From the NCBI GenBank assembly GCA_025617745.1, contig CM046873.1, forward strand, positions 29,525,410 through 29,589,409: DNA of 64,000 nt. Direction: 5' to 3'. This stretch comes from Heliocidaris erythrogramma. Lineage: Eukaryota > Echinodermata > Echinoidea > Camarodonta > Echinometridae. The translations under genes were made by a program, and so were the position numbers. The notes beneath the pieces are model-generated. The model saw only the letters and a program-made list of their open reading frames with translations. It was not told where the DNA came from and searched no databases. Shown piece after piece: positions 1 through 64,000 of this stretch. Every line of letters starts with the position of its first letter. The stretch's first letter is position 1.

Positions 1-763
1 ATTTAACCCTAACTTTAGGTTAGATAAATCAGATTTTGATAAATAACCATTGATACGCATATTTATTATTAAACTATATATAGGCTTACCCTTTTAAACT
101 CTGTGATTGGAGGAAAAAGCTATTTAGAATGTTGCAATAGTGGTATCGTAGAATGAACTTGATTTAGAACTACAACACAACTTTTGACTTTCTAGAGCAG
201 AACTTGTGATTGCTGTTGACTTTCTTGTATGCAAATTTACACTTGTAAGTAACATCACACAACTTTTATTACTGGTATGTGTAGGTAATGATTGTGCTGA
301 CACTTAAATATACTTTTCCAGTTCTTTTCAAGAGAAGGATATTTTTTTAAAAATGTGTTGGGGGGGCTGGGCTGGGCTGGGCTGGGCTATTTGGAAGCCT
401 TCAATGGTGTATGAGCATTGTCTCATGAACTCTATGTCTGTGAATAAGACTAATTATGGTGGGGGGGGGGGGGGGGGGGGGGGAGGTGGTTACTCCATGT
501 ATGTGAGGTCATTTGAGGTTAATTCCCAGTTATCCTTTGTTTAGAGATCGTGAGTAAACAAGAGTGAACTTTCATTGACTGCTCTGTACAGGAAAGTTTT
601 CCTTTTCTGTTTTTTTCCCTGCAGTTGGGGGGGGGGGGGGGGGGGAAGCAGGAAGATTAGTGGCACATGTTCATACATGTACAATTATGCTTTATATCCC
701 TAATATACATGTAGATGACCTGAACACATGGTATAAAAAAAAACAACTAAAGACAGACAATGC
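1..763. other. Non-coding, probably TEAD intron; G-rich simple repeats
   Basis: No gene recognised. It holds a GGGCT pentamer run (357-388) and two long G runs (about 460-483 and 627-645). An open frame through the G run is a by-product of the repeat. It is probably intron or 5' region of TEAD, because the matching upstream exon is not in the window. Confidence 0.6.
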
Positions 764-1289
764 TTGAAGGGAAAGTCCAATCTGATATGAAGTTGGTTTT
801 AAAAGATGCAGAAAAATAAATGAAACAGATCGGTGAAGGTTTGAGCATAATCCGATAAGAAATATGAAATTTATTAATTTTTGAATTTTGAAAGACAAAT
901 TGGCAACTCTGTGACATATCTTGCGAGCTCCTCTGCCATTGGCTCAGTAGAGAAAATTTCACAAATTTTCATATTAGTTTTTCGATGAAGGAATAGATTT
1001 GTTTCATACAGTTTTTGTGTAAAAACATAAGCAATGATTATATCTAAGGTTCATGTTTGATTGAATATTTAGAGAAAATGGAAATTTATGCCTTTTTGAG
1101 TACAGGGCAAACGGTAGAGGAGCTCGCAAGATACGTCACAGAGTTGCCAATTTGTGTTTGATTGATTACAATTTCAAAAATTCATAACTTATTTTTTATT
1201 GGATTTTGCTCAAATCTTCACTGATGTGTTTCTTTAATTTTTCTGCTTCTTTCAAAACCAACTTATATCAGGGTGGGCTTTCACTTTAA
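764..1289. repeat. TTAA-type MITE, family A (copy 1)
   Basis: Inverted ends: AAGGGAAAGTCCA on the left, TGGGCTTTCACTTTAA on the right, flanked by TTGA/TTAA. The two arms are long imperfect inverted repeats sharing the stretch around GAGCTCGCAAGAT. Non-autonomous; no coding capacity. Related copies: 4010-4347, 8450-9046, 31061-31672. Confidence 0.75.
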
Positions 1290-1608
1290 TCATATTATTG
1301 GATGACAGACTAGGTTTTTAACGTTTATGATTCTCATGGCTCTAGACCTAGACCCAGTAACAAAGGTAGGACCCCCCAAAGGCCAATGTATAATAAATGT
1401 ATTGTAGGAATACACATACATGTAAATTAAAATTCAAATTGATTGAAATAGAATCCTGACATAATAGGATTATCATCAAAACAAAATGAAAACAAAACAA
1501 AACAGAAGCATATTAAATAGGAACAGAAGTCATCAAGTCAACATGGCACATTATACCAAAGCAAATATGAATGATCAATCATACTTTCGTAGTATTTTGA
1601 TGGATGTG
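1290..1608. other. Spacer between two mobile elements
   Basis: AT-rich, no coding or repeat signal recognised. Confidence 0.5.
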
Positions 1609-2534
1609 TTAAAGGAGAATTATCCCCAGGCTTTTAAATGTAAATAGGGTCATAGTGAATAAAATAACATTTAATTTGATATAAAAATCACCGTTTTAGA
1701 CCAACTGATGCCGTTGTAAGAGCAGAAAATAGAGACCACTTTTTACGATGTCTACTCCTACTGGCGGCGTCCATTTTCTCTAAATTTCCCATAAAACCTT
1801 GCGCGTGATGACGTAGGGGATGGAGAACTCACTAGCTCGTAGCTAGCTTGCATGAAGCGCGCGCTGCATATACACACGGTAAACATGGTGTATTGTCAAC
1901 CGTTCGGCTGTTGTAACTGTTCCAAGAAAACGATAGGGAAATCATTCCATCGGTTGACCCGCAGAATGTCAGCAATTGTTCAAGCGTTGGGTGACCATAT
2001 TGAACGTGGAAAATTAAGACTTCAACTTGATCGGAAAATGATGTGATCTGCAGTGATCATTTCACGGAGGCCGATTATCACGTAGATCTGCGGGCTAAGC
2101 TTATGGGCGAATCGTATAATCAAGCTAGTGTGATGGAACACGTTTTACTTACGATGATTATTTTACTCTAATAAATGTTTTTCAAATGTGATAGTTACGT
2201 AGATAATATAAATTGATTTATTTAATTTAATTATGAAACTCTTGCGTAATTTATGTTATTATTAATAATAATAAACTCTTTTTAAAATAATGTTGGTGAA
2301 CTATTGCGAGCCAATTACAATGCGCTACGGCCAACTCCATGCCCTACGTCACACAGCCCGATCGCACGGAACATGGCGACGCTGCTTTACTCTCGAGAAC
2401 AATAAAATCGGAGGATTCAATCGACAATTCCCATCCTCTCGATTCTCGAATATACAATGTTTTTATTTATCAGAAACTGTTTAGAATTGTTTTAGGTCAA
2501 TGATAAAAGTCTCGTGGGGATAATTCTCCTTTAA
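1609..2534. mobile_element. TTAA-flanked DNA transposon with decayed THAP domain (Kolobok-like)
   Basis: Both ends are an exact 20-bp inverted repeat including the TTAA target: TTAAAGGAGAATTATCCCCA at 1609-1628 and its reverse complement at 2515-2534. A broken THAP reading frame lies inside. TTAA duplications together with a THAP domain are characteristic of the Kolobok superfamily. At 926 bp it cannot encode a full transposase, so it is an internally deleted derivative. Confidence 0.8.
1885..2169 (+). pseudogene. THAP zinc-finger domain remnant, frameshifted
   Basis: The frame starting at ATG 1885 reads MVYCQPFGCCNCSKKTIGKS then FHRL, the Cys-x4-Cys start and FHxL of a THAP (C2CH) domain, and stops at 2046. 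The second half, ICSDHFTEADYHVDLRAK with the Cys-x2-His pair, is in another frame from 2046. The conserved Trp is not seen. THAP domains bind DNA and form the N-terminus of P/Kolobok-type transposases. Broken, so not functional as read. Confidence 0.75.
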
Positions 2535-4009
2535 AGGACAATTCCACGTGATATTCTAGATGCCTATTGTCTGCTACGTCTTTCCATGGAGGCTGCCATT
2601 TTGTGCATGACACGGATCATTAGGTACCATATGCATTGATAATAGCCTACCTTTACAACAGATACGTCGCTTTGTTCTGATTGTATTACGATTGTTATTG
2701 GCCATGGGCCTAGATAATTGACGACCCATGAGTTCTAATAGCCATCCTGTAAAGCAGATTCCTCGCTTTGTTTTGGTATTGTTACGATTGTCTCCGTCCT
2801 TGACGTATATTTTTTATGAAGATTTTTTATGAACAAATTAAGACCTTTTAAAAAATATATAAAACTAAACTTACATTTCAGAATATGTGACTTATCTAAT
2901 ATATATTTGTCCTCTAAAAATCAATTACAAGTTAACGATGAAGGAAATTTTACTTGGGATGAAAAATATGTTCGTGTGCACATAAAGTAATGGCAGCCCC
3001 CTTATTATTGCTAGCAGACGATAACTTGGCTGGAAAATAGTGATTTATATCTATATCCTGTGTTTTTACATGAAATTGCATGTATCAAATAAGAGGCATA
3101 TACTACACCATTCAAAATAAGCTAATTCATACGCTGAGGTTAATTTCCCTTTAAGGATCACTAATTTCAATCCATAGGTCTATAGAATTCTAGACATGAG
3201 CGAGAGATGTGATAGTGGAATGTTTCTTGCAGGGATTTTTTTTTTGTGAGGGCTACTTTGATGATATCAAAAATTACATTTTGTTATTTATTAATTATTA
3301 TTAAGTATTTGGCGTCGCCTGTGCCTGGGAGGGGAAAAGCGAACTGAATCACTGTAACCCTTGCCCTGTCTATTTTTTTTTCTTCTGCTAGTTTCATGAA
3401 TATTATGAGATGAGCACTGTGGAGATTTGTTGTATGAATACAGCCAATTGATACAGATGAGAGAGGTAGGGGCCATTTCAGGTTAATTCCCTTGATACCC
3501 TGCCTGAGGACGGGAAGTAAACAGGCTGTAGCTTCCATTGACCCACATGTTCTTATTAGCCTGCTAAAACTATTCCACGAGACATGTATCTGGGACATTG
3601 AGTAGGATGGGATTACTAGTGGAAGTTATATTTATGTGTTAGTGCAGAATACAAAGTTTTGTCCAAATTTTCATCATTATCTGAGACTAAATTGTCATCA
3701 TCGTCATCACCATTAATCGTCTTCATCATTATCACAATCATCATCACTGTCGCCATCATCACCGTCGCCATCATCACCATTGCCATCATCGTCATCATCA
3801 TCACCGTCATCATCATCCATCAGCATTCCAAGCAAATATGTTTGCAAAAATAAGCTGTCATCATACATTTGATTTTGACATGATACCAACATTACCTTTT
3901 AGAAGGATAGTCTTAAATTAAAAATTTTCAGCCCCCCTTCAGACCCCCCCCCCCAGATTAACCACATGGGAAGACAAGTTTGAAAAAAAAAAAAACGTAA
4001 GAAAAACAT
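2535..4009. other. Non-coding, with a TCA/CCG-type trinucleotide array
   Basis: No exon recognised. At about 3670-3835 lies an imperfect ATC/GTC/GCC trinucleotide array that opens frames on both strands. The rest is AT-rich. The open frame at 3284-3598 (-) has no recognisable domain. Confidence 0.5.
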
Positions 4010-4347
4010 TAATTTCCATTTTCTCTAAAGAAAATATTCAGTCATACATGCACTTTTGACATAATCATTGCTTGTATGTTTTTACACAAATCCATTCAGT
4101 CATCAAAAACTAAGAAAAAAAAAAATTTATGAAATTTTCTGTACTGAGCAAATGGGAGCGGAGCTCGCAAGATACATGTATGTCACAGAGTTGGTCATTT
4201 GTGTTTGATTGATTACAACTTTATAAAGTTTCTTTTTTTTTGTCAGATTTTACTCAAACTTTCACTGATCTGTTCCCATTTTTCTTCATTTTTCTTCATT
4301 TACATGTATTCATATCAACTTAATACCAGGGTGGACTTTCCCTTTAA
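4010..4347. repeat. MITE family A, truncated copy
   Basis: It shares with 764-1289 the GAGCTCGCAAGAT...CAGAGTTG block and the right end AGGGTGGACTTTCCCTTTAA (TTAA at 4344-4347). The left terminus is not recognisable. Confidence 0.7.
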
Positions 4348-5814
4348 AGGGGAATCAAATCTCTGAACATTCTCCACAAGTTACTACCTTATAACTAGCA
4401 CCACATCGTTTGTCATAGGCATGCAGTCATCCATCTCTCGCTATTCGACGATTCCCGGCACGATGTGAAAACATAAGAGCCATGATCTACACGGTTTAGC
4501 TCCTTCAGACTAAGACCTGACCTTAGCGAGAAGAGTTCTCCACTCAATCTCTATGTCTGTTTCCCCATTTGTCCCCATCCATTATTGATACGGCCTACTT
4601 CTACCGTTCCTCTGGGGGGTGGGGGGTTGCCTGCAGAATCCTGGGGTATCGCTGAACGCACAACCCAGAAACTAGATAGCTCCGTGCGACTCAAGAATGT
4701 CCACAATCCCTCCTATCCCGCTATATTTCTCCAGAAGCAACCGGTCCGCTCCAAATTCTCGCAATACCTCGAACGGTGGTGTCCACATTTTTGTAGATCT
4801 CTGGAATTTAACAATGGGCCGAATTTCCCACGATGGGGCCTCTTGTTTATGTCATCTTTCGTTTTATTTCGGCTACCACATGATGAAGGTATTTGTGGAT
4901 AAAGACAATAGATATTTGAGAAAGAGAGCAGGAGAGATGAAATAAAATCTTGGCGTTGAGAGAAACCGGTTTTGGAAGTTTCTGGAGAGGAACAAAAGAG
5001 CTTTTTTTTCCCGTTCTCTTGGCATTCGATTTCAGAATCTTGCCTCATGAGATTTGTATTATAATCTTGTTATATATTTATTCTTGTCCCCCTCATCCAT
5101 GATGTGCTTTCAAAATCTGGGATGACTTAGACAGTTGAAAATGTGTTTGCTGATTTTTTGCAGTAATGTTCATGGCATTGCATTCTGATTTTAAATTTTG
5201 AGAAGCTGGGGAATTCCTGTTAATTGAAGAAAGATAGTTTACGTGGTATTGTGTGGCTGAAACCCCCCCCCCCCCCCCCCCCACCCCATCTCCATTTCTC
5301 TGTCATTGAGATGAAAATCATGAGAACATTCTTTCATTTTCCATGATGGGAATTTGATAACCCTAGTTCTTATGACAGCTCAGAATGAACTTATCCCCTT
5401 GTAACAAACAATTCATTTTGTGTTGATTTCATATTCATGGCTTGCAAATGTATGAGGTCGCCCGGGGGCAACTTGTCTTTACCCCAGATAAGCCTAGTCA
5501 AGACTTTGCTGCAGGCTATTTTTCCCCCATGAAATACATGTAGCTGAGATATACATGTACTACCACCTTTTCTCTTTTATTTTTTTTCCACATCATGTGC
5601 AATTACGTATAAGAATAAACTATTTAGTAATCATTTTTGCATGGATTCATTTTGGCCCCACTCGTGGTTTAACAATACATGTCAGTTTCATTGTATTTCA
5701 GACAAACTAGGGTGTAGAAGTACACACACACACACACACACCTGAAAGTATATGGCAGAAAAACCTCCCCTCTCTTTCCCCTTTTTAGGAACAATGAATG
5801 AAGTTGCCAAAGGT
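4348..5814. other. Non-coding; poly-C and CA repeat
   Basis: Nothing recognised except a C run (about 5264-5281) and an AC dinucleotide run (about 5725-5742). The open frames at 4585-5048 on both strands show no domain. Confidence 0.5.
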
Positions 5815-6035
5815 TAAAACTGGCATATTTAAAGGGGGGGGGGTCACATCTGGCCTGTGCTCCCCCTTGAAAACCAAGTGGCATACGTGTAGTAGACAAC
5901 CCCAAACCTGTGACCCCCCCCCTCTTTTTGAGGGGGATGACTTCTTTTTTGCATGGCAGCTCAAAAAGTCTTTGGAACATTGTGCCCACCCCCCCCCCTT
6001 TCAAAATCCTGGATCCACCCCTGGGTTTCCAAACG
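5815..6035. repeat. G/C-run-containing MITE-like repeat
   Basis: Starts ATTTAAAGGGGGGG and ends CCCCCTTTCAAAATCCTGG followed by ATCCACCCCTGGG. The ends are imperfect inverted repeats. Similar GGATCCAG..G-run ends are seen at 54418-54460 and 30170-30205, suggesting a dispersed family. Inserted about 120 bp upstream of a TEAD exon. Confidence 0.55.
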
Positions 6036-6151
6036 GCAACTATCCTTTTAATCATTAATTGATTTTTTATATGAACTTTTTTTATTTATAAGATTGATTG
6101 CATTTCATGTTTGTACAGTCTAAAAACTTTCTTCACCCTTCCTCCTTCCAG

Positions 6152-6216
6152 GTCGAAATGAACTCATCGCAAGGTACATCAAACTGAGAACGGGCAAGAC
6201 GAGGACGAGAAAACAG
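6152..6216 (+). CDS. TEAD: TEAD exon: TEA-domain helix 2 and basic linker
   Basis: 65 nt after a pyrimidine-rich tract ending in AG, followed by GTAAGC. The first two bases finish a Gly codon begun in the upstream exon; then [20 protein letters not shown] plus Q, ending in phase 0. This is nearly identical to the vertebrate TEA domain at the same exon border. The preceding TEA exon (ending ...KMYG in the family) was not found in the window. The following intron is about 10 kb and holds the candidate regulatory sites listed below. Confidence 0.96.
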
Positions 6217-9200
6217 GTAAGCACCCCCCTCACTGCACAGTGGAATAGCCCAGAGAATGTCATGTGACTGCACAGCACGTGGTACCCGTTTGTCTTTGTC
6301 AAGTATCATTAATATTCCACTCACTTCAACAACAACAACACAACAACACACAAGCAAACAAAATACATATACAATCCCAAGAAAAACTCATCAAATGCTC
6401 TCTCATGTTTGTGATAGTTGACACTGGAATTCAGAGCATTTACAGTGAAATATTGGAATGAGCGTCTCTTACTGGAAGGATGCCTTAAGAAGTTGTTGAA
6501 AATGTACACAAGATTTTTATCACGGACACCTTCAACTTTAGAACGCAAATGTAATATCACTCATTTTTTCAGTGAATCAAGTCCTTAATAGAGATGAGTA
6601 ACATTTTGAGATCGAGCAATAGCGGTAAAAAAAAAAGAATGAAAAAATGCTCAAATTCACAAAAAGGTTTAAACCCAAATCTTGGTTTAAACCATTGGTG
6701 TACTATGGACAGCAAAAGGGTGTAAATGAACAATAACGAAAACAGTCAACATGCAGGCCAAGACAAAGAGCAATCGTTTTGGTGGCCCATATTTCATTAT
6801 TGGTCTAATATAGGGGATTTCCCTGAGAATTCACAAATGAAACACAAGAGATATGCAATACCAAACAAACTTTGGGAAGTCTCGTTCAAGGATTTAAGTT
6901 GCGGAATCATAGACCAGCATTCTTTGGATGGTCAATTTTAAAATATATCCATAGCCGTGCAAGGAGTCCTTTAACAAATTTAACAACTTTCTGACCAGGT
7001 CAGTCTTGAAAAATTCATCGTTTATTGATGATCTAACTAAGACCCCATTTACACCAAGCTTTTAGGCCGGCCTCGGGCCGGCCTAGGGCCGGCCTAAAGC
7101 TTGGTGTAAATGCAAAGCCGGCCCGAGGCCCTCCCAAATTTGGGACTACCTCTGGAGGTAGTCTCGGGCCGGCCTGAGGCCGGCCTAAATTTGGTGTAAA
7201 TGGAAAGGAGGCCTCGGGCCTCCAATTTTGCATGCGATGCGACGCTGTTACGTAACAACAAACAAACGCACAAAGTATATCCGGAGTATCTGGCGTGCAA
7301 GCATCAACTGAACTAACCTCCGACATATTGTATTATAAATGTGATAAAGATATCAAAACAGACGACAATATCCCTGAACTATCACCTATCCGGTTTTGAA
7401 TTTCCTGATGCTGGTAAGAATTTTCATATTTTACAGCAACCACCGAGGACACGGAGTCGGAGAGTATAACAAGACAAAAAGCGCGAAAGAAAAAAAAAAG
7501 GTTTTGTTTACATGTAGGGCGACACGTGCGGAGAGTTTGGGAAAGGAGGCCTTAAAATGCCGGCCCAATATTCGGTGTAAACGCAAAAAATTGCGGGCCT
7601 CGGGCCGGCCTAAATTGGAGGTCCGAGGCCTGCCTCGGGCCGGCCTTTTGGTGTAAATCGGGTCTAAAATCTTCTTTAATTCACACATCATACCTGGGCT
7701 AGGGTAACGTAAATGTAATACATGAGACTTGAAGAATAACAGTTACTTATCGCCATGGCGACCACAATGTTTGTGGGAACGCAGCCGAGTTTGAACAAAA
7801 AACGACATAACCGAGCGTCGCGACTCGCAAAGCCGATTCATGAAAGTCAGTCAGATGTACAGAGGGAATGTTTACTTTAGGAAGTTATCACAGACAAAAA
7901 CCTTCCCCCTCGATTGTTCCCACCTTGGCTGCTGATCTAAATCGTATGTTTTTTCATGAAGACAAAGGTAGCGCAGTGGGGAGGGCTGCTTGAATTAGGG
8001 AAAGAAAAAAAAATATAGCCATTTACTAAAAATAACATTAACAAGGATGCAAGTGAAACCAATGGCCTATTTGGGTACCCTCTGTGTTTTTCTCTTCCAT
8101 TGTGGTGGATAGGTGAACCTGTGGAGTACAATTGTATTTCAAGGGCGTGCTGTTACAGAACGTGGAAAATGTTGCTGTGTCATTAAAATGGCTTCAGGTT
8201 ATTATATTGACTGCATGAACCATTCAATTGCTGAAAAATGAATACATTTTTCTTGAAAGGAATTAAAAAGGAAAACCAACCACTCCAAAACATGAAAATA
8301 ATCAAGACCAAAACTCATCCTGAGTGATTACTTTTACACAGAAGTTATTCAAATGATATCGAAAGAAATCTTGTCTATATTTACAGTAAGAAAAAAAAAT
8401 TATAAGTAAGTCAAAAAAAAAATTATAACAAGCGAAACTACTCTGCAACTTAAAGGGCAATCCAACCTTTGTTATAATTTTGTATGAAAGCACAACATTC
8501 AGAGAAGCAGATTGGTGAAAGTTTGAACAAAATCGGACATGCAGTTAGAAAATTGAGATTTTTTTGAAAGTTGTAATCACTACACATATGGGAATTTCAA
8601 ATTGGCCAAATCTGTACGGTCACTGTGATATAGTGGTGGTCAACTTTCCCATTCGCTCCAGCGCACAAAATGACTAAAATGTCAATTTTACGAAATGTAT
8701 AATTCTGTAGGATCTTTTTTTTGGGGGGGGGGGGGAGGACCTATAGCAGTATGCTATCAACAATATATTTGTTAGTACTGCCCAGAGGGACAAGGCGCTC
8801 GGGAGAAAACCGGACTTTAATGATATTTTGGTGTACGACACTTGGGAGAGTCGACCGTGAATACGTCACAATCTATTCACCAAATTGCCAATTTGAGATT
8901 TGCATAGATGTAGTGATTTCATTTTTCAAACATTCATAACTTTCTTATGCTTTGTCCGACTTCTTTCAAACTTTCACCATCCTGTTTGTCTTTTTTTTCC
9001 ACTTTCACACAAATCAGCTTTTTACAAAGGTTAGATTGCCCCTTAAGAAAAAACTTTCTATTCACGAGCTTTGATAAGATGAAACAGATGAAGATAAAAG
9101 GTAGCTTTAGTCAATTAAAGAACCAACAAAGTAAAATCAATCCATTCTGTCACAACCATACAAAAAAGCAACATACAAAACACAACTGTGTGGAAAATGA

Positions 9201-12200
9201 TTATCAATCTAAGAGAAATTATAAAGCTTTGTCAGTCGATAATAAAGCAGAAACTGTTTCAAATGAATGAAATTTGTCACACAAAAGAAAGCCATCGATA
9301 ATAGCTTTTGAAATCAACTCTCTGTAATGGACTCAGTCTCATTCTCGTCCGTAAATTTGATGAGAACTTGATGAATTTGCCATCAGAATGTTTACATATT
9401 GTCTAAATGCTTGCTTGGCAAAAAAAAAGGAAGAGAGATAGAGAGATAGAGAGTGGGAGAAAAAAAAAATTATTCTCTGACAGGTTAATGCAATTGTTGG
9501 GGCAGAAAGAAAGAGCGATCACTAATTATATGCAGCAGACAATAATGGTCTAATGGTCTATAGGCTTCATTTTTCCTTCTATGATGGTCTGTCTCCTTTT
9601 TTCTTTCTATCATGTTTTCTTATTCCTCTCTGTTTGCTTGTTTTTGCTCCTTCTTTCTCTGTCTTACTATATCTTCTCTCTCTCTCTCTCTCACTTTCTC
9701 ACTCTCCCCACTCTCACCATCCTCATCTCTCTTTCCTCTCCTCTCTTTCCTCTCCTCTTTCCTCTCCTCTCTTTCCTCTCCTCTCTTTCCTCTCCTCTCT
9801 TTCCTCTCCTCTCTTTCCTCTCCTCTCTTTCCTCTCCTCTCTTTCCTCTCCTCTTTCCTCTCCTCTCTTTCCTCTCCTCTTTCCTCTCCTCTTTCCTCTC
9901 CTCTTTCCTCTCCTCTTTTCCCTCTCCTCCCCCTCACCTCTCCTCTCCCTCTTTCCTCTCCTCTTTTCCCTCTCCTCCCCCTCTTTCCTCTCCTCCCCCT
10001 CTTTCCTCTCCTCCCCCTCTTTCCTCTCCTCCCCCTCTTTCCTCTCCTCCCCCTCTTTCCTCTCCTCCCCTCTTTCCTCCCCTCTTTCCTCTCCTCCCCC
10101 TCTTTCCTCCCCTCTTTCCTCTCCTTCCCCTCTTTCCTCTCCTTCCCCTCTTTCCTCTCCTTCCCCTCTTTCCTCTCCTTCCCCTCTTTCCTCTCCTTCC
10201 CCTCTTTCCTCTCCTTCCCCTCTTTCCTCTCTTCCCTCTCTTTTCTCTTCCCGTTCATCTCCCCTCTCCCCCTCTCTCTCTTTCTCTCTCTTTCTCTCTG
10301 TGTGTCTCTCTCTGTCAGAGATTTCCTGTAACCCCTATTATAAATTTCATCACCTTTCTCTATACATGTTTTCATTATATTCTTTCTTCCTCGAGTTATC
10401 TCTGTTTATCTATATGAATATCAGCTCAATTTCTCATTCATCCTGTTTTATTTTCATTTCCTTTGAAAATACATCTGTCAAATACATTCATTTTAGTCAT
10501 AGTGCATTAAACTATTAAATAGCATTTCTTTTTTCTTTCACTGACCTATTTTTGTCAGTTTCCCTCCATCTCTCGTTCTCATTAGATTTCTTCTCTCCTC
10601 ACTGTCTCTCCTTTGATGATAATCTTTATGAATGAATACAATGAAATTTAACACTGAATCTCTATACACCGCCGCTTTCTACATTTCCAATCACCATTTC
10701 TTCAGCCCCTAGTATAGACAGATATCTTGGGCAAAAGGCAAAAGTCAAATTTCACTTTCACTCTCAAATCATAACATCAAATATTCACTGGGATCAAAAA
10801 TACATGCCTGTATGAATTTTTAGAAACTGCAGGAGGGGAGGGTAATTTTAAATTCTGTACCGGTATTAAATGATTCATCGAAATGCCTGCAAACTGGTGT
10901 TTGGTTAGACTATCCACATTTTTGTCCAATTTTGTACCCCATTTCTGGCTTTTTTCTGCTAATTCGATATCTGTCTGGCAACCTAGATATAACAAATGGG
11001 TGAGATAGTTTACCCAGATCTCCATGGCAACGTCATGTTCATGTGCGTCTAGCGCTGCACAGAAGTGAATATCTACCGTTCCTATTGCCAAGTCTCTGCA
11101 TTTCTTCTCCTTGTCGGTCTCCGCTGTGTGGGGGTTGGCCATCTCCACTCTTTGCTGTCACCATGGTAACGTCAAGCTGAAATGACCCGCCTCTCTTAAT
11201 GCATGCTTCACAATTTTCACCCCCATAGGAAAGCCAAGGTGCTATTCAAGAAAGAGAAGAACAAAAAACATAAAATAAAATAAATAATTGTGCTTTCCTG
11301 ATACAAGACCAGATTTGTGCCCTTCCTGTAATTAAATTTGTATAAAGAAATGAAATGCACAAAATTAATTTGATTCTTAAAGGCAAGCTTGAGGACTGGT
11401 TGTGATGGAACATAGCATTTCACACTTTCAAAACAACAATGACTGTTCAGAACTACAAATATATGATGGAAAAATGCACTTATATCATATTTTTCTTTAT
11501 AGTGCTACATTGTTCTTTTAGTGCTACATTGTTCTGATAACGTGTGATGTCTTTGAAAACAATATACATGGTCAGGAATTTTGTCAAAATTTGAAAAAAT
11601 TGCCAATTTTGATAAAAATACAATGATTTTGAGACAATGACTTTGATCCTCTCAACATGTTGCCAATTTAAGGATTTTAAAGCTTATTCTTGTTTTTAAA
11701 AATTTTGGCATCAAACACAATATGGTAATGCAACAATAATGGACAGATTGTGTGTAGAAATTTGTACTCTCTCTACTCATGCATCTTGTATATTTTTTAG
11801 AGCTCTGTATTAAAAGTTGTTGACCCAAACCACAAAATATGGTAAATTGTCTCGAAAGGGTTAATGCCATCTGCAAGTGATGAGATAAAAATCAAAAATA
11901 ATCATTGAGATACCACTGAAGAAATTAATTTGAATATGAATGGCGGCTATTCATTAAATTCTTTCAGCTGTAATGGCTGTAACTCAAATACGTGTATACC
12001 CATCCATTAGTATCAAAATGAAGGATTTGTGTCGCAGAAATCATTACGTTTGATCTCCAACAAATTTTGTCAATTTGCGCAAATCTCCACTGTGCCTGTC
12101 TAATTGGATGGCTCTCATGGAGCCTTTAATTACGCTGTTAAGTTTCCATGGCAACGCCGTGCCCAGGTGACCGTTATCACTGCGTTACTCTCGCTCTTGC

Positions 12201-15200
12201 TACCAGCTAATATGCCGAGCGCGGTATTTGCAGATGACGTGGGATGCGGTGCTGCCGCCAAATGGGGCATTTTAGGTTTGATAGATGGCGCCCGAGTGCG
12301 GGTGATGATTGGATAATGAGGGCTGCAAATGGTCAAATAGGCGTCCATTAATCTATGCCAAGATTAATTAAAGAACGCACTGCCTAAAAAGCTTTCTATA
12401 TATTTGCTTGACATCTTGTTAATGTCATGGAATCAAAAGGATGTGTATAGATATTGTTTTATGTAATGCAGGCATTACAAGAATTAAATATTGTCATTAA
12501 GAATTATGAATCTGAGAGGACGGAAATTCGTCATATGAAATACACATAGATTCAGTGGAATTCATTGAAATTTACCACTCTACACATAATATCCCATTAG
12601 CCTATTTTTTTCTGTGGTTTTGCACAAGAAATTATTCCCAAATTAACAATTATTGGTACGGTTTCTTCCTCGGTTTGGCGTAAGAAATCGTTTCCCGAAT
12701 TAACAATCAATGGTACTTGGCCAATTAAGGGTGAATTAGCTGACCCTCACTTAAAAGTAGGCCTTTTTAATGAAAATTATTGACTGTTTTATTGTTAAAG
12801 GGCATTCAGTTGGAAAAGCGATATACTGATGGAGGTATATACATGTAATTAATGACCATTTTGCAATTTCCAAATTTATAAATTATTGTAAATTGTGCAC
12901 TTACTGCTACAGAAAGAAGTCCCTCACAACATGATCAAAATTTCCAGTTAAATTATGCGCTAATTACATACTCTACAAACAGTTCTAGAATATCTAGTCA
13001 GAAATCTCCATTTTGTTATTCTTCATCATTTCCTCGTAAATTGTCAACTTTCTTGAATTTTTCATCATCAGTTTAGGTCATTTTCATATATTCCATGTAA
13101 AATGCACCACAAATATATTTTGCAAAGATTTGCACTTGCACTGAATAGTATCTGATGACATACCGGGTATTCCAATAAGATAGCAACATTTACATTTAAT
13201 TTTATTCATTTGTATGATTTGTTTACATTTTCAGTAACTATGTTTTTGCACGTTTGTATATTATGCAAGTTAATTAAATTTGATATTGATTTTTGTACTT
13301 GATACAAAGGGGACCAATCACAAAATAATTATTAGACATAAAATCATCCCATACAAAAAAATAAAACATTTTAAATGCTAAATGATTAAACAGCATAAAG
13401 CGAAAATAGTGTTAAATTTGGAAGTGACACATATTTCCAAAATACCAAAATTGCACTTTGAAAGGCAGAAGCAGCTTGTCATATAAAGACATTTTCATTG
13501 TCAATACACTCACATTGAATTCAGCATGTATGCTATGCAGAGTAATAAACTCTTTAAGTTCACTTCATCGCAGGCCTTCAAATAAAATCATACTTTTCCT
13601 TTTACTCTTGCATCAATCATTTGAATGCCTTACGTACTTGTAGGGATGATTTTTTTTCTTTCGATTTCTCTGAATATGCATTATAAAAATCCAAATTATT
13701 TCATTATTTTTGGTGATTGGTGCCATTTGATATATTATTGCTGAATTATTATTTATCAGTTGACAGTTTCTTTATAATTTTATTATGATTTTAATATGAT
13801 TTCTCTCACGTTATTGATGTATACATGTATGTATTTGTCACTTCCTTTTGGTTTTGCTAGCAGATATTGCATGTGCTTGGTTTTAGTCACGAATGTTATG
13901 TTCTTTGTAACATTTAAAAAAAATTGTTTGCACTTGACATTCTCACCCGAATGTCTCCATACAAAGTGGTATAAACCACCCAGGACATGAGGAATGAGGT
14001 TTGGAGTGTTGCACATTTGAGTTTCCATATCACTGTTTTATTAGCTTATTGTGCCTTTACCCATTTTTATTCATTTTTATTTCATTTTTGTTTCAGTTTT
14101 GTTTTGTTTGATAGTTGTAGCACGTTTTGCCTGATGCTTTAGTTAATATTAGTATTGTTTGGTGGCATGTGGTATCTGGTGTTTATTATTTTTTTTTTTA
14201 TTGTTTTATTTCTTGTTTCACTTTCAATACAACAAAGCACTGTACTTCATTGTCTTAGATTATGTCTCAGGATTTAATAAAATCAAAGAATGAGTACTGA
14301 TACATTCCATGTTCCTTCAAAAAAGAAAAAAAGATTTAAAGTCAAGCAAAATTGGTTGAAATTGGTGTTATCTCTTTTCATCTGCTTCATAATTTTGTAA
14401 TACTGATATAATTTTCCAAATTTTATGTATGAAAAGAAGGAAGTGCCTGTTAAAAATTGAATATCTTCAGCATGAAATTGAATACAGAGAAATGATGATC
14501 GTGAAATTTCTATTTTTAATATGATTTAGTATCTTCTTTTACCTTTAGAACCCAATTATAATTATAAGCATTTACTGTTTTGTGGGCTTGGTATGGGAAA
14601 TGATACATTACAATAATATGACACTTCCCCTTTTGAAAAGCCATTTTTTCATCTAAAACTGCACTGTTAAAAAGAGACATGTTAATTTGGAGAATTGCAT
14701 GGAATTCATCATTTTAATAATCCATATGGGATGCTGATGTGTTGATACAGAATGCAAAAAATGAATAAATAATGAGCTCGAGGAGACAAGCATTCACACC
14801 CAGTCCCAACAAAGGGTCAGAGCAATATATTTAATGCACTTAATTCTGATTAAGTGCATATCTACAATTCTTCTGAGTGATAAAAATATACATAATTGAT
14901 GAGCAGAAAGATATGTCCTAATTCCTCAGATGATCTGTTAAGAGGCACAGCAAATTGATAGGCTCTGTATTTGACAAGAAATTCACTTCATTATACTGCG
15001 CCTAATTTGTGCTACTTTTTAAAAATTAGAATATTTGTTTAAAATGTACCAATCACAAAAAATATTTTGCTCTGTCTTTTAGGGATTTTTTGTAGATATA
15101 CAATATTCAACATAAACCTCAAAATGTTGATTCTATAAAGAAATATTGCTAGTTGAAATACACTCCCAAATAAACAATACAGCGACTTGTGAGGAGACTA

Positions 15201-18200
15201 GTCGATGCAACCCTATGTGTTCGCATAGAATAAAGGCCCAAGCGAAACCGAACTCGGAGATGGTTCTTACATGGGGATTTTATGTGATCCTTTACATGTA
15301 CTTTCCTCCTTAACCGTTAGCCCATAGAATCCCAGGTAAAGCATTTTGAGGTTGGTTTTATACATTCTAGCTGTATACAAATTATTTTTTTAGGTTATTG
15401 GTACACTTAAAATTATTTTATTAATTTACAGGTACTTTTTGGGGATGTACATGTAAAGCAAACATTTATGCATGCTACATTTCCCTGGAATTGCAGATTT
15501 AGGTTTTAACCCTTTCATGACACAAATTATTTAAGGGCTAAATTGATCACATTTTATTCTTCAAATTGGCAACAGTAATATTTTTCTTTTAGTGCTACAT
15601 GGTATCAATAAGTTGTAAAGTCTTTGAAAACAATATGCATGCTTAGAAATAAGTCAAAAAGTTGAAAAAATTGCCAATTTAGATGAAAAACATCGATTTT
15701 GAACCTTTCAATGTGTTGCCAATTTAAGGATTGTTAAAATTTAAGAATGAAACAGTTATAATCTCATATAGTAACCAATATCTCAGCCAGAATAGTGAAA
15801 ATTGATCGCTCGTTTTGTATAGGCCTGCATGTATATCCGTACATAATATAACATTTTTGAATACTGTTTAATTGGAACCATAAGCTTGTGTAGCATTATA
15901 ATACTGTCAATTTAATAATACTCTCAAATTGAGTGCGGGGGGGGGGGGGGAATGTTTTGCGATATAAATAATAAAGGAATTTAAACATTTTTACATAGTC
16001 AAATATTTGGGTTGTTCATTAATGTGTCCGAGATTCTGAGAAATAAAAAAAATCTGAGGAATAATCAACGTTAAACATATTACATATGTAATAATAGAAA
16101 CAAATTTCAAGTGTCTTGTCAGTGATTTTTTACCGACTAAATTGCTCTCAGCCAATCAGGTGCAAGGATTTCAGTAGCTTATAACAGTTATTGCAACTTG
16201 TCATTGATGACAAGTTTGATGAAACCGGGCCCAGATTCCTTTTTTTTCCTATAATCTCAATGTGCAAGACTCCAAATGTGCTGTCCTCATTGCCTCCCGT
16301 TTCACACAGGTGTCGAGTCATATTCAAGTGTTAGCAAGGAGAAAAGCCAGGGAACTCCAAGCACTATGTAAGGTATGCTATCAAGACCAGAAAGCATGTT
16401 CCCATTGCCACGATATTCTGCTTGCACAGCCCTCAACAGTTGTGCGTTCACCCTCTCCTGGTCAATGATGTGAACATGAAAAGCATCAGAAAGTTGTTAA
16501 CTCTGTAAACTGTTTTACAGAGTTAATGCCCTTCTGGCTCCGAGCAGATAGTATGCTAGGTGAAAACGTTAATCGACAGCGTATCAAAGGCAGAAGGACC
16601 AAAGTACTGTTTTAATGACAAGAAGAAACTTGTTCGGATGCTGTCTTGTAATACATGGATAGTTCTGCAGTTGTTAAAGAACCCAATAAAAATTACAATT
16701 GAGACAAGAAAAATATCGGTATCTTGTACTCAACCAGTGATATGCCACATTTATTGTGTTTCATGGTCAACTTTTGGATTAAAATTGCTGAAATCTGGAA
16801 GAGGGGATTGTACAACACTGTTGAGTGCTGTGCGATGTGAGAATGTCGCCCAGTGGGTGCGCCAAAGGATCCCCAGGTTGTGCTGGAGACAGAGATGTGC
16901 ATTATGGAATGGAAATGGTCCTTGTGATAACGGGCCATAACCTAATGCTTTGTTCATGATTAATTTTTCATTTTCAAAATAGAGAAACTTTTTAAAGAGA
17001 AAAAAACCCTCTTATGAAGGATCTTTATAATGTTGCATTCTTGAAATTTGATTTGTTCACTTTGGCAGATTTTAGTGGCAAGTGAATAAAGGATGCTTTT
17101 AAACAAGGGCAAAAATATTCACATTCAGTATCAGAGTTGATTATTCAAGTGAACGTATCACACGTATCATACCTGGTGCTCTGTATACAATAGAGATGCA
17201 TCAACACGATGACAAAAACATGCAGAAAGCGAAGGAATGGTTCTGTTCCCACATGCACGTCCCGACTTTGGCACAATGTTAATGGGTGAATCCTCACGTC
17301 GCTCGCAATTTTGTATTTTCTTTCCTTTTCTTCTTTGTTGTGAGTTAGGTCTCGAGTCATATTCAAGTTCTTGCCAAGAGAACTGCTCGGGAAATCACGA
17401 AGCAGTTCAAGGTAGGTGACCAGGTAGGAACACAACCATTCTTATGATTAGGTGGTGGGCATACTGTAAGTCTAAGTAACGTTTTATTCAACGTTTTGAC
17501 ATGATTCTTTCATGTCAAGATAAAAGTTGAGTTCTGGTCAAGCGAATACATTTTGAATGAAACTGTGTGGAAGTTAGTGTCTACATAAGAAATGGTGTAT
17601 ATTTTGAGGTTTTGGAATCTCTATGAGAAGCACATGGACTGCACACAGAAATGGGTATATGGGACTGCACATACATATGTAATGAATGTTTGGTATTGTT
17701 GCTTGTTATATTTTGAATATATGAGGGCATTTTAAACAGCGATCTTTGTCAGGGACATTTCTACTATGATGTTCTTCCAAACTGACATAAAAAGAATGAG
17801 AAAGCTCACAAATTGTTTTTCACCTTTACCAGAACTCAACCTTCTCGCTAATGGTAATATTGAGTTCTTCAGTTTATTTATGTAATAATTTTATTTTTAT
17901 TTTAATATTCATTTATTTATTAATTCATTTATTTATATTGTAATTTATTTTGTCAGATTTTAATTTTTTTTAATTTTTTGTTTTTCCATTTATTTATTAT
18001 TTATTTATTTAAAAAAAATTGGGGGGGGGGGGGTCTTTTTTTGGCAGAGGATGGGGGCAGTTGAAGATGAGAAAGGGAGGTGAAGGGGATAAAAATGAAA
18101 GATGAAAGAAGGCACTTGATTGATTGATCCTCTGTTACACAATCCTGTCATTCCTCTGCTATGTAAAGGAAATATCTGGCATGGGCAAATTCAGAGATAC

Positions 18201-21200
18201 GTCATCTCAAGTTGCATAAACCATGTCACACAGGTATCATCAGTGGATCATATCATTTGTGTGATGACCTGGCCAGAAAGTTCTTGTGCCATGTGTATGA
18301 CGATTCAGTATGAGAAACCCCAGAAGCAGATATTTATGTCCCAATGTTAACTTATGTATTAAATGTACTATGGTTCATTGCCTTCCCTGACAGCAAGCTA
18401 AACATCCTCTTTTTCTTGGGGGGGGGGGGGGGGAGGAAAATATTTTAACTTAAAAAAACGATGATTCAGTTTGAGATGACCGTAATCAGATATTTATGTC
18501 CCAACGATTCATTGCCTTCCTGAACATCAAGTTCTCCCCCCCCCCCAAAAAAAAAAAAAAAAAAAAAAAGAAGAGAAGATGCAGTTTTTAAAATACTTTG
18601 ATATGTACTTTCAAGCATGTAAAGGTAGACTTATTAACAATTCAAAAACTTTTATTGGTATATTTTCTCAGAAACACTTTTTCTCCCAGGAATATGTATT
18701 GATTTGTTTACAAAAGAAAAAGTATAGAATGTATTCTGGATAATTCAAATAGAGAACTATACCTTCGTTCATATGTGTACAATATATTAATTTTTGTTAA
18801 ACTCAGAAATTCTGTTTGCATATCGTCATGCCAAATGCATCTAGAAATATTTGTATATATACATGTACCAATGGATTTTTACCAATTTGATAATTCTCTG
18901 CAACACAATCTTCTGTTAAGTTTCTGCATAAACCTCAATCATGATTGGCTCGTAGCTTTCCTCTTGAAAGCCCATCAGAATTCGCCTTTTACAAGGTTCT
19001 GTAAAACCTTTGATCCTAATCAGCCATTGCTGGAAAATTTTCCTCACATTATCGAATAAGAATCCAACTTTTTTGATTAACTGCAGAAGTTTGAATAGTG
19101 ACGAGCCATTGTTAGGAAACGCTTAGTCAAAGGCTGTCTTTTATAAATTATTGCATATATTATAACTCTTGTACCTGATTTGCCAATGTTAGAGAGTAAT
19201 TGTCATCCTAGCCAATCAGGATCTACCTTCTATATTAAAGTTACTTTAGAAAACTCTTGAACCTGATTGGCTAAAGATAGCTCCCTTACTTTAGCCAATC
19301 ATGTTCCACTTCTTAATATCTGCCTGGCCAATGATGGAAATTTTCCTTACATAAGCCATTAAAAATATGCCTTGTACAAGTAGCTGCAGAGCCCTTTTTC
19401 CCAAACCTGGGTAGTGTGTATAAATAGCTGTTTTATATTGTAGATCATAAGGCATGTCATTGGTACATGTACATATAAGAAATGGAATATAGTTTTGATA
19501 CATTCGGAAAATCTATACACCGCTTAGTCGGTTAAGATACGCAGTTGACAGGCCTAACTGAAGTTGGTTTGGACACTGTTTAACTGGCCTGATTGAAGTT
19601 GGTAAAGATGTACACTTAACAGGCCTGGCCTATAAGTCAATCTCTTCATATTTTTATTCATTTTTTTTTCCTGTTTGGTTCCCTTCCTCCATTGCAGCAA
19701 GACCAAGCAACAAAAGACAAAGCCTTACAGAGCATGGCAGCGATGTCATCAGCGCAGATCGTCTCGGCTACTGCCCTCCAGAACAAAGCTGCCGCCATGG
19801 GCCTTGGAGGTTTAGGGTTACCAGGGGCAGCCCCTCTCAGACCGCCCTATCCAGGAACACCGGTATGTATTTGAGCCACGCCCTTGTATCTCTCATCCTT
19901 GGTATTCCTTATCCTTTCATAGGAAGATGGTGCACATAGTGCGTCCTACATGTATGGGGATGGGTTCTATTTCATATGATTACTTGGGACGGGAAATTAC
20001 CAGGGTACCCTTTCTAAGACCGCCCTATCCAGGAACACCGGTATGTCTATCCCCTTGTATCTTTCATCCTTTCATCAGGACATGATGTGCTTAATGGCCC
20101 TATGGTTGGGTTGGGGGGGGGGGGTGGGGGGGGGGGGGGGGGTAGTTCTTCATGACATTTCAGTCTTATTGGATGGCTTATTGTTACTTGGGATAACTAC
20201 TCTCACGAGCACTGCTATGTATTTGAACCCGAGGCCACGCCCTTCATCTTCCATGCTTGGTATCTCTTAACCTTTCATAGAGAGATGGTGCAAATTCTAT
20301 GTCCTTTGGGGAGGGGATTCTCTTTTTCATTTCACAGGATGACTTTGGTATTCCTCGATATAACCTCTCCTAGACCGCCCGACCCAATTGCAATTGTGTA
20401 TACTTACAGCCACACCTTGTGTCTTTCATACTTACTAAGGAGATGATGCACGTAGTGGGTCCTATGGGGGAGGGGTTCTCCTTTATATTCTAGTATCATA
20501 GAATGCCATTAGGGTACCTCTTTCAGACTCCCAACCTGGAAAACTGGTATCTTTTATGTTTGAGCCCCCCCCCCCCCCCCCTCTCATGTTGAGTGATGCA
20601 GATAAACATTGAAGTAACTCACTTTTTACTTCTCCAAGTAAAGCTGTGAGCTAAATTTTGTGTTAGCATTTCATAGTGATAACCATATTCCTTCTTTTAA
20701 TTCTTGAGGCTTTAGACTATCTATCCTGTGACGTCAATCGTGGTTGAATTTATTATATATATTTTTTTTGGGGGGGGGGGGGTTGGATGGGATGCGGTGT
20801 TGCAGGATACAGTACCGTAACGCTTTGGTGACAGTGCTCCACGTTCTGTGATTTGGCTCAATTACATTTTGATTCAGAGCCCTAAAAATTGTGGATGAGC
20901 AGAAAGAGATAAAGATATCTGCACACACTGTGTCCATTTTTGTAGCATGACCATATTGGGTTTGATATCAGGAATTTCAAAAAGGAGAATAGGCTGTAAA
21001 ATGCTTAAATTGGCAACACATTTGAAAGGTTCAACATCATTTTTAAAATCAAAATTGGCCATTTTTTCAACTTTCTAACAAAGGTTTTATTAGAACCATA
21101 TAGCATTAAAAGAAAAGTATTATTGTTGCCAATTCGAAGAACAATAGGTGATCAATTTAGACCTTGAATAATTCCTCTCGGTGAAAGGGATAAGGCAGGC

Positions 21201-24200
21201 ATGAAAGCATATCATCCTTGTGTTTATTTTTGTATATATATTTTTCTTTAAAGAGCTAAACTTGATGAAATGAATATAATCTACTGAGAGATGCTTTCCC
21301 TTTGGATTACATTCTCATGAATGTTTCATCGTCTTTCAAGATCGATGTCGTTTCGGTTAAACCAGGGGATTTCTTTTCCTTCTCTATTCTCTTGTCTTGC
21401 TCTAGATAAAGCAAATCGTCTGCATCAATTAAAATCCCTTTGCTCTCCTCTTCTCCTCCTGTCTGACTTCTGTCTATGTCTTCGTCATCAACAACCGTTT
21501 TTTCCCCTCATATTGTCCCCTTTTGAGGCGATATTAGATTTGGTGGAATTCCTTGGCGATTTTTGTGTCCGGCCTTGATGAAATATTAGTGCGATGAGGT
21601 GCTGAAACATGAAGAGGATAGTGTTGCCTGCATCTCAAATACTAAAACCACATTGTTATTTTTTATTAAAAAAAAACACCTTAGTAGTTCAGTGTCCCCT
21701 TCTAGTAAAAATTCTTGCATGCAGAATGCTATGAATTATGCTATGAATTACATATATTATATGAGCAGAAAGAGCAAAAATATAATTCTTTTTAGTCCAT
21801 TTCTGTTCAAATTCATCGTGATGTTGATGAAAAAGAGCAATATAACTGAATATAAGCATTAGAGTCTCTCAATTGGCAACGCAGAATGGATTTTATAATT
21901 ACTATTTTTATGTATAAATTGGAAATATTTGTTGTATTTAGTCAGTGATTTCCATTCACTTTGCTCGGTTTAAATACATTTAGATACATACAAGAGGGAA
22001 AGGAGAGAACTAATGTTGCCAATTTGAGGAGCCAGAGCTGATTCATGTAGGCTTTTAGAAAATTCTAAACTGCTGGTGAAGAGTAGGAACCTGAGATGAA
22101 TCCTATGGGAAATGCAGTTTGAATAAACGTGAAACTCCTTTCAGCGTATTAACGCCATGGTTTGCTTTGAATTTGAATTGAAAAATACAGAATATGTATC
22201 CAGCTCGGTGTTGTAATCAAAGATCTGTATTTACATCTGGGCCTTGTTTCATAGAACTTATCAATAACTGCTCCATTTCTATGACAAATTTGCTCTCAGC
22301 CAATCAGATGCAAGTATTTCAGTAGCTTGTAACTTGTTATTGATAACAAGTTTTATGAAATGGGGTCCTGGGCCCTGTCTTTCTTACACTTGCAATTAAT
22401 TTCAAATTGATTTGATATTGAACGGTAGGTTTAGTTTTTCAGGGTTACACCGTGTAATCTATCAAGGAATAAGAGCCCTGAAACGGGCCGGTGAGCTCCG
22501 CTAAGAGCTCTGTGGTTCTCAACGTTTCGATAAGGATGCTCTGATCGTCATCAGGAGAATGACTAGAATGACTGATTTGATATTGATATCAAAGGCAACT
22601 CTGCCTATAAGAGATAAGAGACTGTAAATTTGCGATTTGATTGGAGGAATTGCGACTTGCAACTCTTTATAAGACGGCCCTGGCATGCTAAATTCTCTTT
22701 TTGCATTATGTTCATGCCTGCTCTTAACTTAACCCGAAGGTTTGTTGAAAAAAAAAAACCAACCCAATATTCCAACGCCTTTTTCTTTTCAGTATTTGAG
22801 GAGATGGGAGTTAGAGGGCCATAATCAGTTAGAAATAAAGGTACCGATTACTAATATTTTACCGTTTAATGTGCTTAGAATGAATCAGGTTTTGGATTGC
22901 ATTTATACATTGTTATTATTTTTGTAAGAGGAATGTAGCATGTCTCAAATTCTGTCCAAGAGGAATAGAGCATCGTGATTTAAAAAATCTATTAATTTCT
23001 GTTTCTTTTTCCTTCTGTCATGCATGAGATTAAAAATGAGTAAAAAAGTATGAGGAACAAGTGAGGAAAGTCGTATCAGGTTGATGGGGTCAATGTACTT
23101 TCAATTAGTGATGCCCACTGCTAATTTTCACATATTTGTCAGAAAGAGCATGACTTTGAATATCTCCTCCTGTGAGAATTACATCTCTAGAATTGTGCAC
23201 AGAGGTTGTTAATTTTTATCGACAAAAAAGGCCTTTATGAGAGAGAGAGAGAGAAAAATGTGCTCTTGCTTTCCTTGAAAATATATTCCAAAATCAGTTA
23301 GGACCAAACAAAATCGGATCTTGTGTTAATGGGGGCATCTCTTCCCCCCAATATATAACAGTATTTTTGTTTACGGGGATTGCTTTGTTCATGTCAGTTT
23401 TTGACATTGTCACAGGCAGACATATACATTTTTATTGAGAATGTAAGGGGGGGGGGGGCTCTGTTTAGTCTTTTGAGCAGGGCTACTCCACCCCCATTCC
23501 GTCTTCCCTGCATCATGACAAAGCTGGAATCAAAAGTACAAGTTTGGCAACTACATGTACACAGAGAAGCCGCAGAACATTGTACTTTGTTGTAACCTCT
23601 CTTTCTCGCAACATGCTGTATTTATCCCGAACCCCCTCTCCTTCCTGACATCACACATAAAAAGGAAAGACGACAATCATTTAAAGAAACTAATACTTCA
23701 TTTAACCTTCTGGATTCTAAACTCAGGCATTTCTTGTAGACTCTCCATGGGATATGTTCGGGGTTGGGGTGCTGCGGGGTGACGGGAGGAACGTGTTATG
23801 TTCTGACTGGAGGAGACAACAGGTGTAATGGGGGTCCCCCATGGCAGCTCTTCGGCTCGCTAGGATTAAGAGTCCAGACGAATAGCCAAAGGGGGCACCT
23901 CCTCGTACCCCTCGCAAACCACAGAGGGACGCGATGATGAGTCATCGCGGACAACATCGACTATCTCCTTCAAGGAAAATGTCTTCCCTCAGACCTTGAA
24001 AACTGCCGTCGGCTCTTTAACCCTCCAACTACCTCGCGTTGTCTTATCACTGCCAGGCATAGGCGGAATGAGCGTTTAGCAGCGTAGGGGTTAAGGGAGG
24101 GACGGAGATAGACTTGCGTGATATTTTAGACAACGACTTTGTCGCTTTTGGGGCAGCAGGTGGCAGGTACAGGTGTGAAAGAGACCCGAGAAATTGGAAA

Positions 24201-25104
24201 CAGATTTTTCATTCTAGGGTTGTTTTCTTCGCACATTCTGTCGATTCCTTGAATGTTGATGGACATGCATGGCCTTAAGATGAATGTCTGCCTCTATTAT
24301 TTAAAAAAAGAGAATGAAGAATATCTATTTCAATTAAAGGGAATAACCACAAATGGTCAAGTGCATCTTTCATACATGAATTTCAGAAATTGTTTATCTG
24401 GGGAAGAGAGACATGGATGGTATTACTTTTAGGTATATAACAATGAAAAAAAAAAAACAGGAGCTGAGAGCCATTTGGCTTCGGAAAGTGTGAAAAGAGG
24501 CTTGGCATAAACTAATGAAATACATGCACATCACAATTACTGGAAGAAAACCTCAATTTTGCAAGGGCATATCCAAAGCTCTCTTAAATAAAAGCAGAAG
24601 ATGATGTAGTATAATGTCTGTTTTAACAATATTAGTTGAAAAATAATAATTCCTGGAGTTATATTGAATCATTTAAAAAGGATACATTTTTCAGATATAT
24701 ACTTCTTGCCCATTTGTGTATATTCTCTTTAACTGAGAAAAGGAAACTTCTGGTGACAGAATTGCATGGATTCTGTGAAAATTTGTCTACTGTTGTCCGT
24801 GATGGAATGACTGTGCATAATTGTTTATCTTCCACTTTTGTTACAGCAATTATGGCAGCCTGGGCTCACACAAGCGGGACCATCACATGAGTAAGTATAT
24901 CTGGGACTGAAGAATTATATGAAACAATAATAGTATGTATAAATGTAGTATGCATGTTGATTTTTTCAAAACAAATTTTCGTATTTGAATCTCTTTTTTT
25001 TTTTTTTTGGGGGGGGGGGGTATTTTTGTCTTTATTGTCAGCACTTCTATCTCTATCCCTTTCTTGCTTCTTTCTCTTTCTGTCTATCTGTCTGTATGTC
25101 TGTC

Positions 25105-25142
<38 letters not shown>

Positions 25143-26503
25143 ACTCACTCTCTCTCTCACTCTCTCTCTCTCTCTCTCTCTCACTCACTCTCTCTCACTC
25201 ACTCACTCCCACTCTTTTTTTTCTCCTTTGTCTTTGTCTAGTCCTAATCCCTTCTCTAGACATTGTTTGTTTTCTAGGGATTTGCTACAACCCCCTCCCC
25301 TTCTCTGCTCTATTTCTTCCTCTCTCTTTTTCTCTGTCACTTCATCTACATTTTTGGCAATAGATATCTGCTTTTCTCTCACAACTGGGTCCCGTTTCAT
25401 AAAACTTGTTATCAATAACAATTGCAACAGATCTATGACAAATTCGCCCTCAGCCAATCAAATGCTAGGATTTCAGTAGCTTATAACAGTCATTTTGATT
25501 TGTTACTGATAACAAGTTTATGAAACAGGGTCCTGGTATGTGTCTCTTTATACTGTCTCTTGATCTCCGTCTCTCAATCCCTAAGTGAAAACAAAAAATA
25601 CATGCATAGAAGCAGTGAGCAATATAGATATGGAGAGCATTGCAAGAGCTCTTGAAAACCCAAAATATAGCTGGTAAAAGAAAATTTGCTTCTTGGAAAT
25701 CGTGCTGATACTCTAGCTAATCCAAGAAGAGTTCATGTGAACATGAAAAGCAATTGTTTACAATGGTATATTGTTTATTGTGGGTCAGACCTTGGTACTA
25801 ACAATAGCAAGATTTGGCATTAAAGGTACACGTTACAGCTGTCCTACTCAGCCGGCCCTGCTATTAAAGGGAAGGTTGAGTTATGAGGAAGTTGAAAACT
25901 AATTTGTGAGCTTTCTCATTCATTTTATGTCAGTTTGGAAGAACATCATAGTAGATGTGTCCCTGAAAAAGGATTGCTCTTCAAATGCCCTCATATTTGA
26001 AATATGACGAGAAATATCTGAAATGTTCAGGCCGAACAATCACAGTCCCATATACCCATTTCTATGTCCAGAGCATGTGCTTTTCAGCAAGATTGAGTCA
26101 ATTTCTTATTTTGATTATTGCCAAACATCACAGTATACAGCTATTCTTATTTAGACACGATGAACCTTTCCCAATTGCTTTGAGACAGTTTATTCACCAT
26201 GTATTTGCATGACCAGTACTCAACTTTCTCTTAAACATTCACGAACATCCATGTACTCACTTGTACGCACAACATAGTAGGCTGTACCTTTAAAGGGTAC
26301 CAACCACCAAAAGATATTTTGCTTTGTTGGTTCCGGGTTCCATGTCGCTATGCTCTACTCAAAATATGAGCTTCAAATGTTAATTCTATAAAGACTTATT
26401 GCAAGTTGAAATACACTTCAAATAAACATTACACAAATAATTTTTTCAGGTGATTGGTACACTTGAAAATTTTGTTATTATCCTTGAGATCTGACCAACC
26501 CTT

Positions 26504-26535
<32 letters not shown>

Positions 26536-29500
26536 TTCACTCTTCTCATCTACCATAAATCTTCTCACATCTCGCATTCCGTCTTCCGAGTGCTACAAAA
26601 AAATATATATTCATCCTTTAACAAATATCTCTCCTTTCTTTTCTCCCCCAGCATCAAACCATTCACATCAGCTCAGCCTTACCCACCCACGGCCACGACG
26701 GTCAGCGAGTACGCGTCGGTCACTCCGGCGTGGGAAGGAAGGTCAATCGGCATGAGGAAGTTACGGCTAGTCGAGTTCCAAGCCTTCATCGAAAGGACGA
26801 GAGAACCGGATAGTGTGAGTCCCCTTGTGGTGCTGTAACAATGATCCAAGATGTAGTTGTTGCATTTGGGTTTTAGGTTAGGCTAAGGATTACGGTTAAA
26901 ATTGATTTAACCTATGGATATCTGAATTATTTTGTTATATAAAAAGCAGAAAGCATCCTTTAATAACTTCATTAACAGAATGTGGAAAGTATTGAAGATT
27001 ATTTTGAGAAAGATGAAACGCAAAATATTTCAAATATTTCTCTTGAATCAAAATGTTCATGTGACCATTAGATATATCAATGGAAATGATTGTAAATCCA
27101 TGCCATGCAAAGGCATACATCTAGCAACAAGCTTTGTAATTCCATGACAGCCTTGTGAAATGGTCCTTTTTGACTCTGAAAACTTCATTTTTGTCCCTGT
27201 ACCTGCATGTATGAGTATTTTTATGTCTGCAGTCTACTCTAATACCACCTCCCTCTTTCTCATCTCATTTTGCCACAGTATAACAAGCATTTCTTTGTAC
27301 ATCTGGGTCCAAATGTCAGCTTCTATGATCCCCTCTTAGAGGTAAGTGCCTTTTGCATCTCATAATTTGCAGCTTACTTTTGAAAGGACTTAATGACAAG
27401 GGTGAAATGGTATGAATGCATTTATACGCATGACACAATAATGCTCCTCATGGAATGGAGATAGTGCACACAATGTTGGAGTGCTTGAAACCAAGTGACA
27501 AGGTTGGTAACAACGGTGTACCAGACCTACCACACACTATTTGGTGAGCTATGTGAAGAAAAGCAGAAGTGTGGATGCCCAAAGAAGTGCTTCAAGGGCA
27601 GCCTAAAGCTCTTTCTAAAGGCTTTTCGCATCCCAACTCCCAAATGGGAACACTTTGCCCAAGACAGGACTATTAAAGTGGCGTTCACGTCTCCACCTTG
27701 GGAGCTCAGACCCACAACAGGAATCTTACTGAAGCTGCGCAGCACAGAAAGGCAGGCAAGGAAGGTGAAAGCTTTAAACCTCCAACCTGCATCCACCCCC
27801 TGCCCCCACTGCCAGGGTAAATTCACGGCTCAGATTGGCCTTTACAGCCATCTTTGTGGCCACTTAACCTAGCTAGGCAATACGCTTTATTGAGGAGTGG
27901 TCGTTATCGCTATACGATGTCAACATATATGCCACACCTGCATAAACCCTCATTTACAGCTATGCTGGTGATGCAGCCTTCTTCTCTTCCCTCCTCTGCT
28001 GTTCTCTAGCTTTGTAACAGGCTCCCTTCGCAATCTGACATCGTCGTCATCAGTAGAAGTTTTCAAACCGAGATTGAAGACATACCTGTTCTGACATGAC
28101 TTGCAATTATTGAACAATTACTGCCACTGCTTGGTTAATTGTATGTTAACTCCAATCCTGACCCAGGGATGACATCTCGGAGCATTTTGAATCAAGTAGA
28201 AAAGGCACTATGTGAATTACCACCATTGTTGTTATTGTTTTCTCTTTATATTATATTATTTATTATTGTTATATAGATGTTTGAGATGTTTGTGAATAAC
28301 GTTTTAGGTTACACCACTTATATTCAGTCAAACCTGCTTTAGCGACCACCTGTATAGAAATACCACCTTGTCTATAAAGACCACAATTTTTACTTCCCTT
28401 GAAACATGTTCCTCATTGAAACATGTATTAAAGGAACCTGTCCATAAAAACCACCTACTCGTAAAGACTGCTTTTCTTGTCTCTCTTGAGCGGTCTTTGT
28501 AGACGGGTTTCACTGTATTTTAAAGAGCCCTGGCAAAAACTGGTGAGCTCTGCCAAGCTGTTATCGTCATTTTTCACCGTCCTGCTTTTGTTTTGTCCAT
28601 TCTTGCTGCAGGCAGTCGACGTGAGGCAAATATACGACAAGTTTCCAGAGAAGAAGGGCGGTCTCAAAGATCTCTATGAGAAGGGACCTTCAGAATCTTT
28701 CTTCCTCGTCAAATTCTGGGTGAGTACCTCTCCCTCAAATTCCATCAAACCTGCCCATAGGGATCACTTGATTTGAAAGACTACTTTTTTCCCTTCAGAT
28801 ATTTTAAAAATATTTGCATCATCATTAACCTAATTCTGACTCAAGGAAATTCTCGCTACCCCAAATACGCCATTTCCCCAACAGATGGCGTTTGTCATGC
28901 AAACCACGCATGCGCAGTGCTGACAATATCACGATGAGGTCGACAAGTGTTTGTCTTTTTGCATTGAAAATGTACACAGGTATTACAAAAATCCTCGAGT
29001 TTGAGTATAAATTAACAGACATGTTTGAAAAGATACCATGATTTATTGAGACAATTGGTTGCATTTTCAAAATTTGAGTTTATGTCATGCGATCCAAAAA
29101 TTAAGCATTTTAGCACTCATTTTATTCATAAGCCGTAGTATTTCAATGCGGACCGGAAGTAAAGTTGATGAAGATGCGGATCATTTCCATGCATAATATT
29201 GCCCTCTACGTCGAAAATTGCATATTTGAGGTAGCGAGAATTAGCTAGATCACAAAAGAACGTTCCTGGTAATTCGCAGTGGAATATTGGACTATTTCAC
29301 TAACTGCTTTTGCGAAAATAAGCCTTGGCTATTATTCCCAAGCCATCTTTGTCTTGTACCTGAAATACGACTTGTACAAATACAGTCAAACCTGCTTTAG
29401 CGACCACCTGTGTAGAAAGACCACCTGCCTTTAAAGACCATACTTTTTGTTTCCCTTGAAAGTGTTTCTCATTGAAACGTGTATTAAAGCAACCTGTTCA

Positions 29501-32500
29501 TAAAGACCGCTTTTCTTGTCTCCCTTGAGTGGTCTTTATAGACGGGCTTCACTGTAACTCAAAACTAACCAGATGCTCTTCTCTTTGATACGTTTCGCAG
29601 GCGGACCTCAACACAAATATGTCAGACGAAACGGACGTCTTCTATGGGGTAACAAGCCAGTAAGTATACAGTGGGGAACGACTTACCGGGGATCTATTTG
29701 AATAGTTAAGATGTTTAGAAGTGTATTTTGTGTTAAAGCAGTGTATTAAAGTTTCTAGTTTTGGATTTTTTGGTTAAAACAGATATATGGTTTAGAAAAG
29801 CCAAATCCCTACAAATTTGATATTCTTGGCTTCCTTCAATTTATTTTGTTGAGAAACGATGTGTTAGTGCCAATTTATTCATAGTATTTGGGAAATTCCC
29901 CCAACCTAATTGTCGTATTTCTTTAATTCTTAGTTAATAAGTCCTATAATGATTTGCAACATTTTTTCCCCATATCTCTTTTTCGTATGCAGTTATGAGA
30001 GTGAGGAGAAAATGACAATCACGTGTTCAACCAAAGTCTGCTCGTTTGGCAAACAAGTCGTAGAAAAAGTAGAGGTGAGTCTTCGTTTATGATGGAATGT
30101 ATGCATGCTTCCAAAATCTATTGGGACACAAAAGGCACCTTTTAGCAAGTTTGCCCACCTATTGCAGAGGCATTTCCAGGATTCCTAGAATTTGGGGAGG
30201 GGGGGGGGGCACGCAGGCATGTCTCCTAGATCTAACACAAGTAGCAAAAGAAAAAAGGGAGAGAAAATGTTTATCTGATTTGCCGATGGGGGCACGTAAT
30301 TTGGCCCGGGGGGGGGGGGGGGGACGGGACTAGAGCCCACATATTGTGGTTGGGCTCAGTAAGTTTTTTTGGAAAGGTTTGTCAGAGTCCTAAAAAAATA
30401 CCTGGTATAAGAGCAGAAAGAGTTTAGATTGCTATTGCGTTACAATAGATCATTGCACAACTGGCAATTTCAAATAGAAATATAAACAACACTTGAACAA
30501 GTTAAAACATCCATGATTTTGCATACAAATTTTCAATTTAAAAACATGGTTTCTGTCCACGTACATATGTATGTGTTTTTTCCAGATACAATTCTCTTTA
30601 TAATAAGAGAGTACCAACTTTAATAGACAAAACATAAAATGCAGGTGGGCCAATTTGTAGAAGAAAAGCTAATCGTTTCAGCCTTTTACAATTCCCTGTG
30701 ATGAATGGGTAATATATCTATGATTTCTTCTCAACTCTATGAGTTATTGGGTGGGTGGATCATTTAAACGGGGATGTTTCTTCACCACAAGATTCCCCTT
30801 GACTTTTCAGACGGAGTACGGGAGGTACGAGAATGGTCACTTCATCTACGAGATCTCGCGGTCGCCCATGTGTGAATACATGATCAACTTCATCCACAAA
30901 CTCAAGCATCTCCCCGAGAAGTACATGATGAACAGTGTACTAGAGAACTTCACAATCCTGCAGGTAAATGGTCTTTTCTCCTGCAGATGCTTGTAAAATG
31001 CCTCCAATTATGACAGACAATCAAAAGCTAGGTTCACACGACAGCCCCTAAACTTTAGCTTTAAAGGCCAAGTCCACCCTAACAAAAAGTTGATTTGAAT
31101 AAATAGAGAAAAATCCAACAAACATAACGCTGAAAATTTCATCAAAATAGGATGTAAAATAAGAAAGTTATGGTATTTTAAATTTTCGCTTAATTTCGCA
31201 AAAACAGTTGTATGCACATCCTGCTCAGTATGCAAATGAGGGAACCAGTGACGTCACCCACTCACTATTTCTTTTGTATTTTATTACATGAAATACGAAA
31301 TATTTTAATTTTTCCTTGTTATAATGTGAAACAAGGTTTGATTCCTCGCTGAACATGTGTAATTGCCATTGTTGCAACCTATACACAATTTAATGAGAGC
31401 TTCCTAATTGTGAAATCTGCAGAAATTAAAATATTCTATATTTCACATAATAAAATACAAAAGAAATAGTGAGTGGGTGACGTCACTGGTTCCCTCATTT
31501 CCATACTGAGCAGGATGTGCATATAACTGTTTTGCGAAATTAAGCGAAACTTTAAAATACCATAACTTTCTTATTTTACATCCTATTTTGATGACATTTT
31601 CAGTGTTATGCTTGTTGGATTTTTCTCTATTTATTCAAATCAACTTTTTGTTAGGGTGGACTTGGCCTTTAAGATAACTTGAGGTGTTGTCATGCAATTA
31701 CATTGTGAAATTAATTTCCCAAAGCAATTTCGAAAGGTTAATCATGTCTAAATAATAATTGGTGTATACTGTAAGGTTTTGGAATCAATCAAAATGATAT
31801 TAATTGACCCAATCTCGCTGAAAAGGACATGCACTGCACACAGAAATGGGTATATGGGACTGCACACACATGTGGCATGAATGTTTGGCCCGGACACTTC
31901 AGCTATTTTTCATCATATTTTTGAATATGAGGACATTTGAACATCAATCCTTTTCAGGGGACATTTCTACTACGTGATGTTCTTCCAAACTGACATGAAA
32001 ATAATGAGAATGTTCAGAAATAATTTGTCATCTTTCCCAGGACTCAACCTTCTCTTTGAGCTTGTAGTTTTCAACTACTTTATCTTGTAGTTACGGATCG
32101 TGCATACGCAATCATGATTTCATAATTTAGGTTCACTCAAAGTTTTGAAACCCCAAGCAATCTTCTGGTTAATGCAGCATGGGGTCCTCACTCAAGTTAT
32201 GTGCCGTGTGGACGCAACCAACTTCCAGGTTTCACCCACTTGTTAAGATTGACCTCTCTATACATACACTCAAGTATCTAGTTTTAACGACTGCTCACTG
32301 GGCTCATAGTTTCAAAACTTTGAGCTGTTGTTGGTTTTGGTCCCGAGCGAACTCTCATTGTTTCAAAACTTTGAGGTTTCAAAACCTAACGTTTATGACT
32401 ACCCGTGCCAGTGTAACTAATCTTTCTGTTTGATTTCATTTCTATTTTAGGTTGTCACAAACAGAGACACGCACGAGACGTTACTATGCATCGCCTTTGT

Positions 32501-32564
32501 CTTTGAAGTGTGTACCAGTGAGCATGGACCACAACATCACATTTACAGACTTGTCAAAGACTAG
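6152..32564 (+). CDS. TEAD: TEAD/TEF-1 (Scalloped) transcription factor, 5'-incomplete, exons spread over 26 kb
   Basis: Nuclear TEA-domain factor that binds MCAT-type sites and recruits YAP/Yorkie, TAZ or Vestigial-like co-activators (family knowledge). Coding exons read from the sequence: 6152-6216, 16310-16372 or 17349-17411 (alternative), 19698-19862, 24847-24890, 26652-26814, 27279-27341, 28612-28719, 29601-29659, 29993-30074, 30811-30963, 32451-32564. All have AG/GT borders and matching phases, giving about 359 residues. The order is: second half of the TEA domain ([20 protein letters not shown], then VSSHIQVLA), a Pro/Gly/Ala-rich linker, then the YAP-binding domain ([70 protein letters not shown] then TAG). 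The cysteine in VCSFGKQ is the palmitoylated one in vertebrate TEADs. Human TEAD1 is 426 aa, so about 65 N-terminal residues are missing; no matching exon was seen in bases 1-6151. The family call is essentially certain; an invertebrate usually has one such gene. Confidence 0.97.
6217..7040. other. TEAD intron, no feature
   Basis: Only a short ACAACA run near 6328-6350. Open frames here have no domain. Confidence 0.5.
7041..7664. mobile_element. TAA-flanked TIR element with GGCCGGCC subterminal repeats (Harbinger-like?)
   Basis: Ends GACCCCATTTACACC (7041-7055) and GGTGTAAATCGGGTC (7650-7664) are inverted repeats with one mismatch, flanked by TAA (7038-7040, 7665-7667). Inside both ends, GGCCGGCC(T/C) and TTTACACC/GGTGTAAA blocks recur in both orientations. 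A 3-bp TAA target duplication fits PIF/Harbinger; the superfamily is an inference. No transposase. Confidence 0.7.
7665..8449. other. TEAD intron, no feature
   Basis: No exon or repeat recognised. A slightly CpG-richer patch lies near 7750-7850. Confidence 0.45.
8450..9046. repeat. TTAA-type MITE, family A (copy 3)
   Basis: TTAAAGGGCAATCCAACCTT at 8450-8469 and AAGGTTAGATTGCCCCTTAA at 9027-9046 are inverted ends with TTAA at both sides. The arms also share the AAAGTTTGA..AAAATCGGAC block in inverted form. Confidence 0.8.
9676..10312. repeat. Polypyrimidine (CT-rich) minisatellite
   Basis: About 640 bp almost purely C and T on the + strand, built from units such as CTCTTTCCTCTCCT. Variants come in blocks: CTCTCTTTCCTCTCCT (early), then units with CCCCCT, then units with TTCCCCT. 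The four large open frames here (up to 321 codons, all S/P/L/F or R/E/G/K) are repeat artefacts. Confidence 0.9.
10777..11148 (-). CDS. Unrecognised open reading frame, doubtful
   Basis: 123 codons from ATG at 11148, starting [20 protein letters not shown] and containing [20 protein letters not shown]. No low complexity; the amino-acid composition looks protein-like, but no family is recognised and no splice context was defined. It lies antisense within the 10-kb TEAD intron. It could be a remnant of a mobile element or a chance frame. Confidence 0.2.
   Translation of the reverse strand: MEMANPHTAETDKEKKCRDLAIGTVDIHFCAALDAHEHDVAMEIWVNYLTHLLYLGCQTDIELAEKSQKWGTKLDKNVDSLTKHQFAGISMNHLIPVQNLKLPSPPAVSKNSYRHVFLIPVNI
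11018..11031. promoter_or_regulatory. X-box-like motif 1 (candidate RFX site)
   Basis: ATCTCCATGGCAAC fits the right half (GGCAAC) and partly the left half of the RFX X-box consensus RYYNYY-N-RRNRAC. Lies within the doubtful open frame. Confidence 0.35.
11157..11170. promoter_or_regulatory. X-box motif 2 (candidate RFX site)
   Basis: GTCACCATGGTAAC is a near-palindromic X-box with both half-sites. RFX factors bind such sites in ciliary and neural genes (family knowledge). Function here untested. Confidence 0.4.
11555..11690. repeat. Dispersed repeat with TTGCCAATTT blocks (copy 1)
   Basis: Shares AAAAAATTGCCAATTT and GTTGCCAATTTAAGGATT with 15630-15740 and, inverted, with 20985-21135 and 51478-51510. 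Confidence 0.55.
12142..12155. promoter_or_regulatory. X-box motif 3 (candidate RFX site)
   Basis: GTTTCCATGGCAAC is a strong palindromic X-box. It lies in a locally GC-richer 200-bp island (about 12110-12320) in an AT-rich intron, close to the paired TAATCT motif at 12347-12368. Confidence 0.45.
12347..12368. promoter_or_regulatory. Inverted pair of TAATCT (Otx/bicoid-class) motifs
   Basis: ATTAATCT at 12347-12354 and AGATTAAT at 12361-12368 form a perfect 8-bp inverted repeat with a 6-nt spacer. TAATCT is the binding core of K50 homeodomains such as Otx. Candidate intronic enhancer together with the nearby X-box. Confidence 0.4.
12369..15040. other. TEAD intron, AT-rich, no feature
   Basis: 2.7 kb without a recognisable exon, transposon terminus or array. 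Short open frames (13458, 13783, 13796) have no domain. Confidence 0.5.
15041..15425. repeat. Dispersed repeat with GTACCAATCAC / GGTACACTT ends
   Basis: It shares with 26285-26475 the left part (GTACCAA.CAC.AAA, then TTGATTCTATAAAG, GTTGAAATACACT) and the right part (TTTTTTAGGTTATTGGTACAC). In this copy about 150 bp is inserted between them. Confidence 0.55.
15630..15740. repeat. Dispersed repeat with TTGCCAATTT blocks (copy 2)
   Basis: Close match to 11555-11690, including TGTTGCCAATTTAAGGATT. The stretch after it, to 16103, holds a G run (about 15937-15951) and nothing else recognised. Confidence 0.55.
16104..16233. repeat. Palindromic MITE family P, copy with mismatched arms
   Basis: Contains the family core (CAGCCAATCAG...AAGGATTTCAGTAGCTTAT). 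The left arm CAAGTGTCTTGTCAGTGATT is of the type at 39217-39353; the right arm TTGATGACAAGTTTGATGAA is of the type at 22239-22370. The arms therefore do not pair well with each other. Confidence 0.6.
16310..16372 (+). CDS. TEAD: TEAD alternative exon, copy 1: DNA-recognition helix (canonical form)
   Basis: 63 nt between ...TTTCACACAG and GTATGC, phase 0 on both sides. It reads [20 protein letters not shown] plus K. It keeps the ARRKARE run of vertebrate TEADs and so is the conserved form of TEA helix 3, which enters the DNA major groove in known TEAD-DNA structures. The tail ELQALCK is less typical (vertebrates have EIQAKLK or similar). It lies 976 nt upstream of the second copy. Confidence 0.93.
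17349..17411 (+). CDS. TEAD: TEAD alternative exon, copy 2: variant DNA-recognition helix
   Basis: 63 nt between a strong pyrimidine tract (17310-17340) ending in GAGTTAG and the donor GTAGGT, phase 0 on both sides. It reads [20 protein letters not shown] plus K. The first nine residues equal copy 1; then ARRK becomes AKRT and the tail differs fully. There is no stop or frameshift, and conservation is at the protein level with many silent differences (GTC/GTG, CTT/TTA, GCT/GCC). Both features argue for an exon under selection, not a dead duplicate. Joining both copies would keep frame but duplicate the helix, so mutually exclusive use is the likely arrangement. No transcript evidence is available here. 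Confidence 0.85.
17518..17852. repeat. MITE family B (copy 1)
   Basis: Ends AAAAGTTGAGTTCTGGT and ACCAGAACTCAACCTTCTC are inverted. The core includes GCACATGGACTGCACACAGA and GGGTATATGGGACTGCACA. Other copies: 25864-26234, 31760-32060, 44740-45257, 46203-46900, 49894-50226. Confidence 0.75.
17853..19697. other. TEAD intron with G/C runs and a cluster of CCAAT motifs
   Basis: G run near 18419-18434, C then A run at 18537-18569. At 18940-19335 seven CCAAT/ATTGG-type motifs recur in both orientations (for example GATTGGCTCG, GCCAATCAGG, GATTGGCTAA). The short frame at 18120-18350 is not a gene. Confidence 0.5.
19698..19862 (+). CDS. TEAD: TEAD exon: end of TEA domain and start of linker
   Basis: 165 nt (55 codons) after TTGCAG, before GTATGT, phase 0 on both sides. 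It begins [20 protein letters not shown], the conserved sequence after TEA helix 3, then [10 protein letters not shown] and a Gly/Leu/Pro-rich run ending RPPYPGTP. The last ~35 nt and the donor are repeated in decayed form downstream (see the tandem repeat). Confidence 0.96.
19829..20560 (+). repeat. Decaying tandem duplication of the TEAD exon tail and donor
   Basis: A unit of about 160-200 bp starts inside the TEAD exon (CAGACCGCCCTATCCAGGAA), crosses its donor and continues into the intron (CCTTGTATCT, CTTTCATAGG, GATGGTGCA). Copy 2 starts near 20005 and keeps ACCGCCCTATCCAGGAACAC then CGGTATGT unchanged. Copies 3 (about 20215), 4 (about 20370) and a partial 5 (about 20515) are increasingly diverged. 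A G-rich run sits in copy 2. Confidence 0.8.
20561..22238. other. TEAD intron; G/C runs and a dispersed-repeat copy
   Basis: C run near 20566-20582, G run near 20769-20782. 20985-21135 carries the inverted form of the TTGCCAATTT repeat. Open frames at 21321-21862 are unassigned. Confidence 0.5.
22239..22370. repeat. Palindromic MITE family P
   Basis: GGGCCTTGTTTCATAGAACT on the left and the inverted GTTTTATGAAATGGGGTCC on the right, around the core CTCAGCCAATCAGATGCAAG. Confidence 0.75.
22371..24846. other. TEAD intron; possible retroelement scrap and GC-richer patch
   Basis: At 22480-22570 a short stretch (GAGCTC..., CAACGTTTCGATAAGG, GATCGTCATCAGGAG) resembles Penelope-like terminal sequence. 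G run near 23447-23457. 23750-24140 is GC-richer and holds an AP-1-like palindrome (23930-23949). No exon found. Confidence 0.4.
23930..23949. promoter_or_regulatory. Palindrome with AP-1 core
   Basis: CGCGATGA and TCATCGCG are perfect inverted arms around TGAG; the centre contains TGAGTCA, the AP-1 consensus. TEAD and AP-1 often act together at enhancers, but nothing here shows this site is used. Confidence 0.3.
24847..24890 (+). CDS. TEAD: TEAD short linker exon
   Basis: 44 nt between TTGTTACAG and GTAAGT. It reads [14 protein letters not shown] and the first two bases of an Asp codon finished in the next exon. Its position and the W-P-G pattern match the vertebrate linker just before VKPF. 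Phase 0 in, phase 2 out. Confidence 0.92.
24985..25215. repeat. Poly-T/poly-G run and CT microsatellite
   Basis: T run then G run at about 24992-25020, then CTGT and CT/CACT repeats up to 25208. Large Ser/Leu frames here are artefacts. Confidence 0.85.
25386..25534. repeat. Palindromic MITE family P
   Basis: GGGTCCCGTTTCATAAAACT then TTGTTATCAATAAC on the left; GTTACTGATAACAAGTTTAT then GAAACAGGGTCC on the right; core TCAGCCAATCAAATGC. Confidence 0.8.
25864..26234. repeat. MITE family B (copy 2), TTAA-flanked
   Basis: TTAAAGGGAAGGTTGAGTTA at the left and CTCAACTTTCTCTTAA at the right. Core shared with the other family B copies (GGATTGCTCTTCAAATGCCC, AGTCCCATATACCCATTTCT). Confidence 0.75.
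26285..26545. repeat. GGTACCAACCACC dispersed repeat and CT run
   Basis: Shorter copy of the repeat at 15041-15425, beginning TTTAAAGGGTACCAACCACC and ending TGATTGGTACACTT near 26463; then C run and CT microsatellite 26503-26536. Confidence 0.55.
26652..26814 (+). CDS. TEAD: TEAD exon: linker and start of YAP-binding domain
   Basis: 163 nt after CTCCCCCAG, before GTGAGT. It finishes Asp, then [20 protein letters not shown], a variable stretch, [11 protein letters not shown] and [19 protein letters not shown]. The last part is the first beta strand of the YAP-binding domain. Phase 0 at the end. Confidence 0.96.
26815..27278. other. TEAD intron, no feature
   Basis: AT-rich; the two small frames around 26932-27147 have no domain. 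Confidence 0.5.
27279..27341 (+). CDS. TEAD: TEAD exon: YAP-binding domain, [10 protein letters not shown] segment
   Basis: 63 nt (21 codons) between TGCCACAG and GTAAGT, reading [20 protein letters not shown] plus E. It is one residue shorter in the loop than the vertebrate counterpart. Phase 0 on both sides. Confidence 0.96.
27495..27872 (+). pseudogene. LINE ORF2 C-terminal fragment with terminal zinc finger
   Basis: 125 codons. The frame contains [14 protein letters not shown] and ends [20 protein letters not shown] followed by H. This C-x2-C-x12-H-x3-H finger after a WE.LAQDR segment is the usual end of an endonuclease/reverse-transcriptase polyprotein in many invertebrate non-LTR retrotransposons. 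No reverse transcriptase is present, so it is a 5'-truncated dead copy in a TEAD intron. Confidence 0.7.
27960..28250 (+). mobile_element. CR1-like LINE 3' end, decayed
   Basis: A frame at 28020-28100 reads [13 protein letters not shown] then stop, the typical end of CR1/L2-type ORF2. It is followed by a tail with AAGGCACTATGTGAATTA and a TTATTGT-rich end, comparable to the tail at 46425-46500. Confidence 0.55.
28324..28517. repeat. Dispersed repeat CAGTCAAACCTGCTTTAGCG (copy 1)
   Basis: About 190 bp with several internal GACCACC motifs, ending GACGGGTTTCACTGTA. The second copy is 29383-29558. Start and end (ACAGT..., ...ACTGT) are weakly inverted. Confidence 0.7.
28612..28719 (+). CDS. TEAD: TEAD exon: YAP-binding domain, [13 protein letters not shown] segment
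   Basis: 108 nt (36 codons) between GCTGCAG and GTGAGT. It contains [20 protein letters not shown] and ends FFLVKFW. Residues of this segment help form the YAP-contact surface in vertebrate TEADs. Phase 0 on both sides. Confidence 0.97.
28848..29242. repeat. MITE family C (copy 1)
   Basis: Inverted ends AATTCTCGCTACC (28848-28860) and GGTAGCGAGAATT (29230-29242). The whole 395-400 bp is nearly identical to 44225-44624. No coding capacity. Confidence 0.85.
29383..29558. repeat. Dispersed repeat CAGTCAAACCTGCTTTAGCG (copy 2)
   Basis: Close copy of 28324-28517 one kilobase downstream, ending GACGGGCTTCACTGTA, just upstream of a TEAD exon. Confidence 0.7.
29601..29659 (+). CDS. TEAD: TEAD exon: YAP-binding domain, ADLN...FYGVTS segment
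   Basis: 59 nt between TTTCGCAG and GTAAGT. It reads [19 protein letters not shown], with two bases of a split codon. With the next exon the split codon is CAT (His), where vertebrate TEADs have Gln before YES. Confidence 0.95.
29993..30074 (+). CDS. TEAD: TEAD exon: palmitoylation-site segment
   Basis: 82 nt between GTATGCAG and GTGAGT. After one base of a split codon it reads [20 protein letters not shown] and QVVEKVE. The Cys of VCSFGKQ corresponds to the auto-palmitoylated cysteine facing the central lipid pocket in vertebrate TEADs. Confidence 0.96.
30165..30330. repeat. G-run-containing repeat
   Basis: GAGGCATTTCCAGGATTCCT then a G run (30197-30209) and, further on, a second G run (30308-30322). 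Resembles the repeat at 5815-6035. Confidence 0.5.
30811..30963 (+). CDS. TEAD: TEAD exon: YAP-binding domain, helical hairpin
   Basis: 153 nt (51 codons) between CTTTTCAG and GTAAAT. It contains [35 protein letters not shown] and the upstream [16 protein letters not shown]. Very highly conserved. Phase 0 on both sides. Confidence 0.97.
31061..31672. repeat. Long fold-back TTAA MITE
   Basis: TTAAAGGCCAAGTCCACCCT at 31061-31080 and AGGGTGGACTTGGCCTTTAA at 31653-31672, TTAA on both sides. The arms stay complementary for roughly 200 bp, including GGGAACCAGTGACGTCACCC on the left and its inverse near 31479-31498. Between TEAD exons, so it could form a large hairpin in the pre-mRNA. Confidence 0.85.
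31760..32060. repeat. MITE family B (copy 3)
   Basis: Contains GACATGCACTGCACACAGAA, GGGTATATGGGACTGCACA and the end CAGGACTCAACCTTCTC. The left terminus is diverged. Confidence 0.65.
32451..32564 (+). CDS. TEAD: TEAD last coding exon and stop
   Basis: 114 nt after TCTATTTTAG. It reads [37 protein letters not shown], then TAG at 32562-32564. The HHIYRLVKD terminus is the invariant C-terminus of TEAD proteins. Confidence 0.97.
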
Positions 32565-34430
32565 CACATTTTATTTCATAAAGACTTGGGAGAAGACTAG
32601 CTTTATACTTTGTTTCCCACCTGTGCAAGAACTGCCAACTCTTGAATTTGTTTTCTTCTCGTTTTTTATCGTCTTTTCAATGTTTTTAATTGCTGCTTGG
32701 GAGAAGTGTGATCTCAGAGATAATGTATCATTTCTTTCTCGTGAAGTTCTTTGGGATAATCGTGATGGGCAGAGCACCGGTTATGAAGCAAACTAGAGAG
32801 TAAAGAAAAGAAACGTCAATGAAAACGTTAAAGGGGTATGTTCCGGGGCACTGTTCCTTCAATTCTGCTGTGTTCAGACTCGAAGAGTGAATGATCACTT
32901 GCAAAGAAACATCCCTAAAAACGTTCATGGGGCCTGCTCCAGGAACTGTTCAGCTGTTCCTTCAATGCTGCTGTGTTCAGACCTGGAGAGTGGTTGATGA
33001 GGAGGAATGAAACGTCAACCAGAACGTTCTAGGAGTTCACTCCATAGCTCAACTTCTGTGCTCCAATTCTCTAAGGTGCTGCCTTAATACAACTTCTATT
33101 CAAACCGAGTGATTTCTGTGCTACTTTCGCAAACCGGCAACGCAAATCATCAAGTGGGTCAAAGGCACAACCTCGCGTTATCTGATCGAGTTTGTGAGAT
33201 ATCCTTGTGCCCTCCCAGTGTCCTTCTGCATGGCAACATACAGTGTAGCTATCATCCAAAAAGCCATCGAGGCCTTTTATGCCCTTTTACCAACCGTGCT
33301 TCAGCAAGAACAGAAAAGGACAATGACCCTCCTCTTCATAACACCAAAAGACATGGTCTTGTTCAAATCTCAACATGAAACACTCTAAGTTGGTGTCGTT
33401 CTTGAGGCAACAGATGGTTCACCAATGCAAGGGCGTTTTTTTCTGTTGAGCCTTATTGTCGTAAAATTGAGCAATGTATTCTTTGAAGCTTCTTACTTCA
33501 ATGTACTGTTATAGTATCTTCACAACTTAACCCTATGAATAGGTTTTGATTATGGTGTAACAAGAATATTCCATACACCCCCAGCCCGAGTTATTTAGGG
33601 CTCGGTATTCAGGGGGTTAAACAATACTGGTCACTTACATATCTAACAAGGTTTTCTACAATCCAATCAATGAATCAGTGACATAATCATTTCTCTGATT
33701 ACTAATGAATAATGTAGGTGGTCACAAAACTCTGTACTTTTTATTTATGATCCGAGAAATCCTCACATACATGTAAATCATGTGATTAGAGCGTATAGCG
33801 TGTATTCATTATTCTGTAGCATTTCAGATTGTGTTTGTGGAAACAAGCCTGAAAGAACATTTTTCTTTCTCTTTGAGACTTCATGGGGAAGTACGATATC
33901 AAAGAAGAGTAAATTTCATGTTCTTATCGAGTAATCATCGTCCGCGAAATCATATTTATTTACAAAAATATTACCAGAGCTCCATAGAAAGAGAGATAGA
34001 GATAGAAAGAGGTTGGGGGTAAAAGTGTGATAACAATTTTGATAAGTTCGCGAAGTGAGTGGCGTGTGTTCAACCAAAGTATCAGGTGGTCTATTTGAGT
34101 TTTAAGAAACTTTTAAGGAATCTGAGTCTCTCTCTCTCTATCTGTCACTCTGTCAATGATTATATTAAATGAAATTGACAAAAAATATCTTCACAATCAT
34201 TTGATTTAGTCCTCAAGCAAAGTGCCTTTTTACAGATCTGTTGTCAACAGTATTATGCATATCCAAAATGAGGCATTATCTTTTATAGGAGAAAAATATT
34301 TGATTGATATTTAAAGATATAATTTTATTTGTCCCCCCTTTTTTATATTCCCTTTGAATGTCATGAAGAGTTTTTTTAAAGCACATGCATGTAATAAAGT
34401 TTTGTTGCAGTGTATGTCCATCACTCTTTT
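32565..34430 (+). other. TEAD: Probable TEAD 3' UTR
   Basis: Follows the stop codon with no intron signal needed. A good polyadenylation hexamer with GT-rich downstream sequence stands at 34393. Two short partly repeated segments (around 32845 and 32935, GTTCCTTCAAT...TGCTGTGTTCAGA) occur near the start. The true end is unknown. Confidence 0.4.
34393..34398 (+). terminator. Candidate polyadenylation signal
   Basis: AATAAA followed within 10-30 nt by GTTTTGTTGCAGTGTATG, a GT-rich downstream element. Other AATAAA-like hexamers exist farther down (for example near 41056), so use is unproven. Confidence 0.3.
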
Positions 34431-37400
34431 AATGATTCAATAGATTTTTGTTTTTTAGGTAAAAAGCTAAAATACCAAAATGTTTTGTGGAAATACACTA
34501 TTTAAGAACTGCTCACTTTACTTAAATAGTGCCATTTAAAGTCAACAAATTTTAAAACACGACGTGCCACATTTGTAGACAGCACGATTTGTTTGAAATC
34601 AAAACATCAAGTCCTGTATAACTATTGTTTTACCCAAGTTTTTTTTTTTTTGTTGCTTTGTCCAAATCAAAACCTCCTGAAGCTTTCTGTGTCATTACCA
34701 AAGACAAAAAAATACTACTGATAATTAAAGTTTCGGCTTGTGGTAAAAAGAATGTTAAGTACTCAAGGAAAATTTGGTGGGAATCACCGTCTATCTACAT
34801 ATATTTATTATACCACATTGGTAATGGATTCATTATAAAAAAAATAATCAAATGTAATCAGATCTATTCTTAATTTATTACCAAGAATCAAACCTAAATT
34901 GTGAAAATTCAATATTTAAATTAAAAATCACTACAAAAATCAGGCCTATTTTATAAAGAACATGAATTTGACTGTTTATTTTCTCATTTCAAAAATTATA
35001 TTTATATGATGCAATGTAAATGGTAATATATACATGTATGTCTATAAGAAGTTAAATCAATTAATTTTATCAGAGTGTGATTGCTAAATGTGCCTTTACA
35101 CAAAACGTAAGTGGTTACTTGGGCCAAAATATGAAAAGTGGTAAAAATATACAAGTGATCACTGTTTCCAAACAGGTGGTAAATGCTTGTTATACAGACA
35201 TTGTTGATAAATGCCATTTCTCCTAAAATGTAGCTGGTTTATTTCAACCAATGATTGCCATTTTATATTCTTCCCCCCCCCGCAAAAAACCCCACTAACT
35301 TTTGCAATGACATTTTGTGAACTTGAGGGTCAATGTGGGTTCTTTATGAACTTTCAAGGGCCAATCGACGCTCCCACATACCACCTTTTTTCCTTTTCTA
35401 CTACCAAAATTATCCTGTTAAGGAATTTCTCTCTCGCTTTTACATAACATCGCTATCACTGTCGCTGGTTTTTAGGGTTCTTTAAAAGATTTCAAGGGTT
35501 GATACAGTGCTGCAAAGTACCATGTGTCATTTTCTACCACCAAAACTAATTCTATTTAGGAATTTTCTCTCTCTTGTTTTTTACACCATCATTATGCCTG
35601 TCTCTGTAATATATAGTTTTACATCACAGAAATGCCAAAGCTCACTCATACATTTGTACTTAAGCCAAATAAGAAAAAAAGATATTTTTTTTTTTGTTGT
35701 TGTTGGTTGCTCTTCACTCGTTTTAATGTGGAGCTCTTATGGACGGGGGATCTTACAAGGGAATATAGTGTCTTTACAGAAGCTTTTTTGATACAAAATC
35801 TTGATGAAGAAAATTATAAGCTGTGAATACAGATGATTATTTCTACATTTTCTCACATTTTTACTATTTTGACCCGTTTGCTCATTTTGCTTTTTCTTAC
35901 AAAGAGGTGATGTAAAGTTTGTTTTGTACAAAGAATACTATTCCATATTTACTATTTATTGTTGTTCGTGTGTATGGTATCTTCAAATGAAAAAAAATAA
36001 TTGCTGTCTTTGTTCATTTGTCTTGTTAGACTTGTGATATATATCATAGACAGAAATGAAATTAATGATTGAATGCATGTCCCAAATAGAAATCGTAATA
36101 TTATTCAGATTTTATTTCACAGAGATATTAATCATTTCAACCTTTTAGAAACTCTTTTAAAGACATTGGCGTGACATATTTTCTCATTACTGTTTCTTTC
36201 TGTGGGTCTATTGGATATTCTGAAATTTTGAAATCTGCATCTTCATTTCCTCCAAAGGGAAAACAAATTGTCCAAAGGAAGCCCAGGGACCCGTGACACA
36301 AAGCTTACATGTAGCATTGGTATTTTGTGATCAGTTGCATATAAAATTACATGATCAATCACAAAATAACATTCAATTGCCAACTTATTTTTTGTGAAAT
36401 GGGACTCAGATTTATACAGCTAAAGAAATTTCAAGGAGATATTTGTCAATTTTAGGATATGATTATCAGTTGCCCGCTGTGGGATATAGGAGCTATTTCT
36501 TAAGTGGAAATATTCTGGAAATTAACTCAAATGTTTCAAGGAAATAATTTGAGAAGCAGAAGTTCTCACACATTTGTCATGACAAAAACAATCATGAGAG
36601 ATACATATTTAGAAGAATTCGAGTATGAATCTGACCATCCATCATGCATAAATTAGCAGATCTAGACACAAATTTCTGAGGAAAATGTACTTGTAGTTAT
36701 ATTTAAGATAAAATGACATTGGGAACATCCACTGTGTGGATTTGAAAAAGTTTTAAGAGATGAAAATTTTCCGCTTCGAATAGATGTCTGGTTTAGTTTT
36801 TATGTTTTGGAAAAGCACAAAAGTTACTCAAACAGCAATCATTTTTTTCCCCTCTCTCTGCAGAATTATTTTTCATGTAGTTGAAGTGCGTTTTTTTACA
36901 ACATATCTGTCACAAAGGCGTATTCATACTGGCTCTTTTATGCCACATAGGGCAGCGTAACGGGCAACAATATTTGGCTATCGTGCACAGAAGAGCGGGT
37001 CTTGTCTGTCGTTTGTTTGGTATGGTAAAGATTAATATTCACAGTGAACACCACACTTTTTATTTGTCGTCTACAATGTATACTGCCATCTATGTCCGAC
37101 TGTGTTAAGGTGAATATTTCTTGCTTTTCAGTACAGTGTCACAAGGAATCGGAACGTTGCTTAAAAGTACTCTTTCTCGTAAATGTTATCTCAGATCGGT
37201 TAAAGGGGGCCCGCATTGGCATGGAGAGATTAAAATGTACACTGGATGATGGTTCGTCCTCTTGCGACAAAGAAATCGAGACAAAATAATGTGAAAAATG
37301 TGGATGATGTCATCACTGTTGCATTGTGGGGGAATAGACGGGACGCAATGATTAACAGATAGAGGGGGGAACCAGTCAGTGCGGCCACCCTTTAACTCTG

Positions 37401-38096
37401 GAAACGGGTGTAGAACCTCTGACCGTACTTACGTAGACGTACTGACGCGAGATCGTTCTTTTTTTAAATCTTGTCGATACTGTAATCATGAGGAGATTGA
37501 TTTTAAAAGAATGTACATTTTTCTTTTGCATTTCTCGTTTCAAACCGCATCGGTGCTAATGCTTCATTTTGTTTTCTTAGAAAAAAAAATACGAAAAAAA
37601 AAATACCTTGTATAGATTGTAAGATATTTTACCAGAGAAACTTTTTACAAAGCTTTTGTAAAGCAAGACTTTATATAATTTTACTTGGGACTAGTGTAAG
37701 AAACATGGCATATTTTCTGAAATTTGTGTTGGTTTTTTTTTTCTGTACGTGATATAGAGCCAATAGGTTATATACGTGTTGTGTAGTTTGCATGCAATGA
37801 TGGTGTTTTAGTGTTGTCATCACTGAATAATTTTATACTTCAGTTATTTCATGATTGTTTCTTTTTCTACTTTAATACTGCCTGTGATCTTGCAAGTATA
37901 TTTCTTCGAGTAAGTTACTTCAGAGTATTTTTGAGGGGCCCGGTTGATTATGTTTTTGAGTGGGCGTGTTCATAGTTCATACCGCATGCACTAAAACAAA
38001 TGGGACCAAACACTGTATGGTAGTTATGCTGGTTAATATGTAGGCAACCCAAGATTGTGTTCACACTGGACCATATCCAGTTCTGACTTACGTACC
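34431..38096. other. Unassigned, AT-rich intergenic or 3' UTR
   Basis: No exon, transposon terminus or array recognised. Short frames (35507, 36881, 37044, 37379) have no domain. Confidence 0.5.
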
Positions 38097-38511
38097 TTAA
38101 AGCTCACCTCACATTACACGATCCAACTGCGAACCGTTTTTCGAGGCAACAGCAGTTACAGTAGGCGTTGAAATATAAACAATTATAATCTCCTTGACCG
38201 AGATTCTGAATAATAATGTCAATGCTACAGTCAAAATTTAAGTGCATTGTAAAAGCCATCTTTTCGGAATAAAGGCCTAATCGGCTACTACTCGACTATC
38301 GCACAACTGGCCTGACGTCACTGCGATTCGGAGCCGATTTGGCTTATCCTCCGAGAAAGCTTGCAAGCCCCAAATCATTTCAATTTCATTATTCATATGA
38401 CTAATCAGAACCTATTTAGATTACCAATGTTTGAATATTCATATCAAATGCTATTGTCAGTTCTTCCAAAATTGGACAGTAGTCAGATCCTATAGTGTGC
38501 GGTGAGCTTAA
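38097..38511. repeat. TTAA-type MITE, family E
   Basis: TTAAAGCTCACCTCACATTA at 38097-38116 and GTGTGCGGTGAGCTTAA at 38495-38511 are imperfect inverted ends with TTAA on both sides. No coding capacity. Confidence 0.65.
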
Positions 38512-38587
38512 TTCTAAAAACCTAAAATCCAATTGCAACCTAAGCCGTAAAGCTGTATCTAGCAAATGAAGGATCACCAATTATTCA

Positions 38588-38690
38588 GGTGATAATAATA
38601 ATAATAGTGGCCACTTATATAGCGCTCATATCCGTCACGCAGTGACGCTCATGGCGCTTAGACATTATTATTACCCTGGTGATCCGATCG
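38588..38690. repeat. Trinucleotide plus TATATAGCGC motif, LINE/SINE tail
   Basis: ATAATAATAATAATAG then CACTTATATAGCGCTCATAT and GGCGCTTAGACATTATTATT. The same ATT-repeat plus TATATAGCGC arrangement forms the 3' tail of the LINE at 46420-46862, so this is probably the tail of a related element. Confidence 0.5.
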
Positions 38691-39216
38691 ATGCTCCAAC
38701 AACATTTCTTTCTGCATTTTTATCGTCGAATCATAGGGTTGAGGTTCCTTGCAGTTGGGTTAAGGTTGGGTTTAGAGTTAAGTTTAGGTGTACGTTGGGT
38801 CCATGGTCGAAGATAGGTATTGGGTTAGTGTTGCAAGAAACGTCGGACCATCTGTTGTTCAATTCATAGCAAATGTCAGATTATCGTTAAATACACAGTG
38901 CCAGAACTGAAGATGCCTTTTATTTAGGTTGAATGTGGAGAAACACTTGCAGGAATCAGATGTTGGAATATTCTGTTTGACTTGTAATCAAGAGTTGCCT
39001 TTCGATTATGAAGATATCATATTTTACATCTCAATGATTCAATTTCCCTCTCTCTGCTCCATGCAGTAAGAGAGCTACAGATGTTATGTGGTGGCTGGTG
39101 TATAACTTTTGCATGATGTTCGGATTCAAGAAAGGTTCATGCCATGGACTTAATGAATAGCAACACTGAAAGTTTGCAATTCCCTAGAGTTTCTTCTTAT
39201 GAAAGCCGAAATATCC

Positions 39217-39353
39217 GGGAAGCATTTCATCAAGTGTCTTGTCAGTGATTTTTACCAACAACTGTTATAAGCTACTGAAATCCTTGCATCTGATTCGCTG
39301 AGAGCAAATTTGTCGGTATAAATCACTGACAAAACACTTGATGAAACGCTCCC
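39217..39353. repeat. Palindromic MITE family P, variant arms
   Basis: Left arm CATTTCATCAAGTGTCTTGT then CAGTGATTTTTACC; right arm GGTATAAATCACTGACAAAA then CACTTGATGAAACGCTCCC; core (inverted) GCTACTGAAATCCTTGCATC. Confidence 0.8.
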
Positions 39354-39543
39354 CTGGTTTTATAGTAGCAGGATGGACACGTCAGTTTCATGATCTGGAC
39401 GTTAGGTTTTCTCTGTACAAAACAATAGGAGTTAATGCCCTTCTGGCGCCAAACGGACGATATGTTGTCCGCAGCGTGTCCATTCACATTGTGGACAATG
39501 CATTCTCAAAACTTCATTGGCTGAATGCCAATAGGCAAGACCA

Positions 39544-39715
39544 GGGGGTGTTTCATAAAGCTGTTTGTAAGTTACGCACGACGACTTTACGCACAACTGG
39601 TGATCAGTTCTTGTGCTAAATGATTGAGAATCTGATTAGTATAGCACCCAAGAACATGTTCCAGTCGTTCGTAAAGTCATTCGTAACTTTACGAACGGCT
39701 TTATGAAACACCCCC
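39544..39715. repeat. Palindromic MITE, GGGGGTGTTTCATAAAGC ends
   Basis: GGGGGTGTTTCATAAAGC on the left; GCTTTATGAAACACCCCC on the right. Inner arms GTAAGTTACGCACGACGACT and AGTCATTCGTAACTTTACGA pair imperfectly. Core unrelated to family P. Confidence 0.8.
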
Positions 39716-42093
39716 TTGTTGAAGGAAGTAACACATGAGCAATGCATGCTAAACATCGTATCGCAGAAGCTTCTGAGCATGTTATATTTTGTGTTTGAGA
39801 TTGTGACTTTTGGAAAGTGCCCTAATGCACCAAGGAGTGTGCAATTTGTACAAAACATCTCAGTTTAATACCAGTGTTGTATGTGAAGGCTTTAGCAGAA
39901 ATCTGGTGAAGTGTTTTGAATTCATGGGACAATGTACTTCCATGTTCAACAATTGATAATTAAAGTATGGGAGATACCGGTAGCTATTTCATTATAGATT
40001 TATGTCTGGAGTTTGCCTTGCCATGTAAAAGGTCAACAAAGATTATGTACTTGAACAGTATAAGAGATGAATTACTGGTGATTAATTCAAAAGAAAAAGA
40101 TTTTTTCTCCTTTCTCTCTCTCTCAAATTTATTTGACAGTACTTTGCAACGTCAAAGTAAAAATTAAAAAAAAACAAAACCCTCATAGCTGCCCACAAAT
40201 TTTCAAGCTGAATGGAAAATGGTTTGTATTCTCGTAGAATTTTAAAAGGATTTTTAAGTCACTGTATATGAACATAATCTTATATGAATTCAAGCGATGG
40301 ACAAGAAAGAGGGATATAGAACTCAAAAAAGTTGTTACAATGATTGATATAGAAATTGTTGGGGGCATTTGAGAACATGACATACCAGATGTTAATTGTA
40401 TTCAACTTAAGTTTATGATTGGTACTCATGACTCACCGACTTTAATTGTTCTCAACAAGCAAAGTTTGTTGTGCTTGCCGAGAAGAGCCTTAGAAAAGCA
40501 CATGTTATGACCCTGTGGTCCAGAGAAAAAATTACATTTACACAAATTTTGACGATTTATTTTTCCTTATAAAGATAAGATACCAGTTTGAAGTCTTGTT
40601 GGAGTCACGAGGGAATTTATCGGTATTTAAAAAATGTTGAATATAAGTAGGAAAAATGAACCAGATGTGCATCTCATTTCAAAGGAAAGAACCAGTATGC
40701 AAATTGAACTGCCTCATGAATATTCATAGGCTAGAGGAAAGTTGAATTCAGTGTCTTCAGATCTAATTTAGAAAAGCTCTATTTAGGGAAGAAAAAAAAC
40801 TGTCACAAGTGCCTATATAATTACAATTGAGAAAAAAACAGACTTACTATAATAGAATTGAGACATTTTTCAAAAAACACATTCTTTGTTAATTTTTTTT
40901 CACGTTCCCTGGATGATGTGTTGTGGGGAATATTTAAGGTATCGGCTTTCGTTTGTCAGTGGTGAGTCTTATATTGTTTGTGATTTTTTTGTACCATGTA
41001 GTGTACAAAAAAAAGTGACTGCAAAAGATTGCTTTTCATTCATCTTTTGTACAAATAAAATTTAAAAAAAGTTTGCAGAAATACACAAATACAGTGTCTT
41101 GCTTTTTGTTGTCTACTTCGATGAATATTTTAATTTGTAAATTTACAAATACATGCAATACACAACTGAAGATAACAAGCAAAGGCTATATTTTAAGTAC
41201 ACAATGCTGATTGAAGTGAATACATAGTCATAAGTTGGTAGCCAAAATGCAAAATTATGAAAATACATCAACTTTGCTAATGTGCCTTTTCTAATTTTTA
41301 GTTATACATCTTTTTCTCACTTGATATTTAAAAACATTGAATACAATCTTGGCAAGGATGGACTATATATGTACATGTAGAGATATGAATATTTTGACCT
41401 ACATAGTGCTGTAGTTTGCAACCAAAAAATCCTGGTCTGGTCAGGCGTGTTAAATTGCTATTAAAAAATCCTTACCGGGGTACTGGATTGGTCTAGGAAC
41501 TCGTTCTTAACCTTCTAGTCACTGAACTCGGACTCGGTAAACCATCTTGCGGCATAGACTCTCTACGCAAACTCTTTCCACAGTAACGCATCGCTTCATT
41601 GCGGATTCTAGATGGCATATTTGTAAAGATAGCACACACAAAATTTCAGTGCCCAATATCCCCTACAATACATTTGCTGTTGTGTTACACAGGTCAAAGT
41701 CCACAGGCGGTTTAGTGAGTAATAAGAAGGGTGATCCCGGGCGGTTTAGTGACTAGGTTTAAGGAACAGGGTTAAAAGAAATGTCTGTTCTTTTCCTTAG
41801 AAGGCATTCTAACACCTATTACAATACACGATTGCCAGATTGTACATTCTACATGTATATACACACAAATATATACGGTAAGTAGAAGTATGAGTGATAG
41901 AAGATGACCAAACATGGGCCTTTTCCTTTTTCACTACTCTTTTCTACCGGACCTGCTTTGAGTTTTAGTCCGGCAAGTTTAAAACCAGTTCTTTGCTACA
42001 GGACGAGAACTACAGCCAAAGAGCATGATTCTACATGGACAAGGACAATATTTAAAGTAGGATTTTTTTTTAAAACACATCAAACCATTAAAT
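39716..42093. other. Unassigned intergenic DNA
   Basis: No gene recognised. A small inverted-end repeat may lie at 41510-41760 (CTAGTCACTGAAC and GTTTAGTGACTAGG). The frame at 39967-40167 has no domain. Confidence 0.45.
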
Positions 42094-42392
42094 GGGAGTT
42101 TTCATTCCGCAACGTACGCAGGATTCTAGGACGGAGATTAACTATTGCACATAACAAGGGACGCTAGGACGCCAGTCTTAAGTCTGTGGAAAATTGAAGA
42201 ACCGGAACAGTAGTTCCATCCTAGATTCAGAGCGAACGTTGCATTTGCAATTTATCGTGCGTTCTTGATCTAGCACGTGTTGCCGTTCCGGTTCTTGAAT
42301 TTTTGACAAAGAATGCCTAGGCATCCTTTGTCATGTGCAATTGTTAATCTCCCGTCCTAGAATCCCGCGTACATTGCTGAACGAAAACTCCC
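42094..42392. repeat. Fold-back element with ~70-bp arms
   Basis: GGGAGTTTTCATTCCGCAAC then GGATTCTAGGACGGAG on the left; CTCCCGTCCTAGAATCC... and GAACGAAAACTCCC on the right. Flanked by TAA on both sides (3-bp target duplication possible). Confidence 0.7.
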
Positions 42393-42825
42393 TAATAACA
42401 GTAATCTATCACATATATACTTATACATAAACATCATATGTTGCCAGCATCAATCTTTCTACATTGTAACAACAACAAAGACACACAAATAAATTCAGTT
42501 TCTATATGGACACATTACACTATGATAAAGAGCGATTCCTGTAAGACATATATCTTTGATCCATCAATTTCATCAAAAAAAGAAAACTTTCTTGATGTGA
42601 CTGTTGACTAATAAAATCAATGATCCCTGTCACATCAAAACATTGGCCATTTTTGGATGAAATAAATGGATAAATGTCATACGGGACGTATTGGTAGTAA
42701 TTATCCTAAAATGTCTTTATGAGCTTACAATGTGCTCTGAAAATTAGTACATGTACATGTAACTTGGTTTTAGCTCCGGCAACTGTTCTCAGAACATACA
42801 TGCATTCAAGGAATGAGTCCTACCA

Positions 42826-42964
42826 GGGCCCCGTTTCATAAAACTTATCAACGACGAGTTGCAATAACTGTTATAAGCTACTGAAATCCTTCCATCTGAT
42901 TGGCTGACAGCATATTTGTCATACAAATGTGGCAGTTAGTGATAAGTTTTATGAAATGGGACCC
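42826..42964. repeat. Palindromic MITE family P
   Basis: GGGCCCCGTTTCATAAAACT on the left; AGTTTTATGAAATGGGACCC on the right; core ACTGTTATAAGCTACTGAAA then TCTGATTGGCTGACAG. Confidence 0.8.
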
Positions 42965-43612
42965 AGGTCGTACAACACCTCACGAGAGACAACTGAATAT
43001 ATATAAGAGGAAGAAGGGCCTAACTCCAACAAAACAGCTTTTTAGTGCTTGTGAGAAAAAAAAAATCAATATGTTAATGAAAATATAATTTAGCTTTGCA
43101 AGGATGTTTCATGGTGTTGGCTTGCAACACAGAGGCAAAATGATGCCCCCCTCCCCCCAAAAAATAAAGAAACAGCAACAACAACAAACAAACAAACAAA
43201 TCTACAAAATATAATTTTTACACAGTATACCAACACTTTTAATGAACTGTAATCGCTCACATCCATTTCATTTCGTCTATAAATGATCAGTAGTCTAGTC
43301 CGGCCTAAGTCCAGAATATATCATGCTCCATGTATGGCTTAGATCTATTCCTGTTGGATCAGCGGTTGATGAAGTGGCCACGAAGTCCTGGTCTAGTTTT
43401 ATTTTCTGCACCTGGCAGAATATATGGAACAGATCTATTCCAGTTGGTCCACAGCCGAATGAAAACAACTTCTTTCTGGTCCTGGTCTTGGTCTTGATTC
43501 CATACTAGAGCTACGACAGTCTTTGATCTAGGACGAAATGGAGCTGACTGGAAAGCTAGCCTTGCTCTTGATTCCCCTTTCAGGACATTGAAATGAAGGG
43601 ATGGGACTGTTG
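42965..43612. other. NKIRAS 3' UTR / downstream region
   Basis: Lies 3' of the NKIRAS stop on the - strand. No second gene seen. A partly repeated segment AGATCTATTCC(T/A)GTTGG occurs at about 43333 and 43434. Confidence 0.4.
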
Positions 43613-43683
43613 TCATGAATCGCCAAAGCTCTGCAGTTGTTTTGGCTTGAAATTCCGCACCGATATTGAGAAAGTGGATTTGG
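43613..43683 (-). CDS. NKIRAS: NKIRAS last coding exon and stop
   Basis: 71 nt after CTACAG. After a split Thr codon it reads [25 protein letters not shown] (43613-43615). The KSxF..x.R..K pattern matches the human C-terminus (KSSFPLPGRK). No CAAX motif, as in the family. Confidence 0.88.
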
Positions 43684-46600
43684 CTGTAGAACAAAGAGAA
43701 ACGGAAGAGAATAAAAATGAGATACCAAAAAATAATTTGTTTACTTACCTTGGTACACTTTAAACAGATAACCAAAACATTTTCATGGAAAATATAAAAA
43801 ACATGACACCATTTCATGTTACTATTTCATTTGACTATTTTGAATCTCAGTCAAGAATATTTCATAATACAACCTCTAAGATTTGACTTAACATGCAATT
43901 TCTTCAAAGTTTAGTCGTATTCCGGTGGTAAAATATGTGGTGAGCTTCACACTACCACATCAAGTGACACAAAAATGATATACCATACTGTGTGTATACA
44001 CTTTTTCAGTGCCATCCTTTGGAAATTTAACCATAAGTCACATACTTGACAATGCCGATTTGTCTAATTGACAAAAACTAATGTTACAAGTCACTGATTT
44101 TTTTAACACTTCACTGCTTTCAGAGGAGTTTCCTTTCTCTGAATAAAATATAGTTTCCAGCCACGTTTTCTTTACGCTGACATTTAAAAGACAACCTTAA
44201 ATTGCATTGAAGTGAATTGAATTGAATTCTCGCTACCCCAAATACGCAATTTCGCCAACAGATGGCGTTTGTCATGCAAACCACGCATGCGCAGTGCTGA
44301 CAATATCCCGATTGGGTTGACAAGTGTTTGTCTTTTTACATTGAAAATGTACACAGGTATTACAAAAATCCTCGAGTTTGAGTATAAATTAACCGACATG
44401 TTTGAAAAGATACCATGATTTATTGAGACAATCGGTTGCATTTTCAAAAGTTGAGTGGTTTATGTCATATGCGATCCAAAAATTAAGCATTTTAGCACTC
44501 GTTTTATTCATAAGCCGTAGTAGTTCAATACGGACCGGAAGTGAAGTTGACGAAGATGCGGACCATTTCCATGCATAATATTGCCCTCTACGTCGAAAAT
44601 TGCATATTTGAGGTAGCGAGAATTAACTACAGCAATAATATCTGAAGTAGATATTTTAAACAGAAGATTATTAGCATGGGACCACACACACACACCGAGT
44701 ACATTGCAAAATGTTTTTTTGAATGTGACTGATGCCCTTTTAAAGATAAAACTGAGATCTGGTCGAGGTGAAAAATATTTGTGAGCTTTCTCATTCTCTT
44801 TATGAGAGTTTGAAAGAATATCATTGTAGAAATGTCTCCTGAAAAGGATTGCTCTTCAAATGCCCCCACATTCGAAATACAAGAGGTAGCTGAATGTTTG
44901 GACCAAACATTCATGCCACATGTATATGTGTGTGTGTGTGTAGTCCCATATACCCATTTCAGTGTGCACTGCATGCGCTTTTCAGTGGGACTGAGTCAAT
45001 TTCTCATCATTTTAACGATTCCAAAACCTCACAGTAGACACCTGGGCCCCCGTCTTAGAAAGAGTTGCGATTGATTCACATCAACTGTAAGTTGATATTA
45101 ATCGTAGCTCCTGTCTATTTAGTACAGAGTTGCGATTGATATCAATTGCAAATTAATTGCTATCAATCGCAACTCTTCCTACATAATCAACCGTTCCCAA
45201 CTGCTTGGAGACAGTTTCTTTCACAATGTGATTTCATGACCAGAACTCAACTTTTAAGAGCAATAATATGAGAGAACTTACTGGGAGGAACGGTGAGCTT
45301 AGATGTAAGAGAGACGATTGGCTGCATTAGACTGCTCCTATTGGCTACTGTCACTTCAAAGAATGGAACTACATGCAAAAGGGGGAAAAAATGGATGGAA
45401 ATTAACTTATCACAATTCAATTGCAACTGATCTTTATATCACATCTCTAAAAAATACATGAATCAAAGATAATGAATACAGTAAGTAAATTGTACATAGA
45501 AAAAAAATAATAGATGGGAAATAAAAACATAGTGATAACCAGTGATGGAGTGGATGTGAGGGAGCAGCAAAGACCATTGTCCTGTCAAGGTTTCTTTGGA
45601 TAATAACTCCATCACTGGCACAAAAGAGAAATTACAATATAAGTAACAAACTAATAAACAGCAAAATCATACAACTTAAAGAGTGAGTGAGTGATATGTG
45701 GTTTAAAGCCCTGTCAGCACCTAAGTGGGCTATATCCGGGCTTAACACATATGTTTGGTTCCATTAATAGTATATTCCATAAACACTGATAAGATAGACA
45801 AGGTTACAGTCCAATGTGAACAAGAGCAGTATACTAAGAGAACAGTAGATAAGAGAAGATCTAAAAAAGGACCAAGCTTATATTTCATAGAAGATACGAG
45901 ATCTCTTCAGAAATCCCAAAATACTAGGTATTTTGACAGAAGTGAAAAGCTGCCTCAAGGAGGAAGCACGGAAATAGTAATTCCTGATGTGTGCGAAGTC
46001 ATTGCACTCCAACAATAAGTGCTTCACTGTCAATGGAACATGACAGCCAGCACAAATTGGGGGCGGTTCGCCGCATAAAAGAAATCTGTGGGTGATTCTA
46101 GAATGTCCGATGTGACATCGAGTAAGGACAACTTGGTCACGACGTGGCAATGGGCACGTAATCAGAGGTTCACTCAGGATTGGTTTAATTGAGTGATACA
46201 ACTTAAAGAGAAGGTTGAGTTCTGAAGGTGAAAAGTAATTTGGGAGCTTTGTCATTTTTTAAATGTCAATTTGGAAGATACATTTTTAGAAGAAATGTCC
46301 CCCTGAAAGGACTGCTCTTCAAATACCCTCATATTTGAAATATGACGAGCAGTAGCTCAAAGGTTTGGGCCAAACTGCCACATTTCCTTGTGCAGTGCAT
46401 GTGACTTTCAGCAAACTTTGATCAATAATAATAATAATAATAATAATGTATTTATATAGCGCATTTTCCATATATTATGTTCAAATGCGCTTTACAATGA
46501 TATTAACGGAATAAGTGAGTTTTGAGGAGCTTTTTGAAGGCATCCAGAGAGTGTTGGTTACGGAGAATTTGGGGTAGTTGATTCCACAGTTTGGGAGCAG

Positions 46601-49600
46601 CAGTTGAAAATACTCTGTCACCAAGTGTGGGCAGCATCTTGGGAGATGGATAGTTAAGCATGGTGCCTTGTGAGGAGCGGAGAGAGTACCGGGATGGTTG
46701 GCTGAAATAAGGTGGGGCGAGACCGTGGATACATCGAAAGGTGAGTAGCAGAATCTTGAAGTGAATGCTTGACCTGATAGGTAACCAGTTCAGTTGACGG
46801 AGGATTGGTTTCATGTGAGAGAATTTGGGTAAACCTGTGGGTAAACCTGTGGATATTGATGAATATCAATATCCCATCATTTTGAGGATTACAAAACCTC
46901 ACAGGGCCATTCTTAGTCACGTGTGTGACCCCCAAAAAACAGGGAATTGTGCTATTGTGAGCCCTATAATTTTAATAAACCTTCCAAGTGTATTGGTTTT
47001 TCCTATATATACAGCAAATACAGGCATAAGCACATGGATTAAATAACAAAACAAGGTCAATGATAATACCTGTTCTACGTCAGAGGTCACAAAGTTCATG
47101 TCACATGTATGACCCCGCACAGAAGCAGGTTTTTTAAAACTCACATATCATCTTTAAATCTCTCTGAATTTTCAAAAGCTTCAATGTTCATATTTATGGT
47201 AGGTATATTTCATGGTAACTTTAGACATTACTCTTCAAGAATATACAGTTACAAAAAAAGCAAGAATGAACTTCATTATTGTCAAAAAAGTTTCACTTTA
47301 AAAAGAATGGCCCCACAGCAAACACCAATTCTTATGTTCTCCATATTCTTTGCGTCCACACAATTTCTTTCACAAAGAAATTGTAGGATCAGAACTTGAC
47401 TTCATCAGAGCAAAGTTAAAAATAATGTGAGTAATATGTTCCTGACTTACTCCGTTCTTTGACCGCCCAGTCACTGGCTGTCCTAAAGTCCACCTGTCTC
47501 TGTTGGTTTAGATCTACCTTGTTGCCCAACATCACCACAGATATCTAACAGGAGAGAAACAAAAAAATAATATCAATAAACATAATAACATGTCAATTTA
47601 TAAAGCAAAGCTACTTACACTATGAAGATGATGGACAAAGAGAGTGGACAAAATAAACAACCCTTCATTCTACCATTCACAATGGTTTTGGTAGTCCCTT
47701 CACTGCTATTATTTAAAAAAAAGTAGAACAGGTGAACCATATTTTTACATAATGGCAGTGAAGGGATGTTCTTTTGTCTATCAGAACCACTGTGAATGGT
47801 AAAATGAGTTGTTGTTTATTTTGTCCACTCTCCTTGTCTGTCATGTTCATAGTGTTAATTCCTTTATTTATCATCATAATTATCACTGTTCTTGTTGTTG
47901 TTGTTGCAAATAAATCAACAACCTTTGTTAAAATGGTATGCATACAATTTGAATATGTTATTGCACCTGTCTATTGCGAACAAAATATTTTCATGCCACA
48001 AACATCCAAGTGACAAAAGATGGAAGAAAGGGAAACTTGACAAGCTTTATAAAAATCCATATTTCTCAGTGACCACTGGACCATATCTGAGCGGGTATTC
48101 ACTGACTGCTAGAGAAATAGTTAGTTTTATAATCCTGTATGACCTTTCATATAGCAAAACTATTTCTATCGTAATCTATAGCCCAATGCCGATTGTAGTT
48201 TGTTTTTTTGTTACTAACCTCTTTCTTGTCCTTGTCTTTCAGTTTGTCAATTTCCTTCTTGATGTGTTCTAGCATCTTGAAGGACTCTTGACTGGTTGTG
48301 CTATACACCAATAGGAAACCCTGAAAGAAAAAATATTGGTAAACTTTTACCTAAAAATTTCAAAGAAGAAGAAGAAGAAGAAGAAAAACACACACAGAGA
48401 TTGCAAACAAATATATATCAGGCTGGTCAAATATGCCGCTGTAAACCACTGAGGTATTCTTTATAATGACGTCAGTGTACATATAATTCTCTTCACATGT
48501 CTGAGATCAGTGACTACACGTAAGACCGCTGGTGCGCGCATTTGCTATTCATTTACGCTAACCGCCTTAGTTAATGGAGGCATATGTAATGCCTCAATCA
48601 CAATAGGCCCTATGCCATGTACGGGCCCCGTCCGATGAGTTTTTGGTCTAAAATCGGGCGGTCATCAGAGCATACGTGTGGTGACCGGCAGACCACCGGA
48701 CGCTAATCGGGGTCATCATTGGAGGCATCGGCAACTTTTAGCGCGGAGTTAAAAGCTAGCGATGGATTTCAGACATCGGCAGTGTCAACACAAGTGTAAA
48801 CAAACCAAAAGGACGCTCAAACAATCAAATTCGGCCGATAATCATCGATCACTCGTCAGGAACACTAACGGTTACCCCCCGGTGACCGCAGGCCTCTCGC
48901 CAGGACACCGCAGGGCCACCTCCACATGATCGCACGATGACCTACTATTGGCAGATGGCCGCAAGGTGACCGTCCTGCTTCACTGCGGTCTCCTGCCGGC
49001 GCCCGAAAGATATCCTGCCGATCTCCGTCTGATGTCCGTCAGTTTTTCTCATAAGTGTTGGCCGGCATGTATCCGGTGACTGCTCGGGGAGCAATTTCTT
49101 GTGACTGCTAGACCGACGTCTTCCAAACATCGGCAAAACTCGCCGGTGACCTAACGATTTTGAAAATCGGGCGGTGACCTCCGGAGGACATTGTCGGACG
49201 GCCGCCGGCCCCAATGGTGACTGAGGCATAAACACAGACACCGACAGAAATGTCATAATACTGTATGCTGAATTCAGGATATCGAAGCATTATAAATACT
49301 AAACTACACACATAATTATGATTATCAATATTACCTACTATTTCCCACATATAAATATATCTTGCCAGAAACCCATCACCCGTTCACAACTGCAGATCAT
49401 AGATTCTGTGATAGGAGGGGACAAGATTGCCAATAATCTTGGACAGGTTAAAAAGCAAGAGAGGAATTTTCTGGTACCAATTTTGGTCTGAAATTTGAAA
49501 TGGGGCACAAGAACACAATTTGTGCGGGGGGGGGGGGGGGACTTCCTTTTTGGAGGGTTAACTTAAGGTATTCCAGATTGTGTGTGTTTGTGTTTTACAA

Positions 49601-52203
49601 ATAAAATGTAACTTACATCTGCCATACTGAGATAGTGCTTTGGGAGATCCTGATTGCTGGAGGTCTGAATAAAAGAAAATTTAAAAAACTTGCTAGTGCT
49701 AAGTGGTCACAAATGTGCAGCATGTGGTTTCAGTGAATGCAATATCCAGAATTTTCAGTTTGTCTAGATTTTGCTGATCCCAACCATCTATTTTAACTGC
49801 TTTTTAAATAAGTGAATTCATAATTAGCAGATGGTGCAAACGACCCCAATTTGTACGTGCACAGGCAACTGTCTTGGTGGACACACTACTTGTTTAAGGA
49901 GAAGGTTGAGTTCTGGGAAAGGTAAAAAATAATTTGTGAGCTTTAACATTCTCTTTATTACAATTAATGCCCTCACATTCAAAATATTACAAGAAACAGC
50001 TGAAATGTTCAGGCCGCACATGTGTGTGCAGTCCCATATACACATTTCTATGTGCAGTGCATGTTACTCTCAGCAGGATGGAGTCAATTTCTTCTCATTT
50101 TGGAGATTCCGAAACCTTACAGCATACACCGATTCTTATGTAATATATAATCAACCTTTTCCAGTTGCTTTGAGACAGTTTCTTTCACAATGCAATTGCA
50201 TAACCAGAACTCTACTTTACCTTTAACTAACGAACTAAAATCATACTGGTGTGCGCACCATGTGCACACTCTGCGCAAACCACGGCAGCGTATAAAGGTC
50301 AATTGTACTTGGTACAGATGACCTTCATCTGCACATGTGCAAAAAAATACAAACTGGCAATATGATGAATGATTTTAAGCCAGTTTCTTTCGAAATTCCA
50401 CCACCAGATCTCAACATCAGCATTTTAAAAATCATCAGAATTAACAATCTGCAAAACTCTAGCAAATTTGTCATTAAGTTTGGAAGATCTTCTAACACCA
50501 TGAAAGCCAGCAACATGTATCTTACCAAGCCTCTTGTGTCATAGAACCTGACTCTCTCTCTTGTTCCTCGATTTGTTTCAACGTTGGCTACGTAGATGTC
50601 TTCGATTGTAGGACAAGTTGTATCCTGAAGAAAAAAAAAATTAAATACAAATACTGGTTTTATATTGAGTTCTGGTAAGGGGAGAAAATAATAATAATAA
50701 TTTCTTATTACAATAATAATTTCTTCACAGAATCAAACACTCACCCTCAATGTTTGAGACTACACGCATCAATGATATCTGCTCAATGTACTTTAACTGA
50801 CCAATAATTAAGCAAAGAAAGTTCACCTTAAAATCAACTACCAGTCCAAATCATGTGCATGACACATCAGTGGTGGATTTACATGGGGGAAAACCGGCCG
50901 ATCCCTCCCCCCCCCAAAAAAAACCCAACTAACTGGCATACCTTAAAGGGCTCGAGATCAAACTGAGCATGTGTGTTGCGTGGTGACCAGTCTGTACGAA
51001 GTTTGCGCCTTGCAGGGCAACAGCATCATCAGGGGAGCGTTTCATGAAAGGAAGTTGTCGGATATTTTATCCGACAACTGTTATAAGCTACTGAAATCCT
51101 TGCATCTGATTGGCTGAGAGCAAATTTGTCTGATAAAATATCTGACAAGTCCTTTCATGAAATGCCCCCCAGGTAACGTCCCAGCACTCTCTCACGGCAT
51201 AAAAATGTCCACAATCTGCACCGCAGACTGTTGACGTTTTTATGCCGGGCACTGCGTCTGTAGCCTGATGATGCCGTAGCCCCGTGGGGCGCAACCACAA
51301 ACGTTCAGCTTGAGCTCAAGCTCTGGTGCGAGATTCTGTCGACTTTGTGCAGTCACAAATGTAAAGTGCATTGGTCTGACTGACGCGTTAGAAGCACTAA
51401 CTTTGTGTACTGTCCCCATGGCCGCCTAGTGGCAAGCCCCTTTAGGTACACAATGATGCCAGGAGAATAAACTTTAAAATCCTTAAATTGGCAACACATT
51501 TAGAGAAGTAGTATTATTACCCTGGCTTTAGCCTAGCTGCCCTATAAGGTGCTGAAGGCATTCAAGGAATAAATTCCTACCAGGTACCCATGTACTACAC
51601 CTGGGTGTTCATTGAGTAGTTGTATAAAAAATGACCATACGTAAAAGTTTATGAAGAGCCCTGTGATAAAGCTATTACAGATGGTAATAATGATGGAAGT
51701 GATGATGGTGACATGAAAACACTGATGATAGTGATGGTGATAATAATGATATCCATGATGATGATAAAAATGATGATGATGATGATGATGATGATGATGG
51801 TGATGGTGGGGATTATGGTGATGGTAGGGATGATGGTGATGGTGGGGATGATGGTGATGGTGGGGATGATGGTGATGGTGGGGATGATGGGGATGATGGT
51901 GATGGTGGGGGTGATGGTGATATTGATGATGGTGATATTGATGATAATAATAACGATGATAATGCTGATGATCATGATGATGATAATGTTGATGTAAACA
52001 ATGTTGATAAAGATGATGATGATGATAATAATGCTGATGATAATAATGCTGATGATAAAAATGCTGATAATAATGATGCTGATAATGATAGTTGTGATGG
52101 ATACCTGTCCGACACGGTGTGTTCCATAGATGACTTGCTCCAAGACGGCCGTCTTCCCGACACCTGCTGACCCGCAAACCACTACTTTGCATATCTTACC
52201 CAT
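43613..52203 (-). CDS. NKIRAS: kappaB-Ras (NF-kappaB inhibitor-interacting Ras-like) small GTPase, complete coding region
   Basis: Seven coding exons on the - strand: 52105-52203, 50526-50624, 49617-49664, 48219-48320, 47451-47544, 45282-45368, 43613-43683. All introns are GT-AG and phases match, giving 199 residues; human NKIRAS1/2 are 191-192. In the family the protein binds IkappaB PEST regions, slows IkappaB degradation and also regulates Ral. Seen here: P-loop GSAGVGKT (residues 11-18), switch II DTRGL (62-66), NKVD (124-127), basic tail without a CAAX prenylation box. At the position of Ras Gly12 there is Ala, and at Ras Gln61 there is Leu; substitutions at both positions are a kappaB-Ras hallmark and suggest weak GTP hydrolysis (inference). 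ATG at 52203 is chosen because MGK-CKVVVCG matches the family start and a splice acceptor lies 27 nt upstream. The two vertebrate paralogues cannot be told apart here. Confidence 0.96.
44225..44624. repeat. MITE family C (copy 2)
   Basis: AATTCTCGCTACC at 44225 and GGTAGCGAGAATT ending 44624; nearly identical along its whole length to 28848-29242. It lies in the last NKIRAS intron; 43684-44224 before it shows nothing. Confidence 0.85.
44740..45257. repeat. MITE family B (copy 4) with nested palindromic insert
   Basis: TTAA at 44740-44743 and 45254-45257; ends AACTGAGATCTGGT and CCAGAACTCAACTTTTAA. Inside, 45050-45183 is an extra palindrome (AAGAGTTGCGATTGAT and ATCAATCGCAACTCTTCC) absent from the other family B copies, so a second MITE inserted here. 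Confidence 0.75.
45282..45368 (-). CDS. NKIRAS: NKIRAS coding exon 6
   Basis: 87 nt between GCATGTAG and GTAAGT, reading (I)[19 protein letters not shown] and LTSKLTVPP with split codons at both ends. It matches the family WEVTV..R..L..P...L.SKL. Its donor lies only 24 nt from the end of a MITE (44740-45257). Confidence 0.93.
45684..46195 (-). mobile_element. 5'-truncated I/Nimb-like LINE with 15-bp target duplication
   Basis: A - strand frame (46170-45878) contains [34 protein letters not shown] and [11 protein letters not shown], the C-terminus of LINE proteins that carry RNase H. The 3' tail contains AAGCCCGGATATAGCCCACT and TCAC repeats. ATACAACTTAAAGAG is present at 45669-45683 and 46196-46210 as the target duplication. 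It inserted at the left end of a family B MITE. Confidence 0.8.
46203..46900. repeat. MITE family B (copy 5), split by a LINE
   Basis: Left end TTAAAGAGAAGGTTGAGTTC; core GGACTGCTCTTCAAATACCC. Interrupted near 46418 and resumed near 46866 with CCCATCATTTTGAGGATTAC. The right end is lost. Confidence 0.7.
46420..46864 (-). mobile_element. 5'-truncated CR1/L2-like LINE
   Basis: The - strand frame 46814-46503 reads [61 protein letters not shown], the standard ORF2 end of this group. After it come AAGCGCATTTGAACATA, GCGCTATATAAATACATT and ATT repeats as 3' tail. ATCAAT(A) on both sides may be the target duplication. Confidence 0.8.
46901..47450. other. NKIRAS intron, no feature
   Basis: Nothing recognised between the MITE remnant and exon 5. 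Confidence 0.45.
47451..47544 (-). CDS. NKIRAS: NKIRAS coding exon 5 (NKxD guanine-specificity motif)
   Basis: 94 nt between CTGTTAG and GTAAGT. It reads [20 protein letters not shown] and [11 protein letters not shown] with one base of a split codon. NKVD is the guanine-recognition motif. Confidence 0.96.
47618..47855. repeat. Fold-back element in NKIRAS intron
   Basis: ACACTATGAAGATGATGGAC, GGACAAAATAAACAACCC and CATTCACAATGGTT on the left are inverted on the right as AACCACTGTGAATGGTA, GTTGTTTATTTTGTCC and GTTCATAGTGT. Arms of about 90 bp. Confidence 0.75.
48219..48320 (-). CDS. NKIRAS: NKIRAS coding exon 4
   Basis: 102 nt, 34 codons: [34 protein letters not shown], between CTTTCAG and GTTAG. 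The GFxLVYS strand and KKEIDK helix are typical Ras-fold elements of this family. Confidence 0.96.
48585..49232. mobile_element. GC-rich TIR element with AGTCACC-type subterminal repeats
   Basis: Ends AATGCCTCAATCACAATAGG and the inverted CCAATGGTGACTGAGGCAT. The interior is much richer in CpG than the surroundings, with repeated GGTGACCG/CGGTCACC-type and TCCGATGxxxGTC blocks. The two frames here (103 and 80 codons) show no transposase. Target duplication not resolved. Confidence 0.6.
49500..49560. repeat. G run in NKIRAS intron
   Basis: G run at about 49526-49541, close to the short NKIRAS exon 3. Confidence 0.8.
49617..49664 (-). CDS. NKIRAS: NKIRAS coding exon 3 (short)
   Basis: 48 nt, 16 codons, [16 protein letters not shown], between TATTCAG and GTAAGT. 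It matches the family LPKHY..FAD segment. A short exon, recognisable only by family match and frame. Confidence 0.93.
49894..50226. repeat. MITE family B (copy 6), complete
   Basis: TTAAGGAGAAGGTTGAGTTC at 49894-49913 and CCAGAACTCTACTTTACC then TTTAA at the right (TTAA 50223-50226). 333 bp, the clearest full-length copy. Confidence 0.85.
50526..50624 (-). CDS. NKIRAS: NKIRAS coding exon 2 (switch regions)
   Basis: 99 nt between TTCTTCAG and GTAAG, phase 0. It contains [16 protein letters not shown] and [10 protein letters not shown]. The IEDIYV effector region and DTRG switch II match NKIRAS; Leu replaces the catalytic Gln of Ras. Confidence 0.96.
50625..51031. other. NKIRAS intron, no feature
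   Basis: Only ATA-type simple repeat near 50689-50720 and a short C run near 50906. Confidence 0.45.
51032..51170. repeat. Palindromic MITE family P, third arm type
   Basis: GGGGAGCGTTTCATGAAAGG then TTGTCGGATATTTTATCCGA on the left; TCTGATAAAATATCTGACAA then TCCTTTCATGAAATGCCCCC on the right; core GCTACTGAAATCCTTGCATC. Confidence 0.8.
51670..52092. repeat. GAT/GGT trinucleotide array in NKIRAS intron 1
   Basis: About 400 bp of GATGAT, GATGGTGATGGTGGG and GATAAT units, ending 12 nt before the NKIRAS donor. It makes long His/Tyr-, Ile/Thr- and Met-rich frames on both strands; these are artefacts, although one runs into the true first exon. Confidence 0.85.
52105..52203 (-). CDS. NKIRAS: NKIRAS coding exon 1 (start, P-loop)
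   Basis: 99 nt, 33 codons: [33 protein letters not shown], donor GTATCC. The exon continues upstream as 5' UTR to 52230, where the acceptor TTTCAG stands, so a separate non-coding first exon must exist farther upstream. It was not located. Confidence 0.96.
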
Positions 52204-53408
52204 GATCCTCCAGCTATACCAAGTTTAAGTCTGAAATGAAGGTAAAATCAAACTTTTGATACCGTTCGTAGTATTTTACGAGTGTTGATTACACTAAATT
52301 TGGTGATTAACAAAAAATGGAGTTTCTCCAGGGGGTTTCTTTGAATCGCTTCTGCACTGTCAGACTGTTCGAAAGTGATGGAAGTACATGTACATCTGTG
52401 TAAGGAGGTTTACAGTATTATTACTATCAAATTCCCAGATACAAGAGGCAGCATGGGCAGTGAGCCGAGAGCAGATGGTTATTGCTGTTCATCTTTTTCA
52501 TATAGCCCTAGGCCTAATTATACCTAGGGATACCTAGGGAAGATACTGAACACAGGCACTACGCCTCTATATATATTCAGTTCCAAGTTCTTTTTGCTCT
52601 TCAAGATGGCTGGATTGTTTCCTGGTGCAGGCAATTCATAATCGTGCTTAATGGGCTCATTTTTCCAGCACCTATCCAAAGCTACTTCAAAACTGTGCAC
52701 ACTTGGGGCAGTAATTGGAAAGATTATTCCATGGTTTACGTATTCGTACATAGAAAGAATTTTTGTATCTCTTGAGTTTTGGTCCTAGGAATAAACAATT
52801 TTTTACTATGTCCTGTTGTCTGATCTCTGGAATGTTATTCAAGATTTGGGGTTACATCAGAATCGTATTTATTAAAATTGTATGTTTCAATCATATCGCC
52901 TCGAGCCCTCCTGTAAGCTAAGGTAGGGATATTCAACTTCCTCAATCTTTGTGCATAAGGCAGCCCCTTTAACTCTGGGACTAATCTAGTTGCTCTTCTT
53001 TGGACATTTTCCAAAGCATGTATATGTTTCTTAAGGTGGGGGCTCCACACAGCATGAGCGTACTCTATTTGGGGACGAACAAGCGATTTGTACAAGAGTG
53101 AAAAATTATCCTTATCTAAATAAACAAAGGTTCGTCTGATTAAATTCATTAGTCTGTTTGCCTTATTGATCTTTGTATGTAATCATCAATCACCACACCC
53201 AAATCTCTCTCAGATGAAACTTGCTTGAGGGCACTTTGCGAATTATCACTGGTCATATTATACACATATGGACTTGCCAGGGCAGACTTGGGGTTACCAA
53301 TGGTGGGAAGAGTTCCTTTTGCGACAGCCACCCAAAATGAAAAAAAAAATGAAAAAAAAAAATATATAAAGATAAAGGTGCAAAATGTCTATATAGGGTT
53401 AGGGTTAG

Positions 53409-53456
<48 letters not shown>

Positions 53457-53458
53457 TA

Positions 53459-54652
53459 TCTTATAATATAATACACTAAGGATTTCGGGCTCTTTTTTTG
53501 GTTCAAATAGGCTCCTCCCCTGGCCCTTTCGGTCCCCGCCTTTTGGTACCCACGGGTGGGGAAGGGTTCTTAGGGTGGTGGGAGGCACTTCTTGAGGGCT
53601 GACGTCCCGTCCATATTTCATAAATTCATTTTTAAACATTCAATTTCCGCAGGGAGTAGGCCTAATAATTCTAACAACCCATGAAGCGGGTTTGTAGCGG
53701 TTTGTAGCTTCATGCAACCCAGCCCATGCCCTTTCCCTGTGAAAGGGGATGTATGCCAAAGAACAGCATGGCCATATCCGCATGCATCCATGGCTTCAGC
53801 ATACAGTACAGTATTATACACACGTGTTAGATCGTTCGCACGCAGAGAGCTCCATCATTTGAAGCTTCATGGTCACACACACAGTTTAGTGTGTATATGT
53901 TTCACGACGATCGCTACCGGTACGGTATAGTCTGCAAGCACAGACCCTAATTTGACACTTTATCAGAAAATCTGATAAGAATTCCTTCGAAAATATTTCC
54001 ATAATGATTATGAATACGTATAATGATATTAATCCCTTCTCCCCTCGCCCTGGGGGTGATGGGATGACAATGGAATGGGGGGAGCGGGAAGGGGGGGGGG
54101 GTAGTAGGGGGAAGTCAATCCGTCGGTCCTCCCAAGACCCATATAAGGGGGCCATAATCCCCCTGAAAATAAAATGACAAATTCATTTTTCTCATTTTTG
54201 CATCCTTTACAGGGGACGTACCGCTAATTATGGATGTTACTCTGAGTATTAATAAACCACAGAAACATGGCAAGATCAAATCGCTCCCTCTAGGTCTATG
54301 CATGGATATTCTACTCGAACATTATTATATCCATATCATCAATTTTCATCAAGATTAAAAGGAATTTTCTTCAGAACTCATGCAAGCTTTGGATGAATAA
54401 GACATATTCACATGATCAGGGGCGGATCCAGAATTTAATATAAGGCGGGGGGGGGGGGGGGGGGTGGGGATGGCACGGGCCAGAAGCACCCCTCCCCTGG
54501 GTCCGCCAATGGACATGTAAATACTTCTTGGTAAAAATAACTTTACCCGACTTTTTTATTTATTCACTTGATTATTGTAACAAATATACGGTACGGTGAT
54601 TAATCATAAACACAGCTAGCGCCCGTGGATGTCCACGGGCTGCTTCTGCTAG
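53459..54652 (+). mobile_element. Non-autonomous Helitron
   Basis: Starts TCTTATAATATAATACACTA after an A, ends CTAG before a T, within a TA repeat that is split to 53411-53458 and 54653-54669. Near the 3' end a 9-bp stem (GCCCGTGGA 54621-54629, TCCACGGGC 54632-54640) with a 2-nt loop lies 8 nt before CTAG. 5'-TC, 3' hairpin, CTRR and A/T insertion without target duplication are the Helitron hallmarks. No Rep/helicase. It carries a G run (about 54448-54464). Confidence 0.85.
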
Positions 54653-54696
54653 TATATATATATATATATATGTTTTGAACACCTTCAATGTCAACT

Positions 54697-54770
54697 CGTT
54701 CTCGCAGGTACATCGTTAAGTCTGAGGACTGGCAATATCGAGGACCCAGGTTCGATTCCTAGCTTTGTCA
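54697..54770 (+). repeat. tRNA-like SINE fragment
   Basis: GGTTCGATTCC (54749-54759) is a canonical pol III B box; CGCAGGTACATCG about 40 nt upstream resembles an A box. No proper anticodon arm, so a tRNA-derived repeat and not a tRNA gene. Confidence 0.45.
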
Positions 54771-55136
54771 TTTGTCGTTTGTTTCATTTGTTACTACTGT
54801 TTTCTCTCTACAGAATTACAGATATAATATGGAAAAGGCTGAGGAGACAGAGAAAACAGAGACAGAGAGATTTTTACTCAACCCCCATTAAAAATTTTAG
54901 GTGGCTGTCGCAAAAGGAACTCCTTCCCCAATGGTGAGAACACTACATTTCTTAGGGTTGAATCTAAGCAGCCATTTGTCAGACCAGCATTTGAGCCTAT
55001 CAAGATCCCTCTGAAGGGCAATACAATCATTCTCATCTGTTATGGACTTGAAAGTCTTTGTGTCATCAGCAAATAGATATACACTACTCTCAGAAATCAT
55101 GTCAGGTAGATCATTTATATACAACACAAACAACAC

Positions 55137-55581
55137 TAGACTGAAAATTCTGTCTCTCGTTCGTTAGCTCTTCACTTAGAGACAGAAACGGCGGTATCAC
55201 TCTGCTGTGCAAACCGAGTACACATTGTCTTACACACTATAACAGTTTGAATACGGCTGGAAGATTTTCAAACGGAGAAAACCTTGGACCCTGAATTACC
55301 TGAAAAAGGAGCATTAAACATGTTAAAAGGAATAAAACAGTCAAATTGGTAAGTTGAACATGTTCGTTTAAGTATAGAGCCTAGGCCTAATCTATTTAAT
55401 TTACACAAATACTTTTAAAAATCGTAATATTCACATTTTAACAACTACATGCCTACTGCTCCTCGGTGATCAGTGAGTTTGCACAGGCGTGTGTACGGAG
55501 CGTTTCTTTCTCTAGTCTAAGTGAAGAGCCGACCCTATCCAAATAAGAGGTTAACGAACGAGAGACAGAATTTTCGGTCTA
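55137..55581. mobile_element. TIR element with 9-bp target duplication, inserted in the LINE
   Basis: Termini TAGACTGAAAATTCTGTCTC... (55137 on) and the inverse of TAGACCGAAAATTCTGTCTC... (ending 55581), about 30 bp with one mismatch. Target duplication AAACAACAC at 55128-55136 and 55582-55590. It splits the reverse transcriptase right after the SGIPQGSVLGP motif. 9-bp duplication suggests Mutator-like or Merlin-like; no transposase present. Confidence 0.85.
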
Positions 55582-55885
55582 AAACAACACGGGCCCAAGA
55601 ACACTACCTTGTGGAATTCCACTTGCAACAAGATCCCAACTGGAATATTCTCTATTCACACATACACGCTGTCTTCTCCCAACTAGAAATGCTTCATTTT
55701 AACCACCAACTCACTTTACATGCTTTTATGCCATAGCTAAACAATTTGTTCTTATAAATTTTGATTAAATATTTTGCACATTTACTTTTTAGAAGACGAG
55801 GAATGACACAGGACTACTGAATGAAGGAATACAAAAACATATCCAATCATTTTTAAGCAAAATCTTTAGAATCGCAAATATAACT

Positions 55886-56834
55886 GGGGCCGTATTCTGA
55901 AAACGGTGTTATCTTTTATGTTAGTAAAACGATGTTAATTGTCATAACAAATAAAAATCAGGACAAGTCATTGGTTTAATGATTGCGCAAAGATGGCTGT
56001 GCCCACTCCCGGGTACATTTCTGTAAAATAGTTGGTATTTTCTGTCGCATGTACTAAAGGTATGGGGGGAAAATAAGATAAATATTTTAAATACTTGCTT
56101 TCAAATTCAGCCCTTAAAAATCTCACTCCTACCTCAAATGGCCGTTAGGAAGAACTTTTGATATTTTCAGCAAAATCCAAAGTCAAAATCTTGTCCAAAA
56201 CCGGAGAAATCCCCGCCGATTTGTTTCGCGATCGCGTGTTGTTTACAAACTGCCGATGTCTTAGACTAAAATCGGCCAATATAATTTTTGTCCACGAAGA
56301 AACTCGGGATCGCAAGGGCACATCGATCTTTACGATCGCGCACACAGAAAATCGGAACTTTTCCGTGTACGCCATAGGGACCGAATTTTTGAGGACAAAA
56401 CTCTTTTGGGGAGATGTCAGCGCCCGCGGCGACCAGGAAATGTACACAATGACTCCGATAGCTCGTTTCGCGAGAATCAACAGTAAATTGCGGATTTCAT
56501 TTTTGTAAATATCTTTTCCAACATTGGTGAGTTGAATTTATTGTATTTCTTGGATATTTTGGGGTCGGTTTTTGAAAATTAAATGCCGATTTTGAGTGAA
56601 TATTGGTGACTTTTGTGCAGTGGTGTTTTAAAAAGATGAGGTGTATGACTGCCTACATTATACACACGAAGTATAGGAATGTACCTATGAGTGGCTGTGC
56701 CCGCGTAAAGTTAACAGAGACATCTGCGCAAGCACCAATGATTAGTGTTTATTGCGCGGAATTTCAATTTGTTATGACAATTAACACAGTTTTCCTTAAC
56801 ACAAAAGATAACACAGTTTTCAGAATACCGCCCC
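55886..56834. mobile_element. TIR element GGGGCCGTATTCTGAAAAC
   Basis: Left end GGGGCCGTATTCTGAAAACG then GTTATCTTTT; right end AAAAGATAACACAG, TTTTCAGAATACCGCCCC. The interior 56145-56508 is CpG-rich with open frames of 111 (-) and 116 (+) codons that overlap almost fully. Target duplication not resolved. Confidence 0.7.
56158..56508 (+). CDS. Unrecognised frame inside the TIR element, doubtful
   Basis: 116 codons, MIFSAKSKVKILSKTGEIPA..., with no family recognised. An equally long antisense frame covers the same bases, so at most one is real. It might be cargo or a transposase scrap. Confidence 0.15.
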   Translation: MIFSAKSKVKILSKTGEIPADLFRDRVLFTNCRCLRLKSANIIFVHEETRDRKGTSIFTIAHTENRNFSVYAIGTEFLRTKLFWGDVSARGDQEMYTMTPIARFARINSKLRISFL

Positions 56835-57568
56835 TGGAGTCTAAACCCATACACACACTACAGAGGCACGTCTAATATCGCCGTACCGGTACCTGTCCCG
56901 TTAGAATCTGTCCTCTGTCCGCACATAATCAGTGACACTGACACAGTCATGACAGTGCAGAGCCATCACTGAAACAGCTCCGTAAGTCGCCATACAGCAT
57001 ATTTCCCTCAGAATTTATATTTTCTATGTCTAAGACAGATAAGTGATGAACATATCGTACCGTACTTACGTCTAAATTTTGGGACAGAAACCCAACAAAA
57101 TTGAACTCCAAAGGCATCGACGCTCCTCCATGTTTTGATAATCAACGATCATAATCGTATGCATGGTATATACGGTGCTCAAGTTCCGGTACATGTACTG
57201 CAGTCTCCCGTCCGGCCGCTCCAAGGGTGTAAATGCAGGGATGGGGGACTTGTGAGCTCTTCTTGCAAAATATTGTCACACATTCCTCTCTACTCTTTCT
57301 GCATGCATCGTTTATTAGTTTAATGTCCGTCTCTTTCTCTCTGTTTTTCGTATTTAATTCTCTTTGTATTCCTTTGTCTGTTTGTCTCAATATATGTCGT
57401 TTTCTGCGGTGCATGTTCCCACCCCCCTCTCCCCCGGCTCTCCCTCTCAGATCTGTAATGTGGGCCCTTTTCCCTCCATATTTTTCTGTATTGTTCACCC
57501 ATATTCTTGTTATTTTCGCAAGTTCCCTTTCTGTCGGGCACTATTGGGTCAGAGACTGCAGAGATATT
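56835..57568. other. Unassigned spacer
   Basis: No gene or repeat recognised. It could hold the NKIRAS promoter or non-coding first exon (the gene points away from here), but no signal decides. Confidence 0.35.
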
Positions 57569-58258
57569 TGTTGCGGTTGGTCACTACTTATAAGGCGAGA
57601 TGGGAATAAGAAGCAATCACCACTTACCGACTTTATGCGTGCAGGGGTTAACCGGACATGGATCCTCCAAAATGCCAAAAGTTTCCAAATATTGCACAAT
57701 CCGATTCAAATATATATTTACACAGGTATCACCACAGAAATGATCACAAAACTACTTGGCTAGCACAAGCGAGATTTGGACTGTTCTCTGAGTGAATTGC
57801 AGAGAATAATATGATGAAATAGAAATTTATCCAGGTGAGATGATGGAGTATAGAATGTAAAGTAGAGAATTGTAGAAATTGCTCCAATTGAAGTGCAGGA
57901 AACAAATTCAGAAGTGAAGAGATGACATCCTCAAATTAACGTGTTAACTCGATGAGAAAACTTTGAGAAGTGTGTCTAGCAAAGATGGAGATGAAAAGTG
58001 TTTGTTCTTATCCCTTGCTAGTGTGGCAGGATGAAGAAGAAAGGGAGTATTGTTGAAAATCCTTGAATTGAGGGTGAGTCATTAATGTGCGATGGGCATG
58101 GCCATGCAGCTGACCACTTGTTGATAGATAAATGTGATAACATAGGGGTGGTCGTGATTGCTGGTATAAAGGGCAATGTCCTCTCAAAATGACTTTGTAC
58201 AATAAGTGAAAGTGAGAAATTAAAGAAAAGATGAAGTGAGGATGAGGAAAATACTACA
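57569..58258 (-). repeat. 3' LTR
   Basis: 690 bp, same sequence with three substitutions seen by eye and the 10-bp deletion. The 64-codon frame at the same place in each LTR is not a gene. Confidence 0.92.
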
Positions 58259-58338
58259 TCAGCCCCCTCCTAGAACGTTGAATAAAAATGAAACGGTCGA
58301 TAATTGAGAAAATAGTCCGAATGAAATAAAATAATATC
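58259..58338 (-). promoter_or_regulatory. Polypurine tract region before the 3' LTR
   Basis: On the - strand AGGAGGGGGCTGA stands just before the 3' LTR TGTAGTA, the expected plus-strand primer. Confidence 0.7.
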
Positions 58339-58974
58339 TCATTTGAAATTCCAAACTTGAACATAGCGTTTGGGAAAGTGTACTCTTCTGCCGGAGCGAG
58401 TTTGTCTGACTTCGGGCTTGGCAGGAGGAGTGATAGAGGGAGGTTGAGGCTGAGAGGTTGGTGTAGTAGGCGCTTGTGAAGGTTTAGGGTCCTTTGAGAG
58501 TGTTGGACCAGGGTTGGTAGTACTAGTAGATTTGACGGGCGAGTCCAAGTATGCAGGTTTCAAACGGTCGAGACTGACGCTGTCTTGTTTTCCTTTGAGT
58601 TGGATGATGAAAAACTTGTCAGTTCGTCTGATGACTTCGAATGGGCCGTCGTATGGTGGTTGGAGAGGTTTCTTGACTGCATCATGTCGCACAAATACAT
58701 GGGTGCATGTTGTGAGATCAGGATGGACCTGTGGTTTGCGTTGTTGAGCACGGGTGGGTTGAGGTCTGAGGTTCTGCATTTGTCTCCGTAGTCGGTGGAT
58801 GTAGTTGCTAGGGTCCAAATCACAATCATTCTGACTAGGCGCTACAAACTGACCTGGCAATCTTATTGTTGTTCTTTCCCTGGTTGTTAGAGATATTTTT
58901 GAATTTGCAGGGCGGTACGCATTTGTTGGCTTTAGAATCGAAACGCCAGTGGTAGTAACAGTAGTCTCCAGCAT
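58339..58974 (-). pseudogene. Integrase C-terminal remnant of the LTR retrotransposon
   Basis: 211 codons. Contains LPGQFVAPS, HVFVRHDAVKKPLQPPYDGP, FEVIRRTDKFFIIQLKG and VSLDRLKPAYL, the C-terminal integrase region of Ty3/Gypsy pol, then a Pro/Thr-rich tail ending RSGRRVHFPKRY. The catalytic DDE core is missing, so it cannot act alone. Confidence 0.85.
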
Positions 58975-59275
58975 GTTGATGTGAGCGGGACTGGCTAGCT
59001 TGGTTTGAATGCTGTGATGATTTGTCTTTACTACTTTTGCTCCTATTGGTTTGACTTTTTTGAGATTGGGAAGTCAAAGTTTGAATTAGAATTGAGAGCT
59101 GTAAGATTTGTGCTCGCATTTGTTGAATGGTAGGAGTTGACTGAGTAGAAGAAGTAGGGTGACTTTGATTGTCAGTCGACATGTTGAGGAGATGAAAAAT
59201 GAGCAGACCATATAAATGAAGAAAGGAAGACAATAAATGAAAACAATTTGACGAAGGATGTATGCTACTCAGCAC
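58835..59275 (-). pseudogene. gag remnant of the LTR retrotransposon
   Basis: 146 codons. Leader-like start, Ser/Gln-rich middle, then DYCYYHWRFDSKANKCVPPC, the conserved C-x2-H...C..PC end of gag in many metazoan Ty3/Gypsy elements. The capsid core is absent. It runs directly toward the integrase remnant. Confidence 0.7.
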
Positions 59276-59309
59276 GTTGGTCGGGTTTAGATCACGTCGG
59301 GGTCACCAG

Positions 59310-60009
59310 TGTAGCGGTTGGTCACTACTTACACTGACTTATAAGGCGAGATGGGAATAAGAAGCAATCACCACTTACCGACTTTATGCGTGCAGGGGTT
59401 AACCGGACATGGATCCTCCAAAATTCCAAAAGTTTCCAAATATTGCACAATCCGATTCAAATATATATTTACACAGGTATCACCACAGAAATGATCACAA
59501 AACTACTTGGCTAGCACAAGCGAGATTTGGACTGTTCTCTGAGTGAATTGCAGAGAATAATATGATGAAATAGAAATTTATCCAGGTGAGATGATGGAGT
59601 ATAGAATGTAAAGTAGAGAATTGTAGAAATTGCTCCAATTGAAGTGCAGGAAACAAATTCAGAAGTGAAGAGATGACATCCTCAAATTAACGTGTTAACT
59701 CGATGAGAAAACTTTGAGAAGTGTGTCTAGCAAAGATGGAGATGAAAAGTGTTTGTTCTTATCCCTTGCTAGTGTGGCAGGATGAAGAAGAAAGGGAGTA
59801 TTGTTGAAAGTCCTTGAATTGAGGGTGAGTCATTAATGTGCGATGGGCATGGCCATGCAGCTGACCACTTGTTGATAGATAAATGTGATAACATAGGGGT
59901 GGTCGTGATTGCTGGTATAAAGGGCAATGTCCTCTCAAAATGACTTTGTACAATAAGTGAAAGTGAGAAATTAAAGAAAAGATGAAGTGAGGATGAGGAA
60001 AATACTACA
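59310..60009 (-). repeat. 5' LTR
   Basis: 700 bp, begins TGTAGTATTTTCC and ends CAACCGCTACA on the - strand. Compared with the other LTR it has 10 extra bases (CACTGACTTA region near 59333). Confidence 0.92.
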
Positions 60010-60069
60010 TATTCAAAAGTAAATTAGGAAAGTGATATAGATCAGGGGCCGGGTACTTTGGAAGATAAG

Positions 60070-61062
60070 GATCGAGAAAAGGGCCGAGGAGACTGGAGGA
60101 GGATGAGGAGGAGAGGAGGAGGAGGAGGAGAGGAGGAGGAGAGGAGGAGAGGCCGAGGAGAGGAGGAGGAGGAGGAGCGGGAGCGGAGGAGGAGCAGAGG
60201 AGAAGCAGAGGAGGAGGAGAGTAGGAGGAGGAGCAGGAGGAGGAGGAGAGGAGGATGAGAAGAGGAGGAGGAGGAGGAGGGGAAAGAGAGGAGCGTAGGA
60301 GGAGGAGGAGGAGCGGAGGAGGAGGGGGAAGGAGGAGGAGGAGGAGGAGGAGAGGGGGAAGGAGGAGGGGGAAGGAGGAGGGGGAAGGAGGAGAGGATGA
60401 GCGGAGGAGGAGAGGAGGAGGAGGGTAGAGGAGCGTAGGAGTGGAGGTGGAGGTGATGGAGGAGGGGGAAGGAGAAGGAGGGGAAGGAGGAGGAGGAGAG
60501 GTGGAGAGGAGGAGGAGAGGAAGGAGGAGATGAGGGGAGCAGGAGGAGAGGGGGAGCAGGAGAGGAGGAGGGGAGGAGGAGAGGAGGAGCAGAGAAGAAA
60601 TAAGGGGGGAAGCGGAGGAGGGGAAGGAGGTAGAGGACGAGGAGGAGGGGAGGAGGAGGAGGGGAGGAGGAGGAGGAGGGGAAGGAGTGAGGGGGAGGGG
60701 AAGGAGGAGGGGGAGGAGGGGAAGAAGGAGGGGAAGGAGGAGGGGAAGGAGGAGGGGAAGGAGAAGGGGAAGGAGGAGAGGGGGAAGGAGGAGAGGAGGA
60801 GGAGGAGGGGAAGGATGAGCGGAGGAGAAGGAGAAGGAGGAGGGGAAGGAGGGGAAGGAGGAGGGGAAGGAGGAGGGGAAGGAGGAGGGGGAAGGAGGAG
60901 GGGAAAGGAGGAGGGGAAAGGTGGAGGGGAAAGGTGGAGGGGAAGGAGGAGAAGGAGGAGGGGAAGGAGGGGAAGGAGGAGGGGAAGGCTTCACATCCAA
61001 GGAGGGGAAGGAGGAGGGGAAGGAGGAGGGGAGGGGAAGGAGGGGGAAGGAGGTGCTTGTCG
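60070..61062. repeat. Polypurine (GGA-rich) minisatellite
   Basis: About 1 kb of GGAGGA, GGAGGGGGAA and GGGGAAGGAGGA units, almost free of pyrimidines. It starts 60 bp from the LTR element. The 413-codon Ser/Pro/Leu frame on the - strand and Arg/Glu/Gly frames on the + strand are artefacts. Confidence 0.9.
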
Positions 61063-61648
61063 ATATTAGTCGTGGAGAATTATGAGGAAGGTTGCTTAAT
61101 TGCGCTCTGATAGAATAGAGAGATGGTGAGAGAGAACGAGAGAGAGGGAAATTGAGAGACAAATAATGCATTATATAGCATTTGCAGACATTCTGAATAT
61201 GATCCTGGCTTAGAGCTTCCATGCCATAGTCATTAATCATGTACAAAATTTTCTTATCTTTGATTACACTGAGACACGAAAAAATCTATTAAATTCAACC
61301 AAATTTTCAAGAAATTTATTGCTTTAATATTAAAGGTCCCCTTTTATGAAATTATAATTCTTGGTATTTTGTACATGCATCTCATCTAAATTGAAAAATC
61401 ACATCCGTTTGCAATAAATACGTATCAAAATATTTTTAAAATAATATTTCCCCCAGGTATTCATGTCCAAAACAGTCTTTTAAGCTCCGCCCCCTTTTAA
61501 ACCCCGAATTCTCGTTCCGCGAGCATGATTGACGTGTGACGTCACAAACCGACATTGCCAATGCTTGTTTACAATATTGCCTATGTATTACATGTGCAAA
61601 CTAACTTGCTGTTGTGTATACCACCTCGAAAACCACCTCTAAAAAAGT
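61063..61648. other. Region upstream of the THAP frame, possible promoter
   Basis: A TTAATATTAAAGGTCCCC motif at 61325-61342 may be a transposon end. TGACGTCAC (a CRE palindrome) lies near 61537, about 110 bp before the THAP ATG. Otherwise nothing. Confidence 0.35.
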
Positions 61649-61885
61649 ATGCCGCAACGCTGCGTTGTTGCAGGTTGCAGTAACACCACAAAGGAGGGTG
61701 TCAGTCTACATTTATTCCCTAAAGACCCAAATATAAGAAGGAAATGGACCGCAAAAGTAAAATTAACTCGCGCCCATTGGAAGGGGCCGAGTGAGCACAG
61801 TGTTGTGTGCTCCGAGCACTTTTGTGCGGAGGACTTCGTCGATAGCACGGGGCTGCGTATGGCATCAAGAAGAGGCCGTCCCTGA
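61649..61885 (+). CDS. THAP-domain protein, short (first exon or element remnant)
   Basis: 78 codons covering one complete THAP zinc finger: MPQRCVVAGCSNTTKEGVSL, HLFPKD, Trp33, VVCSEHFCAEDF. Zinc ligands Cys5, Cys10, Cys54, His57; Pro24, Trp33 and Phe58 also fit. THAP domains bind DNA in transposases and in host factors. The frame ends right after GLRMASRRGRP, where intact proteins continue to an AVPT-like box, so it is either a first exon with missed donor or a truncated copy. Possible inverted TTAA-type ends at 61327 and 61971 would make it a second Kolobok-like element. Confidence 0.6.
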   Translation: MPQRCVVAGCSNTTKEGVSLHLFPKDPNIRRKWTAKVKLTRAHWKGPSEHSVVCSEHFCAEDFVDSTGLRMASRRGRP

Positions 61886-62046
61886 AACAAGTTTGATCAT
61901 ACATGTATCAATAATATGAAATTTGGCGACTGTGAGCTTTACCTCACAAGCACCTCTCTCAATTGGTCTTTAATATTAAAAATGATTTTTTTTTGTTCTT
62001 GATGAAGAAAAAGATCTTTCTCCATAAATAGTGTTATAAAAATGTT

Positions 62047-62240
62047 TATCATGGTAGAGTGGAAACTCAGTATAAAGAGGTCTGATACAACAATATTCCT
62101 GATATAACAAGGCAATATTTTGGTCTCAACTCTTTATATTCTTTTTTTTTAAAACTGATATAACGAGATTCTGGATTTAACCAGGTAATTTTAATAGTCC
62201 CAAGGACCTCGTTATACTAAGTTTCCACCGTATATTTAAT
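62047..62240. repeat. MITE with GTGGAAACT ends
   Basis: TAGAGTGGAAACTCAGTATA on the left and TATACTAAGTTTCCACCGTA on the right are imperfect inverted ends with TA on both sides, as in Tc1/mariner-type MITEs. Inside, GATATAAC blocks recur. Confidence 0.65.
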
Positions 62241-62300
62241 ATTGATTTTTGTTACCACCCTGAATGTAGTGAAAATGTAACGGGCAATTTTCAACCTACA

Positions 62301-62317
62301 ACCCCCCCCCCCCCCCC
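62301..62317. repeat. Poly-C run
   Basis: Long C homopolymer. Confidence 0.85.
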
Positions 62318-62420
62318 TCCTCCTTCGGCATGAAAAAGGGGTATACATCACAGGTACAGGTTGATTCCTACTTCTCTACCTTATACATGTAGTTCATTTG
62401 ACAGAAAATCTGTTTTCCAA

Positions 62421-62790
62421 TGATTCCCTCTCTCTCTTTTACCATTTCTTCTCTTGTGCTTTCCCTCCCTTTCTCCCTCTTTATGCCCAAAATTCTCCAC
62501 TTACACACATCTTCCCTCAACTTTTTATCTCTTTTTTCCCCCAATGATTCCCTCTCTCTCTATTTCTCCCCTTGTGCTCTCCCTCCATTTCTCCCTCTTT
62601 ATGCCAAAATTCTCCACTTTCACACATCTTCCCTCAACTTTTTTATCTCTCCCTTTTTCCCCCAGTGATTCCCTCTCTTTTTCACTATTTCTTCTCTTGT
62701 GCTTTCTGTCTCCCTTTCTCCTTCTTTTTGCCCAATATTCTCCAATTACACACATCTCCTCTCAACTTTTTATCTCTCTTTTTTTTTCTT
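62421..62790. repeat. ~122-bp tandem repeat, three units
   Basis: Units start at 62421, 62545 and 62666 with TGATTCCCTCTCT and share TTCTCCCTCTTTATGCC, TCTCCACTT.CACACATCTT and CCCTCAACTTTTTATCTC. Pyrimidine-rich; frames in it are artefacts. Confidence 0.85.
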
Positions 62791-64000
62791 TTTCCATTCT
62801 GCCAATTGTTGGTTTTGATCTCATTCCCGCACTCATACCTTTCTTTTCAATTGTTAGTTTCATTCACGACAAGCCTTGCATAGTAAATGTGTTTGAGCTC
62901 TTCCAGAGATGACAAAAATATTCAATTGATTTGAAATATATTATTACTTCTGGAAAAATGTAGATATAGATGTTGTATCCAGGAAATGGTTGTCTTACAA
63001 TTGAACATCAAAAATTCAATAGAATGCCCACCCACCCCCCCCCCCCCCAAAAAAAAATAACAAAACAAAACAAACAAAACTGATTAGCTTCCAAAGTGTG
63101 TTTCATTAACAAATTAAACAACAAATGCCATAAAAAATAACAGTCCTCATATGCCATTAACAATAGAGTTATCATTCTTGACTGAGATACATGCATCTTT
63201 ACAACATCAATTACAAAAAATGCTCTGGGCAAATACTTAGATGTGAACTCAGTTACCCAATTCCAATTTTATTTCTGACAGTGAAAATGAATATTCAAAA
63301 TAAGCCTCCTAGACTCCTCTTTTCCTCTGATACTTGAAGCAAAAACAGCAATAAAATTTTTACCACATTGTCACAGTGTAGCACACCCTCATGTAATAAA
63401 CCCAACTTTCAGGGAAACTGATATCCATGTATAGGAATTAAATATCATGAAAAGATAGACTGAACAATGACGTACTAGCATTTTTAACATTTCTTATAAA
63501 CAGTTATATACATGATAAATGTATATGCTATCTAAGCGTTATCAAGTTAACAACTAGACCAACATATATAAGTACATAATAATAAATACAACAATAAATC
63601 AAATGAAAGAAGAAAAAAAAATCTGTAGAAAAAATAATGTCAATTTGAAAAGAAATATGATGTGAAGCAACAATAATGATGATCACATGAATGACCCGAT
63701 TAAATAAAAGATGTTTGCCAGTCATTAGTACTGAATATTTTTTTCTTTCAAATAATGACTTTGTGTAAATGTTTACACTGATGGAACAACAGTTCTGATA
63801 CATAAATATTTTTAAAATGTTCAATTCTACTATCACCTTTGCATAATGTTGTGATTTGTGCATGTCATATCCAAGCCCCAATAAAAAAAAAATGAGAATA
63901 ATGGTTGCATAGCTTAAATTAAAGTTCCACAGAGCTGCCCTCCCTTTTGATTTTTTTTGCAAAGGTTAAAAAAATCTATATACATACAGTAAACTTTGAA
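62791..64000. other. Unassigned end of window
   Basis: A C/A run at about 63031-63060. No exon, element end or array recognised; short frames have no domain. Confidence 0.5.

Follow-up and report, generated by a model that had tools for sequence, protein, structure and literature searches.

The TEAD gene and its paired exons

The window analysed here is a stretch of 64,000 nucleotides from the sea urchin Heliocidaris erythrogramma (C21:29525410-29589409) that carries a TEAD gene. TEAD provides the Hippo pathway with its DNA-binding output, and vertebrates diversify it mainly through four genes. Between two constant exons of the gene in the window lie two further coding exons, A and B, which are adjacent, homologous and alike in length and phase. 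Their borders read cacacag/GTGTCG...TGTAAG/gtatgc for A and gagttag/GTCTCG...TTCAAG/gtaggt for B, with slashes marking the exon edges (Table 1). Sequence, coordinates and reading frame confirm the preliminary description of two 63-nt, phase-0 exons, 976 nt apart, with proper splice sites and a common VSSHIQVLA start.

The gene matches TEF-3 (5gzb_A) at 6.4e-58. In a search of the whole genome (1.06 Gb, 26 contigs), all three matches to the YAP-binding domain PF17725 fall within this gene and no second YAP-binding domain was found; the gene is therefore apparently the sole TEAD gene of the genome, with match counts read as lower bounds. Matches to the TEA profile occur at three places, namely an upstream exon at C21:29508272, exon 3 in the window, and a duplicate of exon 3 on contig C8. 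Contig C24 of the same genome is a partial mitochondrial genome: its COX1 frame stays open under genetic code table 9, with AAA (Asn) and AGA (Ser) at conserved positions, and tRNA-Arg, ND4L, COX2, ATP6, COX3, ND3, ND4 and tRNA-His come after it, which is the gene order of echinoderms.

Table 1. Features of the TEAD gene, in positions of the window
Feature	Position	Strand	Remarks
Constant upstream coding exon (exon 3)	6152..6216	+	completes G; phase-0 end; donor GTAAGC
Exon A, 63 nt, canonical-like copy	16310..16372	+	agrees with human TEAD4 (5gzb) at 9 of 12 variable positions
Inter-copy intron, 976 nt, GT...AG	16373..17348	+	without homology to the other A/B flanks
Exon B, 63 nt, diverged copy	17349..17411	+	agrees with TEAD4 at 6 of 12 variable positions
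GGTGGTGGG	17451..17459	+	about 40 nt past the B donor; hint only, one of 13 motifs tried
Next constant exon, phase 0	19698..19862	+	
Downstream TEAD exons, including YAP-binding domain	26652..32564	+	edges read by eye
Downstream TEAD exons, first four	26652-26814, 27279-27341, 28612-28719, 29601-29659	+	
Downstream TEAD exons, last three	29993-30074, 30811-30963, 32451-32564 (with stop)	+	

Exons A and B are identical at 42 of 63 nucleotides and 14 of 21 amino acids, with a dN of 0.25 and a dS of about 2.8 (Nei-Gojobori; the comparison spans 63 nt only and dS is saturated). The resemblance is confined to the exon; ungapped identity of the flanks is 0.32-0.45 over 20, 50 and 100 nt on each side, and the sole significant BLAST alignment (E 5e-7) comprises 48 nt of exon plus the AG. 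When 21 substitutions are placed randomly on A, the chance that at least 14 amino acids are kept without a stop is about 0.0007, and the chance that the first nine are kept is 0.00008. The exon-limited homology, the excess of dS over dN and this conservation support the earlier claim of an old duplication under selection, and indicate that B is an old tandem exon duplicate constrained at the protein level. The many silent differences also claimed hold only outside SSHIQ: of the 14 codons for shared residues, 6 differ silently, whereas codons 2-6, which encode SSHIQ, agree at every base. These codons belong to a 17-nt identical run, TCGAGTCATATTCAAGT, within 16311-16329 and 17350-17368 (P about 0.005 under 21 random differences). 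Because synonymous sites outside it are saturated, this run suggests either an exonic splicing element common to both copies or local gene conversion; such a splicing element could be unrelated to protein function.

Splice sites and probable alternative use

All four splice sites of A and B rank in the top 0.2-2.1% of the window's AG or GT dinucleotides. Acceptors score 6.4 (A) and 4.5 (B) and donors 4.3 (A) and 6.1 (B), under weights set to vertebrate frequencies. Conceptual splicing from 6216 to 19698 stays in frame with A, with B, with both and with neither, which supports the earlier statement that each exon can be joined to both neighbors. Frame thus does not force exclusion, and exclusion by a frame break is ruled out.

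Judged from the sequence, alternative use of the two exons is likely. We propose, with a probability of about 0.62, that B is an old duplicate of the helix 3 exon, retained so that it can take the place of A, such that one TEAD gene would yield two proteins. We infer that some mRNAs carry A and others B between 6216 and 19698. The main argument that B replaces A is the preservation of its first nine residues, since these would be free to change if B were merely added after A. The same preservation bears on the unlikely case of B as a cassette added after A, inserting 21 residues behind helix 3 in a position like that of the small exon 6 of mammalian TEAD1. The A+B product is in frame, the inter-copy intron should permit A-B splicing, and mammalian TEAD1 has a regulated 12-nt exon in the DNA-binding-domain region (PMC10167241, in excerpt), but the nine TEA-profile residues kept in B (chance 0.00008) are sensible only if B itself is helix 3. 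It is also improbable that B is a relic, or is spliced too rarely to matter; its acceptor is weaker than that of A (4.5 vs 6.4) and another AG lies nearby upstream, but its coding constraint, its open frame and a donor stronger than that of A (6.1 vs 4.3) argue against this. The finding is genuine and the duplicated exon B probably functional.

We take exon 5 of mammalian TEAD1 to be the homolog of the A/B exon. The excerpted text of a review describes SRSF1-dependent inclusion of this exon 5 and control of exon 6 by RBFOX2, such that splicing acts in the DNA-binding-domain region as it would for A and B; unlike A and B, these are cases of single-exon skipping or inclusion, the excerpt mentions no duplicated alternative, and the effect reported for exon 6 is on YAP interaction, not on DNA binding (PMC10167241). 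The preliminary description had placed the alternative splicing of vertebrate TEADs elsewhere, which these regulated exons make doubtful. Because mammalian TEAD1 has regulated exons there, the DNA-binding-domain region of TEAD is, by analogy, a recurrent splicing target. A further TEAD splice isoform, TEAD4-S, is reported with altered localization and DNA binding, the kinds of change considered here for the A/B pair, but it loses the whole DNA-binding domain and is dominant-negative (PMC5867882, in excerpt).

Several routes by which one exon could be chosen over the other were considered. Steric exclusion by a short intron is rejected on the length of the A-B intron, 976 nt, and, as regards a U2/U12 incompatibility, both copies are GT-AG. 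Docking/selector RNA structure showed no convincing excess across 12 settings with 60 shuffles each, and nothing at 11 nt; in the two lowest settings, with docking in the upstream intron, 3 of 60 shuffles attained the observed count in one and 1 of 60 in the other. As the short-intron and frame routes are closed and docking/selector structure is without convincing support, the A/B choice is probably set by trans-acting splicing factors, not by frame or intron length. Among 13 splicing-factor motifs counted in 1576 nt around A and B, TGCATG and CTCTCT are both absent (0.91 and 2.54 expected), and GGTGGTGG occurs once, at 17451 (0.05 expected, with 13 motifs tried). The GGTGGTGGG stretch at this position resembles GGU-rich ESRP sites. 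The mutually exclusive FGFR exons IIIb and IIIc likewise go back to a tandem duplication within a deuterostome signaling gene; unlike TEAD, FGFR is a receptor, its Esrp control is shown in chordates, and sea urchin has a single IIIb/IIIc exon (PMC5703972). The word Tead is absent from that paper, and no link between Esrp and TEAD is claimed.

Two features of the surrounding introns were also recorded. A pyrimidine-rich (CT) tandem array of about 660 nt occupies 9652-10313 in the intron preceding exon A. Over 15300-19800 there are 48 inverted repeats, of which the best 25 by length were examined; one 22-nt pair, 16150-16171 with 19251-19272, could loop out both exons, in competition with a local hairpin at 19259-19306, and this pair may be due to chance or be repeat-derived.

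Residues that differ between the two exons

The TEA profile of Pfam ends at exon residue 9 in A and residue 10 in B. All nine VSSHIQVLA residues in the profile are common to both exons, and the seven amino-acid changes lie at or past its edge. Against PF01285 (cut-off 25.1), the conceptual A form reaches 100.1 bits and the B form 100.4, and the form that skips both exons falls to 75.3 bits, a loss of about 25. Since A and B score alike and the skip form falls, either exon completes the TEA domain. After VSSHIQVL, human TEAD4 (5gzb) reads ARRKAREIQAKLK; over the last 12 residues A is closer to it than B (Table 1), and B is therefore the diverged copy. The preliminary description equated the segment with the DNA-reading helix 3; this needs correcting, as the TEA-profile part of the exon contains none of the differing residues.

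Judged by FOXP1 and TCF3, alternative exons that alter the DNA-binding domain of a transcription factor are a known kind. Like A and B, FOXP1 exons 18 and 18b are frame-keeping alternatives that alter such a domain, with one used at a time; the FOXP1 exons are reported to be used in RNA and to alter the DNA motif, whereas the TEAD pair is known from sequence and its changes lie past the TEA profile (PMC11701043, in excerpt). The neighboring alternative exons 18A and 18B of TCF3 (E2A), which give E12 and E47, also encode slightly different DNA-binding domains, with a reported difference in DNA affinity, but they belong to a bHLH domain and their regulation has been studied (PMC12585103, in excerpt). 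A switch in DNA sequence specificity or in tandem-site cooperativity, of the sort that FOXP1 exons 18/18b bring about for forkhead motifs, is quite unlikely for TEAD. In its favor are that precedent and the contribution of the exon to helix 3, a reported major-groove contact (PMC5876656, in excerpt); against it, A and B share every TEA-profile residue and the score of B is that of a normal TEA domain. Altered specificity is thus not the first expectation, because the nine profile residues do not differ. Under the alternative use of A and B that we propose, both forms would retain VSSHIQVLA and so read the same MCAT-type site. The 12 residues that follow, where the forms differ, would comprise an extension of helix 3 and the C-terminal basic cluster of a nuclear-import signal, and a switch between them could tune nuclear import, non-specific DNA affinity or control by phosphorylation.

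The bipartite import signal of Drosophila Scalloped has been mapped, with RRKLR as its C-terminal cluster; the nuclear signal, 92.5% at the outset, fell to 46.9% when the four C-terminal basic residues were changed to Asn and to 79.6% when the two N-terminal ones were altered (PMC3121794). The residues that differ between A and B overlap the C-terminal half of a signal of this type. Constant exon 3 supplies the N-terminal basic pair RK, and the C-terminal cluster, in which there are two changes, reads RRKAR (four basic) in A and KRTAR (three basic) in B. Both forms agree with the rule (K/R)2 X10 (K/R) at least 3 of 5, as RK plus 10 residues is followed by 4/5 in A and 3/5 in B. The 12 variable residues carry a net charge of +4 in either exon. 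Because B retains all but one of the four basic residues and equals A in net charge, the change in import from A to B may be small. Of the effects on affinity, specificity or import proposed beforehand, specificity proved the weakest given the identical TEA-profile residues, whereas import and affinity gained strength from the overlap with the Scalloped signal. An effect on import, affinity or phosphorylation control thus seems more likely than one on base specificity.

Exon B carries a Thr, in the context T-A-R, where A and other TEADs carry Lys. The PKA site of TEAD1 is presumably the Ser adjoining the position of this Thr. DNA binding by TEAD is reported to be inhibited by PKA and PKC phosphorylation (PMC6628201, in excerpt). 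Tentatively, with the Thr of B in the helix 3 extension and import signal, exon choice could set kinase control of TEAD import and DNA binding by tissue or stage. If so, splicing would give Hippo output a second input, encoded in the choice of exon, whereas vertebrates have several TEAD genes instead. The apparently single TEAD gene here seems to have been diversified within the same domain through duplication of an exon. If A and B are used alternatively, they offer a compact natural experiment in which the base-reading part of helix 3 stays identical and the import and affinity extension changes; it could be carried out in sea urchin embryos, which lend themselves to exon-specific knock-down.

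Occurrence elsewhere and a displaced copy of exon 3

Duplicated helix 3 exons in TEAD were not found among the matches listed from a search of open-licence literature (titles and abstract openings). The exons of scalloped have been compared in 24 species including S. purpuratus (PMC3620549, figure and supplement), and the A/B pair may be visible in that comparison or in public gene annotation. A scan for the exon-pair pattern returned four bacterial matches in a prokaryote collection and none in viral contigs.

The search of the whole genome gave one match for A with its flanks and one for B with its flanks, and no third SSHIQ-like stretch occurs in six frames of the 104 kb around the locus. 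An assembly artefact or collapsed haplotypes are most improbable as the source of the pair; copying does occur here, as another contig carries second copies of a 1.2-kb and a 0.4-kb block from the surroundings of exon 3, but an assembly duplicate of A and B is rejected on their unrelated flanks and the single genome match for each.

The copied surroundings of exon 3 correspond to 5850-7040 and 7664-8076 of the window and lie at C8:5146508-5148118, as one block of 1230 nt at 90.1% identity and another of 413 nt at 97.8%. No further TEAD exons were found beside this copy in 40 kb of that region. The copy contains exon 3 with its splice sites, with 1 base change in 65.
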